NCBI GenBank assembly: GCA_030280995.1 | Contig: JASXTE010000001.1 | Coordinates: forward strand, 24,313,106 to 24,377,105 | Source of the DNA: Hemileia vastatrix | Lineage: Eukaryota > Basidiomycota > Pucciniomycetes > Pucciniales > Zaghouaniaceae | DNA: 64,000 nucleotides | Direction of reading: 5' to 3' | Part shown: piece after piece, positions 1 to 64,000 of the stretch | How the letters are laid out: every line of letters starts with the position of its first letter | Numbering within the stretch: the first letter of the stretch is position 1 | Notes under the pieces: model-generated | What the model saw: only the letters and a program-made list of their open reading frames with translations | The model's database searches: none | Told to the model about the DNA's origin: nothing | Position numbers and translations under genes: made by a program

Positions 1-660
1 TCAACCAGATTTTTGTGATGAAAAGGTTTGACAAAAAATCAAGAAGAGAGCTAAAAGTTTTTTTATTAAAGATGGAAAGTTATGGAGGAATCAGTCTTTT
101 TTCCTCAGTAAGTGATTCAAACTATGGAAAGGAAGGAGAAAATACTCAGGGAGTTGCATGAGATTTTTGGTCATAGAGGTCAGGATGAGATGTATCAAAG
201 AGTCAGGGAAAGATTCTGGTGGCCCTTTATGAAGAACAAAGTAAGAGATTGGGTTGAATCTTTTCCAGAATGTCAGAGAAGGAATTACAGAAAGCCAAAA
301 GAGAAAGGTAGAGCGACAGGCAAAGATACTGTTTTTGGTAGTATCAGTTTAGACGCAGTTCATATAAAAGAAGGGCACTTTAAATACTTGGTAGTAGCCA
401 GGAATGTTCTATCAGGATGGGTTGAAGTAGCGCCATTAATAAACCTTAAGGCAAGTAATGTAGCTGAATTCTTAAAGAGAGAATGGATTTATAGTTATGG
501 GGTAATGAAAATGGTAACCATGGATGGAGGCTCTGAATTTGCTGGAGAATTCCAAGATTTAGTCAAAGAGATAGGCTCTAAGCTATGAGTTTCAACAGCG
601 TATTATCCTGAAGCAGAAGGAATGATAGAAAGAGGGCATCAAGTTATAAAGGATGTGCTG
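1..660 (+). pseudogene. Ty3/Gypsy integrase fragment (relative of the 1683-21191 family)
   Basis: This is the integrase part of a Gypsy pol gene, cut by the window start. The open part (112-588) has the zinc-binding region with HEIFGHRG and the FWWP block, then the core with LDAVHIKE (first Asp) and VTMDGGSEF (second Asp). A TGA at 586-588 breaks the frame just before the segment carrying the third acidic residue (PEAEGMIERGH), which is still readable downstream. It aligns with residues encoded near 15300-15830 in the complete copy, but one zinc-site cysteine is replaced (SFPEC against SCEEC). The match stops at about 660, where unrelated orientation begins. It is a dead fragment, older than the main element judging by its divergence. 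Confidence 0.85.
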
Positions 661-735
661 GATGGTATCCCCCAGCCAATTTATGAGCTGGTCCCTGGAT
701 ACCTTACCCACATCCAAGTGCACCTTGATGTGGAT
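661..735 (-). repeat. Inverted fragment matching the 3' region of the main Gypsy element
   Basis: Read on the minus strand, this stretch matches 17262-17330 of the large element, sharing the block ACATCAAG, GCACTTGGATGTGGGTA and a G-rich end. It abuts the integrase fragment in opposite orientation, so a rearrangement or inversion lies at about 660. Confidence 0.6.
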
Positions 736-1504
736 AGGAGATGAATTAACACTGGTAGGACTAGTAGTTGCTATTATAAGAGTGCTACTGGTGGAACTGA
801 GTAGGAAACAAATGTAGCCAGTAGGCTAAGGAGTATTTTGATTTATGGAGGTGTTACAAGTCTTATGATATCTAAAAAAATTATCACAGGCAGGTGTAAT
901 GGAGGCATACCCCCAAGTTCTAGAAAAGGTGCAATAAAAATTGCAATATTTGCAGAAAGAGCTCACTTGATCTCTGGGAACGGTGCAGTATTGAGTCATG
1001 ATACTAAGATTATTGAAATGTTTATTGTTAGATAGGCTATTTATAAGCTATGAATGGCAAGATAGAAAAGGCATCAGTTGCGCAATATCTGACTTGAGCA
1101 CTGAATGGTCTCTAAGAAACATGTGAAGGATTCTTGTCATAGAAAAAGGAACCCAAGGCAAAAGTTGATTCTGTCGCAGTCATGGGAAAGTCATATTGCA
1201 AAGATCTGAAGATTTCAAGGGAACTCATGCGTATATGAGGCAGAGGATGTATTTGCTGCTATAGGGAGTAGTGCTAATCTTAAGTTTTTTTTTTCTGCTG
1301 TTTCATCTTTTAGAGGCACTTAGTAAAAAAGGGTGTGATGGCAAGTTTGGAAGAAGGAGTTTTTTTTGGTGGGAAACTCATCATGTAGGGCTCACACAAG
1401 GAATTTAAATGCAAATATATAAAAAAAAGAAAGAAAGAGAGGAAATTATTATTACTTTTACAGGCTATGTACACAATAAATAATATTTAAAAGAAAAGTT
1501 TTTT
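736..1504. other. No recognisable gene
   Basis: Only a 65-codon open stretch at 838-1035 stands out, and it resembles nothing I know. The rest is A/T-rich with runs of T and A. I see no RNA gene or repeat here. Confidence 0.4.
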
Positions 1505-1682
1505 TTAGTATTCTACGTTGTTAAAAATTGGGATGCAGAAAGCCCAGTAATTAACAGCTTCTTGCATATTTTGTTGCAAGGTGGTTTTGAGCTGAGTTTG
1601 TTGGTTATACTATGTGCAAGTATAGACCGGGACTGCCTCAAGAAGTTCCTTGACAAGAGTGAACATAAAGGTCATTTGACGC
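1505..1682 (-). pseudogene. Left-hand (3') half of an old reading frame split by the Gypsy insertion
   Basis: On the minus strand the frame entering from the other side of the 19.5-kb insertion continues here without a shift once one copy of ACGC is removed. It runs to a TAG at 1610-1612. Beyond that stop the same frame stays open to a TAA at 1505-1507. The product is unknown. The preserved frame across the insertion is strong support for the insertion boundaries. Confidence 0.55.
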
Positions 1683-2842
1683 TGTGGTAGCCTAAAGTTT
1701 AGTACGGCACCTAAATATGTAAATGGAGTTATTACGGCGTGCAAGATTGGTGTTATTATTTTTTTTTATAAAAGGGTTTTATTTAATTTATTGGAGTTTT
1801 AAATATGAAGAAATTGGTCACGAGCAAATGCCTACACGAAAACAATTTATTTTACGGAGAAAACTTATTTTTTACGGTCTGAAAAATTTATAAGTATCAA
1901 GTAGAGTTACTCAAGAACCTTGGGAAATTTTCCCAGAATTTTTACTATTTTTCTTATATTTTTTAAATGAATTTTAAAGTTTTATAGAAATATTTACGTT
2001 TTCAAAAATTACTTAACTTTGATGAATTTTCACAGGGTAATTAGAGCTGCGCAGACTACGAAAATTAGTTTGGTATGTAAAGGGGAAGTAGCTCTATTAT
2101 GTGTAATTTTTCTAGATTTTTTATTATTGTTTTAAGGTTATAAATTGAGTCCGGAAGTTCGGAGGGACTCCGTACGGACTCCGTTTCGACTCCGTACGGA
2201 CTCCGCTTTGACTCCGTACGGACTCCGTACGGACTCCGTATGGGCTCCGGATTGACTCTGGAAGAGCTCTGGAGGGGAAAACTTAGGCATGTGACTAGGA
2301 ATACTTAAGCGCTTCTCAAACTCGAAATTGAGAGGGGGGACACATCATACAGCTTAATCATTGACCACCACAGTCTCATTTTTTATTTCTCAACAAATTA
2401 AAATAACTTGTAATACCCTTATAACATTATTATTTTTTTTACATAACATCTTAGAAATACAATTCAACAGTTTAAATAACACTTCATACAGGGTATCTTT
2501 AGAAAGGTCTTCGTCGCTGGGACTTGATTATTGCTGTCTCATAAAAATTCAAATTATTATAAAAACATAAAAGTCAATCTTTTCAGATCTTTCACTGGTA
2601 CACCTTAATTGTTGTTATCAGTATTTCTTTATCAACAGCCACGATCATTTAATCTCAATAAGCGTTAATTATTTTAGAGTTTCATTATTTTATCAATCAG
2701 ATCCAAGTAGATTGGTTAGCTTAGTGATTTAGAACACCTACTTTGTTATTTTTATTGGAAGGACGGGGTTTTCAGCTAAATCCACATATCTCCTCCGGAT
2801 TCTGCTTACAGCAAGGCGACTGTAAGAGTTTACCTTACAATA
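1683..2842 (+). repeat. 5' LTR of the compound Gypsy element
   Basis: It starts TGTGGTAGCC, matching the start of the 3' LTR at 20044, and ends in TTACAATA just before the primer-binding site. The start TGTGGTA and the end TACCATA (as seen in the other two LTRs) form a short imperfect inverted repeat. A CG-rich tandem array lies inside. Confidence 0.9.
2149..2250. promoter_or_regulatory. CCG-TA-CGG tandem array in the 5' LTR
   Basis: Four perfect CCGTACGG blocks (from 2170, 2192, 2214 and 2225) plus one CCGTATGG are joined by ACT, giving alternating CCG-N2-CGG and CGG-N3-CCG. This is strikingly GC-rich in an AT-rich LTR. Known Zn2Cys6 regulators bind paired CGG triplets, so this is a plausible operator or enhancer. 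The copy number differs among the three LTRs. Confidence 0.55.
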
Positions 2843-2844
2843 GT

Positions 2845-2861
2845 TGGCGCCCAACGTGGGG
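2845..2861 (+). promoter_or_regulatory. Primer-binding site (lysine tRNA type)
   Basis: TGGCGCCCAACGTGGGG lies two bases after the LTR. It equals the site used with tRNA-Lys1,2 by some animal retroviruses, and is complementary to a tRNA 3' end reading CCCCACGTTGGGCGCCA. The same 17 bases recur at 9346-9362. Confidence 0.85.
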
Positions 2862-2913
2862 TTCGATTTCTCTAGCTTTCTTTAAAAGACTTACTTGGAT
2901 CAAGAACGTTATT

Positions 2914-2980
2914 AGCCTGCAAGAGGCTTATTTTCTGGAACTCTAATTGGATTTTTGTTATTGGCCTGCAAGAGGCTTGT
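2914..2980 (+). repeat. Two leader hairpins
   Basis: AGCCT-GCAAG-AGGCT (2914-2928) and a second GCCTGCAAGAGGC copy near 2964 lie between the primer site and the gag start. Both are kept in internal B (9414 and 9464). They resemble the larger hairpin family of this element and may be packaging or translation signals. Confidence 0.45.
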
Positions 2981-3019
2981 TATTTTATCGATTGTTAACG
3001 CTTTTCATTACTTATTGGG

Positions 3020-5632
3020 ATGTCTTCTTCTGCTGTTGCTTCTGGATCTTCTAACCCTCTTACTCCCTCAGTTAGAATTGTTTCTTGGGATGGCCCAAAG
3101 TTTGATGGGGAGGAGGTTAAATGGTTCATTAGCAGGTATGAAGCTTCTGCTGCTGTTGATGGTACTTCTCATGTGGATATGGTGAAGAAAGTTAGATTTT
3201 TTATTGCCGATAGGGAGGTGGAAAAAGAGGTTATTGCTATGCAGGCATTCAAGGACAAGGATTGGGTTAAGCTTTCTAAAGCTATGGTTGATAGATGGGG
3301 TGTTAGGTTTACTATGATGGACCTCAATAAAATTGTTGGAGACTGGCAAGCAAAAGGTGGTGTTTCTTCTATGGCTGACTTCAAAAAGCTCTGTGTTCAG
3401 TTTGATGAAGTGGTGGAATATCTCATACTGGTGGACGAGTTAGTGCATGAGAACCAAGCAAATGATTTGTTTTGGTCAGCATGCAGCAGGGATATTCGTA
3501 TGGACGTCTTGAAGGATCTTTCAAGAAAAGATTTGATGAAGGAACTGCCTAATGGTGAGCAGAAAATGCCGGCTCTGGAGGTTATCAAGGACAACATTCA
3601 AGCCCATCTAAAGTTATTGGCGTTGGACAAATATCAAGAGTCATGCACTCAATATGTTAGCAAGGTTAGCGAAGTTTTGGCCGAAAATAACGATATTATG
3701 GTCAAAGCCCAGGAGGCCAAGAAGGCTCAAATGGGATTACCTGCTGCTAAAGTTGAGGGTAATGTGGATAATAAGATGGTCGATCACCTGGCCGATTTAA
3801 CTAAACAATTAAAAATATTTGTTCAAGAAACCCAGAAGGCCAATAAGGCCCCAATCGCTTCTTCGTCGACATTGACTTCTTATCAGTCTGAAGGTTATGA
3901 ACGTCGAAATTATAATGGCAATAACAACAGTAACCGCTTCCCAGGCAATGGGAGAAATGGTGGGAATGGTGGTAGTAATGGATATAGAGGCGGCTACGAT
4001 GAGCCAAGGGTGTGCTCCTATTGTAATAGGAGGGGTCACAGAGCAACAGTTTGTTTTGCTCTTGATAAGGATATGGATGCTGGGCGAGTTTTATTTGATG
4101 GTAAAGTTTATAAATTTCCTGATGGTTCGTTCATCAAGCCCAGTGATGGACAGTCTCCTTCTGATTTGGTCAGAAGAAGTTTAACGGCTGAAAGAAGAGC
4201 CAGATTTGAAGAGGTGACGGATGAAGATGTTAATGCCAAGAGTGGCAAAAATGGTAACGGTTATGGTGGTAAAGCTGAAAAGGGCAAGGAGAAAGAGGTC
4301 AGTAAAGCCACATTTTCTACTTCTTTTGGTGGTTTAGAGCTGGCGACGGTTGCCCAGGTGGAGGGTAGCTGTATGGCTGGCGAATACAATGTTAATGCTG
4401 CTAGAAGAGCAGCCGCTACTAAGGCGAAAAGTAGCATTCAGAGCCAATTGAGGGCTAATCCTGGCAAGGCCAATAACAAAGTGAACCCTTACTCTAAGGA
4501 CAAGATTTCTAGTGCTCAAACTGCCGCCAACAAATTGAACCCTTACTCTAAGGACGAATTATATAAAATGCAGAAGGGGATTGCTGATATGGGGCCCCCT
4601 AGTTATGGCAAGTTTGATTTAAATGGTGAGCCTATGCCAGAGGATGATTCGGATTCTGAGGAGGACGTACCGTTGGCGTCTCTACCCAGACCAAGTTTTA
4701 CCGGTCCCATCCCAATGGAGGGAGTAAGAAGGACTAGCGATGGATCAGGATTAGTGCAAGAAGCTGGTGACGGAGTTAGGGTTATAGAAAGTGAAGATGT
4801 TATAATGGGGGGTGAAGATGGCTCGGTTGGACCTCAAGAGGTACCCAGGGCCAAGGTTGTTAAATCAAAGATCCAGTATGAGCGGCCAGTAGTTTCTGGT
4901 CAAGCTAATGCGATGGACGCAGTTTTGAATAGGGTGAATCAACTTCAGATTCCCTTATCTTTGGGGGAGTTATTTACAATTAGTCCGGCGCTTGCTGAAA
5001 AGCAAAAGAAGCATTTGACGAGGCGTCGGGTTTCCACTGGAGAGGTGGAATATATTTGTGAAAATGCTGAAAAGTTTGGGGAAGATGTAGATACACATTT
5101 TTCCGCTCCCCTGGGTTACCTGGTGGTAACTCTAAATGGTAAAGAAGTAAAGGCCTTGGTCGATTCAGGGTCTCAAATTAATTTAATTTCATTGGAGCAA
5201 GCGACGAGTATAGGCTTGCCAATTAAAAGTGGAACTGGGGGAAACCTCAGAGGTATTGGAGGGCATGCAACAGAGCTGATGGGTACAGCTGAGCATGTCA
5301 GGTTAGGAATTGGTGGATCTGTTGGTAAGGTTCACTTTTATGTGGCCAGAGGAGCAGTCAAAACTGTTCTTGGGGGTCCTTTTTTGATGGATTTTGAGGC
5401 CAGGATAGGGTATCAAGCTGGCATGGGGATTAGTTTGGAGATCACTGGTGAAGATATGTGGAGGTTACATATGCGGTTAGCACCTCCTGGAGATGAAGGT
5501 TGGGAAACACGGCCAGGGATTACTACACTGTGCCAGTGTTGTGTTTGCACCAAGAAGCGGCATATTAAGCGGACGGCTTCTGGTGAATTATGTTTGTTGG
5601 AAGGGGATGAATGCCCTCATTTTTTGGGGTAG
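3020..5632 (+). CDS. gag-pro: Gag-protease of Gypsy copy A (870 aa)
   Basis: This is the structural protein and protease of the retrotransposon. The N-terminal half is a retrotransposon Gag core beginning near VRIVSWDGPKFDGEE. A single zinc knuckle CSYCNRRGHRATVC (C-x2-C-x4-H-x4-C) follows at about residue 331, after a Gly/Asn-rich stretch. A long charged linker comes next. The aspartic protease has the active site LVDSGSQINLIS near residue 715. The first ATG follows the leader hairpins and gives an open frame up to TAG at 5630-5632. The pol frame overlaps its end by 22 bases in the -1 frame. This gag is uninterrupted, unlike copy B, so it could still supply particles. Confidence 0.9.
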   Translation: MSSSAVASGSSNPLTPSVRIVSWDGPKFDGEEVKWFISRYEASAAVDGTSHVDMVKKVRFFIADREVEKEVIAMQAFKDKDWVKLSKAMVDRWGVRFTMMDLNKIVGDWQAKGGVSSMADFKKLCVQFDEVVEYLILVDELVHENQANDLFWSACSRDIRMDVLKDLSRKDLMKELPNGEQKMPALEVIKDNIQAHLKLLALDKYQESCTQYVSKVSEVLAENNDIMVKAQEAKKAQMGLPAAKVEGNVDNKMVDHLADLTKQLKIFVQETQKANKAPIASSSTLTSYQSEGYERRNYNGNNNSNRFPGNGRNGGNGGSNGYRGGYDEPRVCSYCNRRGHRATVCFALDKDMDAGRVLFDGKVYKFPDGSFIKPSDGQSPSDLVRRSLTAERRARFEEVTDEDVNAKSGKNGNGYGGKAEKGKEKEVSKATFSTSFGGLELATVAQVEGSCMAGEYNVNAARRAAATKAKSSIQSQLRANPGKANNKVNPYSKDKISSAQTAANKLNPYSKDELYKMQKGIADMGPPSYGKFDLNGEPMPEDDSDSEEDVPLASLPRPSFTGPIPMEGVRRTSDGSGLVQEAGDGVRVIESEDVIMGGEDGSVGPQEVPRAKVVKSKIQYERPVVSGQANAMDAVLNRVNQLQIPLSLGELFTISPALAEKQKKHLTRRRVSTGEVEYICENAEKFGEDVDTHFSAPLGYLVVTLNGKEVKALVDSGSQINLISLEQATSIGLPIKSGTGGNLRGIGGHATELMGTAEHVRLGIGGSVGKVHFYVARGAVKTVLGGPFLMDFEARIGYQAGMGISLEITGEDMWRLHMRLAPPGDEGWETRPGITTLCQCCVCTKKRHIKRTASGELCLLEGDECPHFLG
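5620..5626 (+). promoter_or_regulatory. -1 frameshift slippery heptamer T TTT TTG
   Basis: In the Gag frame the bases read CAT TTT TTG GGG TAG, giving an X XXY YYZ heptamer just before the stop. Slipping back one base enters the pol frame exactly. The same site is kept at 12117-12123. Confidence 0.7.
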
Positions 5633-5888
5633 CAGGGGCTGATCGCTCTAATGTTGTAATCTCTCCTCAGGATGAGATCCCGGATTGCAATAGGTCAGCT
5701 CACTTGGAGATAATTCAAGTGGATTCTCAATTATTTTCTGTTAATATTACTTTGGAGTGCAAATACGTTTTGGACTTTTCTATATGTTTATTGGATTTAC
5801 CCTGTTTTTCTATTAAATTTAAAAACGGTGAAAAAGGCAAAATGGGCCAAATTAGGTTGGATAAAAATTGGAAGGGTATGTTTATGGA

Positions 5889-6015
5889 CCTCCAGAAAGA
5901 GGGTAAACTGCGAAAAACTCATCAAAACCAAATTAAAAATCTCGGTATAATTAAAACTCAAAAAAATAATTTTTGTCAAAATTCAATTCCGGTCCTCCAG
6001 CAAGAGGTTAAACTG
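5889..6015 (+). repeat. Hairpin motif copies in pol A spacer (2 copies)
   Basis: Copies at 5889-5910 and 5994-6015 have stem CCTC/GAGG, a 6-base loop (CAGAAA, CAGCAA) and a tail GTAAACTG or TTAAACTG. Both read in the same frame as LQxE(G/V)KL. Copy B has five copies in the same place. Confidence 0.8.
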
Positions 6016-7981
6016 CCGACTTTCTTTACGGGTGATTTACTGTTGGATAAGGGAAGCAAAGGTGTTGGAAAATCTGTTTATAAATTAGATGAGGGAAAGG
6101 AGAAAAGGGTAAAATTTAAAAATGAAATAAAATATTTTTCTAATTTTTCTTATTCCGATTCTGACGATGAAGAAGATTCATTTGATGAAAGTTTAAATGG
6201 CGATGTTTTACCTCAAGTTAATTTAGATGTGGACGCAGCCAAATATAAGAAAGTAGCAAATAAAGTTCGACCTATTAATGAGCCGCTACCTGCTGAATTA
6301 AATCCACCTTTGAGAAGACCAAGGTTATCAAGAGATCCTTATGAAAGTCCCTTGGTAAAGAATCCGCCTGAATTTTCTGAGACGTCAAGAATCACTTTTG
6401 AGAGACTGGGTGTTGTTAATTTTGGACCTGATGGTTGGTTGTCTGGAGAAGAGAAGAAGTTGTTGTTGGATGTGATGGTCAAGCGAGAGAAGGCCATTGC
6501 TTTTGTAGAAGAGGAGAGGGGTGTGTTGAAGCATTCCTATGGGGAGACTTACAAGATTCCTGTGGTATGTCATGAACTGTGGCAGCAGAAACTTATTCCT
6601 ATTCTGGCTGCATTAAAAGAAGCGTATATTGAAGTTGTCAGAGAACGGATACGCACTGGACTGTATGAGCAATCAACATCAAGTTATTCTAGTCCGGTAT
6701 TTTGTATCAAGAAACCGAATGGCAAGCTTAGAGTTGTTCATGATCTTAGGGAATTAAATAGGGTTACAATAAAGCATGCTGGGATACCACCTAGTGCTGA
6801 GGAGTTTGTTGAAGCGTTTGCAGGGAGAGTGTGCTATGGTTTGGGAGATATTATGGGTGGATATGATGAGAGAGAGTTACATCCGGACTCAAGGCCTCTC
6901 ACTACATTTGATACGCCACTTGGACGCTTACAGTTAACAAGATTACCTCAAGGAGCAACAAATTCGGTTGCAGTTTATCAAGCTCAGATGGCTTGGATCC
7001 TTCAAGACGAAATTCCACAATATGCTGGAATCTTTATAGATGATGGAGGAATTAAGGGACCAACAACCGACTATGATAACCAGGTGTTGGAAGAGAATCC
7101 CGGATACGCAAATTCATTTGGGAGTTTGCAATTACTTTAGAAAGAATCTTGTTTCGAATTGAAGAGGCTGGTTTAACTATTTCAGGTTCAAAATTTTCAT
7201 GTTGTGTGCCAGCCTTAGAAATATTAGGCCATGTGGTATGTAGAGAGGGTAGGATTATGTTCAAGAAGAAAGTTAACAAAATTCAGTCCTGGCCAAGACC
7301 CAAGAATACGACCGAAGTTAGAGGGTTTTTAGGCGTTTGTGTATATGTTAGAATGTTTATCAAGGACTTTTCTTCATTGGCAGCTCCATTGAGATGGTTA
7401 ACGAGAAAGGATGCAGACTGGGAGTGGGATGAAGAGTGTGAGAAGGCGTTTGTGAAGTTGAAGGAGGTTGTGGGGAAGGATTTAGTCCTGCACAAGTTAG
7501 ATTATGGAAAAGATGCTGGTAGAATTTATTTAGCAGTTGATTCAAGTCAGGTGGCAGCTAGGGCGGTTTTGTCTCAGATGGATAAAGCTGGTTACATCAG
7601 GCCAGTTAGGTATGAATCTGTAGTATTTACTGAGGTTGAATCAAGATATTCTCAACCAAAATTGGAATTATGTGGTGTGGCGAAAATACTGAAGAAACTT
7701 CAGCATATTTTGTGGGGGCAACATTTTGAGTTGCAAGTGGATGCGAAATCGTTAATCCAGATGATTAATTCCCCAAGTTTACCGAACGCACCCATGACGA
7801 GATGGGTAGCTTTTATTCAACATTTTTCATTTGATTTAGTTCATAAGCCTGGCAAGACTTTTACTATGCCAGATGGTTTATCAAGGAGACCACCCACTGA
7901 AGAAGATTCAGACTCAGAAGAGTTCGATGAAGATATACCTATTATCAAAGCCAGCACTAAAGGAGCTGAAGACTTTCCATA

Positions 7982-8061
7982 CCTCCCCCATGAGGTTAAA
8001 CTGGCAGGACTATTGTGTTTAGATTATGGTGTTGATGACCTCCACCAAGAGGATAAACTGG
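7982..8061 (+). repeat. Hairpin motif copies downstream of RNase H, copy A
   Basis: Copies at 7982-8004 and 8039-8061 have stem CCTC/GAGG, loops CCCCAT and CACCAA, and tails TTAAACTGG and ATAAACTGG. They encode LPHEVKL and LHQEDKL. Confidence 0.8.
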
Positions 8062-8383
8062 AAAATAGTTTTTATGTTAAAAAAGGTGTTGAAAAAGGTG
8101 TAGATAAATTCGGCAGAGAGGAGGTAGAAGAAGATGTGGTGTATGTAGAGGAAGATGGATTGGTAGTGTGGGATAGTAGTAAATTAAGGAATGGTGTATA
8201 TGTTGGAGAATTAGAGAATTTAAATAAAAAGGTGGATAAAGAGAAAGAGGTATTTTCAAATACGGTTTACAAAGGATCCAAAGGTTCAGAAGAAAAACGT
8301 CGACATAGCTCGATTAAAGATTTATTTAGGGGTCAACGATTATTGGCTCATTCATGTGCAGGTGATATTGGTGATAGAGAAGT

Positions 8384-9343
8384 AAATACAATTTATTTTG
8401 CGGAGAAAACTTATTTTTATGGTCTAAAAAAATATATAAGTATCAAGTCAAGTCACTCAAGAACCTTGGGAAATTTTCCCAGAATTTTTACTATTTTTCT
8501 TATATTTTTAAATGAATTTTAAGGTTTTATAGAAATATTTACGTTTTCAAAAATTACTTAACTTTGATGAATTTTCACGGGGTAATTAGAGCTGCGAAGA
8601 CTACGAAAATTAGTTTGGTAGGTAAAGGGGAAGTAGCTCTATTATGTGTAATTTTTCTAGATTTTTTATTATGGTTTTAAGGTTCTAAATTGAGTTCGGA
8701 AGTCCGGACGGACTCCGTACGGACTCCGCTTTGACTCCGTACGGGCTCCGGATTGACTCTGGAAGAGCTCTGGAGGGGAAAACTTAGGCACGTGACTAGG
8801 AATATTTAAGCGCTTCTCAAACTCTAAATTGAGAGGGGGGACACATCATACAGCTTAATCTTTAACCACTACAGTCTCAATTTTTATTACTCAACAAATT
8901 AAAATAACTTGTAATACCCTTATAACATTATTATTTTTTACATAACATCTTAGAAATACAATTCAACAGTTTAAATAACACTTCATACAGGGTATCTTTA
9001 GAAAGGTCTTTGTCGCTGGGACTTGATTATTGCTGTCTCATAAAAATTCAAATTATTATAAAAACATAAAAGTCAATCTTTACAGATCTTTCACTGGTAC
9101 ACCTTAATTGTTGTTATCAGTATTTCTTTTATCAACAGCCACTTTCTTTAAATCTCAATAAGCGTTAATTATTTTAGAGTTTCATTATTTTTATCAATCA
9201 GATCTAAGTAGATTGGTTAGCTTATTGATTTAGAACACCTACTTTGTTATTTTTATTGGAAGGACGGGGTTTTCAGCTAAATCCACATATCTCCTGCGGA
9301 TTCTGCTTACAGCAAGGCGACTGTAAGAGTTTACCTTACCATA
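8384..9343 (+). repeat. Middle LTR, truncated at its 5' end
   Basis: It matches the 3' LTR from about 20199 on, so roughly the first 155 bases are missing. It ends TTACCATA before the second primer site. Its CCG-TA-CGG array (about 8694-8752) has only two perfect units (from 8715 and 8737), the shortest of the three LTRs. The loss of its 5' part may remove transcriptional control of internal B. Confidence 0.88.
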
Positions 9344-9345
9344 GT

Positions 9346-9362
9346 TGGCGCCCAACGTGGGG
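9346..9362 (+). promoter_or_regulatory. Primer-binding site of internal B
   Basis: Identical in its 17 bases to the lysine-tRNA type site at 2845, and equally placed after its LTR. Confidence 0.85.
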
Positions 9363-9519
9363 TTCGATTTCTCTAGCTTTCTTTAAAGACTTATTTGGAT
9401 CAAGAACGTTATTAGCCTGCAAGAGGCTTATTTTCTGGAACTCTAATTGGATTTTTGTTATTGGCCTGCAAGAGGCTTGTTATTTTATCAATTGTTAATG
9501 CTTTTCATTACTTATTGGG

Positions 9520-12129
9520 ATTTCTTCTTCTGCTGTTGCTTCTGGATCTTCTAACCCTCTTACTCCCTCAGTTAGAATTATTTCTTGGGATGGCCCAAAG
9601 TTTGATGGGGAGGAGGTTAAATGGTTCATTAGCAGGTATGAAGCTGCTGCTGCTGTTGATGGTGCTTCTCATGTGGATATGGTGAAGCAAGTTAGATTTT
9701 TTATTGCCGATAGGGAGGTGGAAAAAGAGGTTATTGCTATGCAGGCATTCAAGGACAAGGATTGGGTTAAGCTTTCTAAAGCTATGGTTGATAGATGGGG
9801 TGTTAGGTTTACTATGATGGACCTCAATAAAATTGTTGGAGACTGGCAAGCAAAAGGTGGTTTTTCTTCTATGGCTGACTTCAAAAAGCTCTGTGTTCAG
9901 TTTGATGAAGTGGTGGAATATCTCATACTGGTGGACGAGTTAGTGCATGAGAACCAAGAAAAAGATTTGTTTTGGTCAGCATGCAGCAGGGATATTCGTA
10001 TGGATGTCTTGAAGGATCTTTCAAGAAAAGATTTGATGAAGAAACTGCCTAATGGTGAGCAGAAACTGCCGGCTCTGGAGGTTATCAAGGACAACATTCA
10101 GGCCCATCTCAAGTTATTGGCGTTGGACAAATATCAAGAGTCTTGCACTCAATATGTTAGCTAGGTTAGCGAGGTTTTGGCCGAAAACAACGATATTATG
10201 GTCAAAGCCCAGGAGGCCAAGAAGGCTCAAATGGGATTACCTGCTGCTAAAGTTGAGGGTAATGTGGATAATAAGATGGTCGATCACCTGGCCAATTTAA
10301 CTAAACAATTAAAAATATTTGTTCAAGAAACCCAGAAGGCCAATAAGGCCCCAATCGCTTCTTCGTCGACGTCGACTTCTTATCAGTCTAGAGGTTATGA
10401 ACGTCGAAATTATAATGGCAATAACAACGGTAACCGCTTCCCAGGCAATGGGAGAAATGGTGGGAATGGTGGTAGTAATTATAGAGGTGGCTATGATGAG
10501 CCAAAGGTGTGCTCCTATTGTAATAGGAGAGGGCACAGAGCAACAGTTTGTTTTGCTCTTGATAAGGATATGGATGCTGGGCGAGTTTTATTCGATGGTA
10601 AAGTTTATAAATTTCCCGATGGTTCGTTCATCAAGCCCAGTGATGGACAGTCTCCTTCTGATTTGGTCAGAAGAAGTTTAACGGCTGAAAGGAGAGCCAG
10701 ATTTGAAGAGGTGACGGATGAAGATGTTAATGCCAAGAGTGGCAAAAATGGTAATGGTAATGGTGGTAAAGCTGACAAGGGCAAGGAGAAAGAGGTCAGT
10801 AAAGCCACATTTTCTACTTCTTTTGGTGGTTTAGAGCTGGCGATGGTTGCCCAGGTGGAGGGTAGCTGTATGGCTGGCAAATACGATGTTAATGCTGCTA
10901 GAAGAGCAGCCGCTACTAAGGCGAAAAGTAGCATTCAGAGCCAATTGAGGGCTAATCCTGGCAAGGCCAATAACAAAGTGAACCCTTACTCTAAGGACAA
11001 GAATTCTAGTGCTCAAACTGCCGTCAACAAATTGAACCCTTACTCTAAGGACGAATTATATAAAATGCAGAAGGGGATTGCTGATATGGGGCCCCCTAGT
11101 TATGGAAAGTTTGATTTAAATGGTGAGCCTATGCCAGAGGATGATTCGGATTCTGAGGAGGACATACCGTTGGCGTCTCTACCCAGACCAAGTTTTAGCG
11201 GTCCCATCCCAATGGAGGGTGTAAGAAGGACTAGCGATGGATCAGGATTAGTGCAAGAAGCTGGTGACAGAGTTAGGGTTATAGAAAGTGAAGATGTTAT
11301 AATGGGGGGTGAAGATGGCTCGGTTGGACCTCAAGAGGTACCCAGGGCCAAGGTTGTTAAATCAAAGGTCCAGTATGAGCGGCCAGTAGTTTCTGGTCAA
11401 GCTAATGCGATGGACGCAGTTTTGAATAGGGTGAATCAACTGCAGATTCCCTTATCTTTGGGGGAGTTATTTACGATTAGTCCGGCGCTTGCTGAAAAGC
11501 AAAAGAAGCATTTGACAAGGCGTCGGGTTTCCACTGGAGAGGTGGAATATATTTGTGAAAATGCTGAAAAGTTTGGTGAAGATGTAGATACGCATTTTTC
11601 CGCTCCCCTGGGCTACCTGGTGGTAACTCTAAATGGTAAAGAGGTAAAGGCCTTGGTCGATTCAGGGTCTCAAATTAATTTAATTTCATTGGAGCAAGCG
11701 ACGAGTATAGGCTTGCCAATTAAAAGTGGAACTGGGGGAAACCTCAGAGGTATTGGAGGGCATGCAACAGAGCTGATGGGTACAGATGAGCATGTCAGGT
11801 TAGGCATTGGTGGATCTGTTGGTAAGGTTCACTTTTATGTGGCCAGAGGAGCAGTCAAAACTGTTCTTGGTGGTCCTTTTTTGATGGATTTTGAGGCCAG
11901 GATAGGGTATCAAGCTGGCATGGGGATTAGTTTGGAGATCACTGGTGAAGATATGCGGAGGTTACATATGCGGTTAGCGCCTCCTGGAGATGAAGGTTGG
12001 GAAACACGGCCAGGGATTACTACTCTGTGCCAGTGTTGTGTTTGCACCAAGAAGCGGCATATAAAACGGACGGCTTCTGGTGAATTATGTTTGTTGGAAA
12101 GGGATGAATGCCCTCATTTTTTGGGGTAG
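9520..12129 (+). pseudogene. gag-pro: Gag-protease of Gypsy copy B (start lost, one stop)
   Basis: It is nearly the same protein as copy A, but the ATG equivalent is ATT at 9520-9522 and a TAG replaces a Lys codon at 10162-10164. The zinc knuckle CSYCNRRGHRATVC and the protease motif LVDSGSQINLIS remain. From 10177 to the TAG at 12127-12129 the frame is open. The two defects mean full-length Gag cannot be made from this copy, although copy A still could supply it. Confidence 0.88.
12117..12123 (+). promoter_or_regulatory. -1 frameshift slippery heptamer, copy B
   Basis: T TTT TTG lies four bases before the gag TAG. The pol frame is reached by -1, exactly as in copy A. Confidence 0.7.
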
Positions 12130-12385
12130 CAGGGGCTGATCACTCTAATGTTGTAATCTCTCCTCAGGATGAGATCCCGGATTGCAATAGGTCAGCTCAC
12201 TTGGAGATAATTCAAGTGTATTCTCAATTATTTTCTGTTAATATTACTTTGGAGTGCAAATACGTTATGGACTTTTCTATATGTTTATTGGATTTACCCT
12301 GTTTTTCTATTAAATTTAAAAATGGTAAAAAAGGCAAAATGGGCCAAATTAGGTTGGATAAAAATTGGAAGGGTATGTTTATGGA

Positions 12386-12707
12386 CCTCCAGCAAGAGGG
12401 TAAACTGCAATTAACTCATCAAAACTCAATAAAAAATCTCAGTATAAGTAAAACACAAAAAAATAATTTTTGTGAAAATTCATTTCCGGGCCTCCAGCAA
12501 GAGGTTAAACTGCAATTATCTCCTTCTATTACGGGCCTCCAGCAAGAGGTTAAACTGCAGTTATCTCCTTCTATTTTGGACCTCCAGCAAGAGGGTAAAC
12601 TGCAATTATCTCATCAAAATCAAATAAAAAATCTCGGTATAATTAAAACACAAAAAAATAATTTTTGTGAAAATTCAATTCCGGTTCTCCAGCAAGAGGT
12701 TAAACTG
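12386..12707 (+). repeat. Five in-frame hairpin-motif repeats in pol B
   Basis: Units begin at 12386, 12491, 12536, 12581 and 12686. All have the loop CAGCAA between CCTC and GAGG (TCTC in the last, which keeps a wobble pair), followed by GTAAACTG or TTAAACTG. Copy A has two units here, so the array has expanded or contracted in whole codons. Confidence 0.85.
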
Positions 12708-14674
12708 CCAACTTTCTTTACGGGTGATTTACTGTTGGATAAGGGAAGCAAAGGTGTTGAAAAATCTGTTTATAAATTAGATGAGGGAAAGGAGAAAAGG
12801 GTAAAATTTAAAAATGAAATAAAATATTTTTCTAATTTTTCTTATTCCAATTCTGACGATGAAGAAGATTCATTTGATGAAAGTTTTAATGGCGATGTTT
12901 TACCTCAAGTTTATTTAGATGTGGACGCAGCCAAATATAAGAAAGTAGCAAATAAAGTTCGACCTATTAATGAACCGCTACCTGCTGAATTAAATCCACC
13001 CTTGAGAAGACCAAGGTTATCAAGAGATCCTTATGAAAGTCCCTTGGTAAAGAATCCGCCTGAATTTTCTGAGACGTCAAGAATCACTTTTGAGAGACTG
13101 GGTGTTGTTAATTTTGGACCTGATGGTTGGTTGTCTGGAGAAGAGAAGAAGTTGTTGTTGGATGTGATGGTCAAGCGAGAGAAGGCCATTGCTTTTGTAG
13201 AAGAGGAGAGGGGTGTGTTGAAGCATTCCTATGGGGAGCCTTACAAGATTCCTGTGGTATGTCATGAACCGTGGCAGTAGAAACCGATTCCTATTCCAGC
13301 TTCATTAAAAGAAGCTTATATCGAAGTTGTCAGAGAACGGATACACACTGGACTTTATGAGCAATCAACGTCAAGTTATTCTAGTCCGGTATTTTGTATC
13401 AAGAAACCGAATGGCAAGCTTAGAGTTGTTCATGATCTTAGGGAATTAAATATGGTTACAATAAAGGATGCTGGGATACCACCTAGTGCTGAGGAGTTTG
13501 TTGAAGCGTTTGCAGGGAGAGTGTGTTATGGTTTGGGAGATATTATGGGTGGATATGATGAGAGAGAGTTACATCCGGACTCAAGGCCTCTCACTACATT
13601 CGATACGCCACTTGGACGCTTACAGTTAACAAGATTACCTCAAGGAGCAACAAATTCGGTTGCAGTTTATCAAGCTCAGATGGCTTGGATCCTTCAAGAC
13701 GAAATTGCACAATATGCTGGAATCTTTATAGATGATGGAGGAATTAAGGGACCAACAACCGACTATGATAACCAGGTGTTGGAAGAGAATCCCGGGATAC
13801 GCAAATTCATTTGGGAGTTTGCAATTACTTTAGAAAGAATCTTGTTTCGAATTGAAGAGGCTGGTTTAACTATTTCAGGTTCAAAATTTTCATGTTGTGT
13901 GCCAGCCTTAGAAATATTAGGCCATGTGGTATGTAGAGAGGGTAGGATTATGTCCAAGAAGAAAGTTAACAAAATTCAGTCCTGGCCAAGACCCAAGAAT
14001 ACGACCGAAGTTAGAGGGTTTTTAGGCGTTTGCGTATATGTTAGAATGTTTATCAAGGACTTTTCTTCATTGGCAGCTCCATTGAGACGGTTAACAAGAA
14101 AGGATGCAGACTGGGAGTGGGATGAAGAGTGTGAGAAGGCGTTTGTGAAGTTGAAGGAGGTCTTGGGGAAGGATTTAGTCCTGCACAAGTTGGATTATGG
14201 AAAAGAAGCTGGCAGAATTTATTTAGCAGTCGATTCAAGTCAGGTTGCAGCTGGGGCGGTTTTGTCTCAGATGGATAAAGCTGGTTACATCAAGCCAGTT
14301 AGGTATGAATCTGTAGTATTTACTGAGGTCAAATCAAGATATTCACAACCAAAATTGGAATTATGTGGTGTGGCAAAAATACTGAAGAAACTTCAGCATA
14401 TTTTGTGGGGGCAACATTTTGAGTTGCAAGTGGATGCGAAATCGTTAATCCAGATGATTAATTCCCCAAGTTTACCGAACGCACCCATGACGAGATGGGT
14501 AGCTTTTATTCAACATTTTTTGTTTGATTTAGTTCATAAGCCTGGAAAAACTTTTACTATGCCAGATGGTTTATCAAGGAGACCACCCACTGAAGAAGAT
14601 TCAGACTCAGAAGAGTTCGATGAAGATATACCTATTATCAAAGCCAGCACTAAAGGAGCTGAAGACTTTCCATA

Positions 14675-14754
14675 CCTCCCCCATGAGGTTAAACTGGCAG
14701 GACTATTGTGTTTAGATTATGATGATGATGACCTCCACCAAGAGGATAAACTGG
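14675..14754 (+). repeat. Hairpin motif copies downstream of RNase H, copy B
   Basis: Units at 14675 and 14732 are the counterparts of 7982 and 8039 in copy A, with loops CCCCAT and CACCAA and an unchanged stem and tail. Confidence 0.8.
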
Positions 14755-16387
14755 AAAATAGTTTTTATGTTAAAAAAGGTGTTGAAAAAGGTGTAGATAA
14801 ATTCGGCAGAGAGGAGGTAGAAGAAGATGTGGTGTATGTAGAGGAAGATGGATTGGTAGTGTGGGATAGTAGTAAATTAAGGAATGGTGTATATGTTGGA
14901 GAATTAGAGAATTTAAATAAAAAGGTGGATAAAGAGAAAGAGGTATTTTTGAATACGGTTTTCGAAGGATCCAAAGGTTCAGAAGAAAAACGTCGACATA
15001 GCTCGATTAAAAATTTATTTAGGGGTCAACAATTATTGGCTCATTCATGTGCAGGTGATATTGGTGATAGAGAAGTCCCTATTGATGTTATATTAATCGA
15101 TTTTCAAGATGAAGTCTGGGGTCAGACTGGTTTTTATTTTTTGTTAGTCAAATATTTGTTGACTTTAGAGAGGCCAGAAGATTGTGAAGACGATGAATGG
15201 GTGGCTATCAAGAGGAAGTCATCTACGTTTTACCTATCTGGTCGACGTTTAATGAGGAGGAGGTATCCAAATCCTCAAGTAGTTATAACTCAACAGAAGG
15301 GGCAAGAATTAGTTTTGAAATCACTGCATGAAGATCTCGGGCATAGAGGCGTTGGAGAAACGTTTAGAAGAATTTCTGATCGATTTTGGTGGCCTGGCAT
15401 GAAGATGGCTGTTAAACAGTGGGTTCAGTCATGCGAAGAATGTCAAAGACGAAGTTATTTAAGGCCAAAAGAACCTGGACGCGCGACCGGTGAATATACG
15501 CTCTTTGGAAGAGTTAGTTTAGATGCCGTTCATATAAAAGAGGGACGGTATAAATATTTAATTGTGGCCAGAGATGATTTATCTGGTTGGGTAGAGGCAG
15601 CGCCTCTTATTAATTTAACTGCCAAAAATGTGGCAGAATTTTTTTTGAATAATTGGGTATATAGGTATGGGGTGATGAAGTTGGTAACGGTAGATGGAGG
15701 TCCTGAATTTGGGACAGAGTTTAAAGAGGCCGTATTGAAAGTTGGATCAAAGGTTAGGGTAGCAACCCCATATTATCCTGAAGCTGAAGGCATGGTTGAA
15801 AGAGGGCATCAAGTTATCAAGGATGCTTTAGTTAAAATGTGTGGGACAAGTGCCGAAAAATGGAGGCACTATTTACCTTTAGTTTTATTTGCTGATCGAA
15901 TCACTGCCAAAAGGACGACCGGATTTTCACCTTATGAACTTGTTTTTAGACAGAAAGCAGTTTTACCGGTTGATTTAGAAGCTGAATCATATCTTGGAGT
16001 TGACTGGGACACGGTCAAAACTACTGAAGAATTATTGTGTGCAAGAATGATGCAGCTAGAAAAGAAAGAAGAATATTTAGAAAAGGCATATTCGCGGATG
16101 ATGAAGATCCGAAATCAATCAGTAAGATATTGGGATGAGCGGTTGGCACATCGATTAAGGAAACCTTTGAACCCAGGAGATATGGTCCTGGTGTATAATA
16201 GGAGTTTGGAAAGTCAGTGGGGAAAAATGTTTGCAGATAGGTGGAATGGACCGTATAAAATCAAGGAGCAAGTTTCCGGCGGTTCATATGTGCTAGAAGA
16301 GTTGGATGGAGTAGTATTGAAGAAGAGGGTAGCGGCCGATCAAGTGAAACGGTTCTATCCTAGAGGCACCAGGAGTGCCGAAGTCTT

Positions 16388-16660
16388 CCTCCGCAATGAG
16401 GATAAACTATGATATCTACGAAATTTTATGGATTCCTCCGCAATGAGGATAAACTATGATATCAATGAAACTTTATGGATTCCTCCGCAATGAGGATAAA
16501 CTATGAAATTTCTTAAATTTTATGAAATTATATGGATAACTCCGAAATGAGGATAAACTACAATTTTAATGACTTTTATTAAATTTATACCTCCGCAATG
16601 AGGATAAACTATGATGTTTATAAAAATCTTATGACGACCTCCGCATCGAGGATAAACTAT
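16388..16660 (+). repeat. Six-unit hairpin array straddling the pol stop codon
   Basis: Units begin at 16388, 16435, 16482, 16539, 16590 and 16638, spaced about 47-57 bases. The stem is CCTC/GAGG (ACTC in the fourth), loops are CGCAAT, CGAAAT and CGCATC, and the tail is ATAAACTA. The pol stop TGA at 16410-16412 lies just after the first unit, and the other five are untranslated. Confidence 0.85.
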
Positions 16661-17439
16661 CTTCTTTTTTTATCAAATAATTTACTATCGTTACACTGCA
16701 TATGGGAAACGAAACTGTGATGAAAGATAACGAAATACGAGAAAACCTTCATTGAAAATTTTCAAAATTCAAAATTCTTAAAATATGGGTGAAGATAGTG
16801 TTGGAAAAATTTTAAAATTTATTGGAAGAAGTGTTCACAGGGGAACCTTCTTAATTTAATATTGGCAAGTGTGGGGGTAATTGATGGGCTGGCTGCTCTA
16901 TTCACAATTACCCCATATGTTTGTTTCCAAAATTTTCCCTGTTTCTAGTTGAATCCTGGCTTTGTCTTTTAATTTTAGGAAGTCCACTAAGACTATAAAC
17001 TGGAACGAATCAAGAGACACCGCTCTCAACGCCGGATTCAAGATTCTTTTATTTTATTTTGATTTTGATTTTTTTATGTTAGATTGTGATTTCTTTTCTT
17101 TAATATATATTATGAATTAATGTAAAGGTGATGCTCACTGGTGGTCTCTAATCATTTTTATAAATTGGAGGGAGCCCACCCAGTGATCATCATTATAAAA
17201 ATTATCTTCTAAAAACTTTCATTTATTCTCTTTTCTTTTCAATTTCTCAAAATTGTGTAACCACATCAAGTTGCACTTGGATGTGGGTATGATGTCGAGG
17301 GTACGGCTCATCAAATGGCCGGGGGGCATCTTTTAAAATTTTAATTTTGATAATACTTTTTACCTTTTTTATCTTTCTTTTCATGATTCATTTATCTTTC
17401 TTTAAAATTAAATTTTAACTTTTATTTCAAAACTATCTT
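16661..17439 (+). other. 3' non-coding region, no gene
   Basis: It holds one isolated hairpin-motif unit (16981-17003, stem AGTC/GACT) and a longer imperfect stem-loop at about 17127-17190 (arms around CACTGGTGG and CCACCCAGTG). At 17262-17330 lies the sequence also found inverted at 661-735. No open frame is worth calling. Confidence 0.5.
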
Positions 17440-17660
17440 TTCTAAAATCTTTTATTTTAAATTAAAAACAAAATTAAAATTAAAAATAAAAAAATAAAAA
17501 ATAAAAATAAAAAAAAAAAAAAATAAATAAATAAATAAATAAATAAAATAAATAAATAAAAAATAAATAAATAAATAAATTAAAAAAAAAATAAATAAAT
17601 AAATAAAAATAAAATAATAAATAAAAAAAAAATTAATTAATTAAATTAAAATTATTATTA
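17440..17660. repeat. A/T simple repeat (AAATA/AAAT)n
   Basis: A low-complexity stretch of A and T, mostly AAATA and AAAT units, between the pol end and the 3' hairpin array. A similar stretch lies in the equivalent place of the chromodomain element (57360-57520). Confidence 0.85.
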
Positions 17661-17781
17661 TATTTCTTAGTTTTATTTTTTTTAGTTTTCATTCTTTTTA
17701 GTTTTTTTTCATTTAGTTTAGACAGGAAACAGGGTCTAGGGGAACTCAATACCTATGGGATTTTACTTCAAGACATCTGTT

Positions 17782-18631
17782 AGTCCTCCAAGACTTTAAA
17801 CTGGCTACTGTTCAAGACATTCTTTAAGGTTTTTTATACATATTTTGGATCTTTTAGTCCTCCAAGACTTTAAACTGGCTACTGTTCAAGACATTCTTTA
17901 AGGTTTTTTATACATATTTTGGATCTTTTAGTCCTCCAAGACTTTAAACTGGCTACTGTTCAAGACTTTCCTTAAGGTTTTATACGAATTTTGGAGCTGT
18001 TAGTCCTCCAAGACTTTAAACTGGCTAAATTTTAAGACTGTCATTAAAGATTTTATATTGGAGCTGCTAGTCCTTCAAGACTTTAAACTGAATTTCAAGG
18101 ATGTTCAAGATTTTATGGATATTTTTGGAGACGTATTTTTTTTTTATATCAATCAAATGTTAGGTCCACCAAGACCTTAAACTGGACTATTATCAAGTGT
18201 TGGGTCCACCATGACCTTAAACTGGATTTCTTATCGATTAAATGTTTGGTCCACCATGACTTTAAACTGGAAGTTCATTCATTGTTTTAGTCCACTATGA
18301 CTTTAAACTGGAAAATTAATATCTGCAGGATAATTCAACATTCATTGGACCACTATGGCCTTATACTGGATTACTTGTCGATCAAATGTTTGGTCCACTA
18401 TGACATTAAACTGGATTATCAAATTTATTCAATCTTTGGTCAAGCCTAGGCCTTACTTAGGAATATATCAAGATATTTATGCACTTAAACGATCTTTGGT
18501 CCACCAAGACCATAAACTGGCAATCGATTATATGTTTGGTCTACCAAGACTTTAAATTGGAATGTCAATCTTGTTTGGATAACTCAATTCAATCTTTTAA
18601 TTTATCACTGTCCCCTAAGACTCTAAACTGG
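17782..18631 (+). repeat. Main untranslated hairpin array, about 15 units
   Basis: Units begin at 17782, 17856, 17930, 18002, 18069, 18163, 18203, 18248, 18289, 18347, 18392, about 18438 (degenerate), 18498, 18538 and about 18609. Here the stem is AGTC/GACT or GGTC/GACC rather than CCTC/GAGG, with loops such as CTCCAA, CACCAA, CACCAT and CACTAT. The tail TTAAACTGG is almost invariant. The changes on the two stem sides compensate each other. The first three units repeat with a 74-base period. The region has no meaningful open frame, so the conservation is not explained by protein coding. Confidence 0.85.
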
Positions 18632-18639
18632 TTATTCAA

Positions 18640-19227
18640 TTATTTCTGGAATTGGGTGCTGATAGCTTTAGGAGGTTAAAACTTTAGGTGGTGATGATGC
18701 TAAGGAAAGCATAATGGTTAATTAGGTGAAATTTGTGGCGCTTTAACATGGTGTAAAGTTAATATTATTATTGGAAGCCTGGCAAAAGTATTTTATGGGT
18801 TTGCTGTATAGCAAAGTTTGAAAATTGTGATGAAGGAATCAGAAGTTAGGATGGTAGTTGGATTTTAGGGAATGATTTTTTTTAGTGCCTCATAGTTAGG
18901 CCATTTTTTTTTTTTTTTTGGTGTGAAGCTTGGAGGACCTTATGGCGAGATCGGAATCATAGAATTCGGCTCAGTGGGGGGCCCTATGAGGTTGGAATCA
19001 GGAGTATTCGGCTCATAGGAAGATCCACTCTCTCAATGCTGTGACAAGAAGGAAGACTGGTATATGGGAGTCTGAAGGGATTCAAACCTTGCTCTCAGTA
19101 GTGGAATCATCACAAGATTTATATTATTTTATTTTATGTTATATCAGGCCAGAGAAGAAAGAAAACATCATTTATGTTGAAAGTTTAAGAAGACCAAGCA
19201 AAAACAAAATTTTATCAAGTTATACTG
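18640..19227. other. No gene; short repeat near 18950-19020
   Basis: A phrase with GGAATCA and ATTCGGCTCA occurs twice between 18950 and 19020. Otherwise nothing is recognisable between the hairpin array and the end of the antisense gene. Confidence 0.4.
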
Positions 19228-19893
19228 TTAGAAAAGATAATTTCTTTGAAATTGTTCAACATCATTATCAAAGCTTTGCATTAAAATTCTTCTTTTCATG
19301 AGGTCTTCATGGTTATTAGCTGGAGTTTCTTGAAAATAGGCCAGCATTTTTCGTTTCAACTCATTAGTAAAGTCAAGAAAAAGATAGCGATGAAAATTTG
19401 GGTAATGATTGATATAGTCTGTCTTCACTCTACCAACATCATCAGTGTTGGTTATTTCGACAGCTAGAAGTTCAAATATGTTATTAAGTCATAGGTTTAG
19501 TCAATTTTGATTAAAAGTTTTTTTTAGTAAGATAAATAGGGTCTTACATTTAGAGCCAGGAAACATAGTCTCAGCAAAGTTAGTTGGGGGTACTGGCGTT
19601 ATAGGATTAGGATCTTGTGAAGGCAAAATTAGGCCGGGATCCGTTGATGAAGATTGAACTTTTGAAGCTGTTTTTGATCTTATTCGTTTTAAGAAGACAG
19701 GAATTTTGGATCGCTTTTTAGAAGTTGAGGGATCAGGGAGAGCTGCTGGTTCTAAATATACGTTTGTTTTAGAAGGAACTATTGGCCGGTTGCATTTGAC
19801 TTTTTTCACACGGCATAAGTCGCAAGCTGTTCTGCCAGGAAGGATAGGGTTGGACATTAAACAAGGTACCTGGTATCGAGCGCAGAGTTCACA
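19228..19893 (-). CDS. Antisense spliced gene: Zn2Cys6 zinc-cluster protein inside the Gypsy element
   Basis: It is encoded against the retrotransposon genes, between the hairpin array and the 3' LTR. Exon 1 ends at 19548 and exon 2 runs 19463-19228, joined over an 84-base GT-AG intron (19464-19547, donor GTAAGA, acceptor CTAG). The frame is kept and gives 181 aa from the ATG at 19857. The open frame extends upstream of that ATG and there completes a canonical cluster: CELCARYQVPC, 12 residues, CDLCRVKKVKC, i.e. C-x2-C-x6-C-x12-C-x2-C-x6-C. I see no in-frame ATG before the first Cys (19893-19891), so a small upstream exon is likely. A basic, Ser/Pro-rich middle and a helical C-terminus (about 65 residues) follow. 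It is probably a DNA-binding regulator, and the LTR CGG array is the obvious target. Transcription would start from or near the 3' LTR. Confidence 0.7.
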
Positions 19894-20033
19894 TGGAGCG
19901 ACAAGTTCTTTGGAAGAAATATTGATGAAGATGAATTTTATAGTTGATTAAAGAAGATGGTGGTTGAAGGTTAAAGATGAATATTGTGTTCAACCACTTA
20001 TGCAAAGTTTTAAGAATGGGGACATTCTCGATT

Positions 20034-20043
20034 GGAGGGAGGA
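20034..20043 (+). promoter_or_regulatory. Polypurine tract
   Basis: GGAGGGAGGA lies directly before the TG that starts the 3' LTR, as expected for plus-strand priming. Confidence 0.85.
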
Positions 20044-21191
20044 TGTGGTAGCCTAAAGTTTAGTACGGCACCTAAATATGTAAATGGAGTTATTACGGCG
20101 TGCAAGATTGGTGTTATTATTTTTTTATATAAAAGGGTTTTATTTAATTTATTGGAGTTTAAAATATGAAGAAACTGGTCACGAGCGAATGCCTACACAA
20201 ATACAATTTATTTTGCGGAGAAAACTTATTTTTATGGTCTAAAAAAATTTATAAGTATCAAGTCAAGTCACTCAAGAACCTTGGGAAATTTTCCCAGAAT
20301 TTTTACTATTTTTCTTATATTTTTAAATGAATTTTAAAGTTTTATAGAAATATTTACGTTTTCAAAAATTACTTAACTTTGATGAATTTTCACGGGGTAA
20401 TTAGAGCTGCAAAGACTACGAAAATTAGTTTGGTAGGTAAAGGGGAAGTAGCTCTATTATGTGTAATTTTTATAGATTTTTTATTATGGTTTTAAGGTTC
20501 TAAATTGAGTCCGGAAGTCCGGACGGACTCCGTACGGACTCCGCTTTGACTCCGTACGGACTCCGTTCCGGCTCCGTACGGACTCCGTACGGGCTCCGGA
20601 TTGACTCTGGAAGAGCTCTGGAGGGGAAAACTTAGGCACGTGACTAGGAATATTTAAGCGCTTCTCAAACTCGAAATTGAGAGGGGGGACACATCATACA
20701 GCTTAATCTTTAACCACTACAGTCTCAATTTTTATTACTCAACAAATTAAAATAACTTGTAATACCCTTATAACATTATTATTTTTTACATAACATCTTA
20801 GAAATACAATTCAACAGTTTAAATAACACTTCATACAGGGTATCTTTAGAAAGGTCTTCGTCGCTGGGACTTGATTATTGCTGTCTCATAAAAATTCAAA
20901 TTATTATAAAAACATAAAAGTCAATCTTTACAGATCTTTTACTGGTACACCTTAATTGTTGTTATCAGTATTTCTTTTATCAACAGCCACTTTCTTTAAA
21001 TCTCAATAAGCGTTAATTATTTTAGAGTTTCATTATTTTTATCAATCAGATCTAAGTAGATTGGTTAGCTTAGTGATTTAGAACACCTACTTTGTTATTT
21101 TTATTGGAAGGACGGGGTTTTCAGCTAAATCCACATATCTCCTCCGGATTCTGCTTACAGCAAGGCGACTGTAAGAGTTTACCTTACCATA
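20044..21191 (+). repeat. 3' LTR of the compound Gypsy element
   Basis: It starts TGTGGTAGCC and ends TTACCATA, followed by ACGC, the duplicated target. It is the complete partner of 1683-2842. Being next to the start of the antisense gene, it could also supply that gene's promoter. Confidence 0.9.
20509..20600. promoter_or_regulatory. CCG-TA-CGG tandem array in the 3' LTR
   Basis: Four CCGTACGG blocks (about 20530, 20552, 20574 and 20585) are joined by ACT or related spacers. The layout is the same as in the 5' LTR. They lie about 620 bases upstream of the antisense zinc-cluster gene. Confidence 0.55.
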
Positions 21192-21467
21192 ACGCATGGT
21201 CACATCAAATAATGCACAGGCGATTTGCCCTGAAAATTCCCAGTTTCGAGCCATGGAGGGCTCTTCTTTGTCATCGAGTGAAGGGAAGTCAGTGGGCCAG
21301 TCATCTAGGACAAACGCATTAAAAGTTGGGTGCATACCAGTCCAATCAGGAGTTGTGGGTCAAGGCTTTCATTCTGAAGGAGCAGTGGCATCCCAGGCGG
21401 TATCTTCTTCTAAACCAGGAGGGAAAAGTGCCAGCCAGGCTATACCAGGAGCCCAGTTAGTTTTATG
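21192..21467 (-). pseudogene. Right-hand (5') half of the reading frame split by the Gypsy insertion
   Basis: From an ATG at 21335 the minus frame is open to the insertion point, with a Trp/Asp-rich start and the end residues DVTMR at the ACGC duplication. It continues in the same frame at 1682. Upstream of the ATG the same frame stays protein-like (Trp/Pro-rich) back to 21467, broken by two TGA codons. The family is not recognised. It may be an exon of an older transposon gene or a host gene. Confidence 0.5.
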
Positions 21468-21670
21468 TCAATTTACTGTAACTAAAAGGGGCGTAAAAAT
21501 ATGCTTATTATGTATATAAATTAATCTTATATTGCATAATGAAATGATATAATTATTTTATTAGATATATATAAATATTCTATTAATTTTATTATTATAT
21601 AAATTATTTATACATTTAAATTAAGCAAGATATATATTCTTTAAAATAGGGGGTATCAATGTTGACCAAT

Positions 21671-21691
21671 CCGCAATTAAATTAATTGCGG
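21671..21691. repeat. Subterminal palindrome, left end
   Basis: CCGCAATTAA, one A, TTAATTGCGG: perfect 10-base arms. The CCGCAATTA motif recurs in both orientations near the right end, making it a candidate transposase-binding site. Confidence 0.6.
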
Positions 21692-21779
21692 AAAATAATC
21701 TTCATACCCCAATTATCTTCTGCAATTATTTTTGCTAATAATTGAGTTATTAGACACTTTACCTGTCAATGTTCACCTC

Positions 21780-22190
21780 TTATCCGACATTTTTTTACTC
21801 AATTTTTCATAACCACATCTTGGACAACTTTCTGTTATAAACACACATTGACCTACTTTCTGCCATAACCACATCTTGGACTACTCTCTGGATATGGCTT
21901 CTACCTTACTGCACATTCACATTCTCGTCCCATCCTGTCCATATTGAAGTAAGGGACGAGTATCACCAAAAAATTTTCACCAAAATATTTACAAGTCAAA
22001 AAAATTCTATAGCTTTTTTAAAAAATTGGCAATACTCTCCCCTGTATTTTATTGAAGCAAGGGGTGGGTATCACCAAATTTTTTCTAAGTCATCAATTTC
22101 ACATGTCAGATTTGAAAATTTGGCAATACCCCCCCCCTGCATTTTATTGAAGTAAGGGGTGGAAGTCATCTAAATTTAATATAATTACAT
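21780..22190. repeat. Subterminal repeats of the Harbinger element
   Basis: A phrase around ATAACCACATCTTGGAC with ACTTTCTG is repeated between 21805 and 21900. A second phrase (ATTGAAG, AAGGGGTGG, TATCACCAAA) is repeated near 21945, 22055 and 22145. No gene is seen here. Confidence 0.5.
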
Positions 22191-22461
22191 AAATTATTAA
22201 ATAAATATCTAATATATATCAATTTCCCTAGTTTAGAGTAATGACAATTCCTCAAGCCAAAATGCAGATCAAGTCTAGAAACTAAGTTTGGGACTTTTCA
22301 CAGGTATAGGCTAGAGGAACCCCATGAAACAAATAAATGTTATCATTATTACCTGTTATAAAACCAAAGGTCGTTGGCTCATCACATTACTTGAGCAAAT
22401 TGATATATAAAAAATATTTATTAAAAATTTATGAAAAAATATAAAATTTTTGAAGACAACT

Positions 22462-23107
22462 CTAATCCCCATACTTTTTGGATCTAGATAAAGTTTTTTT
22501 AAATTGATTAACTTTACCTTCTTTCTTTACCTTGTTGATTCTTTGAATCAACTTATGACTGATTTGAAATGAGCAACCAAAATGTGTGAAATCTTGACAG
22601 GATTCCAGACCAGGAGGAGCTTTGGTTGTTTGATGATTATCCTTAGAATAATTCCAAATAGTTTCAATGATACCATTTCCCAAACCAAAATCAATGATTC
22701 ACCTGTGGTCTGGAAAATATAAACCATGTCTTTTTATTTTAGCTGGATATGGTATTGGTTGGCCAGTTATCAGATTGATATATGAGAATATACCAAAAGT
22801 AAGAAAATTGGTGTCATTCCTATCAATATAAATCCTATTGTGAAATCCAGAATGAGTGATAATAACATTAGAAAATAAAAGATATTCATGGGTGATATCT
22901 TCCAATTTGGAGTCACACCAATTCGGTATTCCAACTTTGGTTGCAAGTTCATGATTTTTTTCAAATGCTTTATTACAGTGCTTTTTGATTCGAAGAGCAA
23001 GAAAAGAGTTAAAGGAAGGTAGAGTGTCCCATAAGCAAAAATCTTCATCTTTTTGAGCTTTAGTGATATTCTTGAGCAATGAATATATGCCTATATAATT
23101 GAAATGC
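22462..23107 (-). pseudogene. Tet/JBP-like 2OG-Fe(II) oxygenase gene, decayed, inside the Harbinger element
   Basis: The minus frame from a probable acceptor at 23108-23109 to the stop at 22462 is open apart from one TGA at 22699-22701. The order of motifs fits the basidiomycete Tet-like oxygenases as I know them: HNRIYIDRND with the metal-site Asp, a FGIF segment, an FPDHR strand, IDFG, GIIETIW, then the distal NHQTT His and FGCSFQIS near the C-terminus. The usual His of the HxD pair appears as Tyr (TAT), which one C-to-T change would explain. Upstream exons are not resolved. The family oxidises 5-methylcytosine or its kin in known members, and in fungi it is linked with KDZ transposons. With the stop and the His change this copy is probably inactive. 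An unrelated cupin fold is a less likely reading. Confidence 0.55.
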
Positions 23108-23189
23108 CTAGATAATAATCATATAAGAGTTTCAGAATCCTTATCCTCTAAATATGCAATATAAAAATGTGAAATAAGACAAGTGAAAT

Positions 23190-23515
23190 TTGGAAAAAAG
23201 GCTCAACTTTAAAGGTCAAAATCTCAGCAACCACTGAACCTAGTTCAAACCTGTTTGTGGGAAATGAAAGATATGCTTTAGTAGAGTCTTCAGTTGAAGG
23301 ACATGTGATGTAAATAAACCTAACCCTAATTTGTTACATAAAAAAATGAAATATAAATTTAAATTTGGAAAAAAAGGCTCAATTTTAACGGTCAATATCT
23401 CAGCAACCACTGAATCAAATTCAAATCTGTTTGTAGGAAATGAAAGATAGCCTTCAGGAGAATCTTCAGTAAAAAGAACATTAGATTTGAATAAACCTAA
23501 CCCTAATTCCGAGTC
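23190..23515. repeat. Two-copy tandem duplication of about 170 bp
   Basis: The stretch from AAATTTGGAAAAAAGGCTCAA to AACCTAACCCTAATT occurs twice (about 23190-23335 and 23365-23505) with moderate divergence. It lies within the Harbinger element between its two genes. Confidence 0.8.
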
Positions 23516-23519
23516 TGAA

Positions 23520-24343
23520 TTTCAAAATTTTACAAAAACTTGAAAAGTGGTAATGAAGATGAGATCAAAAGGAGTTTTATAAGTTCACTGTTATCCAGAT
23601 AAGAGTCATATATGTATATAAGTATGAAGTTTTCATAAAAGGAATGAGATATCATATAGTCATGAAAAAAAGGAGATGAAACTTACCTTGATTGAAAAGA
23701 AGGAAAAATAGAGTGAGAAAGATTGATGTTGGAATTGTGGGGAAATTGAATATGGAGTAAGTGAAATGCATAAAGAATGTGCAATGTATGTGTTTCAATG
23801 AAATGGAGCCAAAAAAAAGTGAAATAAGGGAAAGGGGGGATAATGACAATGCCAAGGAGGGATGAAGAGTAGGGTGATGGAGCTAAAAAAGAAAGTAAAG
23901 AGGGAGAGAAAAAAAAGGTTAATTATACCGTTGAAATCAAAAATAACCACTTACAAAAAAAATTTAGACAAAAAAAATAAAATAAACAGAAAAAAACAAA
24001 AAAAATTATAATTAGTAATCAAAAAATCAAAAAAAAGAATAAAATGACTTACCTGGAGAGATGAGATGACAAAATGAATGAAACCAAATTGTTTGAGGGA
24101 TGTTGGAGGAGAATAGGAAAAGGATATGAGGGATGAGTGAAAAAAAAAATCTCTGACAAAATATGCAATTTCAGAAAATATGCGATTTCATGTTTAGCTG
24201 GTGAAAGAAAACCAATGAGCCATCCAAAAAAAAGATCTTCACCATAAATTCCAAAAAAAAAAATGAATATGCAGCAAACCAAAATACCAAACCAAGTGAA
24301 TGAAGTACACTATGAGGACATTTGGAGAGTAAAAAAAGATAAT
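23520..24343. other. Intergenic part of the Harbinger element, no gene
   Basis: A-rich sequence with purine runs. Open stretches on the minus strand are rich in Phe and Leu from poly-T and show no domain. It could hold the missing upstream exons of the oxygenase gene, but none can be defended. Confidence 0.4.
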
Positions 24344-25657
24344 TTAAAAGGGTGGTGAAGAGAAATGTTGGAGAGTAATAGGCATAATGATAGAGTGTAT
24401 GCTGGTTGAATGAATGTTTTGTGATTCAAGGGAGGAAAGAGCCGGTGCTGGTTCAGGATCCTCTTCTTCATAAAGATAATTCCACTCATCCTTTAAATCA
24501 GCTAGGATATTGTGGAGTATAATGCAAGTCATGATCCAATGATTTGCAGTTTTGATCTCCAATTTTTTTTGAGATTGGATTCTGAGCTCCCAAAGACTAG
24601 AAAATTGTCCCTTTAAAATACCTATAGAATGTTCAATTTGTACTCTTGATTGGGCAAGGTGATAATTAAATTTAATTTTGGGGTCATTTTCTAAGGTTGC
24701 ACCACGGAAAGCAGGTATAATGTACTTCCCACTTGCATATGCTGAGTCTGCAAGGAGGTACTGAGATTCATCAAAGTATGAGTCAGGGGTTTGAGAAATC
24801 CTTATTCTTTGGAAGATGGAAGAATCATGAAATGAAACAGGGCAGCCACTATGAAAAGCAATAAATTTTTTATTGACATCGCATACAAGTTGAACAGCAA
24901 TAGAGTATCTAGAAAGAAGATAAAAAGTTAGTTTATGAAGGATGAGAAATCAGAGAAGATTTTGAAGAAACCTTTTTTTGCGATCAAAATAATGGTTGCC
25001 ATCATGAGCAGGCTTTTGACTCAAAGTTATAGTTGTGCCATCAACAAATCCTACACAGCCAGGGAAACCTTCAGCATGCATTACTTGAGAGGATTCAAGT
25101 CGCTGTTCTGGAGTTGGCCAAGAAAGTGTTTGAGACTTGAGGGAAAGAATAGCAATCATACAGCGCTTGGTGTATAATATCACTTTACCATATCCTATGT
25201 TAAAGAGATTATCCAAACGTCTTACAGCAGCACCGTTTCTATTTGAGCCAAAGCAACATAGTGCAACAGCAAGTTGGATGGCAGGATTACGCTGTTTGTT
25301 ATGGGAATTGTTATGAAAGATAGGATGATTGGAGATGAGTTGATAAAGTTTGAAGAAAGAATCGGGAGAAGTTCTAAAAAGTTGGGTGAAGTTTAAATGA
25401 GGAATGTTGAGAATGGAGGCCAGATCATATTGGGGATCATGATAAAGATTTGGCCCCCTGGTGATGATGTAACGCTTTTTGGAAAGAAAACACATATAAG
25501 CTAAAGCATTTTCCAAATCAGAGTCAGATTTATAGTAAAGAACTAAAAGAAAAGTAATAGCATTCATTGTTGATTGAAGTAGCTTCCTAGTAGAGAGGTG
25601 TTTCATTGTTGCCGGTGGAAGAGTTATGTGATGAGGGAAGTGGGAATTCACCACCAA
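24344..25657 (-). CDS. PIF/Harbinger-type DDE transposase (416 aa, one intron)
   Basis: Exon 1 is 25657-24972 and exon 2 is 24908-24344, joined over a 63-base GT-AG intron (24909-24971), with Arg-Tyr encoded across the join in the typical YFDRKKRYSIAVQ block. The catalytic triad is visible: Asp in GCVGFVDGTTI, Asp in QYLLADSAYASG and Glu in RVQIEHSIGILKG. The C-terminal NHWIMTCIILHNILADL matches the usual end of the domain. An upstream helical region with FRTSPDSFFKLYQLI precedes the core. No stop or frameshift is seen, so this is the best-preserved enzyme in the window. The usual Harbinger partner (a Myb/SANT-like DNA-binding protein) is not found; an oxygenase-like gene lies there instead. 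Confidence 0.85.
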
Positions 25658-25870
25658 ATGTGCAGTTGGGGTGTGTAGATAGAAAAAAAACTTAAGTGTT
25701 CGCCACCAAAATTAAGTAGCATAGAGTGAGAAAAGAATTAAGGATGGCATCAGCAATTATGAGTCATGTGACTTTCTTGCAAATCCATCATGGATGATAT
25801 GAGTTTGGGATCAGGAATTAGGAATGGAAATTGGGGTATAAGAGGCGGGATAATGCATTATTGTGGATTG

Positions 25871-25902
25871 CTTATCCACTAGCCCTGGGGCTAGTGGATA
25901 AG
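25871..25902. repeat. Perfect 32-bp hairpin near the right end of the Harbinger element
   Basis: CTTATCCACTAGCCC, TG, GGGCTAGTGGATAAG: perfect 15-base arms, about 85 bases from the right terminus. Confidence 0.85.
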
Positions 25903-26339
25903 AAACTTCCGCAATTAATAATGTCTGATCCTGGAAAAAAAATTCCTGATCCCTAATTGCGGATCCCTGAAAATTGATACCCCCTATTATGGCGCATTTT
26001 TTATGTATTTAATATATACAAGTTTATAATTAATTAATTATATATTATAACTATAAGTGTAAAATTGACTTATAATGTAATTAAATTAATTAAATAGATC
26101 TATATATTAAATAAAACTTTTCATACATTATTAAACAATAATATTGGGCGCTTTTTTGACCATTAATTGTGTCAGTAAAATTATTAAATAAATTATAACA
26201 CTTATTTAATAATATGGTATTAAAATTCTCACTTTAAATTAAAAATATCATTAAATTAATTATATGTTTCATTTAAACTAATTATTGAAATAATTACCTA
26301 GTTAAAGCAATTAATTAAAATTGCTTTATACTGGATTGA

Positions 26340-27148
26340 TGTCACGCGCCACGTGACACTCAAGGCAAAAGAAGCTCATTAAATCAATAATACAGAGGTC
26401 TAAATCCATACTTGAAGCGCAGAAAGCAATTCTACATAGCAACTGCAACTTTCCTTTGTGTACTCACTATTCAACTGCGCTAGTCTAAACTCTAAATCTA
26501 AATTAGTCAATCTCTCAATAGTGTGTGTTAGTCTTTTCCTCAATAAGCGACACACAGCACAATAGTCAATGTAATAGTCTGCTAAAAGGTTTATTAAATA
26601 TCTGTAGATTATTAAAAGGGGTAGTGAGCATGGACGGAATGGTTAGTGGAGGATTAAAGGGTTGACGGATGTTAGTGAGGAGGGTCCAGGTGTAACAGGT
26701 GTATTTTTCAATGGTCTGTGGTGTGCGGAATAATGGATGGGTATGAGGTCAATGCGAGGAGGAGTAAAGGATATAAAAGGGGTTGGGTTTTGGTTCGACA
26801 TTCTTTAGAATTAAATTATAAAATGTATATATAGTTAACAGTGGTAAAGCTTCAGGTTAAATAATTATTATTGTATCTTTCCTTATTTTCTCAGTAATCA
26901 TTTCTCAATCCTAAATCTTTGATTATTGATTTTCCAACCCTTTGTGAGATCTTAAGAATATTAATATTACCTTTAAATTATATTAGAATTTTTCTTGAAC
27001 ATATCTTGAAGCAGTAGCTCTTTCTTTGAGTCATCTTTGAATCACTTCCTCGGACATTTCCTCTGTGCCTTGAAAAAGTTTCTAAACTCCTCCTTCCATC
27101 TCACTTCCAGGAACACCCTTGAACTTGTGCGTAGGTCGTCCGGTGACA
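26340..27148 (+). repeat. Solo LTR of the chromodomain Gypsy family
   Basis: It starts TGTCACGCGCC and ends GTCCGGTGACA like the LTRs at 51527 and 59241. It is flanked by a perfect 5-base duplication ATTGA (26335-26339 and 27149-27153). No internal region is attached, so it arose by recombination between two LTRs. The CG-containing TCGA words of the other LTRs are often TTGA here, in keeping with decay by C-to-T change. Confidence 0.92.
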
Positions 27149-27153
27149 ATTGA

Positions 27154-28600
27154 ATTGATTACATGGATTTTGGCGTGAAAATGATTCTAATTGTTTTAAT
27201 TAAACCCATTACATCTCACTGTAACAACTGTTTTGGGTTATTTTACTCACTGTTCTCATGTTTCAGACTTACTTGGTTACTAATTAATTTAATTAATTGT
27301 TTTGGGAAGCTATGGTGGGAAAATTGATTACTTACTCACGGGTTTAGTTAATTGTTTCATGTTTTTCTCTTAATATCTATGTTTCATTTCTATTCTTTTA
27401 CATTCTTGTTTTAGCCTATTAATATTTTGTATATACTGATTTGTGGCACTTCAGAGGTCCCCTGGTCTATAAAAGGGCCATGGGTAATCCCCTTTAACGC
27501 ATCACTTATTACACTCAACTTTTAACATATTTTTTAAATATATATAACACGTTTATTTTATTTTAATTAGTATTTTAAATCTAATTTAAAAGGTAAATAA
27601 ATATTATAAGGTTGAAGTAAGTCTATTAATAATAGTAATTGTCTGTTGCGCATTGAAGATAGTACTTACTTAAATAAATATATTATAAATAAATAAAACC
27701 TCACTGTTGTGTCAATCTTAAGAAATAGCCATTTCAACTCTTTTATTTTACTCAATTATTTTATTAATTTCATTACTCTAAACCTTTTCACATTTTTCTC
27801 TTCCTCCTCTCTATTTTCTCCACCTTCTTCTCCTTCTTCTAGACGACCGGCTTACAAAAAGAGTATTGTTTGGCAGAGGAGGCGTCTCAGAATAAGGAGT
27901 GGCTGGCACATCCTAAGAAAAAAAGATTAGTATTAGTTTTAGGTCAGGCAAGGAATAAAGTAAAAAAGGAACTTACAGTATGAATACTCTCTTCTGAAAA
28001 GAGCAATCAAGGAATGGAAGCAGAACTACTAAAATTAGGTGCTTGGAAATCATCCCTGGCACATTTTTTGACTGGAGGAGTAGCTTCTGCAGGCGCAGGA
28101 CATTTGATGGTTATCTGACACATCATATCCAAGGTGGAAGCGTCTGGGTTTAGATGCACAACAGTGGACAATCCATTGTAGCTACACTTCTTCTTGCGAC
28201 TTGTGCATAAATTTCACAACTAAAAGGATGAAAGAAATTGAAGTTAGTAATGATAGGATAATAGAAAAAGGAAGGAAGACTCACGTTAAAATAAGTGTTT
28301 CCACAGTGGGATTATGAGAAGTGTCAGGAGGTTATGCCATGTTTGATGCAGTGGGTTCAACTTGTCCTACCCATCAGTGTAGTAATTGGTGTCATGGGAG
28401 GAGCAACAGGGGGCTTCGTTTGCACAAATTGTTGAATGGTGTCCACGACATTGGCCAATTTTCAGCATTTATTGTGTTATTTCTTGTATTCATTATTTAA
28501 AAAGTTAAGATAATATAAAATGGTATACAAAGTAGAAGATGGAGGAAGAATAGGCTGCAAAGCGCAGGGTATTTATAGGCTCATGGGGACAGTTGCAAGT
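27154..28600. other. 3' internal remnant of a third Gypsy element, with a possible antisense zinc-cluster relic
   Basis: This lies directly upstream of a polypurine tract and LTR in + orientation. On the minus strand, 28216-28184 reads stop-x2-Cys-x6-Cys (LCTSRKKKCSYNG), which fits the second half of the zinc cluster of the two antisense genes if the stop was once Cys. A GT-AG-like boundary (GTGAGT near 28280, TTTTAG near 28222) flanks it. The rest is unassigned. The 27709-27930 open stretch is low-complexity. Confidence 0.35.
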
Positions 28601-28610
28601 AGAAGGAGGA
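28601..28610 (+). promoter_or_regulatory. Polypurine tract of the third Gypsy element
   Basis: AGAAGGAGGA directly precedes TGTGGTACAC, the LTR start, in the same arrangement as at 20034-20044. Confidence 0.7.
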
Positions 28611-29874
28611 TGTGGTACACACATCGCAGGTAACTTATCTTTTGGACTAATCATCTTGTGTATCCTGAGAAGAACAAAAGAGAAGCATAACGCAGAAGAT
28701 AGAGCTATTATAAATATATTATTATGATTTTAAAAGAACAAAACAAAAGAAAAGCATGGAAAGGGATTTACGGTCTGTGTGCTTGTATTTTGCAGAAGGA
28801 TATGCAGCATAAAGGAATTATCAACTTAGGAGTCCAAGCACTGAATATTATTGATTTGTATTTTCCAATAATTATGTTTTATGTGTTAGAAAAGAATTAT
28901 GGCTCAAGGAAGGCCTCAAGTACATATTATACTGCACCAGGGCTAGAGTGGTAACTTACTGAAATAGGTAATGTAAGTTTCAGAGGCTAATTAGTTAAAT
29001 AAATTGTCAGAACTATGGACTTAGCAATGAAACGAGGAGAATGGGGACTCAATCACAAAATTACCCAAGAGTAGATGAAACTAGGATCAGCGCTGAAAGG
29101 TGACAACCCAGGAAGTATTGCTGAAACAATGCAAAGGTACAGTCATAAGCGCCCATGTGGAACATGAGTTAAACAAGTACATACTAGTTTTAGTAAGCTT
29201 AGGGTATGTTTAGTTCCTGTAGTTGTTACAAGCAGTGTATTTAGTTTACTAATGAATTAGTTAGTGTTATACTAATGTGATGCTAGAAACAGCACTGGAG
29301 ATCCACTAGGGAACTGTGTCTGGAGTGTTGAAAAATATAAGAAAGAAAGGCTATCTTATTGGAGCAGGGAGGTAGATAGATTATTATTGAGATCAGTCAT
29401 TTTCATTACAAACATGAGAGCTTCATATGATATACTTTTGAAATATATTGTGATATATAGCAATTTTGTCTATTTTGTGATTACTCTGTTAAAAGGTTTG
29501 CGCATCTGTGTGTGTATTTCATATAGTTTAGTGAAAAGCCAAACGCAGAGGGAATGTATAAATTCAGTAGAATAAACTATTATTAGAGTTATTTTATTGC
29601 TATAATAAGGCATATTCAGAGAGAGCACTTCAAGAGGGAGTAGCTGTGGATATTAGCCCTTATTAAGAATAGAAATATCCAAATAGTAATATTTGTATTT
29701 CCTTATCTTTTAACTCATCTCTCAACTCATATACTATCTATTCAGATACTAGTATTACACATTATTGAACTGTCTCTAAAATAAGAGTTGCAGGTGCTTC
29801 TTTTTAGAAATTGAAAAGAAGAACCAGCCCATCTTGCATTCTGTCTACTGCTTAATACTTTAGAACTCTCTACA
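28611..29874 (+). repeat. LTR in + orientation (3' LTR of a third Gypsy element)
   Basis: It runs TGTGGTA... to CTCTACA and is a diverged, inverted counterpart of 35375-36722. It joins directly to minus-strand pol sequence at 29875, so it appears to have inserted into, or recombined with, the minus-strand relative. Confidence 0.75.
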
Positions 29875-30860
29875 CCCCTAGAGTATTTTCCCAGAGCCTG
29901 GTCCATATTCCAATTGTTTCAAAAGGATATCTTTTCCTAAAATTCTTTTTAATAACTCAAATGACTGTTTTCATTCCTCTGTCTAATACCATACAAAATC
30001 TTTCCTTTTTAAGTGCCTTAAAGGTGAAGACAGCAAATCAAAATTTTAAATAAACATTCTTACATATGTACAAATGCCTAAAAACCCTCTAACTTCAGTA
30101 GTATTTCTTGGTCTCGGCCATGTAAGCACCTTATTCTTCTGCTTTTCAGCAATGATCCTCCCTTCCTTCCATACCACATTTCCCACAATATCTAGAACTG
30201 GAACGCAACAAGTAAACTTGGATCCAGAGATCATTAATCTTGCCTCCTCTATCTTAAATAGCACTCTCTCCAGGGTAATCACATATTCTCAAACAAAACC
30301 TCTAATATACCGACTCTCCTGTAACACTTCCCTATAATAGTCACTGGCTGGTATTTTATAGCCCCATCATCAATGAAAATTCCCACATGCTCTTGATCTT
30401 TGTCCTGCAGTATCCATATCATTTGAACTTGGTATACTGCCACAGAATTTGTTGCACCTTGCAGTAACCTTGTCAACATTAAACTTCCCAGTGGTGTTTC
30501 AAATGTAGTCATAGGCCTGGATTATTTGTCTGATTCACACTCATCATATCCTCCAATGATATCACCTAATCCATAACATGCCCGTCCCATAAAAGAATAC
30601 ACAAACTCTTCTGGTTCTGGTGGCATTCCTGCGTCCTTTACCGCAACCTTCTTCACATCCCTAAGATCATGAACAGCACTCAATTTACCACTGTGCTTGG
30701 CAACACAAAACACTGGACTTTAACAACTAGACATAGATTGTTCATAAAAGCCAGACCTTAACCTTTCCCTAATTAATTCCGTATACTCTTCTCTTATAGC
30801 TGCTGGTATTGGAAAAGCCTTCTTCTGCCATGGCACATGAGGTATAACTGGAACAATATA
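29875..30860 (-). pseudogene. pol: Decayed RT/RNase H of the minus-strand Gypsy relative
   Basis: Read on the minus strand it gives FCVAKHSGKLSAVHDLRD, then ACYGLGDIIGGYDE, LLQGATNSVAVYQ, VGIFIDDGAIK and PRNTTEVRGFLGICTYVRMFI. These are clearly homologous to the main element's pol, but frames change and stops occur at about 30520, 30300 and 30040. The RNase H start is cut at 29875 by the + LTR. It is a dead copy of a sister family. Confidence 0.85.
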
Positions 30861-31900
30861 AGTTTTACTTTAAGAGTGTTTCAAAAAACCCCTTTCCCCT
30901 TCATAAAATTCAATAGCCTTCTCCCTAAGAGCCATAAAATGAAAAAACAACTTCTTTTCTTCCTGAGATAACCAATCCTCTGGTCCAAAATTGACCATTC
31001 AAACCCTCTCCATCGTGATTCTACTAGTTGGCATAAATTCAGGTGGAAACTTTGTTAAAGGAGTATCATAAGGATTCCTAGACAGAGCTGGCCTACGAAA
31101 AGGAGGATTCAAATCTGGCATTAGTATATTTACTAGTTTAACCTTGACAGCTACTTGTTTATACTTTGATGCAAAACAGTGCTGTAGAGTAGACTCCTAC
31201 AGTCACCTTGCTGCAGGCAGAATCCAAGGGGGTTGGAAAAACAAAAAGAAATCCCTGTCCATCTAAGTAAACGTAAGATTCAATTAACTAAGCTTGAAGA
31301 TCTGCTTGAAGAGTTGGATAAGTTGAAAATCCAAGAGAAAGACTTTGAAAGTGTTGTAAACCTATAATATAGAAAAAAAATAGGTGCAATAAATGATTAC
31401 ACCCCCAAAACAAATACCTAATACCAGATTACACTGATACAAGTCACAGAAAATACTTAGAAAAAGCTGCAAAACTTGCCCCAGAGACTGAAAAGTACAG
31501 TAAAGTACCCCAGAAACTACCCTTGGGATGATCTGTTCAAAGGTGCCTTATTAAAGGTCTGCCCCAGATTTACCCAGTTTCCCACCAAAATTAAAGAGTG
31601 TTCTTTATTATATTTTTATTTTATAAATTTTATAAGAAAAGAAATAAATTTGAGTCACCCAGGATGAGAGCTATCCAATGGTACCCTATATGTTGATATT
31701 TTTATTATAATTGTTGTTATATGTTAAATATTGTTAATTATCAAAAAAGACCCTTATTATCGAAACTAAAAGACAAAAAACATGTAGAAGACTAATATTC
31801 TCCCCTCCCCATATGATTCTCCTGCTTCAGAAATTTCCAAAAATACCCTACATGCATATGATCTACAATAAACTATTGATCTAGTAAGCATAATAACTTT
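30861..31900 (-). pseudogene. Very decayed pol spacer of the same relative
   Basis: On the minus strand, short pieces resemble the N-terminal spacer of pol B, for instance near 30960-31130 (an LRRPALSR-like string, ESLTFE-like residues). Many stops occur. No separate gene is supported. Confidence 0.4.
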
Positions 31901-31904
31901 CTAA

Positions 31905-32195
31905 CCAAATTTTGCCACAATAGCCAAAATTTTGGCACAGTGACCAAACTTTGCACTGGTGATCAGACTTTTCTACAGAGACCAAACTTTGCCACAGTGC
32001 CCAGACTTTTCTGCAGTGACCAAACTTTGCACTGGTTATCAGACTTTTCTACAGGGACCAAACTTTGCCACAGTGCCCAGACGTTTCTGCAGTGACCAAA
32101 CTTTGCCACAGTTCCCAGACTTTTTGCACCAATGATCAAACTTTGCCACAATGACCAACTTTGCCACAGTGACTTTGCTTTGCACCGGAAAATCA
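31905..32195. repeat. Minisatellite with CCAAACTTTGCCACAGTG units
   Basis: About eight alternating units built on ACCAAACTTTGC, CACAGTG and CAGACTTTTCTRCAG, roughly 28-30 bases each with higher-order pairs. It lies within the decayed minus-strand element and is absent from the related copies at 5611 and 12108. It creates a repetitive Trp/Lys/Phe open frame on the minus strand (31963-32373). Confidence 0.8.
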
Positions 32196-32817
32196 CCAGA
32201 GCGAACCGGAGCACACCAGAGGGCACCGGAAAAAAAATGGCTACTCCATGAGCACACTTCCTCCACCAAAAATACCAAGAGAGCCCTAGAAAATCCAGTA
32301 AATCAAATACCCAATCCATGAAACCATCAAATAACAATAGGAATACCATCATATATCCATTCCAAAACACCATAAATCCTCTAAAAAATCACCATAAATC
32401 CTCCAAAAATCACCATAAATCCACCCAAAAAAATCCAGTTAACTCCCTTCAACCAAATTAACACCTGCTAACACCATGATTTTCTTCCAACCAAGGTCCA
32501 ATCAAATTTTCACCTAAGTAGACTACCCAGATTTGGAATGCCACAGCACTTTCTTCTTCCTTCATTTCTTTAAATCAAACCCTTTCTAATATAACTATGG
32601 TTTGTACCTAAATCCTGTTTTTGCCTTTTCTTTTTAATATAAGTATAAAAAAATTCATAATAAAAGAAATTAAAAAGCCTAGGTATTATACATTATCTAG
32701 TAGTATTACCAAGACACCTATGAATTACCACTTTATGTATCCCCTCTTGTTGGACTGACTGGTCACTATCCTGGTTCCTCTCATTCTGGGAGATAGTAAC
32801 ACCTAAAATGCCAGCCC

Positions 32818-33489
32818 CTAATGAAAATTTTGGTGCCTTCCTGGTGGTTGCCCCATCACATTCTCTGAGACTTCCTCATAAATCTCTCTTTCTTTCTTCC
32901 ATCTCGTAGCTCCAGAGTACTTAGTTTCCGACCCACCATCCTTAGGTGTGACTAAGACTGCTGTCACTGGAATACCATCATCACTCATAATCCTTATTCC
33001 AATATCCTTTTTTAAACAATTATCAATAGTTGCATAATAATCCATCAAAAATGGTGTGCCTTAAACTGGTTTAACTACACCCATTGGAACATATAAATGA
33101 ATATCTCTTGTTGCTCCCGCAATTCTAGTGCATACATACTCTGCTACACCTATGACAGGCAACCTACCTCCACCAATTTCTGAAACATTGCCATCACCAT
33201 CTTTTACAGGAAGACCTAGCTCAACAGCATAATCTTCTGAAACCACACTGATTGGTGAACTTTTATTCACTAATGCTTTAATCTTCTAACCATTTACAGT
33301 AATTGTAAAATACCCTAAGGGATCTGAATAATGTGGCGCCCTAGGTAATCCAACAACTGGCTGAAATGACTGCTCTCCTATATCAAATTCAGCACAATTA
33401 ACAATTCTTTGCTTCCTGCACTTATCCATAATTCTGTTTGCTACATCTGGCGCTACTTCCATCAGCATCCCCAATGAAACTGAAACCAT
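32818..33489 (-). pseudogene. Decayed protease region of the minus-strand Gypsy relative
   Basis: Pieces at 33286-33489 (PLGYFTITVNG), 33061-33270 (SVVSEDYAVELGLP, IGGGRLPVIG, IHLYVPMGVVK) and 32818-33048 follow the order of the main element's protease. The active-site Asp region between the first two pieces is lost at a frame break near 33285 (NKSSPISVVS against DSGSQINLIS). Confidence 0.75.
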
Positions 33490-33825
33490 AGTTTTTAAAT
33501 ACTGCGCAACTAATTACTCAGCTGCCTTAGGAAAATAAGAGTGAACTGGGAGCTTCATTTTACATTTAGGTTGTGTTGCCTTTGCACCAGCTTATGCTCT
33601 TCCAGGTGGGTTCTTTGGAGTATTATGCCTTGCTCCTGGCATTCCTTCAGCAGGTACTGCCCTTTGCTGTACTACCTCTGGCTCCTTTATTGTCACAGGT
33701 TGTTCTTCGCTCTGAGGATCCACACCATACCCACCAGGTTCCATACCTTCCATTTCAACATCTTCCATAGGCGCAGGTGTATTTTCCCTAGTAGTATACC
33801 CTACTTCCTCTATATCATCTGGTTT

Positions 33826-34620
33826 TTAATACCTAGCACCAGCTCTTCTTGGCCTTCTAATCATTGATGGGGCCATTTTCTTGTGATTTTCTGAAAACCT
33901 CCCCAGATAGGCTGCATTATGTGGCACTGAAACTGCTCCCTCTTTTACAGTGAAATCAATCACTGCGCAAGTAACTGCAAAATTAACTGACTTTGCATCC
34001 TTTCCTTTCTCTTTTTCTTCATGCTCTTTGCCCTTGCTTGACTTTCCCTCCATAGACTTCTTATTAATATAATCAATGACTATGGCTTGCATCCCTCAAT
34101 CCTTGTCTTTAACAAGCATAATATCATTTTCCAACATTAGCATAGTTCTATCCTTGTAAACTACCCTCTTCTCTTTATCCTTTTGAAGCGCATTACACCT
34201 CATCCTAGTATGCCCTTCTTTATTACAATAGTAACATACCATTGTAGCAAAGCGCAATGGTTGGCAAGAACTCTTGGGCCTAAACACCTCCTTTTATTTT
34301 GCTGCTTCAGTTATTTTATTCTCTAATTTTTCAATCCTTGCCATAACAGAGTCTGGATGATCTTTAGTTAAAATTTTGGATTTAGGGGACAACACCTGAG
34401 GAGATTATCAAACATCAGACGCATCCTTGTCCATTTCCTCATTATCCAAAGCAACTCTAACTGTGCGGAGCTCAAATTAACCAAATTTTTTTCAGCTTCA
34501 ACCGCCGTCTCTACTTCCTCTAATTCAGGGTACTTATAATAACTGTCCCTCTTCTTGACTAATTTTTCTTTGTTATCCAAGCACCTCTTTTCCCAGTCTT
34601 TCACCTCTGGCGCTAACGCT
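33826..34620 (-). pseudogene. gag: Decayed Gag with zinc knuckle, minus-strand Gypsy relative
   Basis: The zinc knuckle CYYCNKEGHTRMRC (C-x2-C-x4-H-x4-C) at about 34235-34195 is intact. Charged linker pieces follow at 33826-34092. The Gag core piece at 34368-34604 is truncated by frame changes. Order and content match the main element's Gag. Confidence 0.75.
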
Positions 34621-35374
34621 TCTCAAAATCAAGGTAAATATGCATTATTATTACTAAAATATTCATTACTGACCAAATACTAAATCATTTGATCAAACTC
34701 TTCCCTGAAACTTTTAAATTCCTTAGAGTCTTGGACACCCCCTCCAGCTTTGGCCTTCTTTACCAAGACATCTAGATCCTCAATTGTGCACCTAGTTTCC
34801 TCAGTAATCTTTGGCTATCTCTTATGCATCTGTTCCTTTAGCGCTGACCAATCACACTCTTCTTGACCCTTTAGATCCTCCAGATTGTCCTTACATTCAT
34901 TTGATACAAAGAACAATACTTGGCGCACCATATCATATTTGATCACTCCATGAACTTCAGCTGCCTATTTAAACCTACCTATGAGCTTTTTGGTACTAAT
35001 TCACACAGAACGCAAGCTTTCATATTTACACCTAATAATCATAGTAGCCCTCTGTGGAAACAAAACTGTTGTATTGGGTAATTTAACCCTCTCCTAATGT
35101 CCCCTAGATGTAGTCACAGTAGGTTCAATCTTTGAAATCAAAAAATCAAAACAGAATCCACAAAAAATAAACACACACTTCATAGTTTAATCTGACTATA
35201 TCCACAATACAGCCCTACGCTATCCTCTGATAAAAGCTATTGATCTACTCATTGTAGACCCTACGACTTTTCCACTGAAGCACCGGCTTGATTACACCCT
35301 CTTGAAATAACCCTGAAAACCAAAAAATCTAATCAAAACACTAGTTACATTTATGCCACTTTTGGGACAGCAAT
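34621..35374 (-). pseudogene. N-terminal Gag and leader remnant with degenerate primer site
   Basis: Weak Gag-like segments with several stops. At the LTR edge (about 35355-35372, minus) a string TTGCTGTCCCAAAAGTGG resembles the lysine-type primer site with C-to-T type differences. Confidence 0.5.
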
Positions 35375-36722
35375 TGTGGAAATTTCTAAAGTACTATGTA
35401 GTAGAAACAATGAGAGATGGGTTGGTTCTTCTTTTCGATTTCTAAAAAGAAGTGTGTGCCACTCTTATTTTAAAAACAGTGCAATAATGTGTAACACTAA
35501 TATCTGACTAGATAGTGTATGAGTTGAGATATAATTTAAAAGATAAGGAAAAACAAATATTACTATTGGGATATTTCTATTCTTAATAAGCGCTAGTATC
35601 CACAACTACTCCCTCTTGAAGAGCTCTTGTTGAATATGCCTTATTATAGTAATAAAATTTCTCTAATAGTAGTTTATCCTACTGAATCTATATATTCTCT
35701 CTGTGTTGCACTTTTTCACTATACTATATGAAATATACACACAGACTTACAAACTCTAAAAGACTCAGAATATCTCTAATATGTTCTTAAAAACTTAATT
35801 TCAGAAAAATTCAATCTCTTACTGTTATCAGAGTAACCACAAAAATAGAAAAATTGCTATATATCATAATATATTTTGAACTTATATAATATGAGGCTCT
35901 TATGTTTTTAATCTAATGACTGATTCAAATAATAATTTTTCCTACCTAACGACTAGTCTCCCTTCCTGTTAAATAGCCTTTCTTCCTTATATTTTTTAGC
36001 GCTCCAGACAAAGTTCCCTAGTGGATCTCCAGTGCTGTCGCTAGTTCCACATTATTAAAACAATAACTAATCCATAAGTAAACTAAATACACTGCTTGTA
36101 ACAAATAAAGTTCCTAATAATACCCTATTCTTACTAAAACTAGTACTAACTTGCTTCACTCATGTTCCACATGCGCACTTATGACTGTACATTGCATTGT
36201 TTCAGTGCCACTTCCAGCATTGACACCTTTCAGAGCTGATCCTTGTCTCTTTGATTCTTGGGTAGTTTTTTATCAAGTCCCCATCCTCATTGCTTCATTA
36301 CTAAGTTCATAGTTCTTACAATTCACTTAAATAGTTAGCCTCTGAAGCTTACATTACATTTTTCAGTAAGTTACCACACTAGCTGTGGTTCAGTATACTA
36401 TGTACTTTAGGACTTTCTTGAGCCATAAAACCTTCCTTAACGCATAAAACACAATTATTGGAAAATCCAAATCCATAATGTTCAGCGCTTGCACTACTAA
36501 GCTGATAACACATAATTTGTTTTTGCGGCACATCTTGCTGCAAAATTGGAGCGCACAGAACCTAAATCTTCTTCCACGCTTCTCTTTCCCTTTTTTCTTT
36601 TAAAAGCATAATTACATATTTATGATAGCGCTATCTAATGGGCTATGATTCCCCTTTTTTCTTTCTGGGCTACACAAGCTGATTGATCCAAAAGATAAGT
36701 TACCTGCAATGCACATACCACA
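35375..36722 (-). repeat. 5' LTR of the minus-strand Gypsy relative
   Basis: On the minus strand it starts TGTGGTATGTGC at 36722 and ends TTTCCACA at 35375. It is inverted relative to 28611-29874. It abuts, and probably truncates, the Copia 3' LTR at 36723. Confidence 0.75.
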
Positions 36723-36734
36723 ACGGTGTCAGCC

Positions 36735-36833
36735 TGTAGAATTCTGGAAAGAAGCAGAAAACAGGGGACACCACAGCTACAGACTATATACATTTGTACA
36801 CATAACTAAGTACATAGTCCTAGTGACCTAACA
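36735..36833 (-). repeat. Copia 3' LTR (about 99 bp)
   Basis: It starts TGTTAGGTCACTAGG on the minus strand after a G-rich tract (36834-36843) and ends TTCTACA. The next bases to 36723 (GGCTGACACC) match the inside of the second Copia copy's LTR, so the true LTR may continue and be cut by the neighbouring Gypsy LTR. Confidence 0.7.
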
Positions 36834-36965
36834 TCCCCCCCAGTTACTTATGAAAAAATATACTGATATCCCCCGATGAAAATATAACCAACTTTAAAAA
36901 GAAAAAAGAAATAAAATGAAATGAGAGAAAGAAGAGAAAAAGAAAAGAAAAGAAATGTAACCCCA

Positions 36966-37331
36966 TCAGGACACACAGACATCATTCCTTCTAAGCATTG
37001 TCAAAGATGGGCCCAGTAATTTTGTGAGTATATCTGCATGCATCTGAGAAGTGAGAGCCCATTCCAATGTTCCTCTTTTTAGGAAGAGCTGTTCATTCAC
37101 AATATAAAAATACCTATCCACATGCGGTATCCTTTTGTTCCCTAGGTTATCTTTTGCATTTTTAATGGCTCCTTTGTTGTCACAGAAGATTTTGATTTTG
37201 CGAATATCAGGAAATATGTCCTTAAGATGATTTGAGATCCAAATGGAATCCTTCATACCACCACCAAGTTCCAAATACTCAGAAGTGCATGATGAATCAC
37301 TAACTGTCAATTGAAATCTAGTGGTCCACAC
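36966..37331 (-). pseudogene. Copia RNase H domain
   Basis: The minus frame contains the Copia-type RNase H sequence: SEYLELGGGMKDSIWI, IKIFCDNKGAI (catalytic Asp) and HVDRYFYIVNEQL. It ends at a stop at 36966 near the 3' LTR. Upstream, the connection to RT (37332-37885) is broken by stops. Confidence 0.85.
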
Positions 37332-37879
37332 AATAGGGCAAGAATTGAGGAGGATATGTCCACTTTGAGCTCTGTAGAATACTTTGTTGTTACAGGTGGA
37401 ATCAGAAAAAGAAATGAGTTCAAGCAGAGAATTTAGGTCAGGATGGATGTGAAAAAATAGGTGGGAAGAGTGTTGGACATATCTGAGCAGGTGGTTTAGT
37501 GCAATTCAGTGAGTGGCAGTAGGTTTGGAGGAGAATTGTGCCAAAAAATTGACAGGGAAAGAGAGATCCGTCCTAGTAGCTACTACCACATAACTGAGGG
37601 CACCTAGAATAGAGATATATTTAGTTGTATCAATAGCTACCTCTTCATCCTTGACTGTGGTGATTTCCAGATTGTTTGGTAGGGGTGATCTTGCGGTCAA
37701 TCCAGAGGGGTTATGAGTCCACTAAATCTTGTCAATGAGCTGAAAATTGTGCAGATCAAAACCTTCTGGAACTTCTTTGATAGAAAAACCTACAATACCA
37801 TCCACACTATCATTCCACTTACCTTTAAACTACCATCCAAACCATCCTCCGATTTCTTCAAAACCCCTTCACTACTTCC
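37332..37879 (-). pseudogene. Copia RT, 3' part beyond the Gypsy insertion
   Basis: 37506-37700 gives ISILGALSYVVVATRTDLSFPVNFLAQFSS, the typical C-terminal part of a Copia RT. The string TGSSEG at the insertion edge continues the catalytic-loop region (HVDYGIV) left at 46971. The plus-strand open frame here is a shadow. Confidence 0.8.
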
Positions 37880-37885
37880 AGTAAC

Positions 37886-39044
37886 TGTCAGCCTAGGTAT
37901 CTCCAGGACTGAGTATTTCTTATTTCGAAAATAAGATAACCTTAATAACATTAAGTTTATTACTTAAAAATAAGGTTAAAATACTTATATATATGGTTAT
38001 AATACATATATATATTATTATTACACTAATATATGACCTATAGTAGTTTAAATAGATTATCCATAGCCTAATAATAGTTATTAAGGTGTTAATGGAGTCA
38101 TAATATACTTATCTTAAGTCATATTAAGCAATTATAGACATTCATAAGCTTATAGGTATACATAAACCTCATATTCAGTGAAATATGTAGTTATATTATG
38201 TATATTTAGGTCTATACGTGGGTTTTAACCTCTTAATAGCCTATAAACTTTATTTTTCTGCTTATTTTAGGTAATATGGACGTATTCAGTGGACTCAGAA
38301 CACCTATTTCAGGTGCATATATCCAGTTTGGACAACTTAATCTGCTTCCTTGGATGGATTTTCACAGATTTATTGGTTGGGATGTGATTACTGGGTTAAT
38401 ATGGATGCTTGGGGATGTTATTGGGAGCTTAAACAGTTAAGTTGGTTCCTTTATATGCTTTGGGTTTCATTATATACTTTTTGGATGAGTTATTTTACCT
38501 GTTTCTTTATGGTATCCGCTTTTATCTGTTTATTCTATTTATAATATGGGTCTGTGGTATCATTAATTGTTATGGAGGGTCCTTACTGGAGGTCTGGGTG
38601 TTTAAACTGCTTAAAGTTTATGCCATAAGGAGGTGATGGGACCTCACAGTTCTGTAATTTCCAGGGATAGCAGTGACATCATCTGGATTGAAGCTCTCTG
38701 CACTTCAGTGGATTTCGGTATAAGTAAGGGAGGATTTGATGGGTTATTGGACATCACTTACTTACTAAACTTCAAATAAACACTAAAACTAAACAACTAT
38801 CATATATAAATATATTATAAAGCATTTATAAATTGATGTTATCTTTAAATAAGCTATAACTATATTTTATTGATCTATTTTCCACCACTAGCACGCATAA
38901 AATACAAGTATTGTGAGTTTATATTGAGAGTAACTATTTTATTAGTCTTCCCCTGAGGTTTAATCACTAAATCATTTATCAAAAAGTAGTTGGACCATTA
39001 ATATTTACTAATAAGTCATACTTAGATACTAACGCACACTGATA
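37886..39044 (+). repeat. 5' LTR of the fourth Gypsy element
   Basis: It pairs with 45796-46970. After it, TTGGGGTC begins a possible primer site starting with TGG, but I cannot assign the tRNA. The hydrophobic open stretch inside (38350-38544) has a counterpart in the other LTR and is not evidence of a gene. Confidence 0.85.
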
Positions 39045-39577
39045 ATTGGGGTCTTTCCTTAATTATTACTTATTATTTAGTATAAGCCTTAGGACGTGAT
39101 TTTTACTGTAGTATATCTCAAAAAAACCAAATATTTGAGTCTTCAGCACATTAGTGGGTCATAATAACTCAGTTATTGCGGAAAAGAACCTTTATAATAA
39201 TTGTACTAGTTTTTTTATAATAAAAATTAGGTATTTACAGTAGTAACTGTACCCAATATAAACCCAATTTCACTTGGTATTTGGTCACCAATATAACACC
39301 CAATTAAATTGGTATTTGGTTAAATATTGGTAAGCTAATTATTCCACCTTATAAAGATCTAGCTAAGCTTATTATATTTTTTTTGACAGATTTTTTGAAT
39401 TTTTCTTATATTTTATTTATATAAATAGAGATATATATTCAGGGTAAGCTCCAGTGCTTTTATTAGTAATTGTATTGCTAATATTTTTTGTCTACTAATT
39501 ACCATATAGGTTATCCCTTTTGTAGACGTAAATAATTGTTATTTAAGACACAATAATTGCTCCATAGGACAATGTAA
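39045..39577 (+). other. Leader of the fourth Gypsy element
   Basis: Untranslated leader with a short imperfect repeat of CCCAAT, TTGGTATTTGGT phrases at 39245-39330. No gene is seen. Confidence 0.45.
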
Positions 39578-41480
39578 GTGAAAAACCTGCTTATAATACC
39601 AGGTCTAAAGCTAAAAATATTTCTCCAGGACATCACCATGGTGGGTCAATCCTACCCACAACCAGAGTCTATGAGTATAGAAGAAAAATGCGCTCTTCTA
39701 AAAAAGAAAACAATCAAAAAGACTTCACCTTCTCTGCAGGATCAACTGTCCTATCTGGCCAAACATGTTCTGAAACTAGAGGAATCAAAAGCTACCATGC
39801 TAAAGGAGGTAGAACAGTTGCAAAACAACTGCAAGGTGGGGTTCCAACAAATGAATCAAACCTTGGAAGAGTAAAAGGTAGGGCAGCCAAACCAACAACC
39901 CCCTACCCAAGGAGGGTCACATCATTCCCAGGAAAAAATCTTGGTAGAGAAAGGGAAGTAGGACTGGTTCCATCAGCAGTGGTCAAGCCACAATTGCAAC
40001 AGGGATCCAACACCTCATCAGACTGCCTCAGCTCACCCCTACAAAGGAAAGCAAAAGCGCCAAAAGTTAGGGCTTGCTCCTATCCTGTGGTAAGTATATT
40101 ACCCTCTCAGATTGAACACAATACTGATGATTAAAATATAGGTAATGTTATTGATGTAAAATCTGTACACAAAATTAAGGAGGACTTAAGACAATTAGGT
40201 TTTGATGTAGATACACCTGATTTATCTTTTGTTAATAACAACAGTACTATTTATAATAATAATATAGTTAACCCTCAGTTGCCACCACTTATCAGTGAGA
40301 TGAGAAGTTCACAAAACAGTGAAAAAATTGAGAAGTAAAACATGGAGTATATTAATAATAACCCAACTGTCCATAGAAATGTTTCAGAATTATGGAATAG
40401 AATGACTGAGTGTGAGGAACAGACAATTAAGCTCACAAGTGATACAATTTTGTCCTTGAAATTGAAAATTTCTCAACTGGCAACAAGAAATAAAGAATTA
40501 GAGGATGAACACTTGACTCTAACTTTTAAATATGATTCTTTAAGTAATAAATATAGTGAACTTTCAAACAAATTCTGTGAGTTAGAAATATTGTATGAAG
40601 CACATTTATTAAAATCTGAATCAAGAACTAAGATATCTTTTGCACAAATAAATCAGAGTGTCTCTGATCTGTTACAAAGATTAACTAAAGTTGAGATAGA
40701 AACTGCTAATCTACTAATATATCAGGATAATCATAAGTATACACAGTATAATAATAATCCTTTCATTTGCAAAAATGAATCTCAATCATTTCCAATGCCA
40801 TCACAAGTACAACCGTCTGGTGGAAGTGTCAAGTCTGAGAAGAAAAATGTAAGTCACAAATCCATGCAAGATGAAATACAAGACAATTTATCCAGAGTGA
40901 ATGAGTGATTGAATTTACCTAAGATTAGTGAGACTTAATCCAATCAGAAGAACTGGCCAAAGATTGATCTGTACCCAACTTATTATGTGGAATCCAGCTC
41001 TTATCGGCAACATTTTATTCAAAGAATTGACAACTTGAAATTCTCATATAATTTACCAGATGAAGAAATAACATCAAAAGTTATCTCTTTATTTAAGGAT
41101 GTTGAATTATTATGGTTTGAAGCTTTTTTGAGTGAGGGTAAAGACTACTCTTGGGCTGAATGGAAACAACTAATTAAAAAACAATTTTGAGGTTCTAAAT
41201 TCAGGCTCACTCAGCAAAGATTATATGAGATATCTAGGTATAATCTGTTGAATGGTGACAAACATATGGTATTTTTAATGAATTTAAATAAAATATTAAA
41301 AGCCATTGAGCTGAAAATGGATTTTAACTTATGGAAAGATAAGATAATATATAAATTACCTATATCTGTCAGAGACATTGATGTAGCTAGAACAATAATG
41401 ATTAATGAGTAATCTGAATTTATTAATATTTGTAATGAAATATTATTAAACCATAAGTATGAAGCAAGGTACACCACTTA
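39578..41480 (+). pseudogene. gag: Gag of the fourth Gypsy element, 5' part
   Basis: Pieces at 39578-39874 (a helical start with LSYLAKHVLKLEESKATMLKEVEQL), 40342-40908 (coiled-coil-like, Lys/Glu/Leu-rich) and 40987-41190 (Gag core, FIQRIDNLKFSYNLPDEEITSKV, WFEAF, WAEWKQLIKKQF) are followed in changed frames to 41480. Stops at 40906-40908, 41188-41190 and 41410-41412 break it. Confidence 0.75.
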
Positions 41481-41741
41481 CACTACGCAATATTGGGGGT
41501 GGACTTGCTAGCAAGTCCTCAACCTGAACTCAGATGGAACTCAGATGGAACTCAGACTGAACTCAGACTGAACCCATACTGAACTCTACTTGAACACCCA
41601 CCTAAAACTGTTCTGCTGAGTGGTGTTCATCCCTGATTGTATGGTTCCTTTATCAATAGCTCAATGTGTGTTCAATCTATGGTGAGTTTGGGTCCAAGGT
41701 TGCGGACTTGCTAGCAAGTCCGCCCCCCATATTGTGTGGTG
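41481..41741 (+). mobile_element. Short CACTA-like inverted-repeat transposon, copy 1
   Basis: The 261-bp element is flanked by TTA on both sides (41478-41480 and 41742-41744). The ends are inverted repeats of about 42 bp starting CACTACGCAATATT and CACCACACAATATG. Each holds the 18-base perfect palindrome GGACTTGCTAGCAAGTCC. Inside is a short tandem run of GAACTCAGA units. Removing it with one TTA rejoins the Gag frame of the host element, confirming the boundaries. It has no coding capacity. Confidence 0.88.
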
Positions 41742-42126
41742 TTATAAACAAAATAATGAACCTGTGAAAAATCAGAATTCAAAAACACTTCAAGAGAAGC
41801 AAAAAAAACCTAATGCACCTGTAGTACCTAAAAAGTATAAAACTAATACTTGTCATAAGTGTAATAAACCTTGGGTTAAAGGTCACAAATGTGAGAAGAA
41901 TATAAATATTGTTGAAAATCAGCATGAATCTGAAAATGAAACAGAAAAAAATAAAGATTCAAGTGATTATGACAGTAATATCTCATATAGTGATGAGAAT
42001 GAAGTCTGTATGTTGGAAGATGATTTGTCCATCTTTGAAACTCCAATATTTAATATGGACTCAAATGAATCTTTAATGAATTTCAAGGATGCTGAAATCA
42101 TTAAGGATATACAAGCTATAACTTAA
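41742..42126 (+). pseudogene. gag: Gag of the fourth Gypsy element, 3' part with zinc knuckle
   Basis: Continues the frame interrupted by the small transposon. It contains CHKCNKPWVKGHKC, the C-x2-C-x7-H-x2-C knuckle typical of many fungal and plant Gypsy Gags, then an acidic tail ending at 42124-42126. Confidence 0.8.
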
Positions 42127-42139
42127 AAATAACACCTAC

Positions 42140-42614
42140 CACGGTTCCAGCTATCATTTCTGAAGAAAATTTAAATATAGTATTGGACACAGGAGCTTCT
42201 GGTTCTAATGTTTCAACAAACACATTACAAAAAATTGATAGTGAGTATAAGTCAAAGCTTGAACCCCTTAAAAGTAAAAATTGGAGAGGTTTTGTATCAG
42301 TACTACACCCCATTGGTAAATACAAAGCTGCTTTTTTCTTTAAACATCAACATGGTTATGTTGGAGTAACTTGTTACTTTGTAGTAATAGATAATACTAA
42401 TTGTAGTATCTGTTTTATCATTGGAAATGACATTCTGACTAAGTTTGGTGTGAAATTAGACCCTGTTAATAATAATTTTAAAATTGGCATGAATGGTAAA
42501 AGGAAATTTAAAATAAATTCTTTTAACATGGTCTTACACATTGAGTCAGTAATAAATATTCCTTGTAAAGGAAGAGAATCCAATGAGATGAAACTTCTGG
42601 AAACAGAAATTTAA
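42140..42614 (+). pseudogene. Aspartic protease of the fourth Gypsy element
   Basis: The active site IVLDTGASGSNVS lies at about 42177-42215, and IIGNDILTKFGVKLD is the second conserved strand. The frame ends at a TAA at 42612-42614. Confidence 0.8.
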
Positions 42615-44179
42615 AAAGCATCATTTGGCACTCAGTTAAGTAAAGCTGAGAAAACAAATATTTTGGACTTAATTAAAGAATTTCCAATTGCTTTTGCACA
42701 TGGAACAATTGAGCTTGGCCTTGTAGAAGATCATGAGATTAAAATTAGTTTAACCTGTGATATGCATAATATTCCTGATAGTCTTAAAATGAAACCATAC
42801 CCTGCTTAAACAATGAAGAAATTCATAGAGGAAAATATTAAGATGTTATTAAAAATGAAAATTTTTGAAAAGGTTGAAACTACACCAAAATATTGTGTAA
42901 TATCACCAGTACTAATTTCTTATGAACAAGATAAAGCAAGACTGTGCGTTGATTATAGAGCATTAAATACATTCACAGTGGATGATATTTATCCCTTGCC
43001 AAGGATTGCCTCTATACATGCTACCCTTAAAGGTGCTAAGTAATGAGTTGCCTAGATGGAAATAAAATGTACCATCAGATACCTGTAGAAAAGAATTCAC
43101 AGAACTTTTTGTTGATAACAACACATATGGGAATATATAAATATGTCACAATGCAATTTGGACCAAAAACGTTTCTGTCAATATTTCAGAAATTAATGGA
43201 TATAAAATTCCATAATGAAATGATTGAGGGGTGTTTAATGGTATACATTGATGACATTATAGTGGTCTCTAAGACATATGATGAACACTTAGTCCATTTA
43301 AAGAAGGTAATTCAGAAAATTGATGAAATAAAAATGACCCTTGCATTGAAAAAATGTAAATTTGGGTTTGAGTCTTTAAAAGTGCTTGGTCATATTGTAT
43401 CTAGCTTACAAATATGTGTAGACCAAAATAAGGTGGTTGCAATCAAGAATATTGGCATTCCTCAAAATTTAAAGGATGTACAATCTTTTCTTGGTATGTG
43501 TGGTTATTATAGACAATATATAAAGAACTACCAATTAATTGCTGCACCATTAACCACACTGATAAATAAATCAGAAGTTTTCATTTGGAATAATGAAAGA
43601 CAACAGGCTTTTGATAATTTTAGAGAATGTTTGATGACAGTTCCAATATTGGGATTACCAGATTTTCAATTGCCTTTTGTATTGTATACAGATGCAAGTT
43701 ATATTGGTCTGGGTGCTGCTTTGCATCAAAAACAACTTATTGAAGGGAAAATGTCAGAAGTAGTAATTTGCTATATTTCGCGTACTCTAAGAAGTAGTGA
43801 ATTGAAATATGGTTCTACTCAACTTGAATGTTTGGCAGTATTATGGGCTCTTGAGAAGCTACATTATTACCTTGAAGACCAAAAATTTGAGTTAATAACT
43901 GACTGTAGTGCAGTTAAGTCACTCTTAAAGATGAAAACTCCTAATAGACATATGTTTATATGGCAATTAGCTGTACAAGAATACAGAGGACAGATGACTA
44001 TTACACATAGAGCAGGAACCTTACAGTCTAATGTAGATCTGTTATCTAGAGTACCTCTACCCAATAATGATGATAATCCTGCTTATGTTCCTGAGTCAGA
44101 GATTATTAAAATTTATGGCATTTATATTGTAGATCTTGAGGATGAATTTATACAATCAATTCTTGATAATTATGCTTAA
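42615..44179 (+). pseudogene. pol: RT-RNase H of the fourth Gypsy element
   Basis: RT begins near 42813 with FEKVETTPKYCVISPVLIS and RLCVDYRALNTFT. A TAA at 43040-43042 breaks it, then MVYIDDIIVVS holds the catalytic Asp pair. RNase H follows (FVLYTDASYIGLGAALHQ, ELKYGSTQLECLAVLWALEKLHYYL, FELITDCSAVKSL). The frame from 43043 to 44179 is open, so this is the best-preserved part of the element. Confidence 0.88.
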
Positions 44180-44188
44180 GATCCTGCC

Positions 44189-45441
44189 TTGAGTAAACTT
44201 ACTACAATATTAAATGATTCATCTAATGCTTCAATGAGTGTTTTAATAAAAACATTACCACAAAAGTATAAAGAAGCATTAGAAAAAGGAAAATTTTCCA
44301 TTGAGGATGGTTTTATATATTACAGGAAGAAATTAAGCAATTTATTTGTAATTCCCCCTTCAATGAAGGAGTTAATGTTAAATATATGTCATGATGATAT
44401 ATTAGCAGGTAATTTTGACTTCCATAAAACTTTAACCTGAGTAAAAAATACAGCTTGGTTGATTAGCATGTCTGATGATGTTCAAAAATATGTTGAGACA
44501 TGTGATTCTTGTCAAAAATCTAAAAGATTAACGCAAAAAAGAGCTGGTTTATTACAACAACTTGAGCAACCAAAAGCTCCATGGGAAATATTTAACATGG
44601 AATTTGTAACAGGTTTTCCAATATCAGGGTATAAGAGTTATAACTACTGCTGGGTAATTGTAGATAGATTTACAAAAATGTGTAAATTTATTCCTACCCA
44701 CAGAGAGGTTTCTGCAAAGTACTTAGCTTTTTTAAGGTGGACACAAATGATAAATATAGCAGGTTTCCCCAAAGCAATAGTCTCAGACAGAGATCCTAAA
44801 TTTACTTCTGAGTTCTGGACATCACTTATGGATGTTTTAGGATGTCAATTAAAACTTTCTACAGCACACCATCCACAAACTGATGGGCTAGCAGAAAGAA
44901 TGATACAAACTTTAGAAGATATGATAAGAAGATATTGTGCTTTTGGTATTGACTTTAAAGAAAATAATAGACTAAGGTATGATTGGGTAACCCTTATCCC
45001 AGGTTTAAATTTGGATACAATAGTACAGTACATTCTGTCACTGAAAAAAAGCCATTTGAGTTATAGTTGGGTTATGTACCTAATACCCCTGATAAAACTC
45101 TTAATAAATTTCCTAGATTGGATATCCATCCAGGTTCAAAATCTTTTCTTCAGATGCAAGAATTATTCAGAAAGCATGCTCAAGAATGTATAAATAAGGC
45201 ATTTGAGTATGATAAGAAAAGATGGGATAAAGCCCATAAAGAAAAAATGTTCAAAGAGGGTGATGAAGTCCTTATTTCTACACTACATATCAATTTATAT
45301 GGTAATGTTAAATTTAAAGATCCATTCATTGGACCATTTGTAGTAAAAAAGATGGTTGGTAACAATGCTGTTAAAGTTATTCTATATGAACCATATGATA
45401 GAAAAAATCCAGCATTTCCTATTTCTCTTATAATACCATAA
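44189..45441 (+). pseudogene. pol: Integrase of the fourth Gypsy element
   Basis: The zinc domain region (HDDILAGNFDFHKT, then CDSCQKSK) is broken by a TGA at 44438-44440. The core shows FNMEFVTGFP, IVSDRDPKFTSEFW and HHPQTDGLAERM. The first catalytic acid is Glu (MEF) instead of the usual Asp, so activity is doubtful. A frameshift at about 44970-45070 precedes the C-terminal part (45067-45441). Confidence 0.85.
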
Positions 45442-45499
45442 AATTCTAATGATACTGCTCTATTTCAAAGAAGATCAGGAAGGCACAAACAGCAGCCTG

Positions 45500-45680
45500 A
45501 AGAAATATTTGAAAAGGCAGAATTTGAAAAGATACTTAAAAACAGATACCTTACTAAATAAAAGGGAGTTGAGTGTCTATAAAGGTTTAAAAATAAATCA
45601 AGTGAATATGACCAGTGGATTCCAGAAAATGAAATCATTGATCTTAAAAATCTCTTGAAAAAATTTAAATCCAAATAATA
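45500..45680 (+). pseudogene. Chromodomain-like remnant at the pol C-terminus
   Basis: Reading the frame of FEKAEFEKILKNRYLTK through two stops gives a pattern ending EYDQWIPENEIIDLKNLLKKF, which fits a chromodomain (Tyr-Leu, Phe-Lys, Trp-x-Pro, Leu-Leu). This suggests a chromovirus-type element. The two stops lie within the domain. Confidence 0.5.
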
Positions 45681-45795
45681 CTGTTTAATTCAGTATTTGT
45701 ATCATAAAAATTTTTAAAAATTATTTTTCTATTCACTCCTTGCTTATGAATTAAAATGTCTTAACATTTTTTTATTGTTTTTTTGGGTGAGGGAG

Positions 45796-46970
45796 TGTCA
45801 GCCTAGGTATCTCCAGTACTGAGTATTTCTTATGTTTAAAATAAGATAACCTTAATTAAATTAAGCTCATTACTTAAAAATGATGTTAAAATACTTATAT
45901 ATATGGTTATAATATGTATACATATTATTATTACACTATCATAAGACTTATAGTAGTTTAAATAGCTTATCCATAGCCCAATAATACATATTAAGTTGTT
46001 AATGGAGTCATAATATACTTATCTTAGGTGATATTAAGTAATTATAGACATACATAAGCATATATGTATACATAAACCTCATATTCAGTGAAATATGTTG
46101 TTATATTACGTATATTTAGGTCTATAAGTGGCTTTTAACCTCTTAATAGCCTATAGCCTTTATTTTTCTGCCTATTTTAGGTCATATGAACGTATTACGT
46201 GGACTCATAACACCTACACAAGCATATACACCTATTTCAGGCACATATATCCAGTTTGGACAACATAATCTGCTTCCTTGGATGGATTTTCACAGATTTA
46301 TGGGTTAGGATTTGATTACTGGGTTAATATCAATGCTTGGGGATGTTTTTGGGAGCTTGGGAAGTTAATTTGGTTCCTTTATATGCTTTGGGGTTCATTA
46401 TATACTCTTTGGATGAGTTATTTTACCTGTTTCTTTATGGTATCCGCTTTTATCTGTTTATTCTATTTATGGTATGGGTCTGTGGTATCATTAATTGTGA
46501 TGGAGGGTCCTTACTAGAGGCCTGGGTGTTGAAACTGCTTGAATTGAACGCTATGGAAAGGTGATGGGCCCTCACAGTTCTTGAATTGCTGGGGATAGCA
46601 GTGACATCATCTGGATTGAAGGTCTGCACTCCAGTGGATTTTGGTATAAGTAAGGGAGGATTTGACGGGTTATTGGACATCACATACCTACTACACTTTA
46701 AATAAACACTACAACACAATTATTATCATATATAAATATATTTTAAAGCATTAATAAATTTATATTATCTTTAAATAAGCTATAACTATATTTTATTGAT
46801 CTATTTTCCACCACTAGCATGCATAAAATCTAAGTATTGTGAGTTTATATTGAGAATAACTATTTTATTAGTCTTCCCCTGAGGTTTAATCACTAAATCA
46901 TTTATCAATAAGTAGTTGGACCAATAATATTTACTATTAAGTCATACTTTGATACTAGCACACACTGACA
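45796..46970 (+). repeat. 3' LTR of the fourth Gypsy element
   Basis: It starts TGTCAGCCTAGG after a purine-rich tract (GGGTGAGGGAG, ending at 45795) and ends CACACTGACA. It is diverged from the 5' copy by many substitutions, so the insertion is not recent. Confidence 0.88.
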
Positions 46971-46976
46971 AGGAAC

Positions 46977-47531
46977 TATACCATAATCAACATGAATCCA
47001 AATGACACCCACACATCCCTTTTTTCTAAGAACATAAAAACTCTTATCATATTTAATTTCCTTATACCCTAGAGAATCCAATATTCTGGAAATGTGGAGC
47101 CTCCAACATCTTGCTGCTTTTTTAGTGCCATAAAGAGACTTTTTTAACTGTAGGGAATCGCCAATGTCATGTAGCTGGTAACCTTCAGGAGGACAGACCC
47201 AAATTGCTTCATCAATTGGGCCGTGAAGGTAAGCAGCAGTGACATTGAAATATTTGACAGTCCATTTATGATAAGCCACAAGTGTAAAAAGAATACTTTG
47301 AGAAGCAAATGTAGCAGTGGGAGAAAAATTTTCAGTGAAATAAATACCATACTGCTTTAAAAAACCTTTGGCCACATATCTTGCTTTATAGGTTGGATAT
47401 TTGGATGAAGGATTTTTGATTGTGAAGACCCATTTTGCATTGGTGATTTTGGTACCTGGAGGAAGCTTTTTTTTATACCACACATCCATATCTTCATGTT
47501 CAAAAGTTCCCTTTTTCATGCTTGGTCCCAC
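46977..47531 (-). pseudogene. Copia RT, 5' part
   Basis: The minus frame gives the hallmark Copia RT start: KWVFTIK, YKARYVAKGFLKQYGI, FSPTATFASQSILFTLVA, VTAAYLHGPIDEAIWVCPPEGY and KKSLYGTKKAARCW, ending at the HVDYGIV catalytic loop where the Gypsy element sits. The usual Asp pair (VDD) reads VDY, so one catalytic Asp is lost. Confidence 0.88.
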
Positions 47532-48679
47532 TTACAACTGTCAGGTAAGAGCATAGCTTGCAGATGGTCTCTGGGGATAATAGATGATTGGTAAAAACCT
47601 TTTTTTACAGTCTCCTGTACAGCGTTTTCTTGGGAATGAAGTTTTTCTTCATCCTTGAAGTCACCTAGTTTCATATTGTTGAGGATATGACCTAGAGAGC
47701 CTTTGGGTGGTGGAGGTTGATAAGCAGCTTTGTGAGCAGGAAGTTGGTCACCAGGGAAAACAGCCATAGTAGATTCAAAAAAGGAGTTTAACTCTTGGTG
47801 TCAGAAAAGCCAATCTGCATTATTTAAAGAATAATCCACACACTTACAAAACAAAGCATGTTGGTCCAGTTTGCATCTAGTTTCTTTATGGATATGGACA
47901 AAAGCAGTTTCACCAAATATTCTGAGTTTTGAGTAAGTTGGGTCACAGTTGTACATGAGTTTCTGGGGAGTTTTATCACCAGTTTTAAAGTTGGGGAGCC
48001 GGTTGTGAAAATGAGCTTCCCATTTGTAGACCAGGCCCCAGAGGAATTTAGGTAGTTCACTTGCCAGTAGAATTGTCCTGAAAATGTAACCAACCATCCT
48101 TTTGAAGCATCAGCTGATCCATTTTGTTCATGGTGGTGAGGGCATGTAATTTCATGAGTAGCGCCTATGTCAGCCAGGATCTGAGCCATCTGTTTACTGT
48201 GCATTTCCCCCCCCATTGGTTCTTAATGCTTGTAATTTTTTACCAGTAACATCTTCCAGCTTCTTATAAAAGGTAACAAAAGCAGTTTTGGCCTCAGGTT
48301 TGGCATTAAGTAGAAATACCTCACCATAAAAAGTTGAACTTTCCCTGAAAACAGCAGCCCATCCTGCACCATGGACAGTAGGATCCATAGGACCAACCAG
48401 ATCTCCCACAATAAGGCTCATTATAGATTCAGGCCTTGATTCACGTGAAGCTGATGGTTTTCTGGTACTTTTTGCTATCAGGAAATCTTCACATTCAATC
48501 TTACCTGGTGGCATAGAAGTAGGAAAACCAGTTCCAATACCAGTCTTGATTATATTTCTAATTTTTTGTTCACTGGTATGGACAAGCCTTCTATTCCAGT
48601 CCATGAGAGAGCCATTTGCAGAAGGGGGATGGTTGATGTTTTCATTTTTCTTAACAATACGTAGGAGGGAAGGATCCAA
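47532..48679 (-). pseudogene. Copia integrase and connection region
   Basis: On the minus strand: MDWNRRLVHTSEQKIRNI (pre-integrase domain), then IVGDLVGPM with the first Asp, LRTNGGGNAQ where the second Asp is expected but Asn is present, and the Glu region in other frames (47824-48216: HHEQNGSADASKG). A frameshift occurs near 48200. The connection piece 47516-47767 contains PPPPKGSLGHILNN. The active site is damaged. Confidence 0.8.
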
Positions 48680-48772
48680 GGAGTAGTATTAAGAGGAAAT
48701 ATCATTTGATTTTCATCACTAAACCTAATTATATCTAAGATACATTGCCTTCTCATACTTTCCAGCTGCCCT
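48680..48772 (-). pseudogene. Copia segment between the small transposon and integrase
   Basis: It continues the frame left at 49023 after removal of the small transposon (MRRQCILDIIRF, FSDENQMIFPLN at 48756 and below). Confidence 0.6.
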
Positions 48773-49022
48773 CACCACACAAAATGGTGGGCGGACTTGC
48801 TAGAGAGTCTGCAACCTTTGACCCAAACTCACCACAGATTGAACACACATTGAGCTATTGATAAAGGAACAATAAAATCAGGGATGAGCACCACTCAGCA
48901 TAATAGTTTTAGGTGGGTGTTCAAGTAGAGTTCAGAATGGGTTTAGTGTGAGTTCAGTCTGAGTTCCATCTGAGTTCAGGTTGAGGACTTGCTAGCAATT
49001 CCACCCCCTATATTGTGTAGTG
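48773..49022 (-). mobile_element. Short CACTA-like inverted-repeat transposon, copy 2
   Basis: A 250-bp reverse-oriented copy of the 41481 element, with CACTACACAATATA and CACCACACAAAATG ends. The palindromes are partly decayed (TGCTAGAGAGTC at one end, TTGCTAGCAATTCC at the other). Flanks read CCT (left) and CAT (right), a 3-base duplication with one change. It interrupts the Copia protease-integrase frame. Confidence 0.85.
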
Positions 49023-49600
49023 CATGCCATAATTAAATCATCTTTAAAGTAAATCCCCAAGTTCTTTTCCTCAGAACATAAACCAAAACAAAAACCACTA
49101 TCCACCAAATCAAAAAGAGAAATAAGAGTAGTTATAACATCAGGACAATAAAAAACACTTGTAATGGTATCAATTATTCCACCTCCTTTTATTTTTAGGT
49201 CCTCTATACCAGTAATAAATGAGGGAGGACAGTTAGTTGCTACTTTGATAGGTATTTGGTTTTTAAGACGTTTGAAATAGCTGAGAAGGCTCACATTGCC
49301 AGTGACATGATGGGTAGCTCCAGAATCCAGTATTGCCACATTCCCTGCAAGTATTTCAGGTGACCATTCTGTGCTATTCAAATCAATCTGTGCAACATGT
49401 TCATATAATGCCTCCACATTTTCCTCAAAGATTGTTACTTCATCAGCTTCAATTTGGACATCCCTGGCTCTGACTTGTTTACGTTGTGGTCTCTTGTATG
49501 GAATGTAAACCAGTTTGTTTTTTCATTTGGATCAGATGCAAAAGCAGTAGCACATTCTCTCATTATGTAGAGTCTGGTGGAAAAAGTGAATGAATAGGGG
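49023..49600 (-). pseudogene. Copia protease region
   Basis: The minus frame 49417-49023 contains AILDSGATHHVTGN, the Copia aspartic protease active site, and a following VFYCPDVITTLISLFDLVDSGF segment. Confidence 0.85.
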
Positions 49601-51107
49601 TTGTAAGGACAGTGAGCAAGTAAGTGGGCAGTTTATTTGCATTCAAGGCATTGTCTTTGAGCACCAGGGGGTCTGTAATAGTCAGCTTGACGTTGGGGAT
49701 GAGCTGCCACATTAAAGATAGGTATAGTTGACAAAGAAGCTGTAGGGGTTGTCAAGACAGATTCTCTATCAGCTCTGTTTTGAGCTAATGATGGTATTAG
49801 TTGACAGAAATCTTCAAAAGTAACAGAGTTAGAGTCAGGGCAGTTATCCATAGCAACACAAAGATCAACTTAAAGGTCTTTCAGAGATGAAGGTAATAAA
49901 GCATGACACATTGATGCTTAAAAGATTTTATGGTCAAAAATCACTCCTTGACGTTCAATTTCCTCAAAATATTTGTTGAATGCCTCTAGATATTCGCTGT
50001 GGGAAATAAACAGAATTTGTTTCAGGTTGATAAAATTGCATATTGCTGTCATAGTTGAAGTATGATTTGATCAAGAGAATTTTTTATTGATATGAAGATA
50101 AGTTTGACACGCTTTCCAGTAAGTGGAGATCTCATGGCGTGATTGTGGAGAAATAGAGTGTACTAGGATCAAGTGGGTAACTCTGTCTTCATAGTCATCA
50201 GGTCCTCTTTCATCATTCAGAGTGTAGGCCCATGTGCCAATGAAGTCTTTGATTAAAGCTAGTACATTGCTATTCCATTCAGAGTAGTTACAACCATTTG
50301 TTTCAAGAGTAGGGATAGATTTTGTGAACTCAATGACATTTTTCAGAGTACTTTGTCATTCAACCATACTAACATGTGCAGCTTGTGTTTGTATTGATTG
50401 TTGAGATGGAGACATGTGTGGCGGTAGTGGACAGGAGCTACTGGTGGGATCAGTCTGCCTAAAAGGGGAGACTGATCTCCCAGTAGTGGATGCCATTTCT
50501 GCTTGGCCTCTGCTGTCAGCAGTTAAGTGGCTAGGAGGGGAGGGATGAGAGGCTGGGTGGGAATGTAGAAGACACTGGTGGATCAAAAGGCTTTTGATTG
50601 CCTGTGTCAAGTTGTCAATAGTAGAGGGGAGTGTGGCCGAGGGCTCACGTGTAATTTCTGAGTCACTCAGTTTGGTTGATAGTCGCTTGTTTTCAAGCTA
50701 ACTTGTGGAAGGAGTAGTGCCGCGGGGTGTATTTGTGGTAGTCAAAGATGGTTGTGGTATAGGGGATAATGGAGGTTCTCATTGTGTAGAGGGTAATGAA
50801 GAGAGGGACACTGGTATGGAGGTGAGAGTGGGGGCAGGAGTAATAGAAGATGATTGACGTGTAGAGGAGCGGGTTTTGTGTGAAGTGTCAGGATAAGTTG
50901 GGGGGTTGGAGGGATCAATTCCAAGGCTTTTAAGCTCTTGGGAGGATATCAAATGGGTATGTTTAATTTTACCAGCACAAGGAGGAGGAGGTACATCTTT
51001 TCAAACATGCGCTGGGGGTCTTTTGGCTACTAGCGTTCCTAGTGTCACTAATGTTGTGGAGTTTTTTATGGCTAACATTTCAATGCCCGTGGGTACAGCC
51101 CATAACC
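49601..51107 (-). pseudogene. gag: Copia Gag region and leader
   Basis: The frame at 49851-49633 (DSNSVTFEDFCQLIPSLAQNR ... CLECK) is directly homologous to the second Copia copy's Gag at 63600-63830, but stops inside the zinc knuckle. 50610-50356 (GRSVSPFRQTDP) is the Gag N-terminal part, matched at 63010-63040. The intervening sequence has many stops. Upstream to 51107 are leader and Pro/Ser-rich stretches. Confidence 0.75.
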
Positions 51108-51204
51108 TGTAGAGCTCCGGAAAGAACCGGAGAACAGGGGACGCCACGACTACAGACTATATACAATACTACATAACTAAGTTCATAGTCCTAGTGACTT
51201 AACA
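51108..51204 (-). repeat. Copia 5' LTR (about 97 bp)
   Basis: On the minus strand it starts TGTTAAGTCACTAGG at 51204 and ends CTCTACA at 51108, followed by GGTTATGGGCTGTAC, a block also found after the LTR at 62332. It pairs with 36735-36833. Confidence 0.75.
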
Positions 51205-51207
51205 TGC

Positions 51208-51300
51208 ACAAGGGGGGTGAGATGGTCTAAGTTGTTAGATCATTGCCTGGATGGCTGCTTGTCACATTGACTTGTGTGTTGCAGTTTCAAATCCTTTCCG
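51208..51300 (+). repeat. tRNA-like sequence (SINE head or tRNA pseudogene)
   Basis: It has an A-box-like TGGTCTAAGTTG and a B-box-like GTTTCAAATCC (9 of 11 to the consensus) at a spacing suited to a class II (Leu/Ser-like) tRNA. It starts with a G run and ends in a C run. It does not fold cleanly as a functional tRNA. The adjacent 51301-51526 may be its body. Confidence 0.4.
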
Positions 51301-51526
51301 CCTCCCCCCTTTATAACCACACCCCCTTCATCCATGGTTGGCACACTTGTTTTCATGCTGGTGTCAATGTCTTGTTATCCCCACAATATCTCTATTCTCC
51401 CTCAGCGACCTACAGTGGATGGACACGTTTGTGGAGGCTGGAGAACCCCCCCCACTTTGCCAACCACCCCACTTTGCCATCCCCCATTATCTGGACAATT
51501 GTGCTTGGTCATTCACCTCAGATAAG
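51301..51526. other. No gene
   Basis: C-rich sequence with several short open stretches on + (e.g. 51274-51525) that look like chance. I see no end signature that would define an element. Confidence 0.35.
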
Positions 51527-52277
51527 TGTCACACGCCACATGACACTTGAGGCAAAAGCAGCTCATTAAATCAATAATATCGAGTTCTAAATCTATACTC
51601 GAAGCGCAGAAAGCAATTCTCCATAGCAACTGCAATTCCCCTTTGTGTACTTACTGTTCAACTGCGCTAGCCTAAACTCTAAGTCTAAATTAGTCAATCT
51701 CTCAATTGTGTGCCTTAGTCTCAATTTAAATAAGCGACGCACAGTGCTATGATCAACGTAATAGTACATTAGTAGTTTTCATTAAAAGGGGTAAATTGAG
51801 CATGGATGGATATTAGCGAAGAGGGTCTAAGTGTATGTTAGTAATGGTCAATGGTATGGGAATGGTGCGATGAGAGGGAGGTCAATGCAAGGGGGAATAA
51901 AGGATATAAAAGGGTTGGGTATTTGGTTCGATATTCCTTAGAATTAAATTATAAAACGTATTTACATTTAATAGTGGTAAAATCTTTAAGTTAAATCATT
52001 ATTATTGTATCTTTCTTTTATTTTCTCAATAATCATTTCTAAATCCTAAATCTTTGATTATTGAGTTTCCAACCCTTCGTGAGATCTTAAGAATTCCTAT
52101 TACCTTTGAAACTATATTATAATTCTTCTCAAACATACCTCGAACCTGTAGCTCTTACTTCGAGTGACCTTCGAATCACTTCCTCGAATCATTCCTCTGT
52201 GCTTTGAAGAAGTTTCTAAATCCCTCATCTCACTTTCAGGAACATCCTCGACCTTGTGCGTAGGTCGTCCGGTGACA
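51527..52277 (+). repeat. 5' LTR of the chromodomain element
   Basis: It contains a cluster of TCGA words near its 3' end (52139-52190). A TATAAAAGGG box at 51905-51914 is a plausible promoter, present also in the other LTRs (ATATAAAAGGG near 26771 and 59638). No TGG primer site follows directly. Confidence 0.88.
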
Positions 52278-52348
52278 GTATAATTTAATTCTCCGTAGTT
52301 CTCATTCTTTGCACTACTACGTCCTTTTAGGTGTTTTAAAGTTTTAAA

Positions 52349-53520
52349 ATGGCACCTGTTCAACGCACTCCTCCTACGGGCGCTACTACTAGAGCTCACG
52401 CTAGGGGCAGGCCAACAGCCACAAGGTCTGTTTCCCGCACTCACTCTTTGGAACCACTCGACCTTAGGGAACGGCAACATTCAGTTAAATTTGTAGAAGA
52501 CATTCCACAAGATTTTGAGGATTCTAGTGATGAAGAAGAAGGAGAGGATACAATGCACGAGGCACCATCCGCCCCAGCCAATCACCCTACTGGTCAATCC
52601 TCAGAACCTGGACCATCTAATTCTCTGGAAGATTTCATGAGACTTTTCATGAAAACCCTTTCAAATCCAACGTCTTCAGAGGGATCTAAGTTCAAAACTC
52701 CTTCTATGAAATCTCCTGACAAATTCGATGGAGATCACCCCAACAGATTGCGACCCTTCTTGCAAACCTGCAAGCTACTGTTCCATAATGACCCTCGAAC
52801 CTTTAATAGCGAACGATCAAAGGTTGTTTACGCTTCTTCATTCCTAGCCGGGAAAGCAGCAAGATGGTTTGAACCTTATCTGCTCATGCTTTCTTCAACA
52901 GAAACCCACTTACTTATCAATAATTGGGAAAAGTTCAAAGACCAACTTTTTACGTTGTTTGGGGACCCTAATGAAACTGACAACGCAGAAATTGAACTTG
53001 ATTTTCTTCGCATGAGTGATAATGGTAAAGCCTCGGAATATATCTCAAACTTCAGAGCACTTCAAACTCGAGTAGGTTGGAATGATGCTGCACTTAAGTA
53101 TCATTTCAAGAAAGTACTTCCTTCGAGGATTCTGGATCAATTAAATTTTCACGGTCAGAAGATGACTACTTTAACGGATTTAATGGATCTAACCCTCGAA
53201 CTTGACGGCGTTTATCAAGGACGACTTCAACATCGTCGATATTCCAACAAATCTCAAGGCCTAGCTTTAAATTGGGATCTTCTTCACACCCACGACCAAA
53301 TCAATCCTCCTAGACTCAATCCAAACCCAATAAGGGAAAGGATAAACCTCGACCAAAAGGCTCGACTCCAGGCAATATCAGCAAAGTACTGGATCCTAAA
53401 GTGGAACTTAAAGAAGCTGAGAGGAAGAGACGAGCAGATAATGGGTTATGTATGTATTGTGGGGGTAAGCACAAGTTGGAAGACTGTGTAAAGTTGAAGG
53501 AAAGAGAAGGTACTAGTTCG
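52349..53520 (+). pseudogene. gag: Gag of the chromodomain element
   Basis: The 52349-53260 frame carries the typical Gag core: PDKFDGDHPNRLRPFLQTCKL, then YASSFLAGKAARWFEPYL, NWEKFKDQLFTLFGDP and EYISNFRALQTRVGW. A frameshift near 53262 moves the rest to the -1 frame. There a TAG near 53314 and the knuckle CMYCGGKHKLEDC (C-x2-C-x3-H-x4-C) are found. The end of the nominal 380-codon frame is therefore out of frame. Confidence 0.88.
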
Positions 53521-53549
53521 AAGTCAAAAAACTAGTAGATAGCTTACTT

Positions 53550-54410
53550 GTGTGCAAAGCAAACTATCTTGTCTCTCCCAGTGCACAGAATCTCCATGTC
53601 TTAAGGACTGGAGTTGCCTTAAACCGCTTGATATTCATTCTTTTTAAGGAGGATATCCCCTTCAGTTGTCTTATAGACTCTGGAGCTTCAATTTCTTTTG
53701 TTAGTTTATCTTTTGCCGAGAAGCTTCAACTAAAATTTACAGATGTCGATCGAACTCCAATCTATTTGGTCGAATCAGAGGAACCCAAATATTGGGTAAG
53801 TAAGAAAGTTTTATGGGTTTTCAACTTTCCGAACTTTCCCCCCTTCGAGTGGGAATTATCAGTCTTGGACGCCCCAAGGATGGATGATACCATTCTTGGC
53901 CATGACTTTTTAACGCATTGGAATCCCGAAATTGATTGGAATAAGGCATTGATCACCCCACGCTCTAAGTATATTTCTGATTCTTCAATGCAGGTCAATA
54001 GGGAGTTAAACAACCCGCCTGACAACGTCCTTCTAGAGGACGAATCTCTGCCAGATGACTTGCAAGCATCTGATCTTTCTCTAAATGAGCAATTGGCTAA
54101 CACTTCTAGCTCGATGACTTCACTCGAAGAGGATTTAAATTGCCTCGAAGTAATTGAATACTGCTCTCTCAATTCAGGTATCCCCTCAACAGATTCTCTT
54201 GAAGATGAAGAGGATGACCAAATCAACGTTGAAGCCATTAAATCAACTCTACCAGAAATATACCACGATTTCCTCGATGTTTTCTCAATCAGCAAGGCTG
54301 ATAAGTTACCACCTCATCGACCCTACGACCATCAAATAGAGTTAATAGGCCCAGTAACTCCGGCAGGTCCTGTCTATTCTTTTTCAAAGGACGAATCACA
54401 AGTTCTTTGA
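53550..54410 (+). pseudogene. pol: Protease and RT start of the chromodomain element
   Basis: The protease active site is SCLIDSGASISFVS. The linker is acidic, and the RT start (DKLPPHRPYDHQIEL) follows. The frame ends at TGA 54408-54410, after which the sequence continues in the same frame ([25 protein letters not shown]). Confidence 0.85.
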
Positions 54411-55310
54411 GACTACATTGCAGAGAATGTAGCCAAAGGTTTCATCAGAGCCAGTAAATCTCCAACCGGCTCCCCTGTCCTCTTTGTAAAAAAGAAGGAC
54501 GGTAGTCTTAGGTTGTGTGTTGACTATAGAAAGCTCAACACAGTCACTAAGAAGAATGCATATCCTGTTCCTCCTATGTCATTACTTCTTACCCTTTTCA
54601 ATGGTGCTAATTTCTTTTCTAAAATTTATCTTAGAGGCGCTTACAATCTGATTCGCATTGCAGAAGGTCATGAACCACTGACTGCAATGCGCACTAGATT
54701 TGGTAGTTTTGAATATTTAGTTATGCCTTTTGGATTGTGTAACGCACCTTCAACTTTTCAAACTTTTGTTAATGACATCTTTCAAGATGTTGTTGAACAA
54801 TTTGTAGTCGTCTATTTAGCTGATATTTTAATATTTTCAAAAACACTAGATGAACATATTCATCATGTTCGACAGGTCCTAAATCGTCTTCGAGATCATG
54901 GTCTCTACGCCAAGCATAATAAATGCAAATTCCACCTCAAATCAATTGATTTTTTGGGTTTTACGTTGTCCACTGACGGTTTAGTCATGGATGACAAAAA
55001 AGTCCAGAAAATCCTGGAATGGCCTGAGCCCAAAACCATTAAATTGCTCCAAGGATTTTTGGGTTTTGCAAACTTCTATAGAAGATTTATTAAAGATTAC
55101 TCTTAAACTATTTCCAATCTTACTTCTCTTCTTATAAAAGACATTCCTTTTGTTTTTACTTCTACAGCACGAAAGGAATTCGAAGCACTAAAAACGGCGT
55201 TCACCACAGCCCCAATTCTTCGACATTTTGATCCTTCTGCTTCGACAATAGTTGAGACAGATGCGAGCGATTATGCTATTGCAGGGGTCATCTCCCAATT
55301 AAATCCTGAA
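54411..55310 (+). pseudogene. pol: Reverse transcriptase of the chromodomain element
   Basis: [14 protein letters not shown], then [13 protein letters not shown] and [11 protein letters not shown]. The last block should be YxDD; here the first Asp is Ala (GCT), so polymerisation would be lost. A TAA at 55104-55106 lies after [10 protein letters not shown]. The RNase H start (TIVETDASDYAIAGV) follows at about 55250. Confidence 0.9.
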
Positions 55311-56693
55311 ACAAATTTGTTTCATCCTGTTGCTTTTGAGTCATGCAAACTCATAGCCGCAGAATTAAATTATGAAATTCATGACAAAGAGCTTTTAGCT
55401 ATTATCCATTGTCTTAAAAAATGGCATTCTTTTCTTCTCAGCCTAGATAGTCCTTTTCAAATTTTAACAGATCATAATGCTTTAAAATACTTCATGTCTT
55501 CCAAAGTGTTAACCAGGCGACAAGCCAGGTGGGCTGAATTTTTGTCTGAATTTCTCTTCTCTATTTCCTATCGCCCAGGTAAAAACTGCATTGTCCCAGA
55601 TATCATGTCATGTCGGGACGACGTTTACCCACAGCGGGGGGACGCATTTGCTGACAAGAACCCAGCAAATGTGCAATCAATTTTCAAAGAATCAATGTTA
55701 ACGACTCATCAACTTAATTCGATGACAATTCAATCTTTTCAAAATCCACTATCCAACATCCTCGAAGCTCAGTCAAAGGACGATTATTGTTTAGGGTTAA
55801 AAGACAAAATACTTTCGAAGCAAGGGGCCAAAAGATTTAGTATTGAATCAGGTCTATTAGTCTTCAAAGGTAGAGTAGTCATACCCAACAACAATGAGAT
55901 AAAATTATGGATTTTCAACAGTCAACATGATTCTCCATTAGCTGGTCATTTTGGGGTTGATAAAACCTACCAGTTAATAGCGAGGGATTTCTTCTGGCCA
56001 AGTATGACCAGAGAAATCAAGGCCTATATAAAAGCTTGTTACGAATGTAATAAGAATAAGGCTCCCCGTCACCGGAAGCATGGGTTGCTTCAACCACTTC
56101 CTATTCCCTCTAAACCTTGGGAATCTTTATCGATGGATTTCATTTCTCAACTTCATTTTTCTAATGATTTTGATGCTATATTAGTAATAGTAGATAGATT
56201 TTCAAAAATGTCTATTTTCATTAAAACCACTACTACTGCTACAGCAGAAGATTTGTCAAAATTGTTTCTAGAATATGTATTTTCCAAACACGGCTTACCA
56301 AATGATATTATTCCAGATAGAGGCTCATTGTTTGTATCCACATTCTGGACCCAACTGTGTCGACAAATCAATATCACGAGGAACCTCTCCACGGCCTATC
56401 ACCCTGAAACCGACAGTCAAACAGAAAGAGTTAACCAAATCCTCGAACAATATCTTCGAATGTATGTCAGTTACCAACAAGACGATTGGACCACATGGTT
56501 ACCACTGGCCGAATTTGCTTATAATAACTCGACTCATTCTTCAACACGACAATCTCCCTTCGAAACCATTTATGGACAACATCCTCAATTCAACTCAATC
56601 CATGTAGGAACTAATCATCCTGTGGAACATTATCTTCGAACTATATCACGACTCCAAGAAGAACTTAAAACAAATTTGGAATCAGCAATTTGA
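55311..56693 (+). pseudogene. pol: RNase H and integrase of the chromodomain element
   Basis: The frame continues RNase H (ELNYEIHDKELLAIIHCLKKW, LTDHNALKYF). The integrase zinc domain is HDSPLAGHFGVDKT with CYECNKNK. The core has SMDFISQL (Asp), IIPDRGSLFVSTFW (Asp) and ETDSQTERVNQ (Glu), so all three acids are present. A TGA at 56691-56693 ends it early. Confidence 0.9.
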
Positions 56694-57182
56694 AGATACA
56701 AGGAACAGGCCGACAAACATTGACAATCTGCTCCTTCCTTTAAACCAGGCGACAAAGTATGGCTCGACACACGAAATATTTGAACAACACGACCATCAAA
56801 GAAACTGTCTGAAAAGCGCTTGGGACCATTCGAAATCAACTCTGAAGTCTCTAAAACTGCATTTCGACTCAAGTTACCTCCTAAATGGCAGGCGATTCAC
56901 CCTGTTTTCCATGTATCTCTCCTGGAACTGGCTCGAGAAATATACCCGGGCAGGAACCAACCCCCTCCGGAACCTGTCAAAGTAGAAGATCATCTAGAGT
57001 GGGAAGTAAGTCGTATCCTTGATTCAAGAATGCGCAAGGGGAAACTTCAATACCTCGTGGAATGGGAAGGCTTCCTCAATGACTCAGACAAAACATCCTG
57101 GGAACCAGCCATCAATGTTTCTAACGCCCCTGAACTTCTAAAATCTTTTCATTTGAAATATCCTTTAAAACCAAAACCTTAA
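56694..57182 (+). pseudogene. Integrase C-terminus with chromodomain
   Basis: From 56820 the frame has an SH3-like LGPFEINSEVSKTAFRLKLP, the HPVFHVSLL block, then the chromodomain WEVSRILDSRMRKGKLQYLVEWEGF with SWEPA, ending at 57180-57182. The chromodomain would steer integration to marked chromatin. Confidence 0.88.
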
Positions 57183-58171
57183 AATTTCTTTTATTTTAAA
57201 TTTTCTTTTTCTTTTTTTTTCTTTTCTTTCTTTTTCTCTTTCTCTTAAAAATCTAAAACACCTCTCAAATTTCTTAGCCTTGTTTTCTTTTTTTTCTCTT
57301 CTTTTTCTTTCTTCTCCTTCTATAAAATCTTTTCCAAAACCAACTAAAATTAAAATCAAAATTAAAATTAAAAAAAAAAAATTAAATTTAAAATTAAAAA
57401 ATCAAAATTTAAAATTAAAAATAAAATAAAATTTAAAAAAATAAAAATAAAATAAAATAAAATAAAATAAAATAAAATAAAATAAATAGAATAAACATAA
57501 ATAAAAAAATAAAATAAAAAACTTTTAAATCTCTCTAAATGTTTCTTTCTTTTTTCTTTTTCAATTCTCTAAAAACATTCTTTTCTTAATTTTAAAATTC
57601 TCTTTAAAATTTTCTTTTCTAAAGTTTATTATCTCTTTAAACTTTCTTTCCTTCGAACCATCAAAATCTTTTACGGCACGACCATTTCCTCAAACTTAAA
57701 CCTCTAAACCTCCTTATATAATTCTTCGAACAAATGATTCTTCTTTTTCAAATTCTCTTAAATCCTAATTCTGTTTTTTTTTCTTTTCTCTCTCTTTTCA
57801 ACTATCTAAAATTCCTAAAAAATCAATAAACAACTTTTCGCAAATAACAAATTCTTCTTTCATTAAATCCTCATTTCAACAAACTCATCTCAATCACCAA
57901 CCATTTGTTTCTTCTTTCTCTCTTCTCTTACATAAATTTTTCTTTTAAACTTAAAACTTCCTTCAATTAATAACTTCTTTCTTCTCCTTTCTTTATTTAA
58001 ATTTCTTCTTTCAAACTCTAAAGCAAAATTTTATTTAAAACTTTTTTTTCTCTCTCCCAAATCTTATAAAAAATAATATTCACCTTAAATACAATAAAAT
58101 AATACAAAAAAAAAAAAAAAAAAAAAAACTAAATACAATTCTACTTTTCTACTTCTTTACATCTCTTCTTT
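57183..58171. repeat. Pyrimidine-rich and A/T low-complexity region
   Basis: T/C-rich stretches (57185-57330, 57530-58060) flank a simple A/T repeat with (AAAAT)n at 57360-57520. It lies between the pol stop and the end of the antisense gene and has no gene. Confidence 0.7.
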
Positions 58172-59128
58172 TCATTTCAAATTTTTTTCTTTTGATTTTT
58201 CTCCAACCAATCTTTTCATCTTCTCCAAAATTACCCTTATCTCCTTCCTGCATTTCTCAAATACCTCCTCCTCTCCTACCGGAACCACCTCTCCAATCTC
58301 CAAGAGTTCCTCTGCCACGTCAAAGGAAGCAGCGTCAATAATTGTATCAAACTCCCCACACAACTCATCTGCGAACCTAACTCGTCGACCCTGACAAGGT
58401 TTCTTCGACCACACCTGGTCCAGCGTTTCCTCAGGTTCTTCGATTCCACCCGTGACCGGAGGGTTTGCCTCAGTTGGCAAAAGCGACACAGGTTCCCCAA
58501 TTGGGTCTTCAATGGTATTCGATGTCTAAACAAGAACTCATCAGTAACCTCATCCCTAAAAACAACAAGTAAAACTTACTTCGAAGATGGGGTCAGGTTC
58601 TAAGAACAACCTTGGAGCCACCTCTACCTCTGCTTCTCTCTCCTCCTCGTCATCTTCAATGACCACCCGTTGTTTCTTGAGTGTCCGCCCTGGAACAGGG
58701 AATTCATCCTCATCTTCCTCCACCAATTCGTCGACCTCTTCTTTGACACCCCGTTTTGAACTCGTGGCCTGGGTTACCCAGGTTGTGATCTCCTTGTTAA
58801 GCTCCTTATCGTTCTCCCCCACCGATTGATCGTCTCCAACCAAGACATCCCAAATGTCTTTGACCACCTCTTTTGTTTTAGGAATCACCCAAAACTTGGT
58901 CTTGGTGAATCGTTGTTCAATCTCTGCATTCTTTGTCAACGCATCGCACACCACTCGTCGCCAACGGCAAAACTCGCATTTCTGGCAAGGGCCTCGAGTC
59001 GCCGTACTTTCGACACAGAAGTATTCCATAGCTTCACAAGCCGTGCAAGCTTGGGAAAACTGCCGCGTAACCATTCCCCCATCCGCTTTAGGGTGTGGAG
59101 GCGTAAGTGTGGGAGTAGGACAATTCAT
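58172..59128 (-). CDS. Antisense spliced gene: zinc-cluster protein (300 aa) inside the chromodomain element
   Basis: Exon 1 is 59128-58580 and exon 2 is 58525-58172, joined over a 54-base GT-AG intron (58526-58579, donor GTAAGT, branch-like CTGAT, acceptor TTTAG). The join is in phase 0 and gives 300 aa. Cysteines at residues 28, 31, 38, 51, 54 and 61 form C-x2-C-x6-C-x12-C-x2-C-x6-C (CTACEAMEYFC ... CEFCRWRRVVC), with an extra Cys at 48. A very acidic, partly basic stretch follows (about 120-175). The C-terminus is helical and charged (EEEVFEKCRKEIRVILEKMKRL). It starts about 110 bases inside the 3' LTR. Nothing in it looks like a retroelement enzyme. It may be a DNA-binding regulator or a captured host gene. 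No stop or shift is seen, although the pol genes beside it are broken. Confidence 0.75.
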
Positions 59129-59240
59129 TATAATAGGGAAATTAATAAATAAGAAAAAAAATATATATAGAGGAAAGGGAAACTAGTGTGAGAAGATGGC
59201 TCAAGCTCAACGGAGCTTGTGATTCTTATACCCGGGCATC

Positions 59241-60009
59241 TGTCACGCGCCATGTGACACTCAAGGCAAAAGCAGCTCATTAAATCAATAATATCGAGTT
59301 CTAAATCTATACTCAAAGCGCAGAAAGCAATTCTCCATAGCAACTGCAATTCCCCTTTGTGTACTTACTGTTCAACTGTGCTAGCCTAAACTCTAAATCT
59401 AAATTAGTCAATCTCTCAATTGTGTGCTTAGTCTCAATTTTAATAAGCGACGCACAGCTCTATGATCAACGTAATAGTACATTAGTAGTTTTCATTAAAA
59501 GTTTGTTAATTAATTAAAAGGGGTAAATTGAGAATGGACGGATATTAGCGAAGAGGGTCTAAGTGTATGTTAGTAATGGTCAATGGTATGGGAATGGTGC
59601 GATGAGAGGGAGGTCAATGCGAGGAGGAATAAAGGATATAAAAGGGTTGGGTATTTGGTTCAATATTCCTTAGAATTAAATTATAAAACGTATTTACATT
59701 TAATAGTGGTAAAATCTTTAAGTTAAATCATTGTTATTGTATCTTTCTTTTATTTTCTCAATAATCATTTCTAAATCCTAAATCTTTGATTATTTAGTTT
59801 CAAACCCTTCGTGAGATCTTAAGAATTCCTATTACCTTTGAAACTATATTATAATTCTTCTCAAACATACCTCGAACCTGTAGCTCTTACTTCAAGTGAC
59901 CTTCAAATAACTTCCTTGAATCATTCCTCTGTGCTTTGAAGAAGTTTCTAAATCCCTCATCTCACTTTCAGGAACATCCTTGACCTTGTGCGTAGGTTGT
60001 CCGGTGACA
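59241..60009 (+). repeat. 3' LTR of the chromodomain element
   Basis: It starts TGTCACGCGCC and ends GTCCGGTGACA (GTAGGTTGTCC variant). It matches 51527-52277 with scattered changes, several of them CG to TG or CA. A purine-rich stretch (AGAGGAAAGGGAAA, 59169-59182) is the nearest polypurine candidate but not adjacent. Confidence 0.88.
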
Positions 60010-60306
60010 GTCAGCTGCGGAATTCCACTCCTCAAAAATTCTTTCTAAAATCTCTGCCCATCAAACCACAACCCCTTGGCAACCCCATCAAGCCACCTGG
60101 CTTCCCCCCACCCATGTCATCCATTCAATTGCCATGTTGTTACCTAACTCATTACATTAATTACTCCCCACATGTACCTAGCAAATTAGTTTACCATGCC
60201 TTCATGCCCCTATCTGGATGAGATTGTAAGAAATTAAAAAAAAAACATGCACAAGGGCATCTGTTGAATAGCTAAACTCTAGTTTCCATATGTGCTGTAA
60301 TACATC
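60010..60306. other. No gene
   Basis: A Pro-rich open stretch on + (59988-60221) overlaps the LTR end and has no recognisable domain. Confidence 0.35.
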
Positions 60307-60308
60307 TA

Positions 60309-61564
60309 CAGTGCCTAGCCAATAATAATCACCTCCAAATGAATGTTTGTTTTTCCCATTTTTCATTTCATCCTCATACCATCACCAGCACCGCTCCAAC
60401 CTCAAGGTCAATCCTACATTTTTTCCCTTCATTCTTTGCTAATATCAATTTTTTTTCCTCTTTTTTTTCTTCCATTTTTTAGCCCTTCAAACTCGGACCT
60501 TCATTTTTGCCTGTACACTCATCACTTGGCCCAGACTCCAGCTTGCAAACCGCACTTGAGCACTGAAATCAAAGCCAAGATGGTTGGCATGTCAATTTGG
60601 GGTTTCAAATCCATACGAGAGCATCGGCCATTTTGATGTTACTTGCGCCACTGTCCGCGATGTTATCAAGCATCATGATATTCATGGGACAGTGGAGACA
60701 CCCAAGCCACCTGGCTGTCCATTAATTTATTCCAACTGTGACTTGCGAGATATCTCTCATAAAAATCAGAAAGGGTTTTAAAGGGTCAGTAGTAGAAATT
60801 TTGGACACTCTTACCAGTGAAATCTCTCCCCGAACGCTTTGTCAACATGCACATAGTCTTGGTTTCAACTTGCAAGCAGTCTTTAAGAAGCCTTTCTTGA
60901 GCACCTCGCATCAAGAACGCTGCTTCAAGTTTGTGAAGGAGCATCTTCATTGGACAGTAGACCAATGGAAGCTTGTCCTTTTGTCTGACAAGTCTAGCTT
61001 CAAAATTGGGAGGCCATCTAGGTGTCAAATGGTCTGGCATCAAAAAAATGAAAAATACTTACAGGAATGTTTGACGCCCACTTTTAAGAGTGGGCTTTCT
61101 TCTGTCATGGTGTGGGGAGCCTTCCATGATAATGTTAAAGGACCTCTTGTGTTTCTTCCTGCAAAAAAGAGATCAACAAAAGCCTTCATTGAAAATGTAT
61201 ACATTTGTGAACTCCTCCCCTGGTTAGCCAAACAAGAAAACAGACAACAACTCCTCTTAATGGAGGACAACGCACCCATACACACTTCCCAACTTGCTCG
61301 AGACTTCCGAAGCGTTTTCAACTTGCAAAAGATGATTAACTGGCCATCCCAGTCACCCAATCTCAATCCCATTGAGAACGTATGGAAGGATCTCAAAGAT
61401 AGTATCTCAACTATATATCAACCAAAAACAATCAATCAAATGCACAAAGCCATCAAAATGGCTTGGGATGACTTGCCGAACAACATCCTTGACAACTTGA
61501 TTGAATCAATGCCTTCCAGGATAAAGCCATTGTCAAAGCAGGCGGTGGATCCACCTGTTGGTGA
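60309..61564 (+). pseudogene. Tc1/mariner-type transposase, decayed
   Basis: A terminal-repeat start CAGTGCCTAGCCAATAATAA at 60309, preceded by TA (60307-60308), resembles Tc1-type ends. The reading frame is split in three: 60343-60600 (start), about 60610-60778 (helix-turn-helix part with VTCATVRDVIKHHDIHGTVE) and 60779 on. The catalytic part shows LVLLSDKSSF (first Asp; the usual Glu after it is Lys), LLLMEDNAPIHTS (second Asp) and SPNLNPIENVW (Glu). A base is missing near 61530, after which the true ending (GGGST block) and TGA at 61562-61564 appear in another frame. The right terminal repeat is not found, so the element is truncated. Confidence 0.85.
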
Positions 61565-61620
61565 AACCAGGTTTTTTTTTTTTTTTCAAAACTTTTTTTT
61601 GCTCAAATGTTTTTCTATTA

Positions 61621-61813
61621 CAGCCAAGTCACAAAAGCTTGCGGAATTTTCAACGAAAAAATCAAAGTTGTTCTCACAAAAATATGATTTGCCTATTCAA
61701 AAGTGTCGGGGATCGGGCAGGGGGTACTTCTTTTTGAATAGGCAAATCATTTTCTTATTGGCCAAATTTTTATTTTTTCGTCAAAAATTCCGCAAGCTTT
61801 TGTGACTTGTCTG
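61621..61813. mobile_element. Hairpin MITE with TA target duplication (Tc1/mariner-like)
   Basis: A 193-bp near-palindrome with ends CAGCCAAGTCACAAAAGC and CAGACAAGTCACAAAAGC (inverted), flanked by TA at 61619-61620 and 61814-61815. Arms cover nearly the whole element, with blocks GCTTGCGGAATTTT and GATTTGCCTATTCAAAA in both arms. It has no coding capacity. Confidence 0.85.
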
Positions 61814-61822
61814 TATCATATT

Positions 61823-62022
61823 AGGGGGTATCAAAGTCAGAAATCTGTAATTATTTGAAAGGTATAACACAACACAAAAAGTAAGCCACAAACTTGACAT
61901 TAATTCTCAGTAAAAAGGTGTTTTTGTTGTACAATATGCCATATATTAAAAAATAATCATGGTTGATTTGGTGGAAAAAAGTGGTATTTTGAAATGGAAG
62001 ATTTCTAACTTTGATACCCCCT
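61823..62022. mobile_element. Harbinger-type MITE (ends match the 21648-25985 element)
   Basis: The 200-bp element starts AGGGGGTATCAAAGTCAGAA and ends with the inverted counterpart (CTTTGATACCCCCT), with ATT on both sides (61820-61822 and 62023-62025). The first 12 bases equal those of the autonomous-looking element. It begins 10 bases after the neighbouring MITE. Confidence 0.85.
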
Positions 62023-62182
62023 ATTATTTGTTGGGCAAAAGGGCAGACTTGGCAGCTTCTTTGTTGCCAATTTCAAATTTACTGTTTTTTTAAAAAGTTA
62101 AAATTTTATTTGAAAAAAATTGTCCTGTCGTTTTTTAGCTATAAGAAATTAAGTCTACATGGTTGCATGAGTGAGAAAATAG

Positions 62183-62331
62183 TGTTATGTGCTTAGGCAC
62201 CTTATGTACATATTCATTTGTGTTATAGTCTGTAGTCATGGCGTCCCCTGTTCTCCGGTTCTTTCTGGAGTTCTACAGGCTGACGCCATGCTACAGGTAA
62301 GCAATGAAATGGTTCTTTCCTGAGTTCTACA
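62183..62331 (+). repeat. 5' LTR of the second Copia copy
   Basis: It starts TGTTATGTGC and ends GAGTTCTACA, followed by GGTTATGGGCTGTAC as in the first copy. It is about 50 bases longer than 51108-51204 because a segment ending GAGTTCTACAGG is duplicated. Confidence 0.7.
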
Positions 62332-62469
62332 GGTTATGGGCTGTACTCGGGGGCACTGAAACCTTAGCTGTAATAAAACTCCACTTGCGTTAGCGACACT
62401 AGGAGCGCTAGTAGCCAAAAAAACCCCCAGCGCATGTCTGAAAAAGACTTTCCTATTGCTGGTAAAATC

Positions 62470-63956
62470 AACCCTTCCCAGAGCACCTGTCCAATTTCCA
62501 ACTGAGAGCTTTGTAGCCTCGGAATTGTCCCTTGCCAACCCCCTTCAACCTCCAGACGTGAAACCCGCTCATCAACAAATCACTCGTCCTCAGCTGCCCC
62601 TGCCCCTACATCATCCCTACCACCCTCTCCAACTGATCTAGCAACTGGGTCTTCCCCTATACTACTCTCTAACCCTAATATAACCTCCCCTACCAAATCT
62701 CCGCCCCAAGCTAAAGCGAGCAACTCGCTTGCCCAAACACCAACCTGTACCCTTGCCACCTATTTCCCCTCCACTAGTGAACATCTTCTTACCCCTAGTT
62801 TCCCCTCCCCTAATCCTTGTACCCCTTGCTTCCCCCCCCTACCGCACCTCCGCCTACAGAGCACCAACGGCTTGTGCAGGTCCCCGATACAATTGAGGAT
62901 CTAACACAAGCCATAGGTGGCCTTAACTTAGGCTCAGCACATCACCCCACATCACCTTCCCCCAAAACTACCATGAGCAAAACATGCAGAGCAATCCTAA
63001 CAACAAGATCAGTCTCCCCCTTTAGGCAGACTGATCCTGTTGGCCATTCATGCCAAATACCTCCTCACATGCATGCTCCACCATCTATTAGCATGATAGA
63101 AAGACAACGCACCTTAAGAAATGTAATTGAGTTCACAAAATCCATTCCAAATCTTGATGCACATGGCAATAACTATTCAGACTAGCACAGCAATGTAATG
63201 GCATTAATCAAAGACTTTGTTGGAACAAGAGCGTATGCACTAAATGATGAAGCTGGCCCTGATGAATTCAAAGACAGAGTTACACATTTGATCCTTGTAC
63301 ACTCTGTTTCTACAAATCTAAGACATGAAATATCCACTGAATGGAAAGCGCACCAAACATATCTTCATCTCAGCAACAAATTCACCAGATCCAACCACAC
63401 TTCTACGATGACGGCGATCTGCAATTTCATCAATTTAAAAAAAAAACCATTTGTGTCTCACAGCAAGTATCTGGAAGCATTCAACAAATATTTTGAAGCA
63501 ATTGAATGTCAAGGCATTATTTTTGATCATAAAATTTTTAAAGCTCTGATGTCCCATGCACTACTCCCATCATCCCTGAAAGACCTGTATGTTGATCTGT
63601 GTGTTGCTCTCGATAACCATCCTGACTCAAAATCGGTCACTTTTGAGGATTTCTGTCAACTCATGCCTAGTCTGGTCCAAAACAGAATGGATCGAGAAGG
63701 AATTTCTTCCTCACCTACTGCAACTTTATCTGTTGAACCTTCTCTTCATGCTGCCACTCAACCACAGAGACAAACAGGTTCTTACAGGCCTACTGGTGCA
63801 CATCTAAATTGTCATGAATGCAACTCCACCGCTCATGTTGTTGCTCATTGTCCTTATAACCCTCACTCTGCAAATTTCTCACCCAAGTTATACATTATGC
63901 GTGAAAGTGCGAATGCCTATTCCTCTGATCCTAATGCCAGAAACAAAAAGGTCTAT
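62470..63956 (+). pseudogene. gag: Gag of the second Copia copy
   Basis: The frame from 62817 is open to TAG at 63183-63185 and then continues in the same frame to the end: NVMALIKDFVG, EFKDRVTHLILVHSV, YLEAFNKYFEAI, SVTFEDFCQLMPSLVQNRMD and the zinc knuckle CHECNSTAHVVAHC (C-x2-C-x4-H-x4-C). It matches the first copy's decayed Gag. Protease and pol would lie beyond the window. Confidence 0.85.
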
Positions 63957-64000
63957 CACCACGGGAAATCTAGGGGTGAATTGCTAGCAATCCCCTCTCT
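63957..64000 (+). mobile_element. Start of a third CACTA-like short transposon, cut by the window end
   Basis: CACCACGGGAAATCTAGGGG is followed by ATTGCTAGCAAT, in the same order as the ends of the 41481 and 48773 elements but diverged. It lies within the Copia Gag frame. Confidence 0.5.

What the first reader, a model, noticed from the sequence alone, without database searches (positions are those of the whole stretch)
58172..59128. A second, different Gypsy family has an antisense zinc-cluster gene in the same place with the same spacing
The chromodomain element belongs to another Gypsy branch, yet it also carries an antisense spliced gene just inside its 3' LTR. The cluster spacing C-x2-C-x6-C-x12-C-x2-C-x6-C is identical to the one at 19228-19893, while the rest of the proteins differ. 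The frame is intact although the neighbouring pol is full of stops. A possible third, decayed case lies at 28184-28216. This suggests either repeated capture or an ancient accessory module of basidiomycete Gypsy elements.
Basis: partly seen in the sequence, partly recalled or inferred. Interest (0 to 1): 0.87.

Follow-up and report, generated by a model that had tools for sequence, protein, structure and literature searches.

The report
Antisense zinc-cluster genes in fungal retrotransposons
In one large fungal genome, three families of copy-and-paste elements carry, next to one end, a gene that reads backwards relative to their other genes; its predicted protein would bind DNA and likely lets the element control its own activity.

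Summary
Minus-strand 59128-58172 reads as a two-exon gene (54-nt GT-AG intron, 300 residues, cysteines C-x2-C-x6-C-x12-C-x2-C-x6-C), 113 nt inside the 3' LTR of a chromodomain Gypsy element (family B). It is multi-copy: in 34 aligned copies the start and splice sites are kept in 33-34 and six cysteines in 30. Selection on the B gene is not shown: the signal comes from copies chosen by protein similarity and is not significant in the seven chosen by DNA. Family A (19920-19228), from another Gypsy lineage (integrase 23% identical), has the same layout and clear purifying selection (dN/dS about 0.2 between subfamilies). The decayed third case is real: a three-exon antisense gene of a multi-copy family C, related to A, whose elements carry a second antisense frame. 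In A, B and C the cluster halves stand in reverse order compared with Gal4-type clusters. Most family A LTRs hold a CGG/CCG array, the kind of site Gal4-type proteins bind; B and C LTRs do not. Best reading: an accessory module for a DNA-binding regulator, like plant antisense ORFs, fungal brtn and HTLV HBZ. Expression, DNA binding and common origin are untested.

The parts
58580..59128 (-). B antisense gene, exon 1 (183 codons, zinc cluster at 58946-59047)
58526..58579 (-). B antisense gene, predicted GT-AG intron, 54 nt
   Evidence: donor GT in 34 of 34 and acceptor AG in 33 of 34 copies
58172..58525 (-). B antisense gene, exon 2 with stop
59225..59230 (-). TATAAG about 100 nt before the B start codon, candidate antisense promoter element
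   Evidence: present in 33 of 34 copies; function not tested
51527..52277 (+). B element 5' LTR
59241..60009 (+). B element 3' LTR, 96.7% identical to the 5' LTR (ungapped)
52340..57182 (+). B element gag, protease, RT, RNase H, integrase, SH3 and chromodomain, broken by stops and frame shifts
19548..19920 (-). A antisense gene, exon 1 (start codon reads ATT in this copy; cluster 19792-19893)
19464..19547 (-). A antisense gene, predicted intron, 84 nt
19228..19463 (-). A antisense gene, exon 2
20044..21191 (+). A element 3' LTR (end approximate)
20511..20607 (.). 11-bp tandem array rich in CGG/CCG triplets in the A LTR; candidate binding sites
   Evidence: other copies at 2165-2258 and 8703-8774
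27858..28493 (-). C antisense gene, decayed three-exon copy (second half-cluster at 28184-28216)
28611..29900 (+). Probable C LTR next to that gene (end not determined)
   Evidence: LTR start seen by comparison with L094; inverted copy at 35375-36722

Best explanation
At 58172-59128 the chromodomain Gypsy element carries, on the strand opposite to gag-pol and 113 nt inside its 3' LTR, a gene predicted to have two exons whose 300-residue protein has a six-cysteine zinc-cluster motif, would bind DNA, and likely regulates transcription from the element's own LTRs. Shown: the frame, the splice signals, the conserved place, the multi-copy state and the kept cysteines; for family A also purifying selection. 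Inferred: transcription from a promoter beside the 3' LTR, splicing, zinc and DNA binding, and the regulatory role. The same layout sits in a second Gypsy lineage (families A and C). In family A the LTR carries an array of CGG/CCG triplets that would suit such a protein; for B no candidate target was found.
For: Same strand and place in three families: ATG to LTR 107-114 nt in 33 of 34 B copies, 123 nt in 29 of 30 A copies, 118 nt in the window C copy. Multi-copy. Start, splice sites and cysteines kept in B. dN/dS 0.18-0.24 between A subfamilies over 93-122 codons, about 1 in shifted frames. Zn_clus (PF00172) over its cut-off for A. Reversed half order in A, B and C. CGG/CCG density in A LTRs above anything outside A LTRs in the window in 27 of 30 copies.
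Against: B itself misses the Pfam cut-off (no match; 12.1 bits for the isolated cluster). Selection on B is not shown: 1.88 against 2.24 expected, 22% of redraws as low, in the 7 DNA-chosen copies; the stronger signal in all 34 is biased by choosing copies by protein similarity. No CGG array in B or C LTRs. By dinucleotide shuffle one of the three window A LTRs is not enriched (14%), and four older A-type loci have 0-3 triplets in 1.7 kb. No homologue found outside this genome. No expression data.
Confidence: 0.52

Rival explanations
1. Repeated capture: separate Gypsy lineages each took up a zinc-cluster gene, and the shared place is simply the stretch between pol and 3' LTR that tolerates insertions. 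This concerns origin and does not exclude a regulatory role.
For: A and B proteins differ outside the cluster; A-B profile similarity is matched or exceeded by 2 of 20 cysteine-fixed shuffles. Introns differ in phase: exon 1 is 549 nt in B and 373 nt in A, and C has an intron inside the cluster.
Against: All three clusters share the unusual reversed order of halves, and the few host genes read (L070, L073, L076, L080) have the usual order.
Confidence: 0.3
2. The antisense transcript matters, not the protein: it pairs with the sense RNA and triggers or tempers silencing, and the frame is incidental.
For: Such a role has been raised for plant antisense ORFs (passage in PMC7264820). In B, codon-level selection is not significant in DNA-chosen copies.
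Against: In A the frame is conserved at dN/dS about 0.2 and the effect disappears in shifted frames; the six cysteines are kept in 30 of 34 B copies.
Confidence: 0.14
3. Passenger: a host-derived gene was carried along and multiplied with the element without serving it.
For: Gene capture by retroelements is known (passage in PMC7264820). Most B copies have broken frames: complete in 7 of 34 aligned and 0 of 7 DNA-chosen.
Against: A passenger in a fast-turning element should decay; A subfamilies diverged to near-saturated synonymous sites keep it, and C/D genes occur as a pair in 52 of 150 C places, always on one strand.
Confidence: 0.15
4. Chance open frame with cysteines.
For: Other unexplained open frames of 120-210 aa occur in the window.
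Against: Two exact motif matches against none in 150 shuffled windows; selection in A.
Confidence: 0.04

Closest known systems
Antisense additional ORFs between pol and 3' LTR of plant Gypsy elements (Grande gene23, RIRE2, Retand; passages of PMC7264820)
   Same: Strand, place next to the 3' LTR, present in many copies, regulatory role proposed
   Different: Those proteins were described as having no clear database similarity; here a fungal zinc-cluster motif is recognisable
Retand TRP28 proteins (passages of PMC11963269)
   Same: Antisense, between pol and 3' LTR, predicted DNA binding, region with tandem repeats (family A has repeats at 16386-18312)
   Different: No PF04195 match here
brtn of Boty-like elements in Botrytis (Zhao et al. 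2011, title seen only as a citation; passages in PMC8365987, PMC4227169, PMC5987419)
   Same: Antisense gene in a fungal Gypsy element whose gag-pol has a chromodomain
   Different: Sequence and domain of BRTN were not seen, so relatedness is untested
HTLV-1 HBZ (passage in PMC11963269)
   Same: Antisense gene near the 3' LTR; nuclear regulator of the element
   Different: HBZ is a basic leucine zipper protein (recalled); here a zinc cluster is predicted
Gal4-type Zn2Cys6 proteins (PF00172)
   Same: Six cysteines in two C-x2-C-x6-C groups; one half with a basic stretch
   Different: The basic half comes second instead of first; B is below the Pfam cut-off

Membership tests
Zn2Cys6 cluster (PF00172) | Six cysteines in the family spacing | tested here: met
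   A and B: C-x2-C-x6-C-x12-C-x2-C-x6-C
Zn2Cys6 cluster (PF00172) | Score over the Pfam cut-off (21 bits) | tested here: inconclusive
   A met (23.6); B not met (no match; 12.1 bits)
Zn2Cys6 cluster (PF00172) | Order of halves: basic half first | tested here: not met
   A, B and C match as two stretches in reverse order and as one stretch when the halves are exchanged; a host gene shows the opposite (the C peptide was a composite of two copies)
Zn2Cys6 cluster (PF00172) | Binds two zinc ions and DNA | not testable with these tools
   AlphaFold models too poor
Antisense additional ORF next to the 3' LTR | Antisense to gag-pol, between pol and 3' LTR | tested here: met
   B; A; C, in L094
Antisense additional ORF next to the 3' LTR | Present in many copies of the family | tested here: met
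   lists capped, copies without the gene were not sampled
Antisense additional ORF next to the 3' LTR | Transcribed | not testable with these tools
   no RNA data; only candidate TATA elements
Retand TRP28 antisense ORF | TRP28 domain (PF04195) | tested here: not met
   no match in Pfam scans of the A and B exon-1 frames, C exon 2 and D
Boty brtn | Sequence similarity to BRTN | not tested

The most novel reading that the evidence does not exclude
Gypsy retrotransposons of this fungus share an ancient antisense accessory module, older than the split between chromodomain and non-chromodomain lineages, that encodes their own transcription factor with a half-swapped Zn2Cys6 cluster. Each family couples this factor to sites in its own LTR (the 11-bp CGG array in family A), making the element a self-contained feedback circuit, and family C has gone on to a two-gene antisense unit.
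Probability: 0.24. Interest if true: 0.86.

Novelty: new variant of a known kind. Interest (0 to 1): 0.7.

Why it matters
Antisense ORFs near the 3' LTR are known from plants, retroviruses and one fungal case, but what they do is open, largely because the plant proteins resemble nothing known. Here such proteins carry a recognisable fungal DNA-binding motif in two Gypsy lineages of one genome, and one family shows candidate binding sites in its own LTR. That turns 'function unknown' into a concrete hypothesis of retrotransposon self-regulation that RNA reads and comparative genomics can test. The reversed half order would also be a rearranged form of a well studied fungal DNA-binding domain.

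Tried and rejected
Homologues outside this genome: none at E up to 10 for the 300-aa B protein (1623 candidates) or a five-sequence A alignment (6923 candidates). The control with a B pol ORF gave 3651 proteins, so the database holds fungal elements; unannotated spliced genes would still be missed.

Structure: AlphaFold of the B cluster (mean pLDDT 67, pTM 0.44) and of six A clusters (55 and 0.34) was too poor; no fold search was run.

CGG array as a general explanation: rejected for B and C, whose LTRs lack it.

Purifying selection on B: the first result looked strong, but 26 of the 33 compared copies had been chosen by protein similarity; with the 7 chosen by DNA it is not significant, so I do not claim it.

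Homology of A and B by profile: higher than 20 of 20 column shuffles, but 2 of 20 cysteine-fixed shuffles scored higher, so not claimed. A against D: no significant similarity. Rfam: no family in the window. The element at 37886-46922 was checked as a further case: no cluster motif there.

Papers: ten searches; among the titles and abstract openings listed, none showed a zinc-cluster antisense gene in a Gypsy element. Listings were cut at 10-20 papers, and the library lacks most subscription papers, Zhao et al. 2011 (brtn) apparently among them. Passages only were read, of PMC11963269, PMC7264820, PMC8365987, PMC5987419, PMC4227169 and PMC2774666.

Full report
1. What is there. The B element runs from a 5' LTR at 51527-52277 to a 3' LTR at 59241-60009 (96.7% identical ungapped; no matching target duplication seen). 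It has gag, protease, RT, RNase H, integrase, SH3 and a chromodomain in the plus direction, broken by stops at 54410, 55106 and 56693 and by frame shifts. On the minus strand, between the chromodomain end (57182) and the LTR, lies a frame of 183 codons with a GTAAGT donor, a 54-nt intron and a second exon ending at 58172: 300 residues in all. The six cysteines read C-x2-C-x6-C-x12-C-x2-C-x6-C. The same open motif occurs once more in the window, at 19792-19893, and 150 dinucleotide shuffles gave none.

2. A family trait. For B, the genome search scored 40 of 4251 DNA candidates, all matching, at 93-100%, and listed 150 of 6916 protein candidates, the cap. Of 38 loci fetched in those two calls, 34 are distinct places; all 34 were aligned. 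ATG is kept in 34, GT in 34, AG in 33, all six cysteines in 30; the seventh cysteine of the window copy is present in 9. The ATG lies 107-114 nt from the LTR in 33 of 34; in one it was not found. Seven of 34 have a complete frame and four more stop in about the last ten residues; of the seven copies chosen by DNA alone (L002-L008) none is complete.

3. Selection. In all 34 B copies, 383 variants give a nonsynonymous to synonymous ratio of 1.60 against about 2.33 when the same mutation types are redrawn on the same gene (0 of 2000 redraws as low); stops are 17 against 24.1 expected, not significant. But 26 of the 33 compared copies had been chosen for protein similarity to the window copy, which favours synonymous variants. 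In the seven DNA-chosen copies the ratio is 1.88 against 2.24 (22% of redraws as low) and codon positions vary almost equally (42, 38, 44). So selection on the B protein is not shown; these copies are 4-6% diverged, and power is low. For A the case is stronger: dN/dS is 0.23, 0.24 and 0.18 (L041 against L081, L084, L087; 122, 93 and 111 codons) and 0.06 over 55 codons (L079), at near-saturated dS. Uncorrected ratios are 0.33-0.41 in frame and 1.04-1.68 in the two shifted frames of the same strand; two opposite-strand frames give 0.82-1.52, and the one that shares third positions gives 0.37-0.65 but contains 1-4 stops. The constraint is strongest in the cluster (0.19-0.25) and weaker after it (0.52-0.79). 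The diverged A loci were found by a zinc-cluster search, which biases the cluster part.

4. Family A. The gene reads 19920-19548 and 19463-19228 with an 84-nt intron, 202 residues. The window copy has ATT at the start; 28 of 30 fetched copies have ATG. No chromodomain was found in the two A ORFs scanned, and the A integrase is 23% identical to that of B over 237 residues. The LTR starts 123 nt from the start codon in 29 of 30 copies; in one it was not located.

5. Family C, the third case. The stretch 27858-28620 is part of a repeat of its own. Copies L091-L093 show a minus-strand gene with a first half-cluster C-x2-C-x7-C in exon 1 (L091, L092), an intron of 62-65 nt inside the cluster (the donor is ATGAGT in L091), a second half-cluster in exon 2 and a further intron of 64 nt. 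None of the four copies read has an intact second half: in the window its first cysteine is a stop, L093 has x5, and L091 and L092 lack cysteines; x6 is inferred by comparison. In L094, the one C locus read over 9.9 kb, pol lies on the opposite strand and its integrase is 61% identical to that of A. So C is a relative of A, and two Gypsy lineages are involved. L094 also has a second antisense frame (3225-3794, 'D') with two C-x2-C groups. Searches with C exon 2 and with D returned 150 of 1460 and 150 of 5885 candidates, both capped. For 52 of the 150 C places a listed D place lies 1.15-2.44 kb downstream on the same strand; on the opposite strand there were none within 5 kb. D has no Pfam match, and only one D copy was read.

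6. Reversed half-clusters. PF00172 matches A through profile positions 1-15, at the second half of its cluster. Cluster peptides of A, a second A subfamily, B and C each match as two separate stretches: the profile start falls on the second half in A and B, the profile end on the first half in C. With the halves exchanged they match as one stretch (profile 1-34, 1-33, 3-31 and 2-36). A host gene (L080) matches as one stretch in its native order and loses score when exchanged (25.1 to 14.2). Scores do not uniformly rise on exchange: A 29.5 to 26.8, second A subfamily 33.0 to 30.3, B from window letters 12.1 to 12.7, C (a composite of two copies) 19.1 to 24.6. The point is order, not score.

7. 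Candidate target. The three A-type LTRs of the window have an 11-bp tandem unit, TCCGTACGGAC (2165-2258, 8703-8774, 20518-20607). The densest 150 bp of the window holds 19 CGG/CCG triplets there, against at most 9 outside A LTRs. Of 30 fetched A copies 27 exceed 9; L053 (7), L058 (9) and L064 (9) do not. These 30 are recent copies and not independent. That Gal4-type proteins recognise CGG triplets is recalled knowledge. Against: by dinucleotide shuffle the whole LTR is enriched in two of three window copies (0.3% and 2.3% of shuffles as high) but not in the third (14%); four older A-type loci hold 0-3 triplets in 1.7 kb of CpG-poor sequence, with the LTR start recognised in only one; any tandem repeat enriches some triplet; B and C LTRs have no array.

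8. Promoter. TATAAG lies about 100 nt before the B start in 33 of 34 copies. For C, TATAAA lies 84 nt (window) or about 120 nt (L092, L094) before the start, but not in L091. A has TATAAA only at -22 and about -210 in the copies parsed. Suggestive only.

9. Prior knowledge. [quoted passage not shown] original paper not seen). None of the ten paper searches listed a zinc-cluster antisense gene in a Gypsy element.

10. Host. Unnamed, 747.6 Mb in 791 contigs. Of the 120 listed relatives of the B pol ORF (3651 found), most that bear an organism name are from the rust Austropuccinia psidii, at up to 58% identity. A rust-like basidiomycete is likely, not established.

Verdict. A real, multi-copy antisense accessory gene in two Gypsy lineages, new in its recognisable but half-swapped zinc cluster; regulatory function and shared ancestry are inferred.

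Noticed in passing
26340-27148: Solo LTR related to the B LTR (about 80% identical), flanked by the 5-bp duplication ATTGA.
   Followed up: partly
L094:3225-3794 (+): Second antisense frame (D) of C elements with two C-x2-C groups; 150 capped matches in the genome, many with long open frames.
   Followed up: partly
41524-41586 and 48928-48979: Two further 11-bp tandem arrays (CTGAACTCAGA and GAGTTCAGTCT) in an inverted repeat pair; same period as the CGG array of A LTRs.
   Followed up: no
1683-21191: Compound family A arrangement: three LTRs with two internal regions, the first much shorter.
   Followed up: no
G000 C42:17328684-17345082 and C502:26947638-26970011: B copies in regular tandem: three about 7.7 kb apart and three about 10.9 kb apart.
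   Followed up: no
24347-24949 (-): DDE_Tnp_4 transposase fragment, a DNA transposon remnant.
   Followed up: no
27150-27857: Another multi-copy repeat, probably an LTR: copies recur about 8 kb apart in several places.
   Followed up: no
G000 small contigs such as C698, C472, C313: Many of the best zinc-cluster matches lie in long frames on small unplaced contigs, which might be contamination by another fungus.
   Followed up: no
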